DNA of 64,000 nucleotides, taken from NCBI GenBank assembly GCA_021904315.1, contig CM038917.1:10834041-10898040 (forward strand), given 5' to 3'. The notes under the pieces were generated by a model. The model saw only the letters and a list, made by a program, of their open reading frames with translations, was not told the DNA's origin and did not search any database. Shown piece after piece: positions 1-64,000 of this stretch (positions are counted from its first letter, which is position 1; each line of letters starts with the position of its first letter). A program made the translations under genes and the position numbers. Origin of the DNA: Sphagnum magellanicum (lineage: Eukaryota; Streptophyta; Sphagnopsida; Sphagnales; Sphagnaceae).

Positions 1-241
1 GAGAGAGAGAGAGGAGACAAGACAGAGAACCCAAATGGGGAAGAGAAAACTCCAGAGACTTGAGAGATAAGCTTTGAGAACAGACAGTCCATGACTCCAT
101 CAAGTGCAAAAATGCTGAGCTCTAGAATCCTAACAATGCACTGAAAATTAGAAACTCATGGAGATTCAACTCTTGTGAACTTTCTATATTCCAAAGGCAG
201 CAAGACAAGAAGACAATCCAGTATCTAGTATCTCTACTTAC
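1..241. other. Intron of the GDSL lipase gene, with a (GA)n tract at the window edge
   Basis: On the minus strand this is the start of the intron after exon 2. Bases 1-16 are an almost pure GA run. No coding signal is visible in it. Confidence 0.6.
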
Positions 242-924
242 GAAGGCATAGCCAGTGAAGTCAAGAATGCCAGCTCCACCAGAAGCATAGTTCACGCCTT
301 GAAGGATGACCTTGCCTTTGGTTGCTGGGTTCATAAACACGGGCACAAAAGAAGGCAGGCCCAGAAGCTGTCCTGCCAAAAGAATGCACTGCCTCCAGAT
401 TAGGATCCACAAACAAAACGAACTGCCCCGAGCTGCTTCCAGTCTCATAATACTGTATTCCTCCTCGATGGATTCAACAAAACTCTCTATCCTGAGCTGC
501 ACTATAACCCATCAATCTGCCGGAGCTGCAGCTGGCATGGCCAGGAGATCGACTGGAGAACATGTCCAATAACTAGACAACACGATTTGGGTATTACGTT
601 TGAATCCAGCTTCTTACCAACGATATCGGCGACGGTTCGATTGTTAGTGAATCGGCCTGTGGGCACATGACCAGGGAAGTCGATTCCGTTAGCTGGATAG
701 TTGGCTCGCGCAAGCGAGCGGATGTAGTTGTTATTCCCAGCATCCACCAGCGAATCTCCGAACACAAACGACGCAGGCACTAGTGCAGGAGTGGCAGTAC
801 TACTCTTCTCTACCTTCGCTGCTAATCCCTTACAGTAGCACGCAGCTGTCAAAGAGCTCAAAAAAATACTAAAGACCAATGCTCGAGAACTGAAGACCAT
901 TCTCCCTTTCTTCATAAAACCCAT
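242..924 (-). CDS. GDSL esterase/lipase, N-terminal half (partial, leaves window on the left)
   Basis: Secreted plant GDSL (SGNH) serine esterase/lipase; the family hydrolyses ester bonds of lipids, cutin precursors and acylated sugars. Exon 1 is 924-618 and exon 2 is 372-242, joined by a GT-AG intron (617-373); exon 1 ends in phase 1 and the joined frame reads TVADIVGQLLGLPSF. Exon 2 ends at a consensus donor (GTAAGT at 241-236), so the 3' exons lie left of base 1. The 146 residues present hold a hydrophobic signal peptide (about residues 10-30), the block I motif GDSLVDAGNNN with the nucleophile serine, and the block II glycine in GVNYASGGAGI. The block III Asn and the C-terminal Asp-His pair are outside the window. 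Start chosen at the first ATG, giving MGFMKKGRM; the Met at codon 9 (MVFSS) is an alternative. Substrate cannot be predicted. Confidence 0.9.
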
Positions 925-3012
925 GCTTTAACCCTCCACAGAACTCCTTCCTCTTACCTACAAACCACTCTACCTAAATTCTGGAATCTCCAGCTCAAGG
1001 ATCCACCAGCGATAGACTTCTCAGAAACCCAAGTGCAAAATGGAAGCCTCCAAAATTTGGAATTGGCAGTACATAAGTAGACTAGCTGCAGAATAACATG
1101 AAGCTCATGATTCACTGAGTGAAGAAGAGTTACCAAACTTCGAAATGTGAACAATCTCATGTCAAACTGATTAGCAGAGAAGTTAGAAACTTGATATCAG
1201 AAACAGAATAAGAATCCGAAACAAAAAAAAAAGGCTTCACACGGTCCGAGTTTCAAACTTATAATACTGCGTACGAGTTTCAATCTGCAACAGCTACATA
1301 TTATGTAGCACACCTGATAAAGCTACAGCCATGAATTGAATCACAGCAGCTTCAAACAGGAGCAATTAAATGGAAGCGCTATGCTATACTTGAGAGAGAG
1401 AGAGAGAGGGAGAGAGAGAGAGAATTTCATATCAAGATTGGTGCATGACAAATTACTAGAATGCAGCCTCTTTCGTGAAAGTCAGAGCGGTGGAAGATGC
1501 ATTTTTCTTGGTTGGGTACTTAATTGTCGTCGTCGCCGCCGCAGGTGATAATCAAGGAGGTGGGAATTTGCTGGTTCCGACGAAGTAGCGGCCGAGGTCG
1601 TTCGGACTTGAAATCTCCAACCCCCGCCCCCCATTTAGCGCTTTCGAAATGCTAATATCATAAATACACCGGAGAAAACAGCAGCTACTTACATAACAAA
1701 AATACTCTAAACAATTAAAACGACTTGCTACACTGACCCAAACAACTCTTCATTATGAACACCCTTCAAATTGGTGCAAAAAAATAGCACAATTTATTCT
1801 CAAAACTTTCCATTCAAGGGAGTAAGTAAATTTCACTTTTTGAACCACCGGCCATTTCTAGATGAATTTTTTTGCTCTATAGCCTTACGAGAAAATTTCT
1901 CGTAGGTCTTGATGCACTTGGGGAAATTTTCAAGTCTACTTCAAGGTTACCTCATACCCATGAATATCCCTCCTAGAAAAGAGGAAGGATCTTATGTCTA
2001 CTCCTTATTCAAGGATTTTATATATTTCAATTCTAATATGAGAACAGGCCCACATTAAGTACTTGTGCCCTCTTTCGAGTATTTTATTTTCCGCAGTAGC
2101 ATGTCGAGACAGCTTCATGATATTTTTTTCCCTGCAGCATGAATTCTGGAATCTGGAGGTTGCAAAAGAACATTCAAGGAAGTCTTGCAGAATTTTCAAT
2201 ATCTCAAAGATACAACGACGGGTTTGCATGTATCTGTAATGGTTCTGAGGAAGATGTACGCGACAATTTCGACCGTTCAAGCTTCAATTGAATCTTACCT
2301 GTGAACGAACGCCTCTACAAACGGATATGAGGCGTAAGCATGGTGGCTACTGTCTCCTTGGACGGCAGAGGACGCCCAAGAACTACAGCAACTTAATGAT
2401 CGACGTAAAATCTCCACTGAAACTATGGTCAGAAGTTTGAATAGATTAAGCATGCAACAGATTCAAACAATCGTCGCGATTGTCCCAGTGATGAACATCG
2501 TCGTCCATCTCGCGTCTGTCCCGCATACGCTCGTGAACAATTGCAATAATTTGCATGTAGTGCAGGGATGTTTCGTACTTGCAGAATCATGTTTCAGACT
2601 TGCTCTTTTCAAGACGCAAATGACTGATTGAGGTTTGGTGCATGGCAGCAAACTGGATCTGATTCTATCAGCCTCGCCATTGTAGATAGTTCGATTCTTG
2701 AATGCTTTTGTCTCGGATCCATAATATTGTGGCTTCAGAGCGTTATTCTTCCGCTGCAAAGCGTCTTCTCCAGCAGATCTACAATCAATCCGTAGTTTCC
2801 TGATCTCAATTTCAAGGAGATTGCAAGTGCTTTTCTCGTTACGAGAACTTGAAAATCGGTGTAGACTAGACATCTGATTCTATCCCGGTAGATATTGTAC
2901 GTACTGTCTATTGAAGCATTTTTTGTTTCTTGAGGGGCAAATCGGTCTTTGCTTCAGTTGCAGGCGGTCGATAGGATTGCAAATCTTTGCAGCCACTGTA
3001 CCGGCACAAATC
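925..3012. other. Intergenic: GDSL lipase upstream region and FLA upstream region
   Basis: Divergent intergenic stretch between the minus-strand lipase and the plus-strand FAS1 gene, so promoters for both should lie here. It holds a GA-rich microsatellite (about 1390-1422) and a CGTCGTCGTCGCCGCC run near 1527-1542. Short ORFs are present in both directions, but none has a recognisable domain or codon pattern. A segment near 1960-2010 (ATATCCCTCCTAGAAAAGAG, then TATGTCTACTCC) resembles one at 8180-8310, suggesting an old shared repeat. Confidence 0.5.
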
Positions 3013-4212
3013 ATGGAGGCAAGATCATTCCGGATCTTCATTTTCTTTGTGTGCATCGTGCTACGTTTAGTTGCATTTGGCAGCATCGCTGCTCATGATG
3101 CACCGTCGGAGCGCGCAGACTCGGGGAATCACAAAAGCAGTAGGAGAGCGCATCATTACCATCTTGTGCAGCATAAGAAAGGCGCTGCTGTAGCCCCTTC
3201 TGCTTCATCATCGCCTGCTGCAGTTCATCATCACCATCATACATCACCAGATGCACGTCCCTCGGCGCATGAGACTCGAAATCGGCACAAAAGCCGGAAC
3301 TCGAATTCCCGCTCCTCCGGAGCAGTTCCTCGCGGTGTCAGGAATTCGCGTATCCATGGGAGTCCGGCTGAAATGAACAGACATAAGAGAGCTAGAATTC
3401 CAACGCCCGCGCCGATGCAGAGAGCGAGGGCTGTTGTGACACCTGATCAGTCCCCTCTTGTGGCCAAAGTAGTTCAAGGCCTGCAGCAAGCTTCGCAATA
3501 TGGTGCTGTTGCAGGAGTAATTGAGTCGCTTCCAGTTGCGATCATCCGTCCTGGAATCACTTTGTTTGCTCCCAACGACAGATCTCTGGCTGGAGCTCAA
3601 TTCTCAGGTAACTCAGGATTAGCTCTCTTGAGCTTCCACATCGTCACACGGCGCTTAGAGTTCGCGGAACTGTCTGCTGTCAGAGAGGGAACCAAGCTTC
3701 GTACGATGCTGGATGGCATCTCGGTTGTCGTCTCCCACAAAAATTCCACGAAGGTTTCCCAAATCGACAATGCGCTGATCATCGAACCTGACATGTACGT
3801 CGATGATGATGTTGCTGTGCATGGAGTTGATAGCGTCTTTGACGCATTTGCATACAACAAGCTGCCGTCAATGGAGACTGGGCAACCAGCGATCGAGGAG
3901 GGTAATCTAAACGTTCCTGTCGCCGATGTGTTTCCACCGGATACCACTGTCTCTCCTCCTGACCACACGACTAAGCTGCAGGGTTCAGTACCAGCGCCAT
4001 CGCCCTTGATTGGAAATGAACCGGATTCAACTGCTGCCAGGTTGCCCAGCCCATCAGCTCCTCTTAATCTCAATGGCCATACTTCACATGAGCATACTCG
4101 AGAATCTATTTCAACTGTTTCATCAGCAGTGACCCATCTTCAGAAGGGATTCTTCTTCAGCTCACTGACTGCAGCTGCAATCTCCATGGTAGCAGCATCG
4201 ATTTTCTCTTGA
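3013..4212 (+). CDS. Fasciclin-like (FAS1) cell-surface protein
   Basis: Single-exon gene, 399 aa from the ATG at 3013. The frame is open for 34 codons upstream, but this ATG places a hydrophobic signal peptide (FRIFIFFVCIVLRLVAFGS) right at the N-terminus, so I prefer it. Residues 40-135 are basic and rich in His, Ser and Arg (including a five-His run near 72-76), which is unusual. Residues 146-282 are one FAS1 domain: H1-like TLFAPNDRSL, central LLSFHIVTRR, and a terminal VHGVDSVFDAF. Residues 300-365 are Pro/Ser/Thr-rich with AP and SP dipeptides of the kind found in arabinogalactan proteins. The last about 22 residues are hydrophobic after small residues, as in a GPI-anchor signal. Likely an apoplastic or plasma-membrane adhesion protein of the FLA type; the exact member is not assignable. 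Confidence 0.88.
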   Translation: MEARSFRIFIFFVCIVLRLVAFGSIAAHDAPSERADSGNHKSSRRAHHYHLVQHKKGAAVAPSASSSPAAVHHHHHTSPDARPSAHETRNRHKSRNSNSRSSGAVPRGVRNSRIHGSPAEMNRHKRARIPTPAPMQRARAVVTPDQSPLVAKVVQGLQQASQYGAVAGVIESLPVAIIRPGITLFAPNDRSLAGAQFSGNSGLALLSFHIVTRRLEFAELSAVREGTKLRTMLDGISVVVSHKNSTKVSQIDNALIIEPDMYVDDDVAVHGVDSVFDAFAYNKLPSMETGQPAIEEGNLNVPVADVFPPDTTVSPPDHTTKLQGSVPAPSPLIGNEPDSTAARLPSPSAPLNLNGHTSHEHTRESISTVSSAVTHLQKGFFFSSLTAAAISMVAASIFS

Positions 4213-5800
4213 TAGAAGCAGCTTACACATTGGGTTTAGGGTTGAGTCAACAACATGTAAGAATAGTTCCTCAACAAGCGATCTGCCAGGTGATTAGTGG
4301 TCTGTGCAAGCTCTGTCCTCATCTGTGAGCATGTTCTTAATGCCTCATCCAATGGGTACCTCTGTTTTCTCTTCTCTTTTTTCAGGGTGATGGGATGAAG
4401 TTCTTATTGCAGTGACTGGCTGCGGCAGCTCATGTGCAAAATGAGTGCCCAATTTGATTCATCAGCTCTATTCCAGCACCTTTGGCTACAACTTAAGTGG
4501 CTGCAACCTGAGTTACAACCTTCAAACAATGATCTCAGGAGTAGGTACTAGCTTTTGAGAGTAGTTTTTTGGAAGCACAAGAAGGGTTCACCTCAGCTTA
4601 ATGATAGACATAATTTCCAGTTTCTTAGCTTTCAAGGTTGGTTGAACATTTCACACATGTTGAGGGCTTGAAGTTGGTCAGTATTCCAGAACACAGGCCA
4701 TCAAGCTAAAGGGGATATTAGCATTATTAATAAGTAACGATTTTGTCATATGAACAACATGGTGTTTGTCTCTCCAAGTAATTGCTCTCTAGTTTGTTCA
4801 CAGACCACATTTTGCAGGCTATGGGATGGAATTGTTTGTTCATTGAAGGTGCAAGTATACCCTTGATGAATTTTCAAAACTCTCATCTCATGTGCAGTGG
4901 TAAGTCGAGTATGCAGAAGCTGTCTCCATATTTCTACTGCAAATGAAGATTATGATCAGGATCTGGAGCTGGCTGAAATTTTTGTGTGCTGGCTGTTGCT
5001 GGATCTATGCTTCTCTGATTGAGATGGCAACACTAGCAGGTACTGTTCCAGTCCTCCTTACATGTGTGCCATATGTCCTTAGTCAGCCTCTAATCTGAGC
5101 TGATTTGGTAGTAGATGGGCACTGGTATTCACACCTGCTAAAAGTATTCATATCATATGGTGACCTAGATTTTGTGACTACTTTTCCAACAAACCTTCAC
5201 TTGAGGTGTGAAGGTTTTCCAAAGAACCTGCTTTGAGGACTGCTGAGATTTATGAGTATCATTTGAATGTGCAATCACACTGATGAAGCTGCTGTGCTTG
5301 GCAATTCCAGTGAGGGGGGCAGGAGGGAAGTGAAAGAAGAGCGGACTTGGGAGACCAGAGATATGGATCATTGGGAGGGATCCAGTAAGAAAAATAAGGT
5401 ATGGCAAAACAAAGACTCCTGCCACCAAAACAATTCCACTTCATATTGACAAAAGAGTTATTAATAGCCATACTGCTCCTGTCAGCCGTACTGCACCCCG
5501 GCGTACATCACCATGCCAAGTATATGGGGAGGTTACATAGAAACCTGGAGACCATCATTTCAGCTTGATATATGCCCTAGAGTGTAACCTACTCATATAA
5601 TGTCAACTGTTGAAGTGCCCATCAAAAGAGGTATTTTAAGATACGGATTCACTCCTAGACAAGCCATAGGTTTTGAGGGGAAAATTAGAGGACTTTCTCC
5701 TGCAAGATGGTCAGTTGAAAATCTCAGGATGGGGCATTCTGAATTTCCAATTGATAGATTATTGCCCAAGGTGCCAAAATTTGCATCATCTCAAATACAG
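4213..5800. other. 3' flank of the FAS1 gene, no gene recognised
   Basis: The 3' UTR presumably occupies the first few hundred bases. A TTTAGGG-like motif lies at about 4230. Six-frame ORFs here are short and carry no recognisable family. Confidence 0.5.
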
Positions 5801-5804
5801 CACT

Positions 5805-5821
5805 GGGTTTAGGGTTTAGGG
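5805..5821 (+). repeat. Short interstitial telomere-type repeat (telobox)
   Basis: Reads GGGTTTAGGGTTTAGGG, two and a half units of the plant telomere repeat. Such teloboxes occur in plant promoters and as interstitial telomeric traces; no gene start is evident next to this one. Confidence 0.7.
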
Positions 5822-8800
5822 ACCATTTCCAGAGTTGAATTAGGGAAAGTGGGCTAGATTTGGAGCTCTGTCTCCCAAATTGGACATTCTGAAGTTACTC
5901 TCAAGCTTAGCAACAGAAAAACATGACAACATGGTGTTGATTGGCAGTTTGCAGAAATGAATGCTGGAAGCAAAATACGCAGAATATGCACAAGAAGGGG
6001 ACAGAATGGGACAATGATCAGGCTGCTACAAATGCTTTGAAGGTACTTGCTTTCACTTGCTAGTCCAGCATTTTGTCCTGAATCTGATAACCACACCCCT
6101 TTCAGTACTTCACTCATAAATGCCTGTTGGCTGTGCAAATGCTGTGAGAGCAGCTTAAGCAAGAACTATGGTGGTATGGTCTAAGTGGAAGAACCACGGT
6201 TAAAAGCCATGGTAGATACTACTATGATGTTGTAGCAGATTGTGTGTTGGCATGAACCCTGAGCAGAGCTGCATAATATTATGCAGAGCACCTTGTTATG
6301 AAAAGTGTCACAACAAATGGTGCATTTTCATTGTTAATTGTGTGCAGCTGGTTCATGGGCACCCACCCACATGCAAGGGTATGTGCACAGAACTCAAGTT
6401 CTCATCAAACATCACCAGCTTTCCTTTACGCTTTCTTGTCCTAATTCTACTTTTCACTATACTCATGCATACTAGATGTGAGGGTTAAATTATTCATTGG
6501 TCATATGCCACTAATGAACTAGTTTGTGAGTATATTGGAGGATCATGGGATTTCATATCCTTTGAGATTGCAGATAGTGACTACATTTTGGGGCTGCAAA
6601 TTTATCCCATGCTTGATCTTCAATACTTTGATAACCATAGAGCTGAAATTCATTGCCATGTGACCAGAAGTGGAGGTCAAAATTGGAGCTACAGAAATCA
6701 AATTAGACTGGACTGAAACCTACAAATCGTTTTATAGCTCAGGAGAACCTGGGCCATAACACACCAAACCAGCCAGTCAATGTTCCTGCTGTGGTGGTTG
6801 CAAATTAGAAAGAGCATGTTCATTGACAGGTAAAACCAATTCACACCCTCCTCAATGCAGTGTGTTTCAGCTTCTCCAGAGAGCTACAGTTTGTTGCTTA
6901 ACTTGTAAAATCATAATATATGATGACTAGTTGAATGGACCAAATTCCCTCAGTTTCTGAAGCAATCTCCAAGACAACTTGAACACCACACAGAATTATA
7001 GAAAATTAAACACTCTTCATGATTATATGAGGAATTTCACGATTAAACACTCATATAAACATAAGCTGTGCAACACCCATTGCTCCTAACATCCCGGTCA
7101 CCTATCAGACACAATTAGCTTGCAAAATCCAATAGACAAAGAAGTAGTAATTCTTGGCATTCCATTGATCAAAATCCCTGGCTGGATTGAATGCTGTGCA
7201 GTGCATCGTAACTTAACATAATTGGTGTAGATCCTTGCAGAGCTGGTAGCAGCAAACTATCCACCTAGCTATATTTGCCAATTCCTCACCACAACTTTTT
7301 GCATGGAACTTTCGCAGTTATACCCAACAGCCTTCACTGTGCAAATCAGGTTCCTATTGCATGGCAAAACAGCATCGTTTCTTGGCAAAACATGCTCATA
7401 TACATTACTACATTCTCCTCAAGATCTTGTGGAAAGAACACCAACTTTAGTCTTACAGATGATGATAATTTAATTCTCTTTCTTTTCAGGTTTGCCAGTG
7501 ATCAGGGAGAGACATATTTTGGATACAAAATGTCTTTGTACATCCACAATTAAAAAAATGGGAAAAGTGTGGGGCAAGCTTGTTAGTCAGGTTGAGACTT
7601 GAGACCAATCCTGTGTTCATCTCAAGATGGGTGATACAAATGCACATTGCAAATTGAGGATTGTTTTTTTAATTCCAAAGTAATCCCCATAGCACCACAA
7701 AAAGAACTGTACAAAGGGCAGGGTACAGATTTCACATCAGCACGAAAAGTGGTAAACAAACAATGTGATTTGGAGGATCATTCATATTTCTTGTACAGTT
7801 CCTTGTACAGCAAACAAGCAATGCTTATGCAACAGTCTTTGAGTTCACATCTCTTGACTGAGTGTAACCGACATACTGGAAAGAATTGCTGTATGCACGG
7901 ACTTTTAGCACAAGGATATATCACAAGGATTCGCCTGAAATGTACTACATACCCAAAGCAATGAAACAACCAAAAAAGTGGAAACATCTAAAGCTGGAGG
8001 TTGGAAATCCACTATTCCCCCCCCCCCCCAAAGGCTTGCTTTTTTGGCAAGCAACTAGATTTTTGTCAATACATTTCTGCACACATCCAACTTCTTATTT
8101 TCCATGGCATTATTTTGCGAATGTCCCCCACCCATGTTGGGCTTACCTATTGTAAGGCACGAGGCAAAAATTTATCATAAATGGGAAGGTTCTTATGCCT
8201 ACTCCTCAACAGTGAGAGGGTTCTTACACCTATAAGTAGGCATAGTTTCACTCCCATATGCTTGAGTAGTAGGCATAATATCCCTCTCAATTTCTAGGAG
8301 GGAAAATCATGAATATAATGTGCCCCAGTAATATGCATATAGTCAAGGATATTTATTGGGGGGGTTTTAAAAAGTCTACTTCTGCATGAGAAAGTGTATC
8401 TGTGCTGGGAAGGATTCCACCCACCCTTCATGCCTAAACTTGAGGTGAAGCCCACTTTACATATAGGTCATGATCTGAAGAAATCTATAGCCCAATTTAA
8501 GATCTTACAGTGTCTTTTTACACCAACTTGAGCCCATACAAAAAAGGTACTTTGGTGGGCCAAAGCAAAATACTCTAAAGGCAATGGGTTCAAGTGCTCA
8601 CCCTAAAAGGCACCTTTACTTAGGTACAGGAGAACAAGATGAGGCAGATTTGTTCATGTTCCTTTTTCTCCCCCTTTGTTGGGTGCTTTGTTTTTTTCTT
8701 TTTCTTTTTTCTTACGATTGGCAGTTTTTCATGCATGATTTATGTACTATGCAGCTAAATCCTCTTCCTATGGCTGCTGCTCAATACCAGTACAGAACCC

Positions 8801-11690
8801 GTTTGGGTGTCTTTATTCAGGTTTCTTTGTAAAGAGTTTTCCTGTAATGTGGGAGAGCTGGCACTTCTGCTGGTTCCTCCACTTTGGTTTTGCCCGTTTC
8901 AATCAATGGGATGTGAACAAGAGAACACATACACCATCAACCAACAACAATGAGGAACACCAAATATATATAGTCTTGAAGCAACACTGTAGAGATGAGA
9001 ATTAATTGTCGGAAATGCTGAACTGATGGTGTGGAACACTACTACTTAACAAGATAACTGAATTCTAAACATGTTTGTTATTACATTTGTGAAAACTGAC
9101 ATGTTTGAGAACCCACTGAGTAAGAAAAATATATAAATCCTGAAACCCTGGTCAGCTCTCACCTGCACAAAATACTCTTTTTAATAAGAACCGATCTGGT
9201 TATCACAAACCTATCCAGGAACCAAAACTGACAGGTTTTATTAATAAAAGAAGTGAGAACAGCCTAACACTAGCAATATCCAACATTGGGTGGCTATTGA
9301 ATTAGCTATGAACAATTATAACCGACAATAATCCAATTGTTTATGTCTTAATCATAATGTATCAGAAAAAAAAGAAAAAAACCATTTCATATATGCTTTT
9401 CCATACTTCTCTGTACTTGTCACTTTGTGAACCTGAAAAGCCATTAAACCAGAGTGAGTACTAGAAATTGCACCAAAATCTTGATTCTGAATTTTTTCAA
9501 TTACCCAAAATTCATGGGTATCACTAAAATAAAGCACTCGGCCCACACTGGATTAAGCTCCTAAACCCTAAAGGCCCAAACAAAACCCACCCAAGCTAGA
9601 TTCTAGAGGCTGAATCAGAGCAAACAATCATGCCAGGTTTTGTAAAGGAGTAGATTGATTGCCTTTGTAACCAACCATTCATGGTTTTCAGGGTCAAATA
9701 ATAATATATTAACTCATCATGTAAGTGCAAGGAAAAAGATATTCTGTCATCACAAACTTTGAATGGTTGGTGAAAGAAAATATCCACCAATTGGCTTGGG
9801 TACCTAAATAGCCAAGAAAGTGAATAGATTGAGACTAGGTGCATTCAAAACCTTAATGGAAATAGTGATCCATGAGATCACAGAATTTGCAAAGCAATGA
9901 TCGCCAATCTAACCACCACCCAACCTTTGGACTTAGCTTAATTTTGATAGACCATTGTCACACAATGCTAACTTAGTCATGTTCTTTGGAAATGTTTTGT
10001 GTGAAATCCTCGATCAAGCTTACTTTCAATCACATAGTTGAGGAAGATGAAGTTGTCCATAAAGACTGGACACTAAGGAACACTTAATTTATTATTATTG
10101 CCATTAAAGTTTTTCAGCCCAAGCCTCGACTCCAAATCCATGACATCAAATGAACAAATTACCCACCTAAATTTGGTGCTAAAATCTACTAACCCTCACA
10201 CAAAAGTAGTTGGGTAGCATTATAGTTACTACTATCCATAGATTCACTTAGATGAGTGCATGCTTCATTTGTAAGGAGGTACAAAAATTGTCAAAAAAAA
10301 ACAGTTTTTTTTTCTTTTGCAAATATCTTCTGGAGTTAGATTTTATTTGATTTTTCCTGTTTATGTTGATTCTCTATTTTCCATATTGGCTTTCTAGGCC
10401 CCCTAAAAAAACAGTATTCTCCTTCTCAGGGGAATTCTTCCCCCGTGCCCCCGCAATTTATGGATGGGTTGAAAAATGCAGAAATAGGAGACCAAAGGTG
10501 CTTATCTCTCAAAGGTAGGCTTTTGATGGCATAATCCATTTCTGTGTTCTATTCAGTCACTATTGTTTTCCTATGTGGTAGGGTAGAGAGGCTGGTGTCC
10601 AGACACTTAGTGTCTCAGAGGTCTGCGAATTTCTCGAGAGTGCTCCTTTGAATTTCATGCCCAAAGAGGAATTGTAGCCTTATTATTTGCGCACCCACAG
10701 AAAGTTAAATCGTTGAAAAAGATGAAGAAATGACTCAGATGTGATTCTCCAAAGTAAGGGGGGGGGGGGGGGTCAAATGGTGGAAACGAAAAACCACCGC
10801 ACACTTGGAAGACTATTATCGAACACCCAAAAAAGTATTTGAAAGTCGTTCTAGTGCCCTTATGACTCAAAGATGATTTGAAGATCGTAAGGTTGCGCTC
10901 TTATAGCACTTTAAATCACTTAAATTGAACAAGAAATGAGAAAGTTATGAGCATTGAAAGTAAGAGGGGTAGAAGAGAAGAAAAACGGGTTTTATCACTT
11001 GGAAAAGCTTATTTCTCTTCTTGCTCTTCTATAATTACTCCTTTGCCTCTGCTGTTGAAAGACGAATTGAAGAGCTCAAGTTAGCGCTCCCATAATGGTT
11101 TAAATCACTCAAAATGGAGAAGAATTGAGAAAGATCTGCCAAATTGTTCGGTGATCATCGGTTTTAAGACTAAGTTATGTAAGTTACAAGCCCTCAGAAC
11201 TTGCAAGACCCACCATTACCACCACACAAACAACATCTCGGGCTACCAGACTTGTAGATGTGAGGGGCCGGCCTGGTACCCTATGAGGTCCGTTCCATTA
11301 TACATGACTCTCACTCCACCAACGAGAAGAAGCATCAAATCCGACATAAGTTCGGGTGAAGGATGAGTACACAAAGAAGTGGGAGAGAAGTTGAACAAAG
11401 TGGGTGCAGAATCTGTGCCCAAAAGACGGGAATGCATAATGCCACCCCACCACGGCCTCTTCCCTTTCACTACTTTTTACACCGAAATATCTCTTTCTTT
11501 CCCTTTCCCTTTCATCAACCCTTTTACCAACAATTGTTACCCTGGTACCTTGGCCAATTCGACACTAATTATATTTAATTTTTTAAGTGTTAAAAATTTC
11601 AAAAATTATTTCTTCCTAATCAAAAAATATTGTGAAGGATAATAGTGAATATTTAGGAATATTTCATTTGTTGAAATGAATTTTTCAAAA
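5822..11690. other. Non-genic stretch, no coding gene recognised
   Basis: About 5.9 kb without a supportable gene. It contains a poly-C tract (about 8017-8029), a 15-base poly-G run (10758-10772) and a diverged direct repeat pair (about 10870-10955 and 11060-11142). A segment around 11151-11290 reads like an eroded transposable-element end. ORFs of 60-105 codons are scattered on both strands without conserved motifs. Confidence 0.5.
10870..11142. repeat. Diverged direct repeat pair, about 190 bp apart
   Basis: The two copies share, with substitutions, GATTTGAAGATCGTAAGGTT versus GAATTGAAGAGCTCAAGTTA, then GCGCTC, then TTTAAATCACT(T/C)AAA and a GAGAAAG block. This type of internal direct repeat is common in LTRs or decayed retroelements; no element boundaries are visible. 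Confidence 0.5.
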
Positions 11691-11744
11691 TTAATTAATT
11701 ATTGGATGGGTATGTGTTCAAATGGCCAAGGTACTAGGATACTT

Positions 11745-12215
11745 CTCCAAATAATAGCACAATTGGTCGCATTTACACTAACAATAAATAAATTCCCCAA
11801 GTTTTTTTTACAATGTTTTGATCTAAAAAATTTGGCGAATTTTTCTCAAAGCATAGCACAATTAGTTAAATCTACACTATAAATAAATAAATTCCCCAAG
11901 TTTGTTTTTCAATTTTTTGATCTCAAAAATTTTACGAATGTTTCTCAAAGAATAGTACAATTAGTTGAATTTACACTATAAATAAATAAATTTCCCCAAG
12001 TTGTTTTTTTTTTCAATTTTGTGATATTTGAAAATTGGGCGAAATTTTCCCAAAGAATAGCAAAAGTAGTTCAATGTACACTAAAATAATAACAATTTCC
12101 CAAAGTGTTTTTTTAATTTAAAATTGAGCTATTTTGGAAATTTGGCGAATTTTTCCCACAGAATAGCACAATTAGTTGAATTTACACTAAAACTACAACA
12201 GTTTCCCAATTGTTT
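11745..12215. repeat. Tandem repeat, about five copies of a 100-106 bp unit
   Basis: Each copy contains AATAGCACAATTAGTTGAAT, then TTTACACTA, an AATAAATAAA-like stretch, TTCCCCAAGTTTTTT and a GGCGAATTTTTC block. The AATAG(C/T)A anchor recurs near 11752, 11852, 11951, 12055 and 12161. Copies are 75-90% alike by eye. The array ends about 0.8 kb upstream of the BBD start codon. Confidence 0.8.
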
Positions 12216-12229
12216 TGTCAAGGGACGAG

Positions 12230-13005
12230 AAAATTTGTCCCCAAAAAAAAAAAAAAACCATTGGGCCCAGCTTTCTTTTGCTATTTGGATTTTAGTGTAA
12301 TTTTTTGTCTGGATTTCTTTACTCTCGTCCTTCAGTTGCATTTGCATAGCTTGAGGTTGCTTGAGTTGTGTGTGCTTTTTTTCAAAAATTAAGACAAATT
12401 GAAGGGGTTGCTATGGTCGAGTTGCATTGATTTTGTGCTTGGAGCTTTCCTTCGATTTTTGGAGCTCTTTTTGTGTTGTCTGTGTTGTTGGAGCAAAAGC
12501 CTTCACTGTATTGTTTGTTTGTTTGTTTGCTTGTGTTTTTGGGGGCCGGGAGTGTGTCGCACTAAGTGTGTTTTTTACTAGATCTTCTTCTGCCAGGCGT
12601 TTCGTGATTCCGGATTTGAACTAGTTTTCGGCAATAATCTTCCTTTACTTGGAGTGTTGTAGATGCGAGTTTTGTGTCGAGATTTATCTCACGAAGATTG
12701 GAACTTCAAGGATCGATCTGAATTCTCTGTGTGCTTTTGTGGCTTTCTCGTTTGCATGGCTTTGTAAGATCCTGTCTGATCTACCTAGAGATCTTTGCGT
12801 GCAGATAAACTCTGCTCCCGTGCTGGTGCGACAAGCAAGAGACCTCACTACAGTTTCTTCAAGCTCAAGGAAGTCGTGAGTAAGAAAGAAAGAAAGAAGT
12901 TCGTGAGCTTGGAGGGACTTGGAGTTTTTTGCTTGTCACTTTTTTTTTCCTAGGGCGAGGAAGAGGAGAAGAGAGAACAAGTGTAGGAGGAGGAAAGCTC
13001 TCAAG
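12230..13005 (+). promoter_or_regulatory. Presumed promoter and 5' UTR of the BBD nuclease gene
   Basis: A T/G-rich stretch from about 12290 gives way to sequence of exon-like composition leading into the BBD start codon. Several ATGs precede the chosen start (12399, 12427, 12649, 12919), so upstream ORFs are likely if transcription begins around 12.3-12.4 kb. No unambiguous TATA box could be fixed. Confidence 0.4.
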
Positions 13006-14199
13006 ATGGCGGCGGCGGTGGCCGCAGCCGTGAGCTTGACGCACAACCATACCTACTTTACGGGATTGTATCAGAATTTCGCAGTGACGGCAAGGAGTTC
13101 TGCGAGAAATTCATTGCCGCCGCCGCGGCCGAAGAGAGTTGCGAAACTTGGAATACAAGGGGGAGGAAGATTTACCGGCTTCAACATCCTCCCAGGCTCC
13201 TCTACTGTCTTCCCGTCTGCCGCTTGCAGCAGCAACAACAGTAATGGCGAATCCAAACTCATATTGTCCACGGGAGTCGTCTGCAACCTCATGTCTTTCG
13301 ACAACGCAGGGAGTACAAGCGCGGATGATGATTCAGATGATGCCGATGCCGCCAGCAGCGTCTTCAGCGAAAATGACGAGGACTACGTGGATTGCAGCAT
13401 CTTGGAAGCACTGGAGGTGAAGAGCGGGCCAGAAGGATTCTTGATCAAGATGAGAGACGGATGCTACGTCAAGTGTGTGCACAACAAGCTGGAAGACCGT
13501 GGAAGCTTCAAGCTCCCCGATTACGCTCCGCAACCGGCGATCGTGCTCCAGACCAACGACGGCTCCAATCTCCTCCTTCCCATTATCGTCTTACAGCTCC
13601 CTTGTACCATGCTCTTGGAAGCTGTCCGCGAGTTTCATGTGGCCAGACCCACTGTGTACCAGGTGATGCGCGACATGCTCCAGTTGATGGGTTACAAAGC
13701 TACTCTTGTGAGAGTCACAAAGAGAGTCCATGAAGCTTACTATGCCAGAGTCTACTTGATGAAGGAATCAGAAGGAGAGGAAGAAGCTCAAGAAGCTGAT
13801 CAAGAATCTCAAGCTACAACAGTGAGCTTGGATCTTCGGCCTTCTGATGCAATCAACCTGGCGGTGAGGTGCCAGATCCCCATCCAAGTGAACAGGCAAC
13901 TGGCCATCGGTGATGGGGTCAGGATTGTGACCGAGCTTGAGAGGCTACCTGCACCCGCCTCGGTGCGCAGTCTTCATCAGAGGTTGTCGTCGTCGGCAGC
14001 AGCTTCAGCTTCTTCTTCGCTCATGGATCTTGATAGACCGGCGGAGACAGAAGGAGAGTGCCAGTCTGAGGCCCTGGAATTCGACCTCTTGAGAAGCATG
14101 TTCATCGCCGCCGTGGAGGAGAGGTACATCGATGCTGCAAAGCTGCGTGACGAGCTCGCGGACCTTCGATCCAAGAACCGCACGCAGACACAGACATGA
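13006..14199 (+). CDS. Bifunctional nuclease of the BBD family (BFN/DUF151 domain plus UVR motif)
   Basis: Intronless, 397 aa from ATG 13006. An in-frame ATG at 12919 would add 29 mostly basic residues; I chose MAAAVAAAVSL as the better start. In characterised plant and bacterial members this domain has combined RNase and DNase activity linked to defence. Residues about 125-150 open the domain (YVDCSILEALEVKSGPEGF). The BFN core follows: LPIIVLQLPCTMLLEAV, then RPTVYQVMRDMLQLMGYKA, RVTKRVHEAYYARVYL, an acidic insert of about 18 residues (EGEEEAQEADQES), and SLDLRPSDAINLAVRCQIPI. The C-terminus holds a UVR-type helix pair (FIAAVEERYIDAAKLRDELA). The N-terminal 120 residues are low-complexity, possibly a transit peptide or disordered tail. 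Confidence 0.92.
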   Translation: MAAAVAAAVSLTHNHTYFTGLYQNFAVTARSSARNSLPPPRPKRVAKLGIQGGGRFTGFNILPGSSTVFPSAACSSNNSNGESKLILSTGVVCNLMSFDNAGSTSADDDSDDADAASSVFSENDEDYVDCSILEALEVKSGPEGFLIKMRDGCYVKCVHNKLEDRGSFKLPDYAPQPAIVLQTNDGSNLLLPIIVLQLPCTMLLEAVREFHVARPTVYQVMRDMLQLMGYKATLVRVTKRVHEAYYARVYLMKESEGEEEAQEADQESQATTVSLDLRPSDAINLAVRCQIPIQVNRQLAIGDGVRIVTELERLPAPASVRSLHQRLSSSAAASASSSLMDLDRPAETEGECQSEALEFDLLRSMFIAAVEERYIDAAKLRDELADLRSKNRTQTQT

Positions 14200-17100
14200 G
14201 AGTTGAGAGCTCCTGTATTTATGCATCTTTCATGACTCCATTTTTGGCTGCGAGTTCTTGTACCCATCATCTAGCCTCTCTCTCCCAAAACATTTGTTGA
14301 CAAGATCTCTTCCCAGAAAACAATTTACAATACTAGATATGATGAGCTTGCCATAGATGCACAGCCCATGTTCATTTCCCCCATGCTTATTTTACCTTCA
14401 TTACCATCTCTTTAGTTAGTGAGGAGCATCTTTGGGCTACAACACAATGCTGATGCAGATCATTGCAGGATTGTGGCAGTACCAAACACCCAGCTCCAAT
14501 ATATTTGCAGTTTGCACAGGGAAGTTATCAAGAATCAGGAAGAAGCACTTTCAAGATCCATGGCTTCCGGTTCTGGTGCCAAGATCATGATGAGCAGGGG
14601 CAATTCCACATGCAGTTTGTATTATAGGGGAGATCCAAGAACTGAGAGGGGACTTTGAGACTAAAGCTTCTAGAGTCCAGGCCCCTCATCATCATCATCA
14701 TCATCAGACATGTAAATGAAAAATCTTGGACCACAGAGAAGATGAAAATTATTCTTGGCTGATTGTAAAAGAGGCTTGATCAATGAACTTTGCTGGAATT
14801 ATTGGGTCATGGTTTTCAATCTAGGTTTCAAATCTAGTGCTGCAGGTTATCATCCTCTTCTTTCATGGGTGCTTGCTGTGAGGAGAAAATCACTGTAAAG
14901 TTAATGAGCAAAATTGATGCATGGAATCTCTATCTGATAAAGATTGCTTATGTTTTTGGAGCTGTGTAACACAGCTCTTCAAAGGGGTGAAAATGTGAGC
15001 ACATGTGGGTATTGTTTCTCTTCTATGGGCAACATTTATGGTGCACTAATTGTTAGCCACTGCCATATATAGTCATTACATTCTTTTGTACATCACATTC
15101 AGAATTTGGTTAGTTGCAGTTGTGATCATCTACTGGTCCTAATTCTTGAGTGGCACTCATGTGGTTGACTTTTCTTCTTTGTGGATTCTGTTTTTTGGGA
15201 AGACAGGGCTAGGTGCCAAAAATGAGAACTTGAGCGTTACATGAATTCAGGGCAAAACAGACAGAACTCTGTTAAGTATTTCTGTTTTTGGTGTCTGTTG
15301 TGAGATGCTGTATGGTTATTCATGTCTCATGTATGATGAGTAAAGGTCAGAATTTCCAGTATGTGAGGACCATCTATGGAAGGAGTGGAGAAGCCCAAAG
15401 ACATCCATTACTTAGAGTTTTCCTCAGTAAATTGCACACAGAAGTTTCTCTGGGTGGATTCCAGCTGCATCAAGGTCTGTTTCTAGATCTAACTGTAATC
15501 ATTGAATTCCTAGGAGAAGGTTCTCCAGTTTGTCCAGTTATGGATGTTGTTGAGCAATGAATGTTAATGCTGAGAGTAATGAGAGTCTGAACTGCAAGCC
15601 TATGCTGTTATGGTGGTGCAATCAAACTCATCAACCAGTTCATTGCTTGTCTGCATTCCATGATTCCCAACAATTTGTTTAAAATGCCACTTTTTGTCTT
15701 CTGAGAATGGAAGTACATTTCATGGAAAGCTTTTTGGGTGCATCATGATCTTACATATAAACCTTTCACTAGTTCTGGAGATTGGGCTTCTTCTACTCTT
15801 GAGTCTAAAGCAGATAGGAAGCTTTCAACTTTAAACTAGTATCTTTCTTTCTTTGTGGCATAAGCAATGGCCAGGTGAACATTGATGCTACTTTTGACTC
15901 TGTAGCTGTTACTGTGGAGGCTGATCAAATTGTTACATCATCCAAGCCTCAATGAATCAAATCAGCTTTTTTTTCAAAAAGCAAAGCATACAGATTCCCT
16001 TTTGGGTCCTACTGAAGGAGACCTTTTCTATACCCACTCCTTTTGCAGGGCCCAAGTATGGAATGCATTATATTATCTTCTTAGGCAAATTAGGCAGTGA
16101 GAAAACTTTCTTTCTGGTAAAATCAATGGAGGGCCTTTACACAGCTGCAAATCCACTACATAGTAGATCTCCCTCTTTTGCTAAAGACTTGTTCTGTTGT
16201 GCTTTGCATTAATTTGGTGAGGTGCCTCTCAAGTTCAATTTTGGTTTTTTGCAATGAGCCAATTTGATTGGCTTGCATGGAAAGTCCACTCTCCACACCA
16301 AACACAACTTGAGAACCCCTCCCCCCAACCACAAGGAAAAAAAAGGGAGGCCCCTTCACTCCATGATGTGCCTTCTCATTGGTTGCATGGAAATTCTATT
16401 CGTAAAATTGGCTGCTACTATTTTTGACCCAGACTAGTAGCCCTTCCCAAGAACACCCTATCTATTGGGCCTTAGGATTGAATTAGCAAGGATTTGCATT
16501 CTTATGTAACCGTTTCCTCTTATAAAGATCACGGTCCAGAGTCAAGACTAATTTTGGGCGAGGACATCAATTTTAGTACAGTACGAATGACTGACAATCA
16601 GCACTTCTTTGTGGAATATTTATTTACTTTACAAAACAAGGTTCAGCAGTTTCAAATATAATTTTCCACAATCGAGGAATATGTATGCAAAGCACACCTT
16701 GTGTTGGGTATTTGTAATGAGAACCCAATGGTTGGGATGAGAGTTCTATTTTCGACAACTTTGGGAAATTTCAATAATTTTTTCTCTTTCTTTGGGCTAG
16801 ACCTTTCGCAAAATTATTTTTTGGTGAACATCAGTCCCAGGGTATATAAGCCAGTGGTTGAGGGAAAATATAAAATTTCAAAAATTACATCAGTGAGGTG
16901 ACGGTGTATCATCTAGGCTTGAAAAAGACTCCACATATCCATCCATCCACCCACCTACTTTCTCCTCAATATCATGCATTTGGGTTTCTTCTGCACCTTT
17001 TCTGGATCAAACTGCCATCAAGTGCAGTACCCCAGTTACAGGAACTTTTCTCCCATCTTGTTCCCTCCTTTTGTCAGATCCTCTTCTGAATCTAGACTGC

Positions 17101-17320
17101 CATCTAATGCAGTCAGAAGGGGATTAATATAAGGTTACACCAATGCATGATCAGGCCCACCATTATCTATCTCTGTGCACTGAAAATGTTGTGTAGGCCA
17201 ATTCTTTTAGAGGAATATGGTGCAAAGTTTAGCAAGACTTTTGTTTAGGGGACTTAATTCAAGATTTGACAAATATTAGTTTCCATGTTTTGGGATTTTG
17301 TCACATACCCCTTGAGTTGA
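14200..17320. other. 3' flank of BBD and non-genic sequence
   Basis: The first few hundred bases are probably 3' UTR. A (CAT)n run lies at about 14684-14706. An open stretch at 15865-15953 reads NGQVNIDATFDSVAVTVE and so on in a coding-like way and ends in a stop, but I cannot name it. Otherwise no gene is seen. Confidence 0.45.
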
Positions 17321-17740
17321 AAATGTTGGCACCCATGCGCAACATGAAAACTGAAACTTCCTCCTAATACAAAAGAGTTTTACACTTCAGCTACCCACAA
17401 ATAGTAACTTCAACACCAACCAACGTAAACAAAAATTGTTTGCCCTTTGAGCTGAATGTTGTCATCCATGTGCAATATGCAAGCCAAAACTTCCTCCTAA
17501 ATCAAAGAGTGTACATTTCAGCCACCAAGCAATAGTAACTTGAACACCAACAAATTAAAACACAAATTGTTTTCCATCCCCTTGTGTTGAGTATATTTAT
17601 CACCCATGTGCAACATGAAAAGCTGAAACTTTCTCCTAAAAGAAAGAGTTCTATATTTCAGCCATAGACAAGTAGTAGGTAACTCAAACACCAACAAAAT
17701 AAACACAAATTGTTTGTGACCGCCATCATGACTATCAATG
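17320..17740. repeat. Tandem repeat, three copies of a unit of about 135 bp
   Basis: CACCCATGTGCAACATGAAA-like anchors recur near 17331, 17464 and 17602. Each is followed by CTGAAACTT(C/T)CTCCTAA, an AAAGAGT block, TTCAGCCA, AGTAACT(T/C)(G/C)AACACCAAC and ACACAAATTGTTT. The copies differ by small indels. Confidence 0.8.
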
Positions 17741-18379
17741 AGATTCAATGATATTGTCCTGAGTCCTGACTTCTAAAATAAATTGATCTACAAACTCTGC
17801 CTCACCCTAGTTTGTAATTTCTAAAGATTTGTTCTGGAATATCTACTTGCTTTTTATAGACAAACTGGACAAAGGATGCTTTGAGGACAGCCAGGTTCTT
17901 TGAGGAGGAGGCCTTGAGAGTTGTCCAAAAATACTGGATGCTAGCGAGGCCATGTTGCCTCAGTTGCTCCCCCATGTTCTATAAGGTGTTTTGCCATTCC
18001 TTCTGCTGTTCCCAATGGTCCAGTCTGCTCTCTCTCCCTTGCTCCAAATTGAAAAAAGCCTATGGAATACCATTAGCTCAGCTACTTTGCCAGGTTCCCT
18101 TGTCCTGTTGCTAAGTCCACTTTGCCTTACAGTGTGAAAGTGTAATGCCTTCCCCCTATGCTTAACCATTTGACTCATTTGCACCAACACACTCCAGAAA
18201 TTCATCAACCCTAGTGGGTGCCCGTGACCTTCGGCCACTATGAAGTCCCCCAGTTTCTTTAAACTTGGTTCGCGTTTTAGTTTTAGTTTTTTTTAGAAAC
18301 TTTTAACTTTTTTATTTTTTTATTTTTATGTTTTTTCTATTTTTATTATTATTTTTTGATCATCCAGTCTCACAGATAT

Positions 18380-18745
18380 TTCATCCATCCCCTTAATCGG
18401 GACGAACAATAGCTAAAAGAAAAAAAGCTTCCCCAAAATCCATCCCGTCATCAAGCCGGACGGACATTTCATCCATCCCCTTAATTGGGACGAACAGTAG
18501 CTAAAAGAAAAAAAAGGTAGTCTTGGTCAATACAAAAAAAAAAAATTTGATTCTAGGCTGTCCAAGGCCTAAATTTTTTTTTTCTGGTCTTTCCCTAAAT
18601 CTGTCTCGGCATCAAGCCGGACGAACAATTCATCCGTCCCCTTAATCGGGACGGACAGTAGCTAAAAGAAAAAAAAGGTAGTCTTGGTCAATAAAAAAAA
18701 AAAAAAAAGATTCTAGGCTATCCAAGGCCTAAATATTTTTTTTCT
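18380..18745. repeat. Repeat array with CATCCATCCCCTTAATCGGG units
   Basis: Three copies of a core (CATCC(A/G)TCCCCTTAAT(C/T)GGGAC, then CTAAAAGAAAAAAA) sit with CTAAAAG at 18413, 18501 and 18662. The last two also share GGTAGTCTTGGTCAATA and TTCTAGGCT(G/A)TCCAAGGCCTAAAT, giving a 161-bp unit against 88 bp for the first spacing. A second motif, CATCAAGCCGGACG, precedes copies two and three. Confidence 0.75.
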
Positions 18746-18952
18746 CATCCACCAAATCTTTTGCCTCAAAAAATCAGACTGCCCTGATTTTTTTTTTCTC
18801 TGGAGTCAGTTACATCTGGGGAAGCTCCACAGGGAACGGGCAGTGACTGGAAGAATCTTCTAGGCACTGCCCACACAGACAGACACCACCACTACTATTA
18901 CTTTTTCAAGCGTAACTGAAAATGACCTGCTGTGGGCGGCTGTCTGCCCTGG

Positions 18953-18985
18953 CTGCCCTGCCCTGCCCTGCCCCTGCCCTACCCT
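18953..18985. repeat. (CCCTG)n simple repeat
   Basis: A run of CCCTGCCCTGCCCTGCCC with small variants. Confidence 0.8.
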
Positions 18986-19560
18986 GTTTGTCACCACAGA
19001 CAGACAGACACCATGTTTGCTTTTATATATAGGATTAGACTCCAAAAGTGAAAACCTTCACACCAAGCAATTGCTGACTGAAGCTGCCCTGAGCCTCCAA
19101 TCATGCGATCTACATAGCTACCTATACACCAAGATTGAAATGGAGAGCCCCGGTAGTTTGCCGAAAACAAAACTCTAGCCCAAATGAATGAAATCTTTTC
19201 ATCTTACACCAATTTTGGTCACAAATTGATGTCCAATTTTCATTTTCTTTTCCTCTTCACTTCTTGTGGAAGTGTTTTATTGCAATAAACTTTGGTAGGT
19301 TCACATAGAAAAATAACAACTACAAAGAAGAAAGTCTCTTGAACTAGACTAGGATCTAACAGTGTTCCAGTTAGGCTTTTCAAGTTTCTTATTGCAAGCT
19401 GTTTATGATACTTTTTTTGATGTATTGATCATGTCTCCATGCTTTGAGACCCTGTTGAGGTTTAGATATTCATAATGCTCCAAGCCTTACCAGTTCTGTG
19501 GTTTTAATTTGTTTCCTGCTTTCATTAGAACCGCATGTGGTGCTTTGTTGTATGGAGCAG

Positions 19561-20438
19561 GTGGCAGAGAGCAGCAATGTGTTAATTCTTCCAGTGAAGC
19601 CCCAGATGGATATGTTGCACAGGACCCTACATCCGGACAGTGCTATGATGATGTGGTCAAGGGGTTTCCATGTAGACATTTCAAGAGTTAATGCTCAGTA
19701 CATCTTGTATTTAGAAATCCAAAAATGAGAATTTGTTGATGGCTATGGTGTTGCAGTTGAGAAGTTGGTGATGGATTTTTTCCAAGGACCACCTACTAGT
19801 GTCAATTGCTGCTGGCATTTCCATTGCATAACTGTCTATAAATCTGCAACTAGGAAGAGGAATCTTGCTAAAGTCCTTCTTACCAGAAGGACTATGACAC
19901 TCTTCTGGAACCCTTGTACTAGTCGAACATTATGTCATTTACTGGGAGAAGCAAGTCTGTGATCTATTGTGGTGTCCTCAATGAGTGAAAGCTTACCCTA
20001 AAAGCACTAAGAATAGATTAGGCCACAAATCTCTTTCACAATTGCATTCCCACAAAAAAAATGACATTTTAAAAGAATGTTATTTTTGGTGGGTTCATTT
20101 CTTAAGTTGATGCAAGATGTACATGGTTCAAGTGATGTGCAATCTTCACTGAAATGGTGAAATGGTGTATGCTTTTAATAGCCATGAGCTTAGGAGCCAT
20201 TGCAACACAAGCCTGATGCAGCTCTTGTGATAACTATATTTGAGGTAATTGACAAGATTCATGTGGTGGATGAAAAGCTCTTGAATGCAGTTACAAGCCT
20301 CATGGGCTTTTTCCTCTGTGGTTTCTCTCCAGTCAAAGTGGACAGGCTTATGTTTCTATAGCTATTGAAGCACTTGCTGATGGGGATGTGGCTGAGGGAC
20401 TTCCTAGTGATGTTGCCCCGTCCCTTTCTGCTCAGACA
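19561..20438 (+). pseudogene. Decayed pyrroline-5-carboxylate reductase (P5CR) copy
   Basis: P5CR is the last enzyme of proline synthesis. Three pieces match in order on the plus strand. 19561-19605 reads VAESSNVLILPVKPQ, the conserved segment at the end of the NAD(P)H-binding fold. 20203-20307 reads KIHVVDEKLLNAVTSLMG at its end, the start of the dimerisation domain. 20337-20438 reads SGQAYVSIAIEALADGDVAE and ends at a donor-like ACA|GTAAG. The last two pieces are separated by 29 bases that break the frame, where functional P5CR reads straight through (SGSGPAY-like, here SGQAY). The N-terminal Rossmann glycine motif, the MPNTP segment and the C-terminal exons were not found. I call it a pseudogene; a remote chance remains of a divergent live gene with unusual splicing. 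Confidence 0.72.
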
Positions 20439-22528
20439 GTAAGTATTAGAAGCTGTCACATTTCCTAAGTTTCTAGTAAATGGGTCGATAAGTCTAGTCA
20501 CTATATAGTGTCAGTTGTTTGGGACTAGGTTCTGTGTGATAATAACATTCTCACGGCTACTAAAGTGTCTAGGACATGCACTTTTATGGTGTTGAAAGTG
20601 TGTCTTTGTACACTGAATTCAGAACAATTTTTCATCATGAGGATGGGGTAGGTTTTGATAATGTCCTTTCTTCTTACTGTCAGAGCTATATGTAGACTGA
20701 ATTTGCATTCCATAGTATTGAACAGTGATGATCACAGGGAGAGTGATATTGAGAAATATCCACTAACACTTGCATAGATACTCATTACAGTTTTGATCAA
20801 TGAACTGTTTATCCACAATGAAGAGAACTGTGGATGCTTGCATCACCACTTTAAGTTCAGTTGCAACAAATTTTCTAATCTTCTTGTGAATGAACATTTG
20901 GAATAAAGGTTCTGTCCCTTAGTAGGCTGCAAATTTGATGAAGAGATCAAAATATTTCTTGGACAATTTTTTTGGAATTGGAAATGGGGTAAGATATGTG
21001 TAGAAGAAATGCATTTGCTAACTTCATAGTCTTCTCCAATAATCAATAAACTAGAAGTTATATTTATATTAATCTATTAAAAGAAATAAATTGAATTGTA
21101 ATTAAATTAAAACCACACATGAATGAAAGAAATGAAAAAGGGGGGAGAAAATACCATTAATTCTATGGTACAAGATGATGACACTCTCCTTCCAAAGCTT
21201 TTCAACCCTAAATCAAACCTTAATTAATCACAAATAAATTTATGCAAAACCCTAAACTTGAATTATAATGAGAATAGAAAGGGCCTAGTTCTTAGTTGAT
21301 AGGTAGGCCAAGAAAGCAGGTAGTATACAGAGCTATGTAGGTGAGATCAGAGTTGAGAGAACCATAAGAGAAAATCATAGTATGGATCAACTGTTGTGAC
21401 ACATATAATAATATTATGCAGGAAGCAGCGTTTTTTGTCTGTGTAAAATTTCGCCGAAATGTGAAAAAAAATCAATTTGAAAATGGAATTATTCTACGTC
21501 CTTCTTTGGATGCTAGCGAATCAGCTGCAACATCAGAAAATTGAAAAAAAGTAAATATCACTAAGTAGGAAAGAGTGTGCGGAAATATTCAGAGATATTA
21601 TCAACTTATTAGAAGTGCAACTGGAAAGTTCTTGCTTTTCAAAAAAAAAAAGAATTAAGTATATGTACCCCCTTTCTAATACTGCAGACTCTCAGAGGCC
21701 ACGTGATAGCGACTTTGAGAGAAGTCAGAGGACTCTGTGATTCTTGGTTCAAATCGGCCGCGCTTGCTCGATTTAAGCACGGAATGGTTGAAAAGACGGG
21801 GCTGAAGCTACGGTCGTCATTTCGGAATGTTCCTGTTACTATCGGTTATAGATAAGAAGTCGGTCCTCACGCTGACTAGATGATCGCGGTTTTACACCTT
21901 TAAGATCTAGTAGTCAAATACGACACGTAATGGCTAGAACGTAGTTTCGCGAAAAATACAAACTGGACGCTTGACATTGGTGGAGCAAAATACTAACTGG
22001 GCACTTGAGATTGGTGGTGCAGCGACTGTAGCTTTGAACCCAAAGGACATTTCTGGACAGTACTTGTTGTACGCGGCTTGGTCTGTAGCAACCCTGATAT
22101 ATGATGACCTTGGCATCACCAGCAGTACTGATCAGTTTCTTTGCAGATTCTAGATGCGTGACCACCACTGAGATCGGACGAAACCTAATATATCTAAATG
22201 ATTAGACGTCGAGCAACACATGCACTGAAGCTTGTTGGTGTAATTGATCGGCTTCTTTTGAGCCGACTTGCTCGATACCTATGCATTTCTGGATTGGCGA
22301 GAATCGAAATTCTCGATTACGGACGTTCCTTCTTCGATCGCGGATCAACGTCTAAGGGTCGTCATCGATAGGTTCTCTTAATAATTAGCAAGTTCATTTC
22401 TGTCAAGATCAACTGCAGGTGACGGTTCTGGTGTGATCCTCTAGTTGTCCTCATTAGTTGTGCGATTAATCATCGGACGTATTGTTTTGACAACTAGGAG
22501 CGGCAGGAGGTTTGCTCTGCAACCGGCT
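20439..22528. other. Non-genic interval and upstream region of the ankyrin-kinase gene
   Basis: 20.5-21.5 kb is AT-rich with no gene seen. From about 21.7 kb GC content rises, consistent with promoter and 5' UTR of the next gene. A small inverted repeat (CGAGAAT...ATTCTCG) lies near 22300-22318. Confidence 0.45.
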
Positions 22529-25500
22529 ATGATGCGACCGAGTGCTGAGCCACTCCGGACGGCGGCCAAAGATGGAGATCTCGATGCAGTGCAAAAGCTT
22601 CTCCAACAGCAGCCTCCCGTTGATGTGAACGAGCCGGACGAGGATACCCACTTCACGGCTTTATACGTGGCAGCACGAGCCGGGCACGCCCTCGTGGTGG
22701 AGCTCCTCTTACAGCAACCAGGGATCGATGTAAACTTCCATGTCCACAAAACCGCCTTGTGTATAGCTGCTCAGAACGGGCACGTTGCAATCGTCAAACT
22801 CCTTCTAGCCGTGCCGGGGATAGATGTCAATGCTGGGTATGCAGGTCTTCGCAGCGTCGATTACTGGGCGGCCTTGACATATTCACCCCTGCATGCCGCC
22901 ACGACCTCCAACCATCTAGAGATCGTGAAGCTGCTCTTAGAGCGTCCAGAGATCGACGTGAATGCTAACAAATCTTTTCGAGAATTGACCCCTTTGCATG
23001 TGGCGGTCTGGAAGCCGAATCGGAAGTACTCGAGGCCCTTGAAGAAGCCTAACAAAGTCTCAAGGTCCGGTTTCCATGTGGATGAGTCCCGGAGGGAGGT
23101 CGTCTTGGCTCTACTGGCACACAAAAATCTGAATGCGAATCTCGAGAACCGGTCGCGACATACCCAGTTGCACTACATGGTGTTCTTCGATGCTGAGATA
23201 GATCTGGTGGTGCGTCTCTTGCAACGGCCGGAAGTAGACGTCAATGCGCGGGGCGAAGGCAACATGACTCCTTTGCACCATGCAGCTGTAAAAGGCAACC
23301 TTGAGATGATTCAGCTTTTCCTCCGGCACCCGCGAATCATCGTGAATTTTCATGACATGTACAGGAGCACGCCACTGTTCGCAGCTGCAGAAAAAGGGAT
23401 GGCAGCAGCGGCCCAGCTGCTTCTGGAAAAGGGAGCCGACATCCACGCCGTTTCTTCCAAACTTTCTCAAACATTTTCCAGCAAGTGGACATATCGCAAC
23501 ACACCGTTGTACTGTGCTGCGGAGGGAGGACACAAGGACATGGTCGAGCTGCTGTTGAAGCAACCAGGCATACAATCTGAAATTGCGCCCACCAATAAAA
23601 ATTGGTTGACGCCCTTGCACGCTGCAGCATCCAGGGGTCACAACGCCGTGGTGAAGCTGCTCCTGGAGGTTCCAGAGGTGCGGGCAAGTCTGAACGATGG
23701 AACTAAATCGAGCGGCAAATCCACAACCGCTCTTCACTTGGCCTGCAAGCACGGACACCCAGAAACTGCGGCCTCTCTTCTGTCCTGTGAGGAGGTGAAC
23801 GTGAACGTAAAAAACGGCGAAGGCTTCACGCCCTTACACCTTGCCATTCGAAAGGGCCACACCAAGGTTGTGAAGTTGCTCCTCAATAAATTTGCAGAAG
23901 TCGATTCTCAGTCGGTGCACTTGACTGCTACGTTACGGAACGAGGTGGGGCTCACAATTGCATCTCTGTTAGCTGAGAAGAACAGGGAGGCGATTCTGCA
24001 GCAAGTGGAAGAAGAGAAAGATCCCCTAGGACGAGAGTTCCTCGAGAAGGTACTATACAAGACTCAAGCTTTATAATAAATCCGTGCAGAAATTGAAACA
24101 TCATGACTGCTAATTTTCCGCTTCCTGATCGAATTCTTTGGCACCTTCCTTGTCAAATTCATCAGCAGAAATTTGGTATTTTGCTTGCAAACTCTGAAAA
24201 TTTTCCCTGAACAGAAAAAGGATTGAGACTCCTCCCAAAACCCATTCAAGAATGCTTATTTTACTCATTCCAAGCTCGCCTTAACATGTTGAGCAAAAAT
24301 GCTGAGCCATAACCATTTTACTGAGCCTGTTGGGCAATTCTTTACTATTAGATCTTCACTCAAAACATGCTATGGATAAGTGTGTTGGTGGAGATGCTCT
24401 ACCGGTTTGTGAATTGTAAATCTTTGCTTGGTCCCTCACAGGTGAGGCTTGTTGAAGATCCGATGGGTCAGTTCACTGTGGCTCTGAAGCAGCACTTGAA
24501 AGAAGGAGGTCGCAATGACGTGATGTTCGCAGATCACAGCCCTTCCAAATCGCCTGTTGTGATCAAGTACTATCAGGACGAAAGTGAACGTCAGCACAAC
24601 ATCGACCTATTGCAAGGTAAGCAAACTTATGGGAAATGACCTCAGATGATAGCATCCCATTGCACAGATCCCATAATCTCGAAACATTTGGCCAAACACG
24701 CTGATCAAGATGCATGACATGCACATCTTGCAGGTCTGAAGCAGGAGGGAGTTCAACTCAAGCACGTGACAAACCTGTTCAGCTATGAAAGCACGCCTTA
24801 CTTCACCTGGAAGAAAGAGAACCAGCTGCGCCCCTACGCGCTTGTGTTTACATCGGAACCAGGCGCAGGAGGAACGGAGCGGCGGACGCTGCGTAACCTG
24901 ATGGACCGTGGAGTGCTCACGCACCAGTACAACGAGAAGCGACAAGTTTTCGAGCTGGTCGTGAGTGCCATCCTGGAGCTTCACCGAATAGACATTGCTC
25001 ACGGCGATTTGACGCCCGAGAATTTGCTCGTCTACTCTACAGAAGGCGCTCTTGAGTGTAAGGTGATCGATTTGGACAACGCGAGGCGGAAGAGCAAGGA
25101 GTGGCGAAGGGAAGGGACTATCATCTACTACTCCCCCGAGCTGGCAAAGGAGCACACCAATCCTGATAATGCAGGCCGCGGCGTGCAAGCCACACTAGAA
25201 GGAGATCGGTGGGCAATCGGTGCGATCTTATATGAACTCGTCACTGGTCAGAAGCTCGTGTGCGCCTTGCTCGACAAGGCCGAAGGTAAAAGGCGTTTCC
25301 TTTTGGGCAAAAAATGGACCCAAGCCGCCAAATTATGAGGAAAAAACAATCTAAAGTTTCAACAAGTAGCCAAATTATAGGAGGAATCGCAAATTTTTCT
25401 TCTTCCCCCTCTGAAATCTTGACAGATTTGGCTAAGTCCTCTTGTGCATGATCCCAACCTGCCTTCTTCACAATTTTGAAAAAACGAAACACTGGTTGTG

Positions 25501-27797
25501 ACAGGGGAAAATTATGAATCGTCCGATGAAGGGAGAGCGTTAGAGAAACTGGCAGAAGTGAAGCAGGAAATGCTTGACGACTTAGGCGACGTGATCATAG
25601 ACGGAGGTTCCGACTATTATAAGCAAGCAGGGGAACTTCTGCAGAAGGTTTTGAAGACGGACAAGAATCGGCGATGGTCCATAGAGAAGATGTTGGACTC
25701 TAGTTTTGTGAAAGGCGGTTCTACTCTTAGTTCCAAGAAGCAATTGATAACCCTATTTGACAACGTCACCAACGTTTCTGGTACCAACCTATATCCTCTC
25801 AATCCGTTGCACATTTGACAAGGTTTGAATTGAATCGATAGCAGCACCTCCAGACTCTTATTTGTCACATGCAATATTTCAATGGGATTGTTGTTTGCTG
25901 CAGGGAAGCTTGATGAAGCTACAAAGGAAATGAAACAGCTTCATGAGATCATGAAAACACTGAAAGGTACCATATGACCATCTTTTTAGGTCTTGCTCTG
26001 ATTTTTTGGGTGATTGTGTGATGCATAGGTAGCAGCAACATTGCTGCACAAATTCGAAGCAACCTGCAATTTTTTTACTTTTCCAAGGTGTGGATGGCAA
26101 TTTTAGGATGTTCGTTCATTCACTGATGAACTTGGATTTTGCTGCTGGGAATCTTACAGCCTTAGTGGGTCATTTGGTGATGGGCTTGCACAGATACTTG
26201 CACAGATGTGCAAAAACAGATCGAGGCAATGCCAATACCATATAAGCTTGGAGAGAAAATCCTTTCGTACCAGAAAGGATTGTACAACTTGGTTAAAAAT
26301 GTGGGCTTAACTCCATATCCACGCTGCTTCATTGTTCTACCCTCCAGCCTGGATGGTAATTCTCAAGCTCTGAGCACTCTCTCTCCTTCCTGCCTGCTCT
26401 TCATTTGCACCTCCACACCTTCAACCCTCTCTGTCTTTCTTTTTTTTCCTTTCCAATCCATTTTCTCAGCACAGGTATTTTTTTGTTTCATGGTATCTTT
26501 TGTGTTCCTCTCTTCTTTTCTCCTGATCTTTTTTCTGTTACTGAAACACAGTTCAACTCTACACAATCAGCTCCAGAGCAAAGAATTGCAGTAACATATG
26601 GTTTTGGTTAAATCTTTTGGCCTTGCCTTCACACCACCCAAGACTCTCCACTAATTTTATGTCTCAAACTTTATCAAGCTATTGGGAGAATCCATTTCAT
26701 TAGTTATTCCATAGATCAGATGTCACAGATCGGTGTTAAATAAGTTTCAACTTGGTTTGGGCATAGATATGGAGTTGAAGAACATGAAAGACAAGGATCG
26801 CCAGGAGAAGCTGCTTGACATTCAAAATTTTTTGGAGGATGTTGCAAAGTCTGTGAAAGATGGCAAGCCAGATTCTCTCCTTGCCTACATTGGCAGCAAG
26901 ATTGGAAACAGGTTGCATAAGAAGGTAGGCCTTCTCATAGATTAAAGATATAAGCTTGTGAAGCTTCAAATACAATGCATGAATTGGATTCCATCTGTTC
27001 TTTCCAGCTCTAAGCGGAACTTGACTCTTTTGTGTTTGTGATGTAGGTGTTCATTGCTCTTGTATGTGAGGAATGTTGGAAGCCACAGTTGCCACCCTAT
27101 CCAGTAAGAGTGAAGAGACAGGAAGCTGTTAAGTTGATTGAAGCTGTGAAAATCTCAACTTGCTTGTGCCAGGTTGTGAATATGGCTGCTGGTATCGTGA
27201 ACTGCCTTTACCCAGTGGTTCCAAGTCAACTGGTGCCTAATCAACTCATTGACTACTTGAAAACAATTAAAGACATTCATGAGCAAGGAAGCGAAGTAAA
27301 AAAGTTCGAGCCTCTAAATCGTGATATTGAAACTGGAAGTTATGCAGAACCAAACAAGTTGTCTGATGCTGATGCAAGGTAAATTATGATGCTTTTCACA
27401 ATTGCCCATAGTTTCTACAGATATGACTACAAAAGTTGAGCTTCAATAAGATGTGCAAACTTGAGAAACAATTATGTGAAAATGATTGTTATATTGCTAA
27501 GCACAAAACATTCTGCATTTTCAATTTTGAACTGTTCTCCTGTCCTAAGTGATTTGCTAATGGTTTTGAAAAAGGCTGTGTACTACAGGCAATGCAAGGA
27601 TTTGTTTGAACTCAAAGCATGTTGCCTTGGTCATGTCCAATCTTGCTGACAAGTTGGTCTATCTGATGTGAAGGTCGCTTAACGAGTTCTTGAAGCTGGT
27701 GGATGCTGGTCAAGATTGGGGGGACTTGGAACCAAGAGTCGAGTTTGGCAAAGGTGACCTGAAGTGGGTCTGCAAGAAATGTTTCCAAATAGATTGA
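22529..27797 (+). CDS. Ankyrin-repeat protein kinase-like protein with unrecognised C-terminal region
   Basis: Nine exons: 22529-24049, 24442-24616, 24734-25285, 25505-25780, 25904-25966, 26206-26355, 26767-26924, 27047-27378, 27674-27797. All introns are GT-AG, phases agree, and the total is 1116 codons plus TGA. The frame is also open from an ATG at 22445 (28 more residues). Residues 1-500 hold about a dozen ankyrin repeats (TALYVAARAGHALVVELLL; TPLHLAIRKGHTKVVKLLL). Residues 508-760 are kinase-like: VVIK lysine at 549, HGDLTPEN catalytic loop at 655-662, DLD at 678-680 where DFG is usual, SPE at 699-701, and DRWAIGAILYEL. No glycine-rich loop is clear. Residues 830-1000 look helical. The C-terminus (PPYPVRVKRQEAVKLIEAVK through KWVCKKCFQID) matches no domain I know. 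Likely cytosolic signalling; partner and substrate unknown. Confidence 0.88.
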
Positions 27798-28560
27798 ATT
27801 GTGCACACCCATGTTGTTCATACACAAAACTACACACTAGTTCTTCTAGGCATCAATGTCATGTATCATAGTACACATCTCCACCTCATTTGAGGTTGCA
27901 GACAAAGATTGGATGGAAGATCGGGCAATTACACCTTCCTTGTATCAATGTTGATCTCTTACTGGTGTTCCCTATTAAACCACATCTTTGGAAATGTCCC
28001 AGAGAAAGGAAAACTAGTGGAATTAGACTAATTCTTTAAGGACCTTGCAAAATGGAGGTTCTCCTCAGTGTCTAGGCAAGTTCTTATTCTAGAAGACAAT
28101 ACAAATAATCAACTATGGCTTAGGAGAGAATTGTGGCTTTACCAGTTTGCAAATTTGAATTGCAGCACTAGTCAAGGTGCATGCAGAGAAATATCAACCA
28201 AAGATCCGCCTATATGTAGATTGTACCTTCATTGTTCCTTTACTAGGATTAGACCTTGACATCTTGGTAAACTCAATTTTCCTTTCCTCAAAAGTCAAAT
28301 GCTTGTCCCAGTGCTCATCAAATTGGGTCTAGCCCAATCTTATCTAAGTGTATGGAGCTGAATCTCTAGTACTGCACAACCCCATTGCCATTCACTGCCA
28401 AAATATACCTGAGCCAATGTTTTCATGAACTGAGCTTTGGAGATGAAAAGTTCGCCTGTGCAATCAAAGTGAAAGCTAAGATTTTGTTGTCCATGTGATC
28501 AGATTAATCTAATTTGATCCAACAACCATGGATAAGCCAATCAACAATAACCTTGTCATT
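27798..28560. other. 3' flank of the ankyrin-kinase gene
   Basis: AT-rich flank with short ORFs only; no gene seen. Confidence 0.5.
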
Positions 28561-28599
28561 GCAGATCTAGAAGCATAGATAGAAATAAATCAGGGAGGA

Positions 28600-28850
28600 C
28601 TTAGTTTCAGGAAATCAACAGAGGCAAATGTAGCAAAAATTAATGATTTTAGTGACCATTTTACTGGAAAGACAAGAAGATAGCTAGTTAATTAAGACAC
28701 ATTCATGTATAAGTAGGACTCCTATTGAAATGAAAATACCAGATCTTGTGTATTCTTCCTCACTTCTCAGAGCAGATCATTCTTTATTTGTGTCTTCTTC
28801 TGTCTCTACCTTCCCACATCGATAAATCATCAGTTCACTGCTCATAGGTT
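28600..28850 (+). mobile_element. Possible LTR 3' end preceding the Copia gag remnant
   Basis: The sequence just before the gag start has the look of a Copia LTR R-U5 region: an AATTAAG...TATAAGTAGGACTCCTATTG stretch, then pyrimidine-rich TTCTTCTGTCTCTACC and ATCGATAAATCATCAG. A standard tRNA-Met primer site (TGGTATCAGAGC) is not preserved, and the left LTR boundary cannot be fixed. Confidence 0.35.
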
Positions 28851-29560
28851 ATGGGCCCACTCATGGACAAGTTTAAAAACACAAACTACATGTTATGGCA
28901 ATTCAAGGTGGAGACGATGTTGAAGGCAAAGGAGTTGTGGGGCTTGATAGAAAAGATCAAGACAGAGGTCAAACCAGATGAAGCTGATTTCATAGCTATT
29001 GCAACATGCGCAAAGAAGGAGAACCAAGTGTGAAACTTGCTCATTCAAAGCCCATCCAACAATTAGTTGATGAAAGTTTGAAAAGAAACCACTGCACATG
29101 GCATCTGGGAAGCTCTGGCCAAACGCTTCACAGATAAGGGATTTGCTGACAAGATTTTTCTAACCAAGAAGTCTTTCATGTCACAGATGAATCCTCTGGA
29201 CACAATGGAACAGCATGTAACATGCTTGGAGTGATAGCAAAAGAATTTGATGTAGTTGGAGTTAGAGTTCTTAACGAAGTGAAAGTCATGGTACTCTTCA
29301 TCAATTCACCAAAAAGCTCTCGGCATTTTATCACAGCTTTGGAGTCCCTGAAGAGTCCCTGAAGCCTGCAGACCGCACCTAGGACGATGTGTGCACAAGA
29401 TTGCTAAATCAAGAACTAATGCAGAAGGAGAAAAGGCAGGACTACTGAAGCAGCTATCTCACACAGAAGTAATCTGATTCCAAGAAAGGTATGAGAGATA
29501 AAAGCAAGGATGTTTACAACTACGGCAACATACACTAGTCACCTCAGCAGTTCTGGTAGT
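28851..29560 (+). pseudogene. Copia-type retrotransposon gag remnant
   Basis: Opens with MGPLMDKFKNTNYMLWQFKV, then ETMLKAKELWGLIEK, the typical N-terminus of Copia gag (UBN2/retrotrans_gag family). A stop interrupts it at 29031-29033. Later pieces in shifted frames still match gag: a WEALAKRFTDKG-like stretch near 29108, and an ITALESLK-like stretch followed by a CTRLLNQE-like one near 29335-29415. Around 29505 VYNYGNIH looks like a decayed CCHC knuckle. No integrase or reverse transcriptase is seen, so this is a broken fragment. Confidence 0.8.
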
Positions 29561-29774
29561 CCTCAAATTATCCTGCATTACTGATGACAAAAATAAACTG
29601 CACTGCTCTGAATGTTCCTGAGAGAAAATACTGGTAGCTGACCCCACTCAAATATAACTGAAAACCTGAAAACAGATGCAAAACAGAAGAGAAATCCAAT
29701 TGCTCTCGAAGTTGGAAGGACACTTTAAAAAGTCCCATGACATACAGCAAATTCAAAAATGAACCATCTCATAC

Positions 29775-30300
29775 CATAGTGAAGGGACTCCCAGAAAATG
29801 AAGACACCTCATTCATGTATGCACTGAAGAGAAGGAAAGAAGCCAAGGGCCCAATTGCAAATCCCTTTGTTGTTGCCTTTGCGGTGTTTCCAACACCATC
29901 AAGCAAGTCCATAATCTCTCTTACACTTTCTGGCTGCATCAATCCAATGACAACACTGTTGGTACCATATAGAACTTTTGGTAAGGACAGGTTGTAGACT
30001 ATAACAAAATGATGAAGTGAACAAGATTCCAAAAGTAAAGACATGCTCTAAGATCTTTTAGCTCACAGGAAAGGTTCCAATGCTACATGTTGGTGTTCTG
30101 CCAAAACTTTGAGTTCAAGGCTTGGTCAAAATCAGGCACAACTTGCATGTAACCATATACCATACAAACTAGCAACATTCTCTGCAAGATCTTCCACCAG
30201 AAAAAACCAATCAAATGCAAATAAAATGAGGTGATGTTTATACTTCATGAAAAAACTAAGAACAATTTTGGATTCATACCTGCTGGCTCATTTCCACAAT
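29775..30300 (-). pseudogene. Two-exon fragment of a type II (AVP2-like) H+-translocating pyrophosphatase
   Basis: Membrane H+-pyrophosphatases pump protons using pyrophosphate; type II enzymes sit in the Golgi/endomembrane. Upstream piece 30300-30280 reads IVEMSQQ and ends at donor GTATGA. Downstream exon 29933-29775 follows an AG acceptor, encodes 53 codons beginning PESVREIMDLLDGVGNT, then ATTKGFAIGPLASFLLFSAY, and ends at donor ATG|GTATGAG. Both splice in phase 0 as in the real gene, where MSQQ-PESVRE is contiguous. A two-residue deletion changes the usual GSAALASF to GPLASF. Right of 30300 the sequence no longer matches (the expected DNAGG is replaced), and no further exon is found to the left. 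The rest of the roughly 800-residue pump is absent, so this is a fragment. Confidence 0.78.
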
Positions 30301-30889
30301 CTTTCTCTTCTCAAAACATGCATTGCTGTGAATTTGAAACCCAGTCCCACTCCTGAATTTCAAAGGACATCGTCAGAAGCCTGAAGAACTTTTTTCCATG
30401 CTTATGATTTAAGTCAACCTAAATAGAATTCCGAGTACACAATACCAAGGTTATAGAGATTCCAGATCTGGCAGCATACAGCGAAGAGAAAACAAGAGGA
30501 GGCCCGACACTCAGAAACTGAGAAAAAACTGAGGCGCAGTTTTAACAACGGCAACCATCACACATATGTTCAGGGACCTTCAGTAGACCTTCAATAGCAA
30601 CTTCATTTGCATCTGAGATCTGAACTGCTCTTCCGTTAGGGTCGGATCAGGGGTCTCACCCGCTTTACTGTTGGATCTCTTCGACTCCGTCGGTGTATTG
30701 TCGTCATATGCTTATTAGGGTTTGCTTCATTCTTCAGTGTCTTTTTTTCCGTTTGTGTTTCTTGGAGGTTGTCGTGCAGCAGAAACCCTACGGAGCCTGC
30801 GCTTGAGGATCTATCTGTAGACGCGACAGACCAACGATAGACGGTGCTTCTTGCTACTTATCAGGACTGCAGCGGACTCGACGATAGAC
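30301..30889 (+). promoter_or_regulatory. Presumed promoter and 5' UTR of EMC6
   Basis: Composition changes near 30600. Telobox-type motifs lie at 30713-30723 (TTAGGGTTTG) and 30783-30791 (AAACCCTAC), typical of plant housekeeping promoters near the transcription start. Confidence 0.5.
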
Positions 30890-32480
30890 ATGGCTCCAAC
30901 TCCGCGATCAGTTGCACGCGGTACGTTTGCACTCCTTCGGCTTGTTGCTTCCTCCCTTTGTAAACAAAGACCTTTTTTCTGTGAAGTTATGATCTTTCTT
31001 CGAGCTTTCAGTTGGAGAGAGTAGAAGAGGAGGAGAAGGCGGGGGCTGTCCGATTTCATTTGGAGAAGAATGGATTCGAGAAATGATGGCGACGAAGTAG
31101 TATTTCCCTGATGGATTAGTGCGGGAGAGGATGGTTGTGTCTCCTGCAGGAGCTGCGAAAGATGCGAAAAAGAGCGATGAAGTTGTGGAGACACCGGCTT
31201 ACAGCCAGGAAAACATACAGCATAACATGCGCATCATCTATTACAGGTATATGTAGAAGGAGTTTTTGTTTCTGGTTGATTTGCTTGAGGGATGCTGTTG
31301 TAGATTTTGTGATTCTTCTGGTATGTGTGTTGCGGAACGAGTGTGGAGTTTCGGAGTGTGGAGCGAGAGGAAGAAGAGATGTATCTGACATAGAAGAAGT
31401 TTGTTGGTGGTGGTGATGGTGGCTGGTTGCACGGCTGGGGTTCTTCTGCTACAGTCGGACTTTCTTGTCCATCGTTGGAGGTGTGGTTGCAGGAGTGTTA
31501 GGGTTGACGGGAGTGACAGGCTTCCTTTGCTATTTTGTGATCATGTTGCTGGCCTCAGCTGGGATTGCAGTGAAAACCAAGTTTGATGTGTTCTCCTTCT
31601 TCGATTCCTGGAACCGCATTACAATCGATGGCATTGCGCAAGGATTTATGGTGCGCACCTTGACATTTATTCCTCCTTTCAATCTCATTCCATGTTTTAC
31701 CAATTGTGCCACAAGTTCTTGTGAAGACATGACACTCATGCAATAACCTTCTTACCTTCATCCTTTGGAATTCATTCATGTTTTGCCAATTGGACTTCAA
31801 ATTCTCAAAGAGACAGACTCTTGCAACAACCTCCTTCTGATCTGATATGTTCCTCTTGCACTACATTTCTGGACTCATACAATTGTCTTCCAACAACTTT
31901 CTGAATTGATAATGTTCCTCTTGCAACTACTGTCTGAGCTGACATGTTTTTTCTATGAGAACATGGAACAGACATTGGTTTCTTTTTGTAGCAGAATTGT
32001 GGAGAGGTGGGACTTAGGCTTAGGTTTTGTAGCATTCAGGGTGTCTTTTTTGAGGCTACAAGTAGGATGGCAAGGGTGTTGATGATACAGTTCCAGGAGT
32101 GAGAATTACCATAGAAGTGTACTAATTTGGTCCAATTGCTTCTCATGTGTGGGGTGTGTGGTTGGAGCAGTCTTTCGTCCTCTTCTGGACGTATCCTACA
32201 CACATTTCTGAATTCATGTTCATTTTTGTTTTGAGGTTGATGAAACAGGCTTTGGAGGATGTGTTAGAATAAATTTCAGCCTTTCTGCATGTGTTTCTTT
32301 TGTGTTGGAGCAAAGTTTGTCAGCACATTTTGTGTCCGAAAGTCTGTTTCTGTTGCATTGTAATCAGACTATCATGAGAGAACTAGAGAGGACAAACTTT
32401 CTTGCAACTATCGTTTCTGCTCTGTTATCACCTTGACCTCTCTTCTCAGGTTTGCATATGATATTGTACATATATTTTAA
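30890..32480 (+). CDS. EMC6: ER membrane protein complex subunit 6 (EMC6)
   Basis: Five exons: 30890-30920, 31150-31246, 31455-31650, 32171-32190, 32450-32480. All introns are GT-AG, the frame closes, and the product is 124 aa, close to family size. EMC6 is a small core membrane subunit of the ER membrane protein complex, an insertase for tail-anchored and multi-pass proteins. The N-terminus is MAPTPRSVARG. Conserved blocks are ENIQHNMRIIYYSRTFLSIV, then GGVVAGVLGLTGVTGFLCYF (first membrane segment), a second hydrophobic segment VIMLLASAGIAV, the signature FDSWNRITIDGIAQGFM, and SFVLFWTFAYDIVHIF (third segment and C-terminus). The 20-nt fourth exon encodes SFVLFW plus two bases of the next codon and is easily missed by gene finders. 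Neighbours are unrelated. Confidence 0.93.
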
Positions 32481-33793
32481 AGATCCCAAGGTCCTTGCAA
32501 TTGTGGGTTCTGCATCAACAGAAAGTTCTTGGTGCAAGTGATGCTGACAATGAGAAATTGGCATATCAGTGAAGAGGATTCTCAACTCGTGCACAATACA
32601 ATGCTACTGAAGAAGATGAGCTTCAGACACAGGTTGTAGCAGTTCTTCCAGAGAGATTGGCAACACGTAGAATGGAGATACTACCTTGTTTTAGGTGGTC
32701 CATGCTTCTCTTTTGAGTTTGTTTCAAAGTCACCAGCAAAAATGAGTAAAAATCTGACAGTAAAAATGGTGTCATGTTGTGCACAATGTATTCTTGTCAG
32801 TTGTGTGTGTGCATCAGATAGAACATGTTTCTCTCCTCAACAATGGAATGGTGAGTGCATACACAAAACTTGCCAGATTTGTGATTTCAAGAGCTCAATG
32901 ATATCCCCTCTTCAATAGGTCCCATGACTTGATTTCACTATAAGCTTCTGAAAATAGTGAAATTTTCAGCAAGTTTCTGAAACTGTGCAGCAACTGGAGG
33001 TTACTGACATGCAATAATTTCTGAATTTCATGTCAGTAGAAAAAAAACAGTTTACCCATCACTCTTGCATCTGTATACAGCACTGATTATTGATTGTACA
33101 ACTAGCAACTAAACTGTTGTGGGTGTGAAGACAGATGAAAAAAAAACAGAAGAAGAGATTGGAGGTTCACACATTCTGCCATGAAGGCAGACTCCAGTTG
33201 AATTCCTGCCTGTGCATAGTGCAAGCGGTTTGAACAGGAAGAAATTCTTGCTAAACCAGGTAATATATGCAGTCCTTGATCTGCACATTTTTAGGAATTT
33301 TCACACATTATGTGTATTACCCTGTTTAACAAGAATCTCTTTCTGTTTGTAAGTCGTTCTAGATGAAAATAAATTTTGGACGCACAAAGTGCCTGTAGTC
33401 TGAACCTCAATAATCACCTGACGTGATGGCCACAGATATCAGTTTTGAGCCCACAGACAAGACTAAGAAACAGATCACAATAAGATAGGAAAGCTGAATA
33501 CACAGTTCCAAGTGTTTAAAGCAATAATGTACATCTTACTGTGGTCATGGTCGCCTTCAGAAAGCCAACATACTGCATCTACCAGCCAAATTGCATTATA
33601 TAGCCACCAGCACCCCCCCCACCCAGGAATTGTTGTAACATCGTACAATGACTTCTGCTATCAAATTGTATTTTTGTGCGATTTTGGAAGCGAGTGGCCA
33701 CCATGATGAATCCATAAGCATGGGACTCAAGTCTTCCTGTGAAAGAATGGTTTCTGTATGCTCACACTTCTGGTGTTGGACCAAGAGACTGCG
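32481..33793. other. Convergent intergenic region (EMC6 3' flank and SAM-gene 3' flank)
   Basis: The two flanking genes converge here. Sequence is AT-moderate with short ORFs; no gene, RNA or element is recognised. Confidence 0.5.
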
Positions 33794-34912
33794 TCATGTT
33801 CCATAGCTATGATGTAGGTCTTGAATTGCAGTGAACATCTTCCGGCGGGCACCAACAGCATTCACTCCCATTTCCCTTAGATCCTCCATTGTCAACAATG
33901 GCAGCACCTCATTGTCCACCTCATGGAGCTCAAATATCTCTGCATACCTTGCCAAATCAAGGACCCGGAGCCATCCCCGAACACCACTGGTGAGAGTGAT
34001 GCATTGTCTGATTGTTGGTTTAGCTGCAGGAAGAAGGTGCGCACCATTCTCCCCTGCCATATCACTGTCTCCTCCTCTCTGTCTAGTACCCAGATTTTGC
34101 TCCAAATCCTGTTTTGCAACAGTGCGCTGTTTGTCACTCCTATTATTGCGCATAGGTCCATCCTCAATAGCTCCTTGGATTTCATCCCCATGGCTATTAG
34201 GGTGATGAGCATCCCCTTGTTCTTCCTCAGCTGAAGTTGTTGCAGGATCCCTTGAATCTGCTGCCACTTTTCCACCATCACCATAAAGTTCTAGAGAGCT
34301 TGAAGAAGTTTTAGCAAACGAAGTTTCATGCTCATCAACAGGCAAAGCTCCATCTATTTTAGGATTTGCAGTATCATTGACATCACCAGCAGTAGCACCA
34401 GCAGCACCACCAAGGTTCACGAATCCTTCCTCCCTCCGCTCCAGTTTCCCAGCAGAATGATCAGCAACACCAAATCTAGTCCCCAAGCCCATTCCGGAAC
34501 CACCCGGAGCTGCCCGCTTCCGCCTCATCTGCTTCACCTTCCTGCCAGCGATTCCCAACTTTAACCCTGGCTCAACATCCCCCCGACCACTAGTGCTTGC
34601 AAGAACAGCTTCCGTCTTGATCTCCTCTTCATCCGCACTCTGCTGTTGCATGGTGTCCGCAGCTTCCAAAGGACTCCACCGCTCATCGCGCTGCTGCTTC
34701 CTCTCCACTGCAACATGGTCTAAGAGACGCGTCCGCGGTGCCTTTACCGGACTGACACCGGATTCCACCACCTGTTGCTGCTTCTTACGCTTAGCAGGCT
34801 CAAGGAGGAACGAAGCCTTGAGGTAAGGTGCAGAGTACCCTATCTCCCCTAAGCGCACGCTCGGTCGCCGCTTCCGCTTCTGAGGAGATACCGGCTCTTG
34901 CACTTCCTCCAT
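33794..34912 (-). CDS. SAM (sterile alpha motif) domain protein, plant-specific architecture
   Basis: Intronless coding region, 372 aa. The N-terminus has the plant SAM-protein signature KRKRRPSVRLGEIG with a basic, probably nuclear-targeting stretch; residues 40-300 are low-complexity, charged and probably disordered, with more basic patches (KVKQMRRKRAAPGG). Residues 312-366 are a SAM domain: GWLRVLDLARYAEIFELHEV, then DNEVLPLLTMEDLREMG and VGARRKMFTAIQDL. The SAM domain usually mediates homo- or hetero-oligomerisation; a nuclear adaptor role is inferred, with no catalytic residues. Start is the first ATG (MEEVQEPVSPQKR). A donor-like CAG|GTATGG on the minus strand near 35265 suggests a 5' UTR intron ending shortly before the ATG. 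Confidence 0.88.
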   Translation of the reverse strand: MEEVQEPVSPQKRKRRPSVRLGEIGYSAPYLKASFLLEPAKRKKQQQVVESGVSPVKAPRTRLLDHVAVERKQQRDERWSPLEAADTMQQQSADEEEIKTEAVLASTSGRGDVEPGLKLGIAGRKVKQMRRKRAAPGGSGMGLGTRFGVADHSAGKLERREEGFVNLGGAAGATAGDVNDTANPKIDGALPVDEHETSFAKTSSSSLELYGDGGKVAADSRDPATTSAEEEQGDAHHPNSHGDEIQGAIEDGPMRNNRSDKQRTVAKQDLEQNLGTRQRGGDSDMAGENGAHLLPAAKPTIRQCITLTSGVRGWLRVLDLARYAEIFELHEVDNEVLPLLTMEDLREMGVNAVGARRKMFTAIQDLHHSYGT

Positions 34913-35520
34913 GGTTCTTTAGAATCCAGATGCTCTCTCAATCCAGAGCTTGAGCTGAAACTCCCGCAAAACAAACCAAGCCGCATCAAGTACCATCCAA
35001 ATTGAGACAAACCTAAGCCCCAAAAAAGAATTCAGAACAAGAAGTGTAGGGAAGAAGAAGAAGAAGAAGAAGAAACGTCATCCCGCAAACAAAACAAAAA
35101 GCAAAAACTTCAAACGCACACAATTGACCAACAACAGAAAGAGAAGCAACGGAACAAGAACAGAACAGAACAGAACAAGCAACACAACAGCAGTCAATCG
35201 CAAGAAACAAACAAACAAACAAGGGTCAGGAGGATTCAGTAACCGATACACTGCACTCCATACCTGATTAAAAAAACCACGACTGGATTCGCAGAAGGAA
35301 GTTGACAACTCTAGTGGTGACCACCAGATCCCGATCCAAAAGTCAGTCACCGGAACCTCTTCACAGCAACAGATTCCAAGAGAAGAAAGAAAGCTGGAGT
35401 AGACGGGAAGAGAAGTGCGAGCACAGAGTCCGAAGTTGGCGATGGCGGCAGACGAGGTCAAACACACGACGACCGCTTTACGCGGGCGGGCGACGTTGGG
35501 ACACGAATTTCTACGCAATA
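34913..35520 (-). promoter_or_regulatory. Presumed 5' UTR and promoter of the SAM-domain gene
   Basis: GC-richer than the flank beyond it. Contains a (GAA)n tract (about 35055-35075), an (AACA)n-like tract near 35160-35220, and a candidate 5' UTR intron donor on the minus strand near 35265. The T-rich block from 35540 marks the edge of the gene-poor region. Confidence 0.45.
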
Positions 35521-35685
35521 TTTGGGGCTCATGATTGGGGTTTTTTTTTTTTCTCTTTTTTTTTTTCCTTTTTCTCCCTTTGTCTCAAAGCAATTAACCC
35601 AAGAATATATAAACTGGAGAATTTTTTCGTTTGTTTTGTTTTTTTTTCCCAACCATAAATCTGTCCCTAATTCCCTTTTTTTAGT

Positions 35686-36720
35686 GAAACAAAGACAAGT
35701 TTAGTGTATTCAGGTATGGCCAATATTTTCAAATGTGTTCCAAGTTGATTTATTTAGTGCACCAAATAAGTGAACAAGTGAAGACAAAAAAAAATTAAGT
35801 TCACTTATGAACTATGAAAACTCTCAAATATTTCACCATCCAAAAATATAATCTTCAAAAAAACCCTCTAAAGGAAACCAAAATCCTTCATGATATTATA
35901 ACTCTATTATAACTAATCTCAAGTTTCAACACAAGCCAAAAATATCATCTTTCAAAAATCCTCATATAAAAATAAACCTATTATTATTACCTAGGAGCCA
36001 AAATCCCTTAAGCTATTGTAACTCTATAATGAATCTCAACACAATATCCTTTGCCTTGGTAGGCAAGACCACCAACAAATTCAAATCACCAAATCTAGCC
36101 ATCCCATCTGCTTGAAAAAAAGCCATCTTCAGACTTAAACACAACCCTATTCTGCTGAAACATTGAAAACAATGGTTCATCCTTTCTACCATTTTCATTC
36201 ATCCTCTAAAATTCTCTAAAAAACCTACCAAACCCTATTAACAATTTAATTTATTGTTCACTTCAAATAACTAGGGAAAACAAATTCAAACCACCAAATC
36301 CAGCAATTTCATTGGCCATAACATTCTTTCTGCACACCTACACACAAGCCTATTCAATACCCTCGGTATATTTATTTATACACTAATACTAAACTCCTTG
36401 TTTGTATACAAAGAGGGTTAAAAAATTTTGGAGAATTTTTTTTTTAATTTAATTTTTTTTATTATTATTTTCCCTTTGGCACCCACAATTCTCTCAAATT
36501 TCAATTTTTTTTTTGGGTGAACAAGACAAGTTTAATGCATTCAGGTATGGCCAAAACTTTTGTGTGTGGTCAAGTGCATTTTTTTAGTGCATTACTAAGT
36601 CTTTTTTTTTTTTTTTTTGGTTTTTTGGGTGAACAACACAAGTGTAGTAGTGCATTCACGTATGGCCAAATTTGTGTGTGTGGTCAAGTTCATTAAACTA
36701 GTGCTATATTTGTCAAATGT
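35686..36720. repeat. Repeat family: three copies of a unit of about 90-115 bp
   Basis: The motif ACAAGTTTA(G/A)TG(T/C)ATTCAGGTATGGCCAA recurs near 35693, 36524 and, as ACAAGTGTAGTAGTGCATTC, near 36637. Each is followed by a TGTGTGTGGTCAAGT-like stretch and (T/A)TTTAGTGC. The last two are in tandem (period about 115 bp); the first lies about 830 bp away. Confidence 0.65.
35843..36030. repeat. Diverged tandem duplication, about 100 bp
   Basis: AAAATATAATCTTCAAAAA...CCAAAATCCTTCATGATATT then AACTCTATTATAACTAATCTCAA is matched by AAAATATCATCTTTCAAAAA...CCAAAATCCCTTAAGCTATT then AACTCTATAATGAATCTCAA. Confidence 0.55.
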
Positions 36721-39700
36721 GGCCTTTCATGCATGGATTGGCTCAATCTTTGTTGTGTTGTTTATTATTAAACCTAGATAGATATGTGGATTCTTCCAAA
36801 TGGATACATTATTTATGGGGGCATCCTTTCCTAGGCTTCTAGAAAGTGTGAGCGGTGTGCATCTTGTAAGTCATGGCAATTTATTTTGACTTGGGTGGTG
36901 GGGGACACACCATACAGCCTTTTTTTTTAATTGGCAAAATTTTGTATCAAAAAAAGAAAAATTCAAAATTCAAAATTTGAAAATCAAGTAATTTTGGAAT
37001 TTTACAATCGCCGGAAGTGAGGAGGAAAAAAACAAATTAATAAAAGTCACCAAGATTTCTATACTTGGTTTTTAATGTGTGGCCAAAATATTAAAAAATG
37101 ATTCAGGATTTCTATGTCATATTTGGTTTATAGCCAGATTTGGCTAAATCTTACCACAGATGATCGTCACTTTTTCGACATCTTCCTGTGGATGATAGCC
37201 ACTTTGGCTACAAACAAAAATTCTTGAAAAAAAACACTGACAACTTGTGATTTTGAACACACCATATTTTTAAAGAGATTCAATGCCAATACCAGCTGAT
37301 ATGTTCAAAAGTAGATACCCGCCCAACATTGATTGGGGGACAACAACTATTGGATCATTTCCATGGTATGAGTTAGTACCCCTTGTTGTTCACTCATATC
37401 CATACCCACCATTATAACCTATATACTAGTGTAAAAATTATACACAAATATATAATAGGGTACCTGAATTGGGCTAGTGCCTAGGTTTGAAAACACAACA
37501 TATGTGACCAATGAGATTGTTAGAATTGGAGCCTTGAATTGTTTCGAGAAATTTGCTTCGGAAACTGGCTCTACATGTTATATTACTTTCATAGACTTTG
37601 TGCCTCGGTGTGAAGAAAAAACTTCGAGACCAAAAGATTGTTGGAATTGGTGCCTCAAGTTGTTTTGAAGAGGTGCTCTAGTGAAGAAATTCTTTAAGGT
37701 TGCATGTGAGCTTTTGCACCCAATTTTAGCTACTAACATATGCTTGTTTTGTTTCTATTAAAGGATGCACAAATCTTAACATTTAGATATGCATTTGTCA
37801 ACCATGCAACCTCCTCCTCCTCATACTAAAGAACAAGATTCTAGCACATTACTTGAGTTCTTTTGTTTACTCACTTATGTTTTTGTTGCATCACGTGTTC
37901 TCTTGACTTTCATCTGAATTGCGTATTTTTAAATGTCGATGTGACAAATGTATTCAACTCAATGGAGTGAAAGGTTATGTTCTAAGACGTGGAGGAACAA
38001 GAGATGATGGCATTGTTCAATGCAACTCTTTTGTCTTTTTTGTTTGCACATTTTGTGCATCAAAGTCTCATTTTATATTATAATCATTGTAATCACAAGG
38101 ATGATGTCATCAGCATTACATGGAACCTACCAAGATGATCTTTTTAGAGAATCTTTGTTTTCCAGAGCCCACCATAGAACACTATAACTTTACAATAGCT
38201 TGTTTTCTTTTGTGTTTGATCCCCACCATTTTTTTAATGGCATTCACAATTTAGTTCTTTCATAGTTGGTCACACTACTAGCTTTCAAACGTTTAGCGAT
38301 TAGTTCCTTCCATGGCAATAAAAAAAATTTGATGTTTACATCAACACAAAGTGTGATTATCAAAAATTGCAACATCAATTATCAAACTACCATCAATTTT
38401 TAAGCTGATTTTTATCTAATAACTAGCAGTGGTGAAAGAATTGAATAGCCACCCATTATAGGAACTATCGGATGTTAAAACATGAAAAAATCAATGAAAT
38501 AGAACATGCTTAAAAATTGCATAATAAAACATGAAAGACCACATGAAATAAAACATGCTTGAAAATTGTTAACCAACTTTAAAAATTGGTTATGTTCAAA
38601 TTTGAGTGCAAGAATTCTAAGATTCTAAGTCTATTGAATTTTAAGGATGTGAGAGGCAACAACTTAGCCCATGTTCTTTTTACTTAATATGTCATCATGT
38701 TTGTAACTTTTGAAAAATAGATTTTATTCCAACAAAATAAAGTAACCATGTTAGGATTAGATTTTATGTCTTTTTTTCCAATGACCTCAAGAATTGTCAA
38801 CATATGATCTACTAATATTAGTGAAAAGACAATCCATTTTTGAAAATAACTAAGTTAAATATATGATTTGAAATTTTAAACCATCAAAGTTCTTTCATAT
38901 GCAAATATTTAAAGAACTAGAAATGATTTTTATTTTTTTAATTAGATGATTTTACTCAACATAGTTGACACTAACTAACTAATTTTTACATATTTGCACC
39001 AATAATGTTTGGAGATGAAGGGTTCCAAAGGTTCCTAGTTGTAGTTCTAATCATTTTATATATTTATTTATTTATTTAACTATCTTATTCAAAAGTCAAC
39101 CAAATTAAGGAAATTAGAACCTTCAATTTGACCAAAATTCAAGATATGAAGACAAATTTGTTGTGAAAAAATATAGTAATACAAAATAATGGGTCAAAAT
39201 CCTCTTACCACCAAGATTCCAATGATATTTTTAATTTCATACTTCATCTTCAAATTTCTTTAAGGAACTTCCACCACTACCACTAACTACTCATAAACAA
39301 TTTCAAATCCTATGCAATAAACATTATTTGGTGTTCATTTTCAATACTTTGTACTAACTTTCATTAAAATGTATTCACTTTAAAGATACCCAACAATTGA
39401 AACTGAAACCAAGGATTGAGGGTGAAATTTAAAGTTTAAACTAAGGATCACTTTAAGGATAAATTCAATGAGTCTCAATTATATATGTTCTAAAATATGC
39501 AAACTCCCAACCTAGTAAGTCAAGAGGTGGCAATAGTGTTGGCCACCTCACTTTCCACCTATTGCCAACCTTTAGCCTGTTCCCTATGACTTGTATGGTT
39601 GTTTGAACATTGATTCATTTTGGCAATTAGTACTTTGGATTTATGCTGTAATAATTTACTTCAAATGTATGTCCTTCTTTCCTCCATGTCCTTCTTGGTC

Positions 39701-42260
39701 AAGGTTGTTTCATTTTTTCATAATGGAGTTAAGTTAATTTATGTCTTCTTTTGACCCTATTTTTTTGTTTTGTGTTACATAAGGCAAATCTATTCTCCTT
39801 TTTATTATAATAAAAACATCATTCCATTCTATAATTTTTAAACATTTAAAATTATTTTAAACATTCAAAATTACATGTATAAAAAAAATATGCTTCCAAG
39901 AACTTTTATCACTTACAAAACATTTTGTTGAAATCCAATTATCCTACAAACATTTGGACAAAGGTTATTATCTTATAAATATTTGTACTAGGGTTATTAC
40001 ATAATAGTATTTCATTTAATGACACAAATGTAAAGTGAAATTGTTTATCAAATACCTTTAGTTATTAATAAACAATATACTACCAAAAGACATTCAACTT
40101 TATGATATGATAACTGATATGCAAATAGTTTTATGAATCTAATCCAATTGGCATCACAAATTACATGTATGCTCAAACCTATACTTTATATCTCACATAC
40201 CAATGCATCAAATTTGATAGGTTTTGACATGTTATAGACCCATTTATGTTTTTTTAATGATTTTTTATGCAAGATGTTGTGTATGGATGTGATATCAAAT
40301 AGGTATTTTAGGCTAGTTAGATATTTGAGTTAGGATGAATTAGTTAAAATAATTATGGACTAGGGAACTTGATCTCTTATGTTTTGAACAATACAACTTT
40401 TTTTTTGGTCATCCTAGGGTCTATATGGCAAGTTTTGGATAGTAGGACTTTGTTTCCATTTTGGGTGTATAAGTTAAGTTTTTATAATTGGCAATTAGTT
40501 AAAATTTTTGACATGTGATGCACTAAAATAATGACAATTGTTAAGATTGGGTAGTTCAACTTTAACTCTATTCAACTCTTCTACATTCTAGTAAAGGTCC
40601 TTCTTTCTTTGGTTTTGCATTTTTTAGGAGATTGAAATAGATAAAGAGGTTGGAATTATGATAAAATAAGGAGTATGGGAAACAATTGTTGTTATTGAAG
40701 CAAAAAAGGGAGGCAACATGATGAGTAAATGAGGAAGGACAAAAAGGGTAAATGAGAGGGGAGACAAACCAGGACATTTTGGGGAGGGGTTATGTTGTCT
40801 ATGCATTTTTTTGGTTTTTTTTTCCCTTGGACACACAAGAAAATAATGAGGCAAAGTATGAAACTTGAAAAGGATGTTTAGGGAGATGGGGGTTCTATTT
40901 TGCTAGATAAGAGCCTTGTTTTCAATAAAGGATGTCGGGTGAAATGAAAAATTGAATGAACTTGTGTTATTTAGGATTGAAAAACACAATAAAAAAAGGG
41001 GAAGGTGCTTTATGAGAGTGTTATGCAAAGTACCTAACATAATTCATGGTTTGTTGTTTGTAATATTGTTTGGTGTTTGGAAATTTTGCTTCATGTTTAA
41101 TTAACCCATGGTGAAAGTCTAATTATAAAAGGATAAGTAGGAGACAAAAAAGGAAGTTATGAAGGGTGAGTTGTGAAATGTTTCTTATCAAGTTGTTTTT
41201 TTCCATGTTCAAATAAATAGTAAAGGGGGTATAGAAAAGAAATTATCATTGGGGTAAAATCAAAATTAAAAAAAACCACACCAATAATACCAAAACAATT
41301 ATGAACCACATCGATTTTTTAAAATATATAATCATAAATTAAGTCAAATGAAATCTTTTAAAAGGGCCCCAAAAAGAGCATGAATGGTTCCTTTTAGTGT
41401 GATTTTACCCATTGTGAAAGTTTGATTTAATAATTTTTTTATAAAAAAAACTTGTCAGTTAAGATGTGATCAAAGAATCTGATTAATTGAAAATAATTTT
41501 TAAATAATAATTTTAGTGCATAATAGTATGCCCATAGCACCAATCGTTGGGTAGAATCTAAAGGGGATGATATCACAACCCATTATGTTAAACATATAGA
41601 TAGTTTGGTCAATTAGATGTTTTGTTGTTTAGTGATAACAATGGGATGCATTTTCATTATTATTGTGAATACCCTTGGTACAATATAACATAAGAGAGAA
41701 TAAGAACCTTAACTACTATTTGAATGATTCAAACAAATGAACAACATTGAGATTATAAGGAATAGGAAAAAAATAGTAATTTAAGGTTGGGGCATTGAGA
41801 TTGTGAACAAAAGATGAAAGCTAAAAAATCAACTTGGGGTGTTCTATCATAAGTTATTGTATCAAATCCAACTCTTTCAACTCACCAAAAAGATGTGCAA
41901 TCTTTTTGGGATAGTTCACCAAGAGGTCAAGGAGGATTGAATGAATTAATTGGGAGAACATTCAACTAGTTCAGGTGGGATAACCTTAATTATTTTGGAA
42001 ATCATTAATGGCAATGGGTCAATCAAATGGTTGTTAATCTGGCAATAGGGTTTTTGACAACTCAAATGACTTCCCAACTTATAATATCGCCATATAGGCG
42101 TCAATTCCCAACTTCATCACCATCACCACTAGGGGGTTAATTTGATTCCATCACACCACCATCTAAGAGTTGTTCTAACCTTATGATCACACTACCATCT
42201 TCACCCGCCTAGGGCATGACCTATTCCAACCACTATCCCACCTATTTTTTCTATAATTAC
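36721..42260. other. AT-rich gene-poor block, part 1
   Basis: No gene is recognisable. ORFs are very short and composition is strongly AT. It includes a 122-bp diverged tandem duplication at about 37514-37680 (GATTGTT(A/G)GAATTGG(A/T)GCCT anchors at 37514 and 37636). Confidence 0.6.
37514..37690. repeat. Two-copy tandem repeat, period 122 bp
   Basis: GATTGTTAGAATTGGAGCCT then TGAATTGTTTCGAGAA recurs as GATTGTTGGAATTGGTGCCT then CAAGTTGTTTTGAAGA. Confidence 0.5.
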
Positions 42261-42580
42261 CTCAACCTGGAAAAGCAAGGAAAAAGGAGACTTTGATTCT
42301 CATGTTAAGTTGTTTGAACAAACATGTTGGATTAATGATGAACAAAGTGAAGAGTTTCAATTAAAGTTGTTTCCTTGCACTTTGAGGGGGGATGAATTTG
42401 ATTGGTATATAAGATTTGAAAGTTAATTTCCTCGATGTACATGGGAAGAATTGAAGACAACTTTTAGATTTGGATTAATTAATCCTTGTGCATGACAAGA
42501 TACCCATAACATTGATCCTTGGGTAGAATCCAAAGGGGATGAAAGCACAACCCATTATGTTAAACAAATAAAAAGTTCAA
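41518..42580. repeat. Direct duplication of a segment of about 90 bp flanking the Gypsy gag remnant
   Basis: 41518-41612 and 42490-42580 share TTGGGTAGAATC(T/C)AAAGGGG, then ATGA, then ACAACCCATTATGTTAAACA. The second copy directly follows the gag remnant; the first lies about 970 bp upstream. It could be an internal duplication of the element or a nested second copy. Confidence 0.6.
42270..42485 (+). pseudogene. Gypsy-type retrotransposon gag remnant
   Basis: One frame reads DFDSHVKLFEQTCWINDEQ, then FQLKLFPCTLRGDEFDWYIR, a stop, and CTWEELKTTFRFGL. This is the typical retrotrans_gag pattern (FEQTC, FP-TLRG--WY, TWEELK--F). It is broken by a stop after FES, and no pol domains were found around it. 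Confidence 0.75.
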
Positions 42581-42624
42581 GGTATATTAATGGATTTATG
42601 TAATTAATTTAATTTTTTTTAACA

Positions 42625-43060
42625 TAAGATAAGAATGGATTTCACCTTAAGATTGAGTATGGTAAAAAATTGTAATAAAATCTAGATGTCTCTATTAGAG
42701 AATCTAAATAAGAACTTGAAGTGATATTTTACTATAAAAAAAAAACTTGTGGAAAATCATGCTCTCAAAACTAAACCTTGAATCATACTTTTTAATGGAT
42801 AGTTTTTTCATATCTCATGCTATCATCAATTTTTATAAGTTTTGATATGTCAGACACATTTACATTTTCTTGATGATTTCTAATGCAAGATAGGAATGAA
42901 ATTCATTTTAACATTGAACATGGTAAAACTAATGTAATGAAATTTATGTATTTACTTAAGAATTTGCAATAAGAGGGCTGAGATGATATATTTTAACCCA
43001 ATAAATAGAGAAGTGAAACAAGCTTTCCCAAAGTTCAACCTCTCAATCATACTAAAGTGA
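42625..43060. repeat. Diverged tandem duplication, period about 265 bp
   Basis: Both copies share a (A)GATA(A)GAATG(G/A)A(T/A)TTCA block, a GTATGGTAAAA/ACATGGTAAAA block and a CTCAAA/CTCAATCATACT end. A further diverged piece (ATATCTCA, then TTTTGACATGT, then GATGA/AATGATTT and ATGCAAGAT) is seen near 40190-40280. Confidence 0.5.
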
Positions 43061-46000
43061 AACAAGTTTCTATATTTGATAAACCTTCCATAATTTTAAA
43101 AATTGGAGAAATTGTTCATGAAAAAAATACTAGACTAGAATTTGAAGCAAATTTTTACTATTAATTATAGTATTTTATTCAAATTTATTGATAGTAGGTA
43201 GGAGTGGTTGAAAAGCTACTAGTTTCGTTGTTTTAAAAGGTAATTTACTTGCCTCCACTACTTTGGTTATTGTTCTAGAAGAATGAACTTGGTGGAGTTG
43301 GGTGTTTATAGTTTGGCCATTAAAATAAAATTTGGTTGGAAGATTTTAAATGATTGTGATTGGCACTTTTGTAAGAGGTAAATAAGATTACCTCAAATTC
43401 CTTAAAGGGTTGTTTTTATGTGTTAAGAAAGTGAAGTTGCATGAAGGAACTTTAAAAGAACATAATGTGTGTGATAAAGTAATGTGGAACTTGGAATGTA
43501 TATGTTGAAGAAAAGTAGAGTTACTATAATGGAGTTTGTTTAATGGGAGTTTTCAAGCATTGCATGATTTTATAAATCATAGAGTATGTGTTTTAGTATG
43601 AAAATAATGCAATGTGGTTTTTCTTTCCTTGATGTATTTCAATATTGGAGTGTTATTTAGTATAATATGTGTTCAAGGTATGAGCTACTTATTTTGTAAA
43701 AAACTTGACTAGACTTTAAATGCATATATGGGATCAATTGTTGAAACTTTATCATAAATTGCAACAATCATTTACTAGAGTCATCATTCCATTGTAATAG
43801 TTTTGTTTCTTAAATGGTTTTTTATAATAAAAACTTACTTAAGTCAAATGACTCCTATACATATCATTTTCCCAAGATTGTTAAACTAGTAACAATTATT
43901 TCCTAATTTTTCAATACTAGTAATCTTTCACTATAAAAATCAATTTTCTTAACATAACTTGGTCATATGTAGTAAATCAAAATTGAGTGTTGTAGGGTGA
44001 AAGCACAAATAGGCCCAACTATTTGGATTGTCATGGTTGTATATTTTTTAGATTATAAATTAACTCAAAATGTCAAGCCACATTCAACATTAAGATTTTT
44101 TTTGTTAATATATAGATCCAATAGTTTTATTTTTCGTATTTTTAAGTGTAATATTCATATGACTATTGGAGTATTTTGATACTTGAATTGACTTGGATAA
44201 CAATTCAAAATTCAAGGAAATTTATTGCATTACAATCTACATTAAATAGCTTACATACTGTTACTTTTATTTTGTCAAGTTTTTAACCTAATAAGACTAA
44301 TATGTTATTGTTCACCTTGATAATATGTCATATTGGGTCCTTGAAAATAACTTTTTTCCATAAGTGAAAAGGTGCATTGGAAAAAAGATGCATGAATTTG
44401 GAACTATAATGTTAGAACATTAAATATTCTACCATAGATGTCAACCTAGATAAATTTTTAATTACACCAAATTGTGCATCATGAAAACACACCCATGGTC
44501 ACTTTAATTAAAGCATTCTTCTTTAGAGTTTGCACTCTTCATCAAATGTAATTAATTGGGTAAAGGTTTATAGAAATAGTTAATTCATTTATTCATGTAG
44601 CAGTAGCAAATTTTATTTTATTTCTAAGGTTGTGGCCTATGAAGCCTACTTATTCACTAATTAAAATTTATGAAGGAATTTCACTTGCCAATTCTTTGAA
44701 TTTTATTCCATTTTAATCCTTGATTTTATAAGGATCTTGTTGATCTTGTTGGGAAAAAAACTAAATTTTGTGGATTATTTTGAAGTTGATACGTCAATAC
44801 TAATGGTTGGCATTATAACATTTGGCACAATATCAATAGTTGCAAAACGTTCAATAAATTTGACAAAAACATGGCAAAGCCAAGTACATTTGGATAAAAA
44901 TGATGACAATTCATTGTTTTTTTAACTTGGAGGCAGACTTAATAGATTTAAAGGAATTACTCAATTAAAAATATTGAAAATAAGTATTTATCACAAAATT
45001 TATGGCAAAGATCTTCATGAATACAATAAATTAATTATTGTAGTCCAATTTAAGAATGAAAAAAAATTGGATTTTAACATTAACAAATTTGTTAACTCAA
45101 CAATTAAACATAAGACTTCAAACTTGAAATCTTTGACATTTTTTTATTTTTTAATTGAAACAACATTTTAAAAAATTTATAGGGTTTGATACATTAAAAA
45201 AATTATAAATTATTAAAATTTTTCACATATGAATCAATTAATTCTATTTATTGCAATGATCAAAACATAAAGTAGATATAATTTTTTTTTAAGTTATTAA
45301 AAAAATGACATCAATGTTAAATATACAAACTAAAAAGTGGATTATAATTGAAAGTTGAAACCAACTTTGGAGAGCTACTTATGGCTTCCATCTAAGATTA
45401 AAATGTTTTTGGCTAGTATCAGAAGACATTCATAATTTTAAGCTTTTAAGGAGTTTTTAAATGTGATAATTGTAAATTTATGAGAACTCCTGGCTGTGTA
45501 ATCTATAAGAAGTTTAAAAATGCCCTAGTAAATGCAACTATGACCAGAAGAAGAAGGGATTGTGATGTGTGCTCTATTTTCTCCTCACTTGGAAACAAAA
45601 CTTTGACACATTATGACATCACTTCACACTTCCCTTTCATTTTTTGGAAATAAAGAACCAAAAGGAACATGAAGGAGAGGTTCCTTTAGTTTCTTTCCTT
45701 CCAAAAATAGATAATTAAACTCCAAAGTTAGACACAAAAATTTTAAAAATTTTGTAACAAAAAGAAGTGAGGAATTAGGATATATAAATTGTTTAAATGC
45801 ACATAGTGTTTAAATGTCAAGAAAACACTTCGGCTACTTGCTTTCAAGGATCTCAAATTGACCCAAACACTAAATCATAACATAAAAGTTCTCCTTTGGA
45901 GTTTCAACTAAAGCTCCTCCCACTACCAATTAATACATTTTGAAGTGAAATACATGCATACTTTCAAATTGGAAACATTGATTAATGACAAGTCCATTGA

Positions 46001-47740
46001 TGATCCTACCATGAGATTCTAGTTATTCCTTTCTAATATGTGAGAATGTGAGAAATTGAAAAATAGACCTATCTTATTTTTTCTTGAAGACCAAGAACAT
46101 ACCATAACTTCAAAAATAAAATGGGTAAATTGTTTATAGCATCAAAATTTCACACCATTCCTACCATGTTGGTGTTTTTTAAACCCAAATATTTTTTTGA
46201 CAAATATAGAAAATGATTACAATTTAGTTTCATCTTGCAACCTCCACACTTTCCATTTATCTAGTTGTCTTTTCACACACTAATCCTTCATTATATTCCC
46301 CTCATTTGCCACATTTAATTTCCTTCACCAAAATCTTCTTGTTGCAATATTTCACAAAACTAAAAAGATTACATTGTGCCCAAGTTTTCAACCTAAAAAT
46401 TCAAATTCTAGTTATATCTCCTCCAAATATACTACATGCTATTAACTTCTTTCACATGCACCACAAAACTTTCTAGCTTGCTCCTTCTTTCCTTAAATTT
46501 TTCATCACCACAATACAATCCCAAACAAAGCCTTTGAAAGCTTTTGAAAGCTTTTGAATTCTTATTACCCAACTCCTAATTCTTACATAAAACCCATTGC
46601 AAATTGATTTCATGCAATTGACAATAGATTGATTTTTTAAATGTAGGCTTGCAAAAGGAAATGACAACTCAAAAATTAATTTGTAAAACATGAATAGAAA
46701 AGTCCTAATGTATTTGGAAGGACTTGACAAGCAAAACTTTTCTTAACAAAAGGTGGGGCATTCTAAAAAGTAGAATGCTTGCTTTAGTGGTCATTTTGTT
46801 TATCTCATGATAGTTGATGGGTATCCACCAAGTATCATGGGAACAAATGAAGAAAACCTATGTTTGTGCTTTAGGTCAATTAACTTGGTCTTGGTTTAGA
46901 ATTTTTGGTAAAATGGAAGACTCTTTGGTTTCAAATTTAAGAAACAATTTCAAAAATTAAAACCGATCAATTTTGGAACCAAATCCAATTTCTTAATTGT
47001 TGGTTATTAGGTTGATGGTTCTAAGCTTTATGAAATCAAAATGTCCTATTGAGATTTTCAAAGTGTATTCTTTTATTCCTACCTAGGTAGAATTTCTTAT
47101 TGTACCTTACACCATGTGTAAGATCTCAGTCAAAAAGTCAATAATACCTTACATGCTTTTTCTTCAAATCCTTCTTTTAGTTTAGATTTCTTTTTTTTAA
47201 CTATTTTTTTCTTTTCATTCGAAAAAGGATATCTTATAAGTCAAAATCTTTACAATTATGTTAAATGCAAGAAATTAAAAGAAAAGAAAAGAAAAATTGT
47301 GATAAGGACAAATCAATGAGTTAAAAGAAAAAAAACCATAAACCATTAATATTTTTGAAATTATTTTCTAAAAAAAATTATAAAAAAAAAACATTGAGTA
47401 AAAAAAATTTATGAAGTATTATAAATGTTGTAGAAAGACATATCCAGATACATAATGCTAAGTATCAAAACTTTTGGCCACTAAAATCATAGCAATAAAA
47501 ACCTCCAATCATAATTCAAAAAAAAGTAAAATGATAATGATATATTAATATACATTTATTTCAAGTGGAAAAAAATATTTTGTAGGTCCAACATCAATAA
47601 AAAAATCAAACGCATCCATTAATGAAGTAGAAACAATAATTTCAAGTAGAAGCAAGGCTGGTCAATTGAAAGAACATAAGACAAATGTAGGGAAACAACA
47701 CCTCCAAATCAAACAAATAGCAAGTAGTCAACTAAATTTG
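43061..47740. other. AT-rich gene-poor block, part 2
   Basis: Nothing recognisable: no ORF over 90 codons, no RNA gene and no clear repeat array. Confidence 0.6.
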
Positions 47741-47749
47741 TTAATTGTC

Positions 47750-48205
47750 TCATGTGTTAAACCAAGGTTGTGTCACCACAATAGAAGGAAGGTGAAGATC
47801 TATTGATGCAAGAATAGTTGAAGAAGAATGAACCATGTAATTGATGGTAATTGGATAGTTGTTCAAGTTGCTAAAAACATGACCACACACAATATTAACA
47901 ATAACAACTCCCATTGGTAAACGACAATGAATGGATTTTAAATGGACCCTGTACTTCAAAAGCTCGTTGTCAAACAACTCATTGTACACATTGTCGTCAA
48001 ACATATTGACATTAGATTTCTTGGAAGATTCTTGAGGAACATGAACAACGGCTTTTCTAGTGGTAGAAACATGATCAATAGTATAATCAACAATATCATT
48101 TGTAGGAGCCACAACATTAAGAACTTGAAAGCTTATTCCAACAAACTTAGAATTTGAAAAATCACTGGCAAAACTTCTTGCAAAAAACAAACATAAAAAA
48201 AACAT
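47750..48205 (-). CDS. Unrecognised 151-codon ORF in AT-rich DNA
   Basis: Continuous ORF, longer than chance ORFs in this very AT-rich block. It begins with a hydrophobic stretch MFFLCLFFARSF that could be a signal peptide, then a mixed region with HVSTTRKAVVHVPQESSKKS. I recognise no domain. It may be a real small gene, an exon, or a decayed transposon ORF. Its left end is a stop, with nothing conserved beyond it. Confidence 0.25.
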   Translation of the reverse strand: MFFLCLFFARSFASDFSNSKFVGISFQVLNVVAPTNDIVDYTIDHVSTTRKAVVHVPQESSKKSNVNMFDDNVYNELFDNELLKYRVHLKSIHCRLPMGVVIVNIVCGHVFSNLNNYPITINYMVHSSSTILASIDLHLPSIVVTQPWFNT

Positions 48206-48716
48206 ATTATCAAAAACAAAACAAAGTAAATTAAATATTTAAATATATAAAAAAAATTAAAATGAAAATTTTATAAAATCTTACCTTTGATTTTTAAAAC
48301 AAAGTTCTTTCATCATTCAAAGCTTCATCATAACAAAACAACTGACCTACCTTCAGCTCCCTGCTAATAATGCATTGTATAGTTCGATCCCATAATTGTT
48401 TGTCAATCTAACTATATTTGCAAAATCCAAATCCAAAAGAAAAAAAATTGGAGGCATGGACAAACTACAAAAAACTAGAAACATAAATTAAATGATCATA
48501 GAAGCACAATAGCCAAACACATAGTTATGTCTCACAAATCATCATGTTGTCAATTGAATCATACCTACAATAAACATGAAATAGAAACAATACAAAAATA
48601 ATAATATGTTAAAATGATGTGAAAACAAAAAGAAACAATTAATGAATAGAAAGTAGGGAACATAAACAATTAAAGGACATAAAAAAAGAAAAAAACATTA
48701 TGAGAAATTGTGAACA

Positions 48717-51097
48717 CACTGCCCTACAACAAAAGTCAAAAAAAGATCATATACAATTAATATGCAACTATCCCTTGGGTATTACAACTAATATGCAACT
48801 ATCCCATTGAAAATACAAGGAACTACCAAATAAATTGCCACGTCAAAAAATCAATTAGTTGTATTATAATTGTGAGTTGAAAATGAGTTTTTTATACGAT
48901 AACTTGTACATAATGTACATACATCTGTAATCAACCATGTTTGATTTTTGAAAAAGTTGTATTATAATTGCATCTGACAACTATTTTAGAATTTTTGTAA
49001 ATGTGCCACTGATGTAATAATTATGTTGCAACTAGTATATGATGTACATACATGTGATCATGCCACATGTTTGCATTTCCACCACCCACTATGGGATACA
49101 TTTGCAACTAATTATCGACTGTGATTTTCATTGATACAACTACTAAGGCTACTAATGCACCATTAGTGAAGTACTAATGTTCAATTATGTTGTGATTATT
49201 GTGCAACAACTTATAATTTAATAAAAATAAAAATTCATATGTAATATTTTATAAAGAATTATTGTTTCAATAATTTGATTATTAAATATTAACTATGTTT
49301 AATACACTTAATTATTATCAACTTATTAATTATATTAAATAATTGAATATTCATCTAAATAAATAAGTGTAATTCATATAATTAGTTTTAAGTTAACTAA
49401 CTAATTTATGCTAATTAGATTTAATAATATGTTTGTACAAGAACAATAATTATTCATCAAATACTAATCAGATAAATTTTTATCTATATTGTGGATACTC
49501 AATAATGAATTAAATTAAATAATAAAGATAATTATTATTTCATCAATATTTATTAGATCATTAATTATTTAAATTCACTGACAAGTTAATCATTTGGATA
49601 CATATAATTCATTTAAATGTGAAACTAAAAGAAATGTGTATATTATATTACAATTTCAATTTGGGTGTACATATGGATATGTTTATTTATATTTTAATGG
49701 TTTTTCACCCAAATTCACATTTAATTTTTAGTAATGAATTATTGGTCAATAGTTTATTGAATATTGAATATTAATAAAAATTAAATTAAATTAAATATTA
49801 TGACATAATTACTTAAACTGAATAATTAAATATTAATATGAATTGTAAATCAGTTTGATTCATATGATTAACTTCTTAGTTAATTCAAATAATCAATATT
49901 TATATGATTTTAGATAATTGATCAGATGATATTACACTATCTAAAATCAAATAATTAATTATTTGAAATAACTAACAAAATAGAAAAATTAGACTAATTT
50001 TTTTAAATAATTTTTAACTCAGTTATTTCAATAATTTATTATCTGATATTTAATTCAAAAATTTAGTATTGAAATAATATTTCAGAAAAATCAAATAAAT
50101 TATTTTGATAATTGATTATCTAAGCTTAATTAATTAATTTCAATCATTATTTTAGATAATTAAATATTAAATAATTAGTTCACATATATAAGTATCAAAT
50201 ATTTTCTAATTTTATTGTATAACTTGCGTAATGAAAAACAAACATAAAGCATTTAGAAAAATCTTTATGTTGTTGCAATTTAGTTTGCAACAAGAAAACA
50301 ATTAAAAGATTTGACCCATATGTTTTGTTTTTGAATCCCATGTCATAAACTATATAAAAAAGGTGTGTTCTCTTATGTTTTCACATTAAAATACACATGT
50401 CATTTTGGGATGAGCTCAAAAAAACTTAACCTTAAAAAAAAAACATAAAATTAAATAAATATATTTATAAAATTATTTTTTAATTCATCTAGTTTTGTAC
50501 TTTCTTACCTACTTGTTTACCTACATAAGTAAGTAGGTCTTATTTTTATACCTACCTATGTAGGTAGGTAAGTAAGTAGGTATGTAGCATAAGTATGTTG
50601 GTCCTAGAACCTATTAATGTACCTACCTATGGCTATGTATCGACGTACCTAGCTATTAAAATGGATTTTTTATTTTCAAATTTTTATTAATATGCCATGT
50701 GACAATTTTTTATTATGCCATGTATCATAATTTCAAACCATTAACAATCATAATAGACAATGGAGATCAATATTTCAAGAAAAAAATTTAATCCAAGAAT
50801 CTTCATATTACCACATGTCAAAATTTAATAATGGATGAAAATTACTCACGTCAACATGACATTATGGCTATAGTTGTAGTGGAGTTGTATAGTAGTTGAA
50901 AATAAATGGTTTTGGCATAGTTGGAATTGAGTTACAATGAAGTGCAATATATATATATAATGAGTTGCAACTTTACAACTCATGTAATTTATCTGATAGC
51001 ACTCATAGTGTAGAAATACGATGAGTTACAAGTGGTCATTGCAACTCAAAAACTGAGTTGCAAGGCCAATTACAAAATGCCCCTTTCTTTCATAGTG
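48717..51097. mobile_element. Candidate non-autonomous CACTA-like (En/Spm) element
   Basis: The right end, read on the minus strand, starts CACTATGAAAGAAAGGGGCA and is followed by many GTTGCAACTC-type motifs (GCAACTCAG, TTGAGTTGCAA, GTAACTC) within 200 bp, as subterminal repeats in CACTA elements. The left end at 48717 reads CACTGCCCTACAACAAAAG, followed by ATGCAACTATCCC twice. The 2.4 kb interior is very AT-rich with no transposase. A matching 3-bp target duplication was not found (ACA left, AAA right), so the boundaries are tentative. Confidence 0.35.
50506..50660. repeat. (GTAG)n/(CTAC)n-rich tract with a local palindrome
   Basis: Contains ACCTACCTATGTAGGTAGGT, a near-perfect inverted repeat that could form a hairpin or cruciform. 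Confidence 0.6.
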
Positions 51098-51965
51098 AAA
51101 ATTTTATTTTTAATAAAAAATTTAGAAATCTATGGAGAGTTATTTCCATGTTGGATTTGCATGGAATGAGTGCTTGTTCCATGTGAGGAATTTTCGACAC
51201 CTCTCCTGGTTTTGTAAGCATCATTTTGTTTTTCAAATGAGGAAAGGCCAATGTCAATTTATTAATAATGAGACATAATTAGTTTGACCCATTGGTGCAG
51301 TGGCAAACCATGCATCATCACAATATTTCCACGTCGGCTTAGCATGAAAGAACATGGGGTGTGGACCAAACTTATCAACAGGCCAATCAATGGGTCATTG
51401 TCTTGACATTTCCTGAAAAATGTCAGAAATGGGGTAGTCAATTGGAGGGTGACGCTTATCAACAAAACATTGTGTGATGTCTATCCTCCAAATTTTGGAG
51501 ACCCCTTGATAGAATTTGAGAACAAAACCAATAGGTAGCCACACAACATTAAACTCCTCAAAATCAACATCACAAAATTCCTAACAACCACAAATGAAAA
51601 AGTTCCACATACAAAAATATCCAAAATGCAAATTAAGCCCTATAGGTGTAGTTGGTTGATAAATATCTTATTGCAACATCTTATTTTCTTCATCAATAAT
51701 TTAAACATATTATTTTTTAATGATTTTACCAAGACCAACATGAGAAGCACGCAATGTTGCTTCATCACCAATTAGCTCCACGTGATGAAAGCGGACATTA
51801 GTAAAAATGTTGAAAGGGACCGAAGGAGCTTTACTAAATTCAATGACGCGCTACTCATGTCTTTGTCCAATCAACCTCCTAATGGTTTTTATCAAAGTTT
51901 GAATGCTACCATTATTAAAATTCTTAGTTTTTCAAACTGGGAATTTTGGTTAAAAAAACCAGATT

Positions 51966-51986
51966 GGGGGGGGGGGGGGGGGGGGG
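51966..51986 (+). repeat. Poly-G run of 21 bases
   Basis: Uninterrupted G homopolymer in an otherwise AT-rich region; true length may be uncertain because of sequencing slippage. Confidence 0.8.
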
Positions 51987-52179
51987 AGTGGGCCAAAAAG
52001 ACACATTGTCATTTTGAACAAGTTGATTTTAAGATGTCCAGTGTGACTGGGGTGGTCTTTTTGACTAGTAAGATAAAAACCACTTGATTGGTCATTTGAT
52101 TGATGAATATTAGACCATTTGATTAATCAAATGATTTAAATAATTTATTTTAATATTATTATAAAAAATAATTTGTAGG

Positions 52180-52735
52180 TAGGTAGGTCAAAAAATGTAG
52201 GTAAGTAGGTGATAACCTACCCTAGCCTACCACCCTTAACTTAACTTAGTATAACCTACTTAACTTACATAGCCTAGCCTACCTACTTTAACCCCTTAAA
52301 CACATACATAGATTATAAGTATTAGGAATTGAACCCTTGACCTCCCCAATGATAAACCAAATCCTTAACCAATGGACCACACCATCAAAAGGTGTTCAAC
52401 TTATGTCAAGTTTTTTATTTCACATGTTTATTTCAACACATCATTACAAGATTATGAAGTACATAAGTAGGTATGTTGTAGGAGGTAGGTGGGAGGGTAG
52501 GTTGTAATAGGTTGTAGTGGGTGGGTAGTTAGGTAAATAGGTAGGTAATAATTAATACATGTGGGTGGGTGGGCAAGTCAGTAAGCTAGTAGGTAGGTGG
52601 GAGTGTGGGTAGGTAGGTAAGTGGGTTGGTTAATGGGTAGGTAAGTAGGTTGTTGTAGGTAGGTAGGTTGGTTGGTTAGTGGGTAGGTAAGTAAGAAGGT
52701 TGTAAAATATGGTAGATAGGTAAGTAGGATGCCCC
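52180..52735. repeat. (AGGT)n-rich region
   Basis: Long degenerate tracts of GTAGGTAGGT and GGGTGGGTAGGT type from 52180 to 52260 (mixed strands) and 52465 to 52735. The ORF in it (Pro-Thr-Tyr repeats) is a by-product of the simple repeat. Confidence 0.7.
52324..52383 (-). mobile_element. tRNA-derived SINE-like head
   Basis: Read on the minus strand, it starts GGTGTGGTCCATTGGTTAAG and carries a pol III A box (TGGTCCATTGG) and, about 45 bases later, a B box (GGTTCAATTCC), at tRNA-like spacing. The acceptor stem has no 3' partner, so it is not a functional tRNA. The minus-strand continuation runs into (AGGT)-type sequence, which may be the body or tail of the element. Confidence 0.5.
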
Positions 52736-53480
52736 ATTTGATTATAATAACATTGGCCATCTTGACTAAATGTTCTACTTGATTAAACCCCATTGGGCAT
52801 TTTGATTAGAGGTGTCATTTGTTTATGTCCAACTTGACTAAATGTTCCAATTGACTAAATGTCATTGGCCATTTTGACCAAGGTGGTCAAATTTTTGTCC
52901 AATTTGAGTAGATGTTCAAGTTAATAAATAAGCAAATAGGTTATTTCAACCAAGTTGATTGGTCAAAAGATACACATGTCATTCAAGCCCCTAGCCTCTA
53001 GTCAAAATGTACATGTTCATTAGTTAAGAAAGACTAATTCATCAATTTGGATTGTTTGAAAAACCAAGAATTCTAATAATGTGCACAAAAAATGAAAAAT
53101 AATAATAAAAATCAATCAAGTACCCTAATTAAAACTTGGTGGAATATCTACACTTGTTATTAAACAATTGAAATAAAACCTTAAATTTCATTATAAAAAC
53201 ATTTACAAAAAATAATTAAAACAAAAAAATCAAGATTATGTATTTCAATGGAGGGTATAAACTACAGTCCTTTTTTGTAACTTCAAAAATGAACATGCTT
53301 AGGATATCATCCAAAATGATGATAGATTGTTCATTTTTTGAAAAATTCGCAATATATTTGCTTATGTCAAAACCCTAAAACTCATGCCACTCATCAAAAG
53401 CATTTTTAGTCCACATTTTAGAGTGCTTGCTTACCACCTTAATTGACATTCTAAAACTCTTTTTTAATCACATCCATAAA

Positions 53481-53795
53481 TTAAGATTTTAGTGAAACAT
53501 CATCATTAGGATCAACAACATTACTACCAACAACAACATTTTCAAAATGCAACAGAAGAGGGATAAATTCAAAATGCGACAAAAGAGGAACAAATTCAAA
53601 ATGTGGTAGAAGATGAATTTCTTTAGGCTTTGAAAAAACAGGGTCCAAATGACCAGAAACATCAAAGCCCTCAATAGCTAATACAATGGAAAGGATGTAA
53701 AAACTTGCAAACAATGTAACATTAAGTTCAACATGAAGATCAACACCATCAGATAATCTCACAGGTTCAACACCATCCGGTGATCCCATAAACAA
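53481..53795 (-). CDS. Unrecognised 104-codon ORF with an in-frame 27-bp repeat
   Basis: The ORF contains three tandem nine-residue units (LLPHFEFVP, LLSHFEFIP, LLLHFENVV) from a 27-bp minisatellite with TTCAAAATG at 53541, 53568 and 53595. No domain is recognised. It may be part of a decayed transposon gene. Confidence 0.2.
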   Translation of the reverse strand: MFMGSPDGVEPVRLSDGVDLHVELNVTLFASFYILSIVLAIEGFDVSGHLDPVFSKPKEIHLLPHFEFVPLLSHFEFIPLLLHFENVVVGSNVVDPNDDVSLKS

Positions 53796-54489
53796 TTACT
53801 CAAAAGCATTGTGAACCCACACATCATCATCATTAAAAACATAATCAAGATTAGAAGGAATTACAATGACTAATGCAAAAAATAACAAATCCAAAAAACT
53901 AGAAGAAAGTAAACATACATAACTAAAAAGTTTGAAAATTAACTGATTGATTACTAATTACTACCAAATTGGACAATCTTGGCAAAGAATCCATGAAAAC
54001 ATCAATGGAATATTTTGGAACATCAACACAATGCTTCTTCAAAGCTGGTTCATGAACCAAAAACATGGTGAAACAAAAAATTGAAATGGAATGAATATGA
54101 GAAAACCAAAATGAAAAGGAGAAGAAATAATTAAAGAACTTCAATGTGAAAGCATTAAGGATGATGTAGCGATGTTTGCAGATGCACCAACAATGGCACA
54201 AAATAAGTTGCGAAAAGGAAAACATCAATAAAATACAAAATATTAAAAATGGAAAATGTGGAAACTATTGCAAAAAACACAGGAACAAAAAATTATCAAA
54301 AACAACAAACAAAGTAAAAAAAAGGAAAGACAAAATGCTACTGTAGAAGCAAAGGAATGAAGAACAACTTCCTTGAAAAAGAAGAAGCACAATGATGTAG
54401 ACAAGGTTGAAGAAATCAACCGATCTATCATCAAGAAAAGACACAAATCAAAAGCTAGAACTCATAAGCAAAAAATGAGCTCCTCTTTT

Positions 54490-54690
54490 GAAGTTCTGGA
54501 AAGCAATGATGAAAAGCAAGAAGGAAACATGCAAGAAAATATTGAAGCCGCAAGGAAAAAAAAAGCTCTTGTCTAGAAGCTTTAGAGAGTGATGATGGAA
54601 AGCAAGGAGGAGATATGCAAGAAAACAAAGAAACTGCAAGGAAACAAGAAGCTCCTTTCTAGAAGCTTTGGAAAGTAATGAAATGAAGCA
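54490..54690 (+). repeat. Tandem repeat, period 86 bp, about 2.3 copies
   Basis: Units start at 54490, 54576 and 54662 with GAAG(T/C)T(C/T)T(G/A)GA(A/G)AG(C/T), followed by AATGATG/GTGATG, AAAGCAAG, an ATGCAAGAAAA block and GCAAGGAAA. 86 is not a multiple of three, so copies fall in different frames. Each unit on its own looks coding-like (Glu/Lys-rich). Confidence 0.65.
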
Positions 54691-54699
54691 AGAACAAAA

Positions 54700-56020
54700 C
54701 AAACAACAAAATAATGCAACAACAAGCAAAAATAATGAAACTTACATGAAGCTTTTGATAACGATGATAGCCACGGGCAACGAGGAGTTGCAAACATGAA
54801 AGCAATGAGAGAGAGATGCAACAAGGAGCCGTGAACAAGAAAGTAATATCACAAAAAGAAGTTGCAAAGTAGAAAGCGATCATTAAAAAAAAAACCACTG
54901 AAACAACCATTAAAAAAAGAAAAGAAAAGAAGGTAAAAACAGAAATAAAATCTTTTTGTGATTTCACACCGGTTAAGGTTTCGTTTATAGGACCTTCCAA
55001 GAAGTTCAGTGTAACCCTTGGCCTAACAAACTCAAAGTAATGCCTTACTTCCTAGAAGATCCTAAATATGAAACCTTACTCTAGACCATTGGATCTAAGT
55101 TCAAGGTGAGGCTCATTTTAAACCCTTATTTAAGGCGATTCTAGGACCAAGTTGAAGGTCAATTCTGGGCTTTAGATTTTATTTTAAAACATTGAAGCTC
55201 CAATCAATTTTGAAAGAACATCAAATGGCTTCTCCACCAATATTAAGCACCTTCACAATGGTGATGAAGGCTATGGATGTAGTATCAAATCCTTTCCAAC
55301 AACATGTATGGCTGAGAAGGCACAACACTACAATAATATTCACTACAATAGAACATTGAAAACTAAAACCAAAAAAATTACTATGCACAACCATAGTCTA
55401 GAACTCTACATTTTTGGTTAAAAGCAAAATGTGGCCAACCGAATAGAGAACCATTAAGACCTTTATCTCAACTTGGAACAATAAGATTAGCATTTATATA
55501 GTAGTCCCTATGCCATTCTTAGAACCCTAGAACTTAGACTTAGGATGCTAGAACCTACAAACTATAAACTCTATTTAAACCACAAACCCTAGCCCCTACC
55601 TAACCCTATGACCTAGACCTTTGAAAAAATCCCTTAAGACCCATTGCGTCCCTTTTTAAGCGAGGTCCAAGTGCACCCATTGGTCCAGTTCTTAGAACTG
55701 AACCCGATTGGAAACTCAAACCTGACCAACACTGGTTAACAATTAACAAAGTCAGAGTGGGGGGCGTTCCCCAAATAGGTGCCCCTCAGCTCCATCTTTG
55801 GGGGACATGGGAACGGCCCCGTGCAAATAAACTCTTGAAAAGAATTATCATATATGTATCACCATTTTTCGACAAAGAAATTGGGGAAAATTTGGATTTT
55901 TTTTCTAGTATAAATTCGATTAATTTTGTGAAAATTTTTGGGTTGATTTTCGTGCCTTAATTTCGAGATTGAAAATGGAAAAAAAAAAGAAAAAAGAAAA
56001 AACACAGTAATACTGACTTC
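54700..56020. other. AT-rich gene-poor block, part 3
   Basis: No gene recognised. A CCTAA/CCCTA-rich stretch at about 55505-55620 resembles degenerate telomere-type sequence. Confidence 0.5.
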
Positions 56021-56026
56021 ATTACA

Positions 56027-57260
56027 TGAAGCTGCAGTAGTATCCATCCGTATGGATGCCTTTTCACAATTCATATGGATGTGTTTTGTGAATGAGATGA
56101 GAGGAGGGTGGCAGGAAGGGGTGGTGGGTTGGTGGGTATTATTCCATAATACTTAGATACCATGAACCTTGGTATGTTTATTTTAAACATTATAGAACAA
56201 GATTGTTTATAAAATTTTAAGAATTTGAGTCTAATATAGTCAGATGACTTTTTCTTTGCTTGAAATCAATGAGAAGAGGACCTTTTCTTCCCCCACCAAA
56301 TCCAAGCCCAACATTCTAAGAAAATCCCCTTCCCCTCTTCAAGACTCTATCTATATCATGGAAAGAGGAGACTCAACTCCGAGCTAACTAGATAGGTTAA
56401 GCATCAAGGATGGAAATGCCTTTTCCATTTGCCTTTTGACCCAACAACCAAACTTACAATAAAAATTCCTTCAGTTTATATAATGTGGGATGTATGTCAC
56501 ATTTATGGGGGTAATAAATAGGCTAAGAGCATCTCCAGCAGTGATCCGTATGTGATCCTGCTCAGTAAAATTGGATGGTAAAAGACACAAGCAACTCTGT
56601 GCACCTGCACAAAAAGAGTGTAATAAATATGATCTGACTGCTGCTGCTGAGTGTTTCTGATTGGCCTATCATAATGATTGGTAGTAATCACCCCACCTAT
56701 TTGCTGTTCCCGTTTCAGTTTTATGGGTTGCAAAAAAAAGTAAATTACCCAATTTACAAAACCCTATTTACACTGTCATGCGGATGGAAATAAAGGACAA
56801 GCGTTGGGCAGGTATATCAATCATGAAATTTTTTTTCTTGTCAGCAGGTACTAGTGTACTTTAGAATTTTTTAATTTTTAATTTTTAATTTTTGGACATC
56901 ACCCATTGGCTTACAGGGAATGTTGGGCAGTTTAAAAAAAAAATCTATTGGAAAAGCCCACATAAATTCCTGAAAATAAATATACGTGTAGTGTGCATGG
57001 GACCTGGCATTTTTGATATACCACTTTCATCAGATGAAGCTGCAAGTATTCATTCATCCATCCATCCACGTGTAGGTCCTTTCACATTCATGTCAGAACA
57101 TGCATGCATGGGGGGAGGGGTTGATATTATTCCATAATACTTAGATACCATAAACCTTGGTAATTATTTATTATTTTCACAGATTTATATAACAAGTTTT
57201 TTTTAATAAAATTTTAAAAGAATTTTGAGTGTTATATATGGTGGGTTAGATGACTTTTCC
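56027..57260. repeat. Diverged direct repeats of about 215 bp, spaced about 1 kb
   Basis: Copies at about 56027-56245 and 57036-57260 share, in order, GAAGCTGCA(G/A)TA, a CATCCATCC(G/A) block, CCTTTTCACA/CCTTTCACA, GGTG/GGGG runs, ATTATTCCATAATACTTAGA, TACCAT(G/A)AACCTTGGTA, AAAATTTTAA and AGATGACTTTT(T/C). They could be the two LTRs of a small element or a segmental duplication. The intervening 0.8 kb has no coding gene. Confidence 0.7.
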
Positions 57261-57657
57261 TTTATGGATTAGACTTTTTGATTATTGGATTATTAGGCAT
57301 TTAAATTATGGTTTAGGGTTTATGGTAATTTTATACAAGTCACCCTAGAAGTGTAGATGTAGCCTAGTGGGAGATTTAAAAAAAATAAAAATTAAAAAAG
57401 AAATCCCATGAAATCAATTAACTATTTAATTTTGAAAATCCCATGAAGCTTTTTTGCTTCAGCTCATGAGTAAGGGAATCAGGGTTGAGTGCTTGAGTTA
57501 AACTTTGAGGGGAACAGAGAACGCACAAAAGTTCCCCACCCCCCAATCGTTCCCCGACTGGGAAAGTATGTAATCAGTATGTACGTCGTACTCTTATCCT
57601 GTACGGAGTGTGTTCTCCACGCGTTTGGGCAATCACGTTCCCTTTCGTTCCCCCTCG
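57261..57657. other. Upstream flank of the TOL gene
   Basis: A telobox-like GGTTTAGGGTTTATGG lies near 57310. Composition changes from AT-rich to GC-rich at about 57500, marking the likely promoter. Confidence 0.4.
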
Positions 57658-57661
57658 GAAA

Positions 57662-57776
57662 GTTCCCTCACGAACGTTCCCTCACGAACGTTCCCTGTCG
57701 CTTTCCGAAGTGACGGTACCATCTGCTGGTCGGCAATTCGCGACGGCGCCATCCGGTGGTCGGCGAGTCGCGAGGG
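57662..57776 (+). promoter_or_regulatory. Promoter/5' UTR tandem motifs of the TOL gene
   Basis: Two and a half copies of GTTCCCTCACGAAC (57662, 57676, 57690) are followed by a duplicated 30-bp unit (57721-57750 and 57751-57776) built around GGTCGGC(A/G)A(T/G)TCGCGA. A GA/GT microsatellite (about 57787-57822) follows. Position suggests core promoter or 5' UTR; function is inferred only. Confidence 0.45.
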
Positions 57777-57989
57777 AGAATGAAGAGAGAGAGAGTGTGT
57801 GTGTGTGTGAGAAAGAGAGCGCGTCTGCGAGCGTGGGAGTCGGTGTTTGCGGCGACTTGGCAAGAGCTCGGGAGATTGTGAGAAGCAGTAGCGAGTGGGA
57901 TCGGAGAGGAGGAATTTGAGGAGAGATTTTTTTTTGGGGGTGGTTTCTTTTGGGTGCAAATTTTGGTGCATCAAGAGTAGCGGAGCAAC

Positions 57990-60900
57990 ATGACAGCAGC
58001 GAGCTTGGTGGAGAGGGCCACGAATGACTTGCTGCTCGGGCCTGACTGGGCTCTGAATCTCGATATCTGTGACATGATCAACAATGATCCTGGGTTATTT
58101 TCTGCTCCTTCTTTTCGTTTTCCTTTCTGATCTGGGGATGAGTGTGTTTGTTCTCTGTCCTTTTCTTCTGTGGTTTTCAGAAATCCCCCTTCCCATACCC
58201 TGCAGTGGATACTTGAACCTTCCTTTTTCAACTTTTGGGGGATTTTGGATCGCATCACGGGTTTGTGTAGCTTGTGGCTCCTTGTTTCTGAAGGAAGTAG
58301 TCAATGAACTGTCTCAGCTTCTCCAGCTTCTGAGCCTGCGAAGAAAGGCAATTGCGTTTTTGAATGTAGTGTTTTTTTTTCCGAGGAATCGGAGGCACAC
58401 AGTAGCGTACCTCTGTTGGAATCCCTTGCGGGCAGGCGTGGTAGTGGTGATCGGCGGGTGTGGATGTCAAGGATTGTCAATACCGCGTTCTTGGGTCATG
58501 CTTAGGTTGCTTGTTGATGGGGGTGTCGATGGGTATTTGCTATCACACCCATCTGCGAGTTGGTTGTAAGGGTACTGAAAATGGGATTATTTTGCTTCAC
58601 TTTGAAGCACAAGAGATTGCACAAAAGCCAAACAGAAAACCTACAAAAGTTCCACATCCAGCCAGTGATATACAAACTTGCATGCTCCAGTTCTCAATGC
58701 CACGGTGGTGATATGTCTTATTTGGAACTGCTGATGTGTGTGTTATCTCATGCCCGATTGATGACCCAAGCTTTGTAATGGTGTGCAATTCAATACACCC
58801 ATCAATGCTGGTTTCAGCAAAACTCCACCAGGAGAACTATTTGTTTGCTGGTTTTTTGTTTTCAGCAAACCCTTTCAAAGCCTCACTGTGTCCTCAATGA
58901 TCAAGCTCCCAAACTTCTCTGATTTGTTTCTCATCTTTGCTTCCTGTTTTCTTTTTAGGTTTTTATCCTTTTGTGTCCCCACCCTTTCCTCCTTGGTTTC
59001 ATTGGTTGTCTCCTTCTCTTTTATGTTTGTTGAACTAGCCAGCATGATGGTGGAGTCCTCCTATTGCTGCCGGGTGTTGTGGAGAACTTGTTGGTACTTG
59101 TGAAGATATTTATTACGGCCAACCATCAGGGATGTGATGGCAGTGTTGGGCACTCTCCAGCAGTTGATTATTGTTTCACCTCTCTTCCCCAGGGTGGAAG
59201 TGATGAATTTCAGTGTAATGATTGCAGGCAAGCAAAGGATGTCATCAAACAACTCAAGAAGCGGATCACAAATAAGAATGCTGCAATTCAGATTCTTGCA
59301 CTCACTGTAAGTGGCAATTTCAAATGTGAGGAGACAAGTAAACCAGGGTTTAGCTGCCAGAAACCTATTGGGTTGTCTTTTTGCAGTTTCTGGTTGCATG
59401 CATGCATGTGGTACACTGCTTAGGGTTTTCCTGCAATGTGGAATGCTGAGAATTCACCCTTTCTACCACACTCAGAATGGGTTGCTTTGGCTGCAGGTTT
59501 TTGAAACTCTTGTGAAAAATTGTGGTGATAGTGTTCATCAGCAAATTGCAGAGAAAGATGTGCTGCATGAGATGGTGAAAATTGTGAAGAAAAAAGTAAG
59601 TACAGTGATTGTTTTCTATCAAGTGCCAGTCTACTATTTTTTGTCTTCCCTTTGTCAGGACTGTTCTTGATTGACTTCAGGAGCAGTAATTCCTTTTGGT
59701 TTGGATTCATATGCTTTTAGTCAGATTGGGCAATGTTAGTTACATTGTTGACCTGCGGCATGCTTGTGATAGTCTTATGCCCAATATGGTTTATTGTCAC
59801 TTTCTCAGTCAGACTTGCGGGTGAGGGAGAAAGTACTCGAATTACTGGATGCATGGCAAGAAGCTTTTGGGGGTCAAAAGGGACGTTATCCTCAATATTA
59901 TGTGGCCTATGATGAGCTGCGGGTACACCCCCAAAAGCCCTTTTGTCTTTCTGTTTTAGCTGCATTGTAGCCATATTTTTGTGGCTACATGTCTGTGGAC
60001 ATCTGTTTGTTTTTGTGGATATCGTTCCTGGCCAGGTACTTGCCTGCTGACGGTTCCCATCTCCAATAAGAGGAGAAAGAAAAGACAAAAGAAAGACACC
60101 AATTGCAGCCATTGGACTGGGAGCCTCTTGACCAAGGGGCTGCTGAAGATACGGACATTATTGTGCAGTAGAATAGGGCAAAGGCATGTGATGCTCATCA
60201 ATGAGATAGTATTTTACATTAAAAAGAATCCTGTTGGATTGCTATGTGTGGGTCTGAACCTCCAAGTAGCTGTAGCACACAAGTTCAGAATATTCTTGGC
60301 ATATCACGGTTGGATTCTTTGTCCCTTTTGAGAGGTGCTGAAATGGTGGGGCTGTTTTTTATTCAGCGTGCAGGGGTGGACTTTCCAGAACGAGCAAGTG
60401 AGCCGTCAGTGCCCATCTTTACTCCACCCTGTCAGCCAACACCGCCTGTTATTGGGTATCCAGTGGGATCTGAATCAGATCTTGTCACACCTACAGCACC
60501 AGGGGGTGCTGTGGCACCAGAGACCACCCCAGGCATGAGGTATGGGATGAAGCAAATTTGAGTTTTATACTGGAAGAATGCTTACATGCATTGACTGCAA
60601 AAAATGCAACATTCGTTGCAGGACCCATTTGCTAAAACTATCTCTGGAGGAAGTTATAACTTGAATACAAGGGGGCACAATCTGCATATGAAATCAGATT
60701 CTGGGCAGAATCTAAACTCAAGGGAAAGCTGTAATTTGTTTAGGTAGAATGTTCAAGTAGAAGTGTGAAGGTGACTGGCAAAGCCACCTTTAAGCTGAAA
60801 TATGCTTTGGATATGTTTCTCACTGTGTATGGTGGTATAGCTTGACAGATATTGCAACCGCTCACAGCATGATTGAGATCCTCACAGACATGCTGAGTGC

Positions 60901-62742
60901 CTTGGACCCACAGGATGGAGCGGTAACTCTTTTTGTTGTCTTCCTTCTACCTAGATGTTAAGGATCTGTCTGTTTTGTGATATTTGGGATGAGAGTCTGC
61001 TTCACAGGAAACTTTTTCCCCCTCCTATTATTGGCGCATGCTCTATTCTCTCATCTCCTCAAGATTGAGCTGTGCTCTGTGGAGGATAAACAGTTTGGCT
61101 GTGAGTTGAAACTGGAGTTTGACTGGTAGTCATATACCAAGTCTCATTTTGTGAGGGATTTCGGTGCAGGCAGTCAAGGGGGAGGTTATATCAGAACTTG
61201 TGGATCAGTGCCGTACAAATCAGCGCTATGTCATGGCACTTGTCAATACAACTTCGTAGGTCATCTTTGGCTCTATTTCTCAATGTTCAAATTGTTCTCC
61301 TTTGCTGAATGCTCTATGTTTTATGTGTCTCTCTCAGCTGCTTACATTTGTCATTGGCTGGCAGTGATGAGAAGTTGCTCGGTCAGGGCCTGGAGCTGAA
61401 TGATGACCTGCAGCGTGTTCTTGCTAAGCATGATGCAATTGCTTCAGGGTCTCCATCGCCACCTCAACCTGTGGCAGTGACCCTTCCACGGTTTGATCAT
61501 GAAGATGATGAACCAGAGGATGACTTTGCACAACTTGCTCACAGGTATGCCCTCTTGTCTTGATCAGTGGGTGAGTCTTTAGGTGTTATTGTACTGAATC
61601 AGCAGGAACATTTGGATGCCCATTAAGCTTTGTTTGCTCCTCTGCCCTTGATTCCCCAAAATTCCCTCATTCTGCACTGTGTTTAGAACCAATGAAGGCA
61701 AACTGTGACATTTCTAAGGCGTTTATTGTCAACAAGAGGATATATCTAACTGGGTAAGAGATGTTTTTTCAGGTCATCATCTCGATCACGATTACAAGCT
61801 CAGAGAAATAATACACCAGCAGCAGCAGCAGGAATTGGACCAAGTGCTGGGTTGCCAATTGGCCCACCTCTGACATTGCCACCTCCACCACAATCAAACA
61901 AGAAGGTTGGTCCAGCCGGCCGCTATGCAGAGAAACATGAGCAGACAGTGGACCTGCTCAGTGGAGAGCTATATGGTGATGATGCATCAGGACAGTCATC
62001 TGCAACAACTGCACACACAGTCATCCCCCCTTCAGAAAGAGTACAAGGTGGCTTTGTTGAAACGGTCCAATCCTTCGACACCATGCCAAGCACACCAGTC
62101 TTGTCTCCTGCTGCTCAGCGACAGTTGTATGGTCATTCTAATGGAAGTCCAGTGAGCCCTTCGTCACAACAAGAGCAAAATACACAGGGACAGGTTTCTT
62201 CACAGCTACAGAGTACCCAAGATTATCTCTCTGCCCCATTCTCAAGGGCCTCTCCAGCAGCTGGTAAGACCCACAGCCCACTTCAATCTTCCCCGGTTTA
62301 TGGGGATCCACAGTCACCCACTAAGCAGCAGGAGTCTCAAGGTCAGCTACGAGAAGGCTACCGGGCTTTATCTCCAAGTGGTGGTTTCAATGGTATGCAT
62401 GCCAAAAGTGCACAACAGCATGCCATGGTGGGTCGTGCTGGGTCACCAAGCAACCCAGCTCCAGTACTGCCTCCACCCCCAGGTAAACACACCCAAAGAC
62501 AACAGTTTTTCCAGCAGCAGCAGCAGCAGGGTGGTCAAAGCCTGTCGAGGGCAAGTTCAGGGGGATCCACTGAGCTTGGTAATTCTGGGGTGATGGGAGG
62601 TTCGCCACAGGCTGCATCTCCAACCATAGAAGGCAACCAATCTGACAGGCTGTTTGAAGATTTGGTAGACTTGCGAAGTACCAATGCAAGCTCTAGGAGG
62701 AAAGGAATTTTTAGCAATGTCTCCAGGTCTAGTAAATCTTAA
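57990..62742 (+). CDS. TOL: TOM1-like (TOL) ESCRT-0-type protein with VHS and GAT domains
   Basis: Nine exons: 57990-58093, 59228-59306, 59497-59595, 59809-59922, 60367-60539, 60841-60922, 61170-61255, 61365-61544, 61773-62742. Phases agree and the frame closes at 628 aa. TOL proteins bind ubiquitinated cargo at the plasma membrane and endosomes and pass it to ESCRT for vacuolar degradation. Residues 1-132 (exons 1-4) are the VHS domain: [60 protein letters not shown]. Residues 190-275 are the GAT domain: [60 protein letters not shown]. Then comes an acidic patch ([11 protein letters not shown]). The last 320 residues (exon 9) are Pro/Ser/Gln-rich with a clathrin-box-like DLLSGE near 366 and a Q-run near 550. 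The intron 1 donor (GG|GTTATT) is weak. Confidence 0.93.
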
Positions 62743-64000
62743 AGTCTTGAATCACAGGCAAGATGACTAGGTCCAAGTTGCAGGTGTTCTCCATGTCATT
62801 TTCCATCAGGCAGTGCTGTATGCAGATACATCTCTCTTCCTCTCTTCCCCCACCTTAGAACTTTCTATACGAAAAGGTAGCCATCTTCTATCTTCATGTT
62901 TGATTACGAGGTTTGTTAATACTATTCAAGGTGCTAGATGTGTGCAAGAAAAATTGTTTGGAGGATGTAATGTAAGTTTATGCTAGCAGGGTTAGTAAAA
63001 TCCGTCGATCAACGTTTGATATCATAGTTAGACTATTACACTGTCAGTAGTCCATACGTCAGTGGATGACTACTGCTGTACTACAGAGGACTCATAAGGG
63101 AAGAGGCAATCCAAGCCATATAGTCACTTTGGGTGAACTTGGGTGGTTGATGGCTTTGTCAAGAAACTGAGGACGCAGGTTCTCTGTCTATTACTGTTTG
63201 TGTTCTATTCATCACTGCTATTTGTGATGCGGGTGGTGGTCTGTTCCTTTGTCAGGGACATTCAGAAGGTTACGACCGCACTCATTCTTGTCATGTTAGT
63301 TTTGGCTTTTCTGGAGCTCACAACAATGGTCAATCTTGAAAGAGCTGTTGTGGAGTTTTCTCCACTGTCTTTGTCTTGCAATTCCATCTGTTAGTTCCGG
63401 ACATTCTTGATTTTTTCTCTTGCAATTTCTTGGACTTTGGGAATAACCCAAGACTCAAAAGGTTTAATGGCTGACATTGTTTCTCATTTTTCTCAGCCAC
63501 CATATGCAGGTGTTAAAATGATTTCTATGCCAAATGTGGCTTCCTATGTTCCAGATTCCACCAAACACTGAAAAGAACATATTTGTGGATGGTTGTTCGT
63601 TGCTCCCTGTTTCCTTGTTCAGTTCTTTTTGGATGTTTCTTCTTTTTGCAGGCCTCTGTTTTTCCTTGGTATCCATGGCCATCTCCTATGTTCTGTTGTG
63701 TTGGGACTGAAATCTCTATACCTTTGTTTTGTGGGTTGGCTGTGATTTCTATTGAGGTTTGACTTAAAATTGGAAGTGATGGGAAGCTCTCAATACAATA
63801 TAAATGGGTTTCTTCATTTTTGGGCTGGGGATCATCATTGCTTCACAAAACCTTCAAATTGACATCACTCAGAGGGTCTTTTGGGGGTGGGTCTTTTTCT
63901 GTGTTGGGTTCAAGAGTCAAGTTGGACCCAAGCATGGGCATGGTCTTTGACCTGGGGTTTTGATAGACAAGATGTACCCACCCACGCATGGACTTGGCAT
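62743..64000. other. 3' flank of the TOL gene
   Basis: Probably 3' UTR followed by intergenic DNA. Short ORFs only, with no recognisable family. Confidence 0.5.

What the first reader, a model, noticed from the sequence alone, without database searches (positions are those of the whole stretch)
22529..27797. Ankyrin - atypical kinase - unknown C-terminal domain protein in a plant
The nine-exon reading frame closes exactly, so this is an intact gene. Its order (a dozen ankyrin repeats, kinase-like domain, helical linker, then about 150 residues ending KWVCKKCFQID) is not one I know from flowering plants. The C-terminal block looks like a folded domain with conserved-looking Trp, Pro and Cys positions, yet I cannot match it to a known family. 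This is the best candidate in the window for an undescribed system, perhaps a lineage-specific signalling or immune-type family.
Basis: partly seen in the sequence, partly recalled or inferred. Interest (0 to 1): 0.7.

Follow-up and report, generated by a model that had tools for sequence, protein, structure and literature searches.

The report
Moss ankyrin-kinase gene with unnamed tail
An intact peat-moss gene makes a protein with ankyrin repeats, a protein kinase and a conserved but unnamed end domain, and a second full-length copy lies elsewhere in the genome; it is a real member of a known class with an unexplained tail, not a proven new system.

Summary
The nine-exon model (22529-27797, 1116 aa) is real: 8 of 8 introns are GT-AG and the frame closes. 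The same genome holds a full-length second copy with nine exons and the same intron phases, 74% identical, dN/dS 0.19 (NG86) or 0.27 (YN00). The copies lie on contigs 11 and 15, which, if contig numbers are chromosome numbers, descend from one ancestral chromosome. Ankyrin plus kinase is a named plant class (ANK-PK; 9 of 54 ankyrin proteins in Physcomitrella). The kinase keeps the expected Lys, Asp and Asn residues but reads HGD and DLD for HRD and DFG. The tail (about 895-1116) has no significant match in Pfam, NCBIfam, PDB sequences, viral contigs or prokaryote genomes, and was found only in these two genes of this genome. Two conserved CxxC pairs suggest a zinc site. No other eukaryotic proteome could be searched, so 'lineage-specific' and 'immune-type' are untested. 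Verdict: new variant of a known kind, moderate-low interest.

The parts
22529..24049 (+). exon 1: about twelve ankyrin repeats (aa 1-507)
   Evidence: model; Pfam Ank_2 E 3.5e-70; 76% identical in the C15 copy
24442..24616 (+). exon 2: kinase N-lobe (aa 508-565)
   Evidence: conserved in the copy
24565..24567 (+). candidate ATP-binding Lys549 (VVIK)
   Evidence: motif position; its role is inferred from general kinase knowledge
24734..25285 (+). exon 3: kinase core
   Evidence: 79% identical in the copy
25000..25023 (+). catalytic loop HGDLTPEN (HGDLKPEN in the copy)
   Evidence: aligned to HRDLKPEN of solved kinases
25063..25080 (+). VIDLDN, in place of the DFG segment
25505..25780 (+). exon 4: end of kinase (Pfam match ends at aa 817)
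25904..25966 (+). exon 5: linker
26206..26355 (+). exon 6 (or from 26194): linker and start of the C-terminal block; invariant PRCFIVLP at 26319-26342
26767..26924 (+). exon 7
27047..27378 (+). exon 8: core of the C-terminal block; CEEC (C972, C975) at 27065-27076
27674..27797 (+). exon 9: KWVCKKC end (C1109, C1112 at 27771-27782) and stop
26301..27797 (+). unnamed C-terminal domain, about aa 895-1116 (start chosen by eye)
   Evidence: no significant Pfam/NCBIfam/PDB match; found in two genes of the genome

Best explanation
An intracellular ANK-PK signalling protein of peat moss. The ankyrin stack would dock a partner (inferred), the kinase would phosphorylate it or a neighbour (catalytic residues shown by motif, activity inferred), and the C-terminal domain, with a CxxC pair near its start and another at its end, would be a zinc-stabilised regulatory or assembly module (inferred). 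The gene is one of a pair, probably kept since a Sphagnum whole-genome duplication (inferred). Location in the cell was not tested.
For: Full-length paralogue with nine exons in the same order, the same phases at 8 of 8 introns, all GT-AG; 74% identity over 1108 aligned codons, dN/dS 0.19 (NG86) or 0.27 (YN00), tail 150 codons 0.23 or 0.28. Kinase match above cut-off, with VVIK, HGD..PEN, IDLDN and GDRWAIG kept in both copies. 7 of the 8 cysteines after aa 860 of the window protein recur in the copy, among them both CxxC pairs. Contigs 11 and 15; the paper gives chr 4, 10, 11, 15 as one ancestral group and Ks peaks 0.406 and 0.643 (passages); our YN00 dS is 0.654. The neighbouring SAM-domain gene has its two other matches on contigs 4 and 10, the same group.
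Against: No expression, biochemistry or reliable fold. DLD for DFG and HGD for HRD may mean weak activity or none; the window copy has Thr where the paralogue has the usual Lys of the catalytic loop. NG86 dS is 0.84, away from the 0.643 peak; contig numbers are not chromosome names; and no other gene of the window was found in the 118 kb of C15 around the copy. The contig-10 match of the SAM gene is weak and has three stops inside. The zinc site is a guess from four cysteines; exon-8 models have pLDDT 47 and 51.
Confidence: 0.55

Rival explanations
1. The kinase is a pseudokinase and the protein a scaffold: ankyrin repeats and C-terminal domain bind partners, and the kinase fold switches shape on ATP without phosphorylating.
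For: HGD, DLD, no clear glycine-rich loop by eye; Thr in place of Lys in the window copy. Ankyrin plus pseudokinase is the known build of animal ILK (pseudokinase status seen in abstracts listed; the ankyrin part is recall).
Against: Lys549, Asp657, Asn662 and Asp678 are present and conserved in both copies; the kinase is the most constrained of the four segments measured (dN/dS 0.13 or 0.18).
Confidence: 0.27
2. The C-terminal block is a divergent member of a broad unnamed eukaryotic C-terminal domain (fungi, invertebrates), so the architecture is a moss version of a widespread modular signalling family. It can be true together with the best explanation.
For: Recall only: such proteins are remembered to carry, in the same order, a PRLFIVLP-like strand, an FLCE.C-like strand and a KWVC..H end; here PRCFIVLP, ALVCEEC and KWVC.KC are invariant between the copies.
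Against: No library held such a family: Pfam gives nothing significant, the motif words are in 0 papers, a strict pattern has 0 matches in viral contigs. The loose pattern in the own genome gives 26+24 places against 15+19 for the control; 30 of the 50 places were fetched and none encodes a relative (best profile row E 1.9).
Confidence: 0.4
3. A lineage-specific immune or stress receptor family of mosses.
For: Unnamed tail; ankyrin repeats as a possible sensing surface.
Against: Two genes found in the genome, pairwise dN/dS well below 1 in each of four segments, no second copy in the window. These do not exclude an immune role.
Confidence: 0.08

Closest known systems
ANK-PK subfamily of plant ankyrin proteins (PMC4939350; first part of three of the text read)
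   Same: Ankyrin repeats plus a protein kinase in one plant polypeptide; 9 of 54 ankyrin proteins of the moss Physcomitrella are put there.
   Different: Atypical HGD/DLD motifs and an extra conserved C-terminal domain. By PF00023 this protein has 9 repeats, equal to the highest number that study reports; about twelve by eye. Whether any of those nine Physcomitrella proteins has the tail, or the same kinase motifs, was not testable.
Plant integrin-linked kinases (PMC5376563, listing only)
   Same: Ankyrin repeats before a kinase domain.
   Different: From recall, plant ILKs are about 450-500 aa Raf-like kinases with few repeats and no such tail.
Pkinase (PF00069), with weaker Kdo/WaaP (PF06293) and fungal kinase (PF17667) resemblance
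   Same: Pkinase 65.7 bits; Kdo 32.1 bits (cut-off 21.3) over the catalytic loop.
   Different: DLD in place of DFG. PF17667 is below its cut-off (18.1 against 24.1). Only the two copies match exon 3 at E 1e-6 among 66 scored candidates.

Membership tests
Plant ANK-PK class | At least one ankyrin repeat | tested here: met
   Ank_2 E 3.5e-70, 9 Ank stretches
[quoted passage not shown]
   Pkinase 65.7 bits, cut-off 31.7; spliced model closes
Active protein kinase | Conserved VAIK Lys, catalytic Asp and Asn, metal-binding Asp | tested here: met
   VVIK, HGDL(T/K)PEN, VIDLDN in both copies; motif roles from general knowledge
Active protein kinase | HRD and DFG motifs in canonical form | tested here: not met
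   HGD and DLD
Active protein kinase | Phosphotransfer | not testable with these tools
   needs a biochemical assay
Integrin-linked kinase family | Closest kinase relatives are ILK/Raf-like | tested here: inconclusive
   best solved kinases are MSK1 (S6 kinase alpha-5), phosphorylase kinase and calcium-dependent kinases at E 1e-7 to 3e-7; none is ILK in the 60 of 939 rows shown
Named C-terminal domain family | Match above cut-off in Pfam or NCBIfam | tested here: not met
Unnamed fungal/invertebrate C-terminal domain (recall) | Profile match to those proteins | not testable with these tools
   no eukaryotic proteome on hand
Whole-genome-duplication pair | Copies on chromosomes of one ancestral group with dS near a duplication peak and shared neighbours | tested here: inconclusive
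   C11/C15 and YN00 dS 0.654 fit; contig numbers are not names, NG86 dS 0.836, no shared neighbouring genes found

The most novel reading that the evidence does not exclude
The C-terminal block is an undescribed zinc-binding signalling domain, its metal held by two CxxC pairs about 134 residues apart in sequence, that in mosses became fused to an ankyrin-kinase and was kept in duplicate since an ancient genome duplication as the output or sensing part of a separate intracellular kinase pathway.
Probability: 0.25. Interest if true: 0.55.

Novelty: new variant of a known kind. Interest (0 to 1): 0.32.

Why it matters
If the tail is a real unnamed domain shared across eukaryotes, this moss pair gives a plant member in which to find its job; if it is moss-only, it marks a kinase pathway that flowering plants lack. 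Either way the gene is intact, present in two full-length copies and under constraint, so it very likely does something.

Tried and rejected
Chance reading frame or pseudogene: rejected by the full-length constrained paralogue. Expanded or tandem family: not seen at the sensitivity (the tool says counts of large families are lower bounds). Viral or prokaryotic origin of the tail: 18 and 414 pattern stretches in viral contigs and 132 in bacterial/archaeal genomes, 0 relatives; single-protein scans reach close relatives only, and the alignment scan used only two peptide patterns. PDB rows dropped as chance: lactate dehydrogenase (best E 0.034), FliS, a DsbA, uS17m, plasmepsin X. Pfam rows dropped as chance: Snapin_Pallidin 0.2, DUF7379 0.21, NPV_P10 0.31, Cauli_AT 0.37; Cytochrom_C550 0.057 and Docking 0.16, both for the paralogue's tail only. 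Structure of exon 8 alone: pLDDT 47, and 51 with the paralogue row; too poor for a fold search, and none was run. First check of the pattern loci printed a cut list; it was repeated in full (7 rows at E 1.9 to 9.5, none a relative). That the paralogue's exon 6 settles the acceptor: rejected, its length lies midway. Literature: 0 papers; 20 of 112 listed; 7; 15 of 67; 0; 0; 19; 6; 12 of 14; no paper on this gene was seen in these listings, which cover open-licence papers only. Papers: PMC4939350 first part of three read; PMC9946827 passages; PMC11218826 passages; the rest listings only. Bifunctional-nuclease neighbour as a second synteny test: not completed.
Full report
What is there. Nine exons join into 1116 codons with one stop at the end, and 8 of 8 introns are GT-AG. 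Every intron has stops in each frame, and each exon is free of stops only in its used frame, the final stop apart. The first in-frame ATG after the upstream stop is at 22529. One choice is open: exon 6 can begin at 26194 or 26206; both stay in frame, and the paralogue's exon 6, 156 bases, lies midway between the two lengths, 162 and 150.

Where it comes from. The window is G000:C11:10834041-10898040 of a 438,994,042-base assembly in 31 contigs. The Sphagnum divinum assembly is given as 439 Mb (PMC9946827, passage). It would mean a moss, not a flowering plant.

The second copy. The last 151 residues, searched against the whole genome, gave four matches from four candidates: exons 8 and 9 of this gene and exons 8 and 9 of one gene on C15. 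The C15 region holds the whole gene, ankyrin to tail. Spliced by hand it has nine exons at C15:1203732-1197493 on the minus strand and codes for 1118 residues; its 8 introns are GT-AG and have the same phases as the window gene's. Identity is 74% over 1108 aligned codons: ankyrin 76%, kinase 78%, linker 62%, tail 68%. dN/dS (NG86, YN00) is 0.19 and 0.27 overall, 0.21 and 0.29 ankyrin, 0.13 and 0.18 kinase, 0.21 and 0.33 linker, 0.23 and 0.28 tail. So each segment, the tail included, shows purifying selection averaged over the two branches. Searching with the paralogue's tail (223 aa, E up to 10) again gave only these two genes, exon by exon (8 matches of 8 candidates); exon 3 of the kinase gave the same two at E 1e-6 (66 candidates scored). 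The tool calls its counts lower bounds for large families.

How the pair arose. The Sphagnum genome paper groups chromosomes 4, 10, 11 and 15 as descendants of one ancestral chromosome after two genome duplications, with Ks peaks at 0.406 and 0.643 (passages). Our pair is on contigs 11 and 15, and dS is 0.654 by YN00 but 0.836 by NG86; the paper used another program. The nearby SAM-domain gene (33797-34918) has its two other matches on contigs 4 and 10, again that group, though the contig-10 match is weak and broken by stops. Against it: in the 118 kb of C15 searched around the copy (1145500-1263499) no other window gene is found; besides the gene itself only window stretches 10791-11744 (at several places) and 56572-56755 match. 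A pair kept from the older duplication, amid lost or moved neighbours, is the likeliest reading, provided contig numbers are chromosome numbers. A later dispersed duplication is not excluded.

The kinase. Pfam Pkinase scores 65.7 bits (cut-off 31.7) over aa 526-817; Kdo/WaaP scores 32.1 (cut-off 21.3) over aa 632-690. In alignment with solved kinases the catalytic loop HRDLKPEN reads HGDLTPEN and the DFG segment reads DLD. The paralogue has HGDLKPEN. VVIK, HGD, PEN, IDLDN and GDRWAIG are kept in both. The residues needed for phosphotransfer are thus in place by sequence, in a non-canonical setting. NCBIfam's best row, an antiphage-defence kinase, is far below its cut-off (45.7 against 460 bits) and reflects the kinase fold only.

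The tail. Aa 750-1116 match no Pfam family above cut-off (best E 0.2); the window's tail alone gives 0 rows at E up to 10, the paralogue's two chance-level rows; NCBIfam 0 families for the last 151 residues; PDB sequences nothing better than E 0.034. Between the copies PRCFIVLP, ALVCEECWKPQLPPY, AAGIVNCLYP, KLSDADARSL and KWVC.KC are invariant. Seven of eight cysteines after aa 860 recur, including the pairs C972/C975 and C1109/C1112. I read the pairs as a possible zinc site; that is inference. With both rows, the exon-8 model has a few strand or bridge residues around CEEC and then two helices, but at pLDDT 51, and the single-sequence model put a helix there instead (pLDDT 47), so neither counts as evidence.

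A lead from memory. The order PRLFIVLP-like, FLCE.C-like, KWVC..H-like is one I recall at the C-terminus of fungal and invertebrate multi-domain proteins without a family name. Nothing here could test it: 0 papers hold the motif words, a strict pattern has 0 matches in viral contigs, and a loose pattern in the own genome gave 50 places against 34 in the control, of which the 30 fetched hold no relative (2954 frames searched with the tail profile, best E 1.9). If the recall is right, the tail is a broad eukaryotic domain and the novelty shrinks to the combination.

Comparison with the known. Ankyrin plus kinase is a named plant class, ANK-PK, with nine of 54 ankyrin proteins of Physcomitrella in it (PMC4939350). 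This protein meets both defining features. What sets it apart is the kinase motifs and the tail; whether Physcomitrella members share them was not testable. The repeat number does not set it apart: by PF00023 it is 9 here, the highest number that study reports. The claim of an immune family has no positive support here: two genes found, constrained, dispersed. The one survey of NLRs across plant lineages that I saw in passages (PMC11218826) speaks of kinase-NLRs and does not hold the word ankyrin.

Verdict. Observation confirmed; interpretation partly supported; a new variant of a known kind, interest 0.32. The open part is the tail, and one profile search of eukaryotic proteomes would settle whether it is new.

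Noticed in passing
33797-34918 (-): SAM-domain protein ORF (SAM_1 E 5.8e-15) with matches on contigs C4 (70% identical) and C10 (47%, three stops inside).
   Followed up: partly
12907-14196 (+): Bifunctional nuclease domain protein (BFN_dom E 1.4e-17).
   Followed up: no
2878-4209 (+): Fasciclin-domain protein with a His-rich stretch (Fasciclin E 2.1e-06).
   Followed up: no
28848-29033 (+): Short ORF weakly like DUF4219 (20.8 bits, below the cut-off of 27), reading to me like the start of a copia-type gag, just downstream of the gene.
   Followed up: no
10791-11744: Stretches that match the C15 region at several places (70-88% identity by blastn); a 99-base tandem array follows at 11747-12189.
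   Followed up: no
36001-54000: Long AT-rich stretch, 23-34% GC in 2-kb windows against 38% for the whole window.
   Followed up: no
23114-23833 (-): Open antisense frame of 240 codons over ankyrin exon 1, also matched in the C15 copy (56%); probably a by-product of the coding strand.
   Followed up: no
25000-25023: The catalytic-loop Lys of the paralogue is Thr in the window copy, a possible functional split of the pair.
   Followed up: partly
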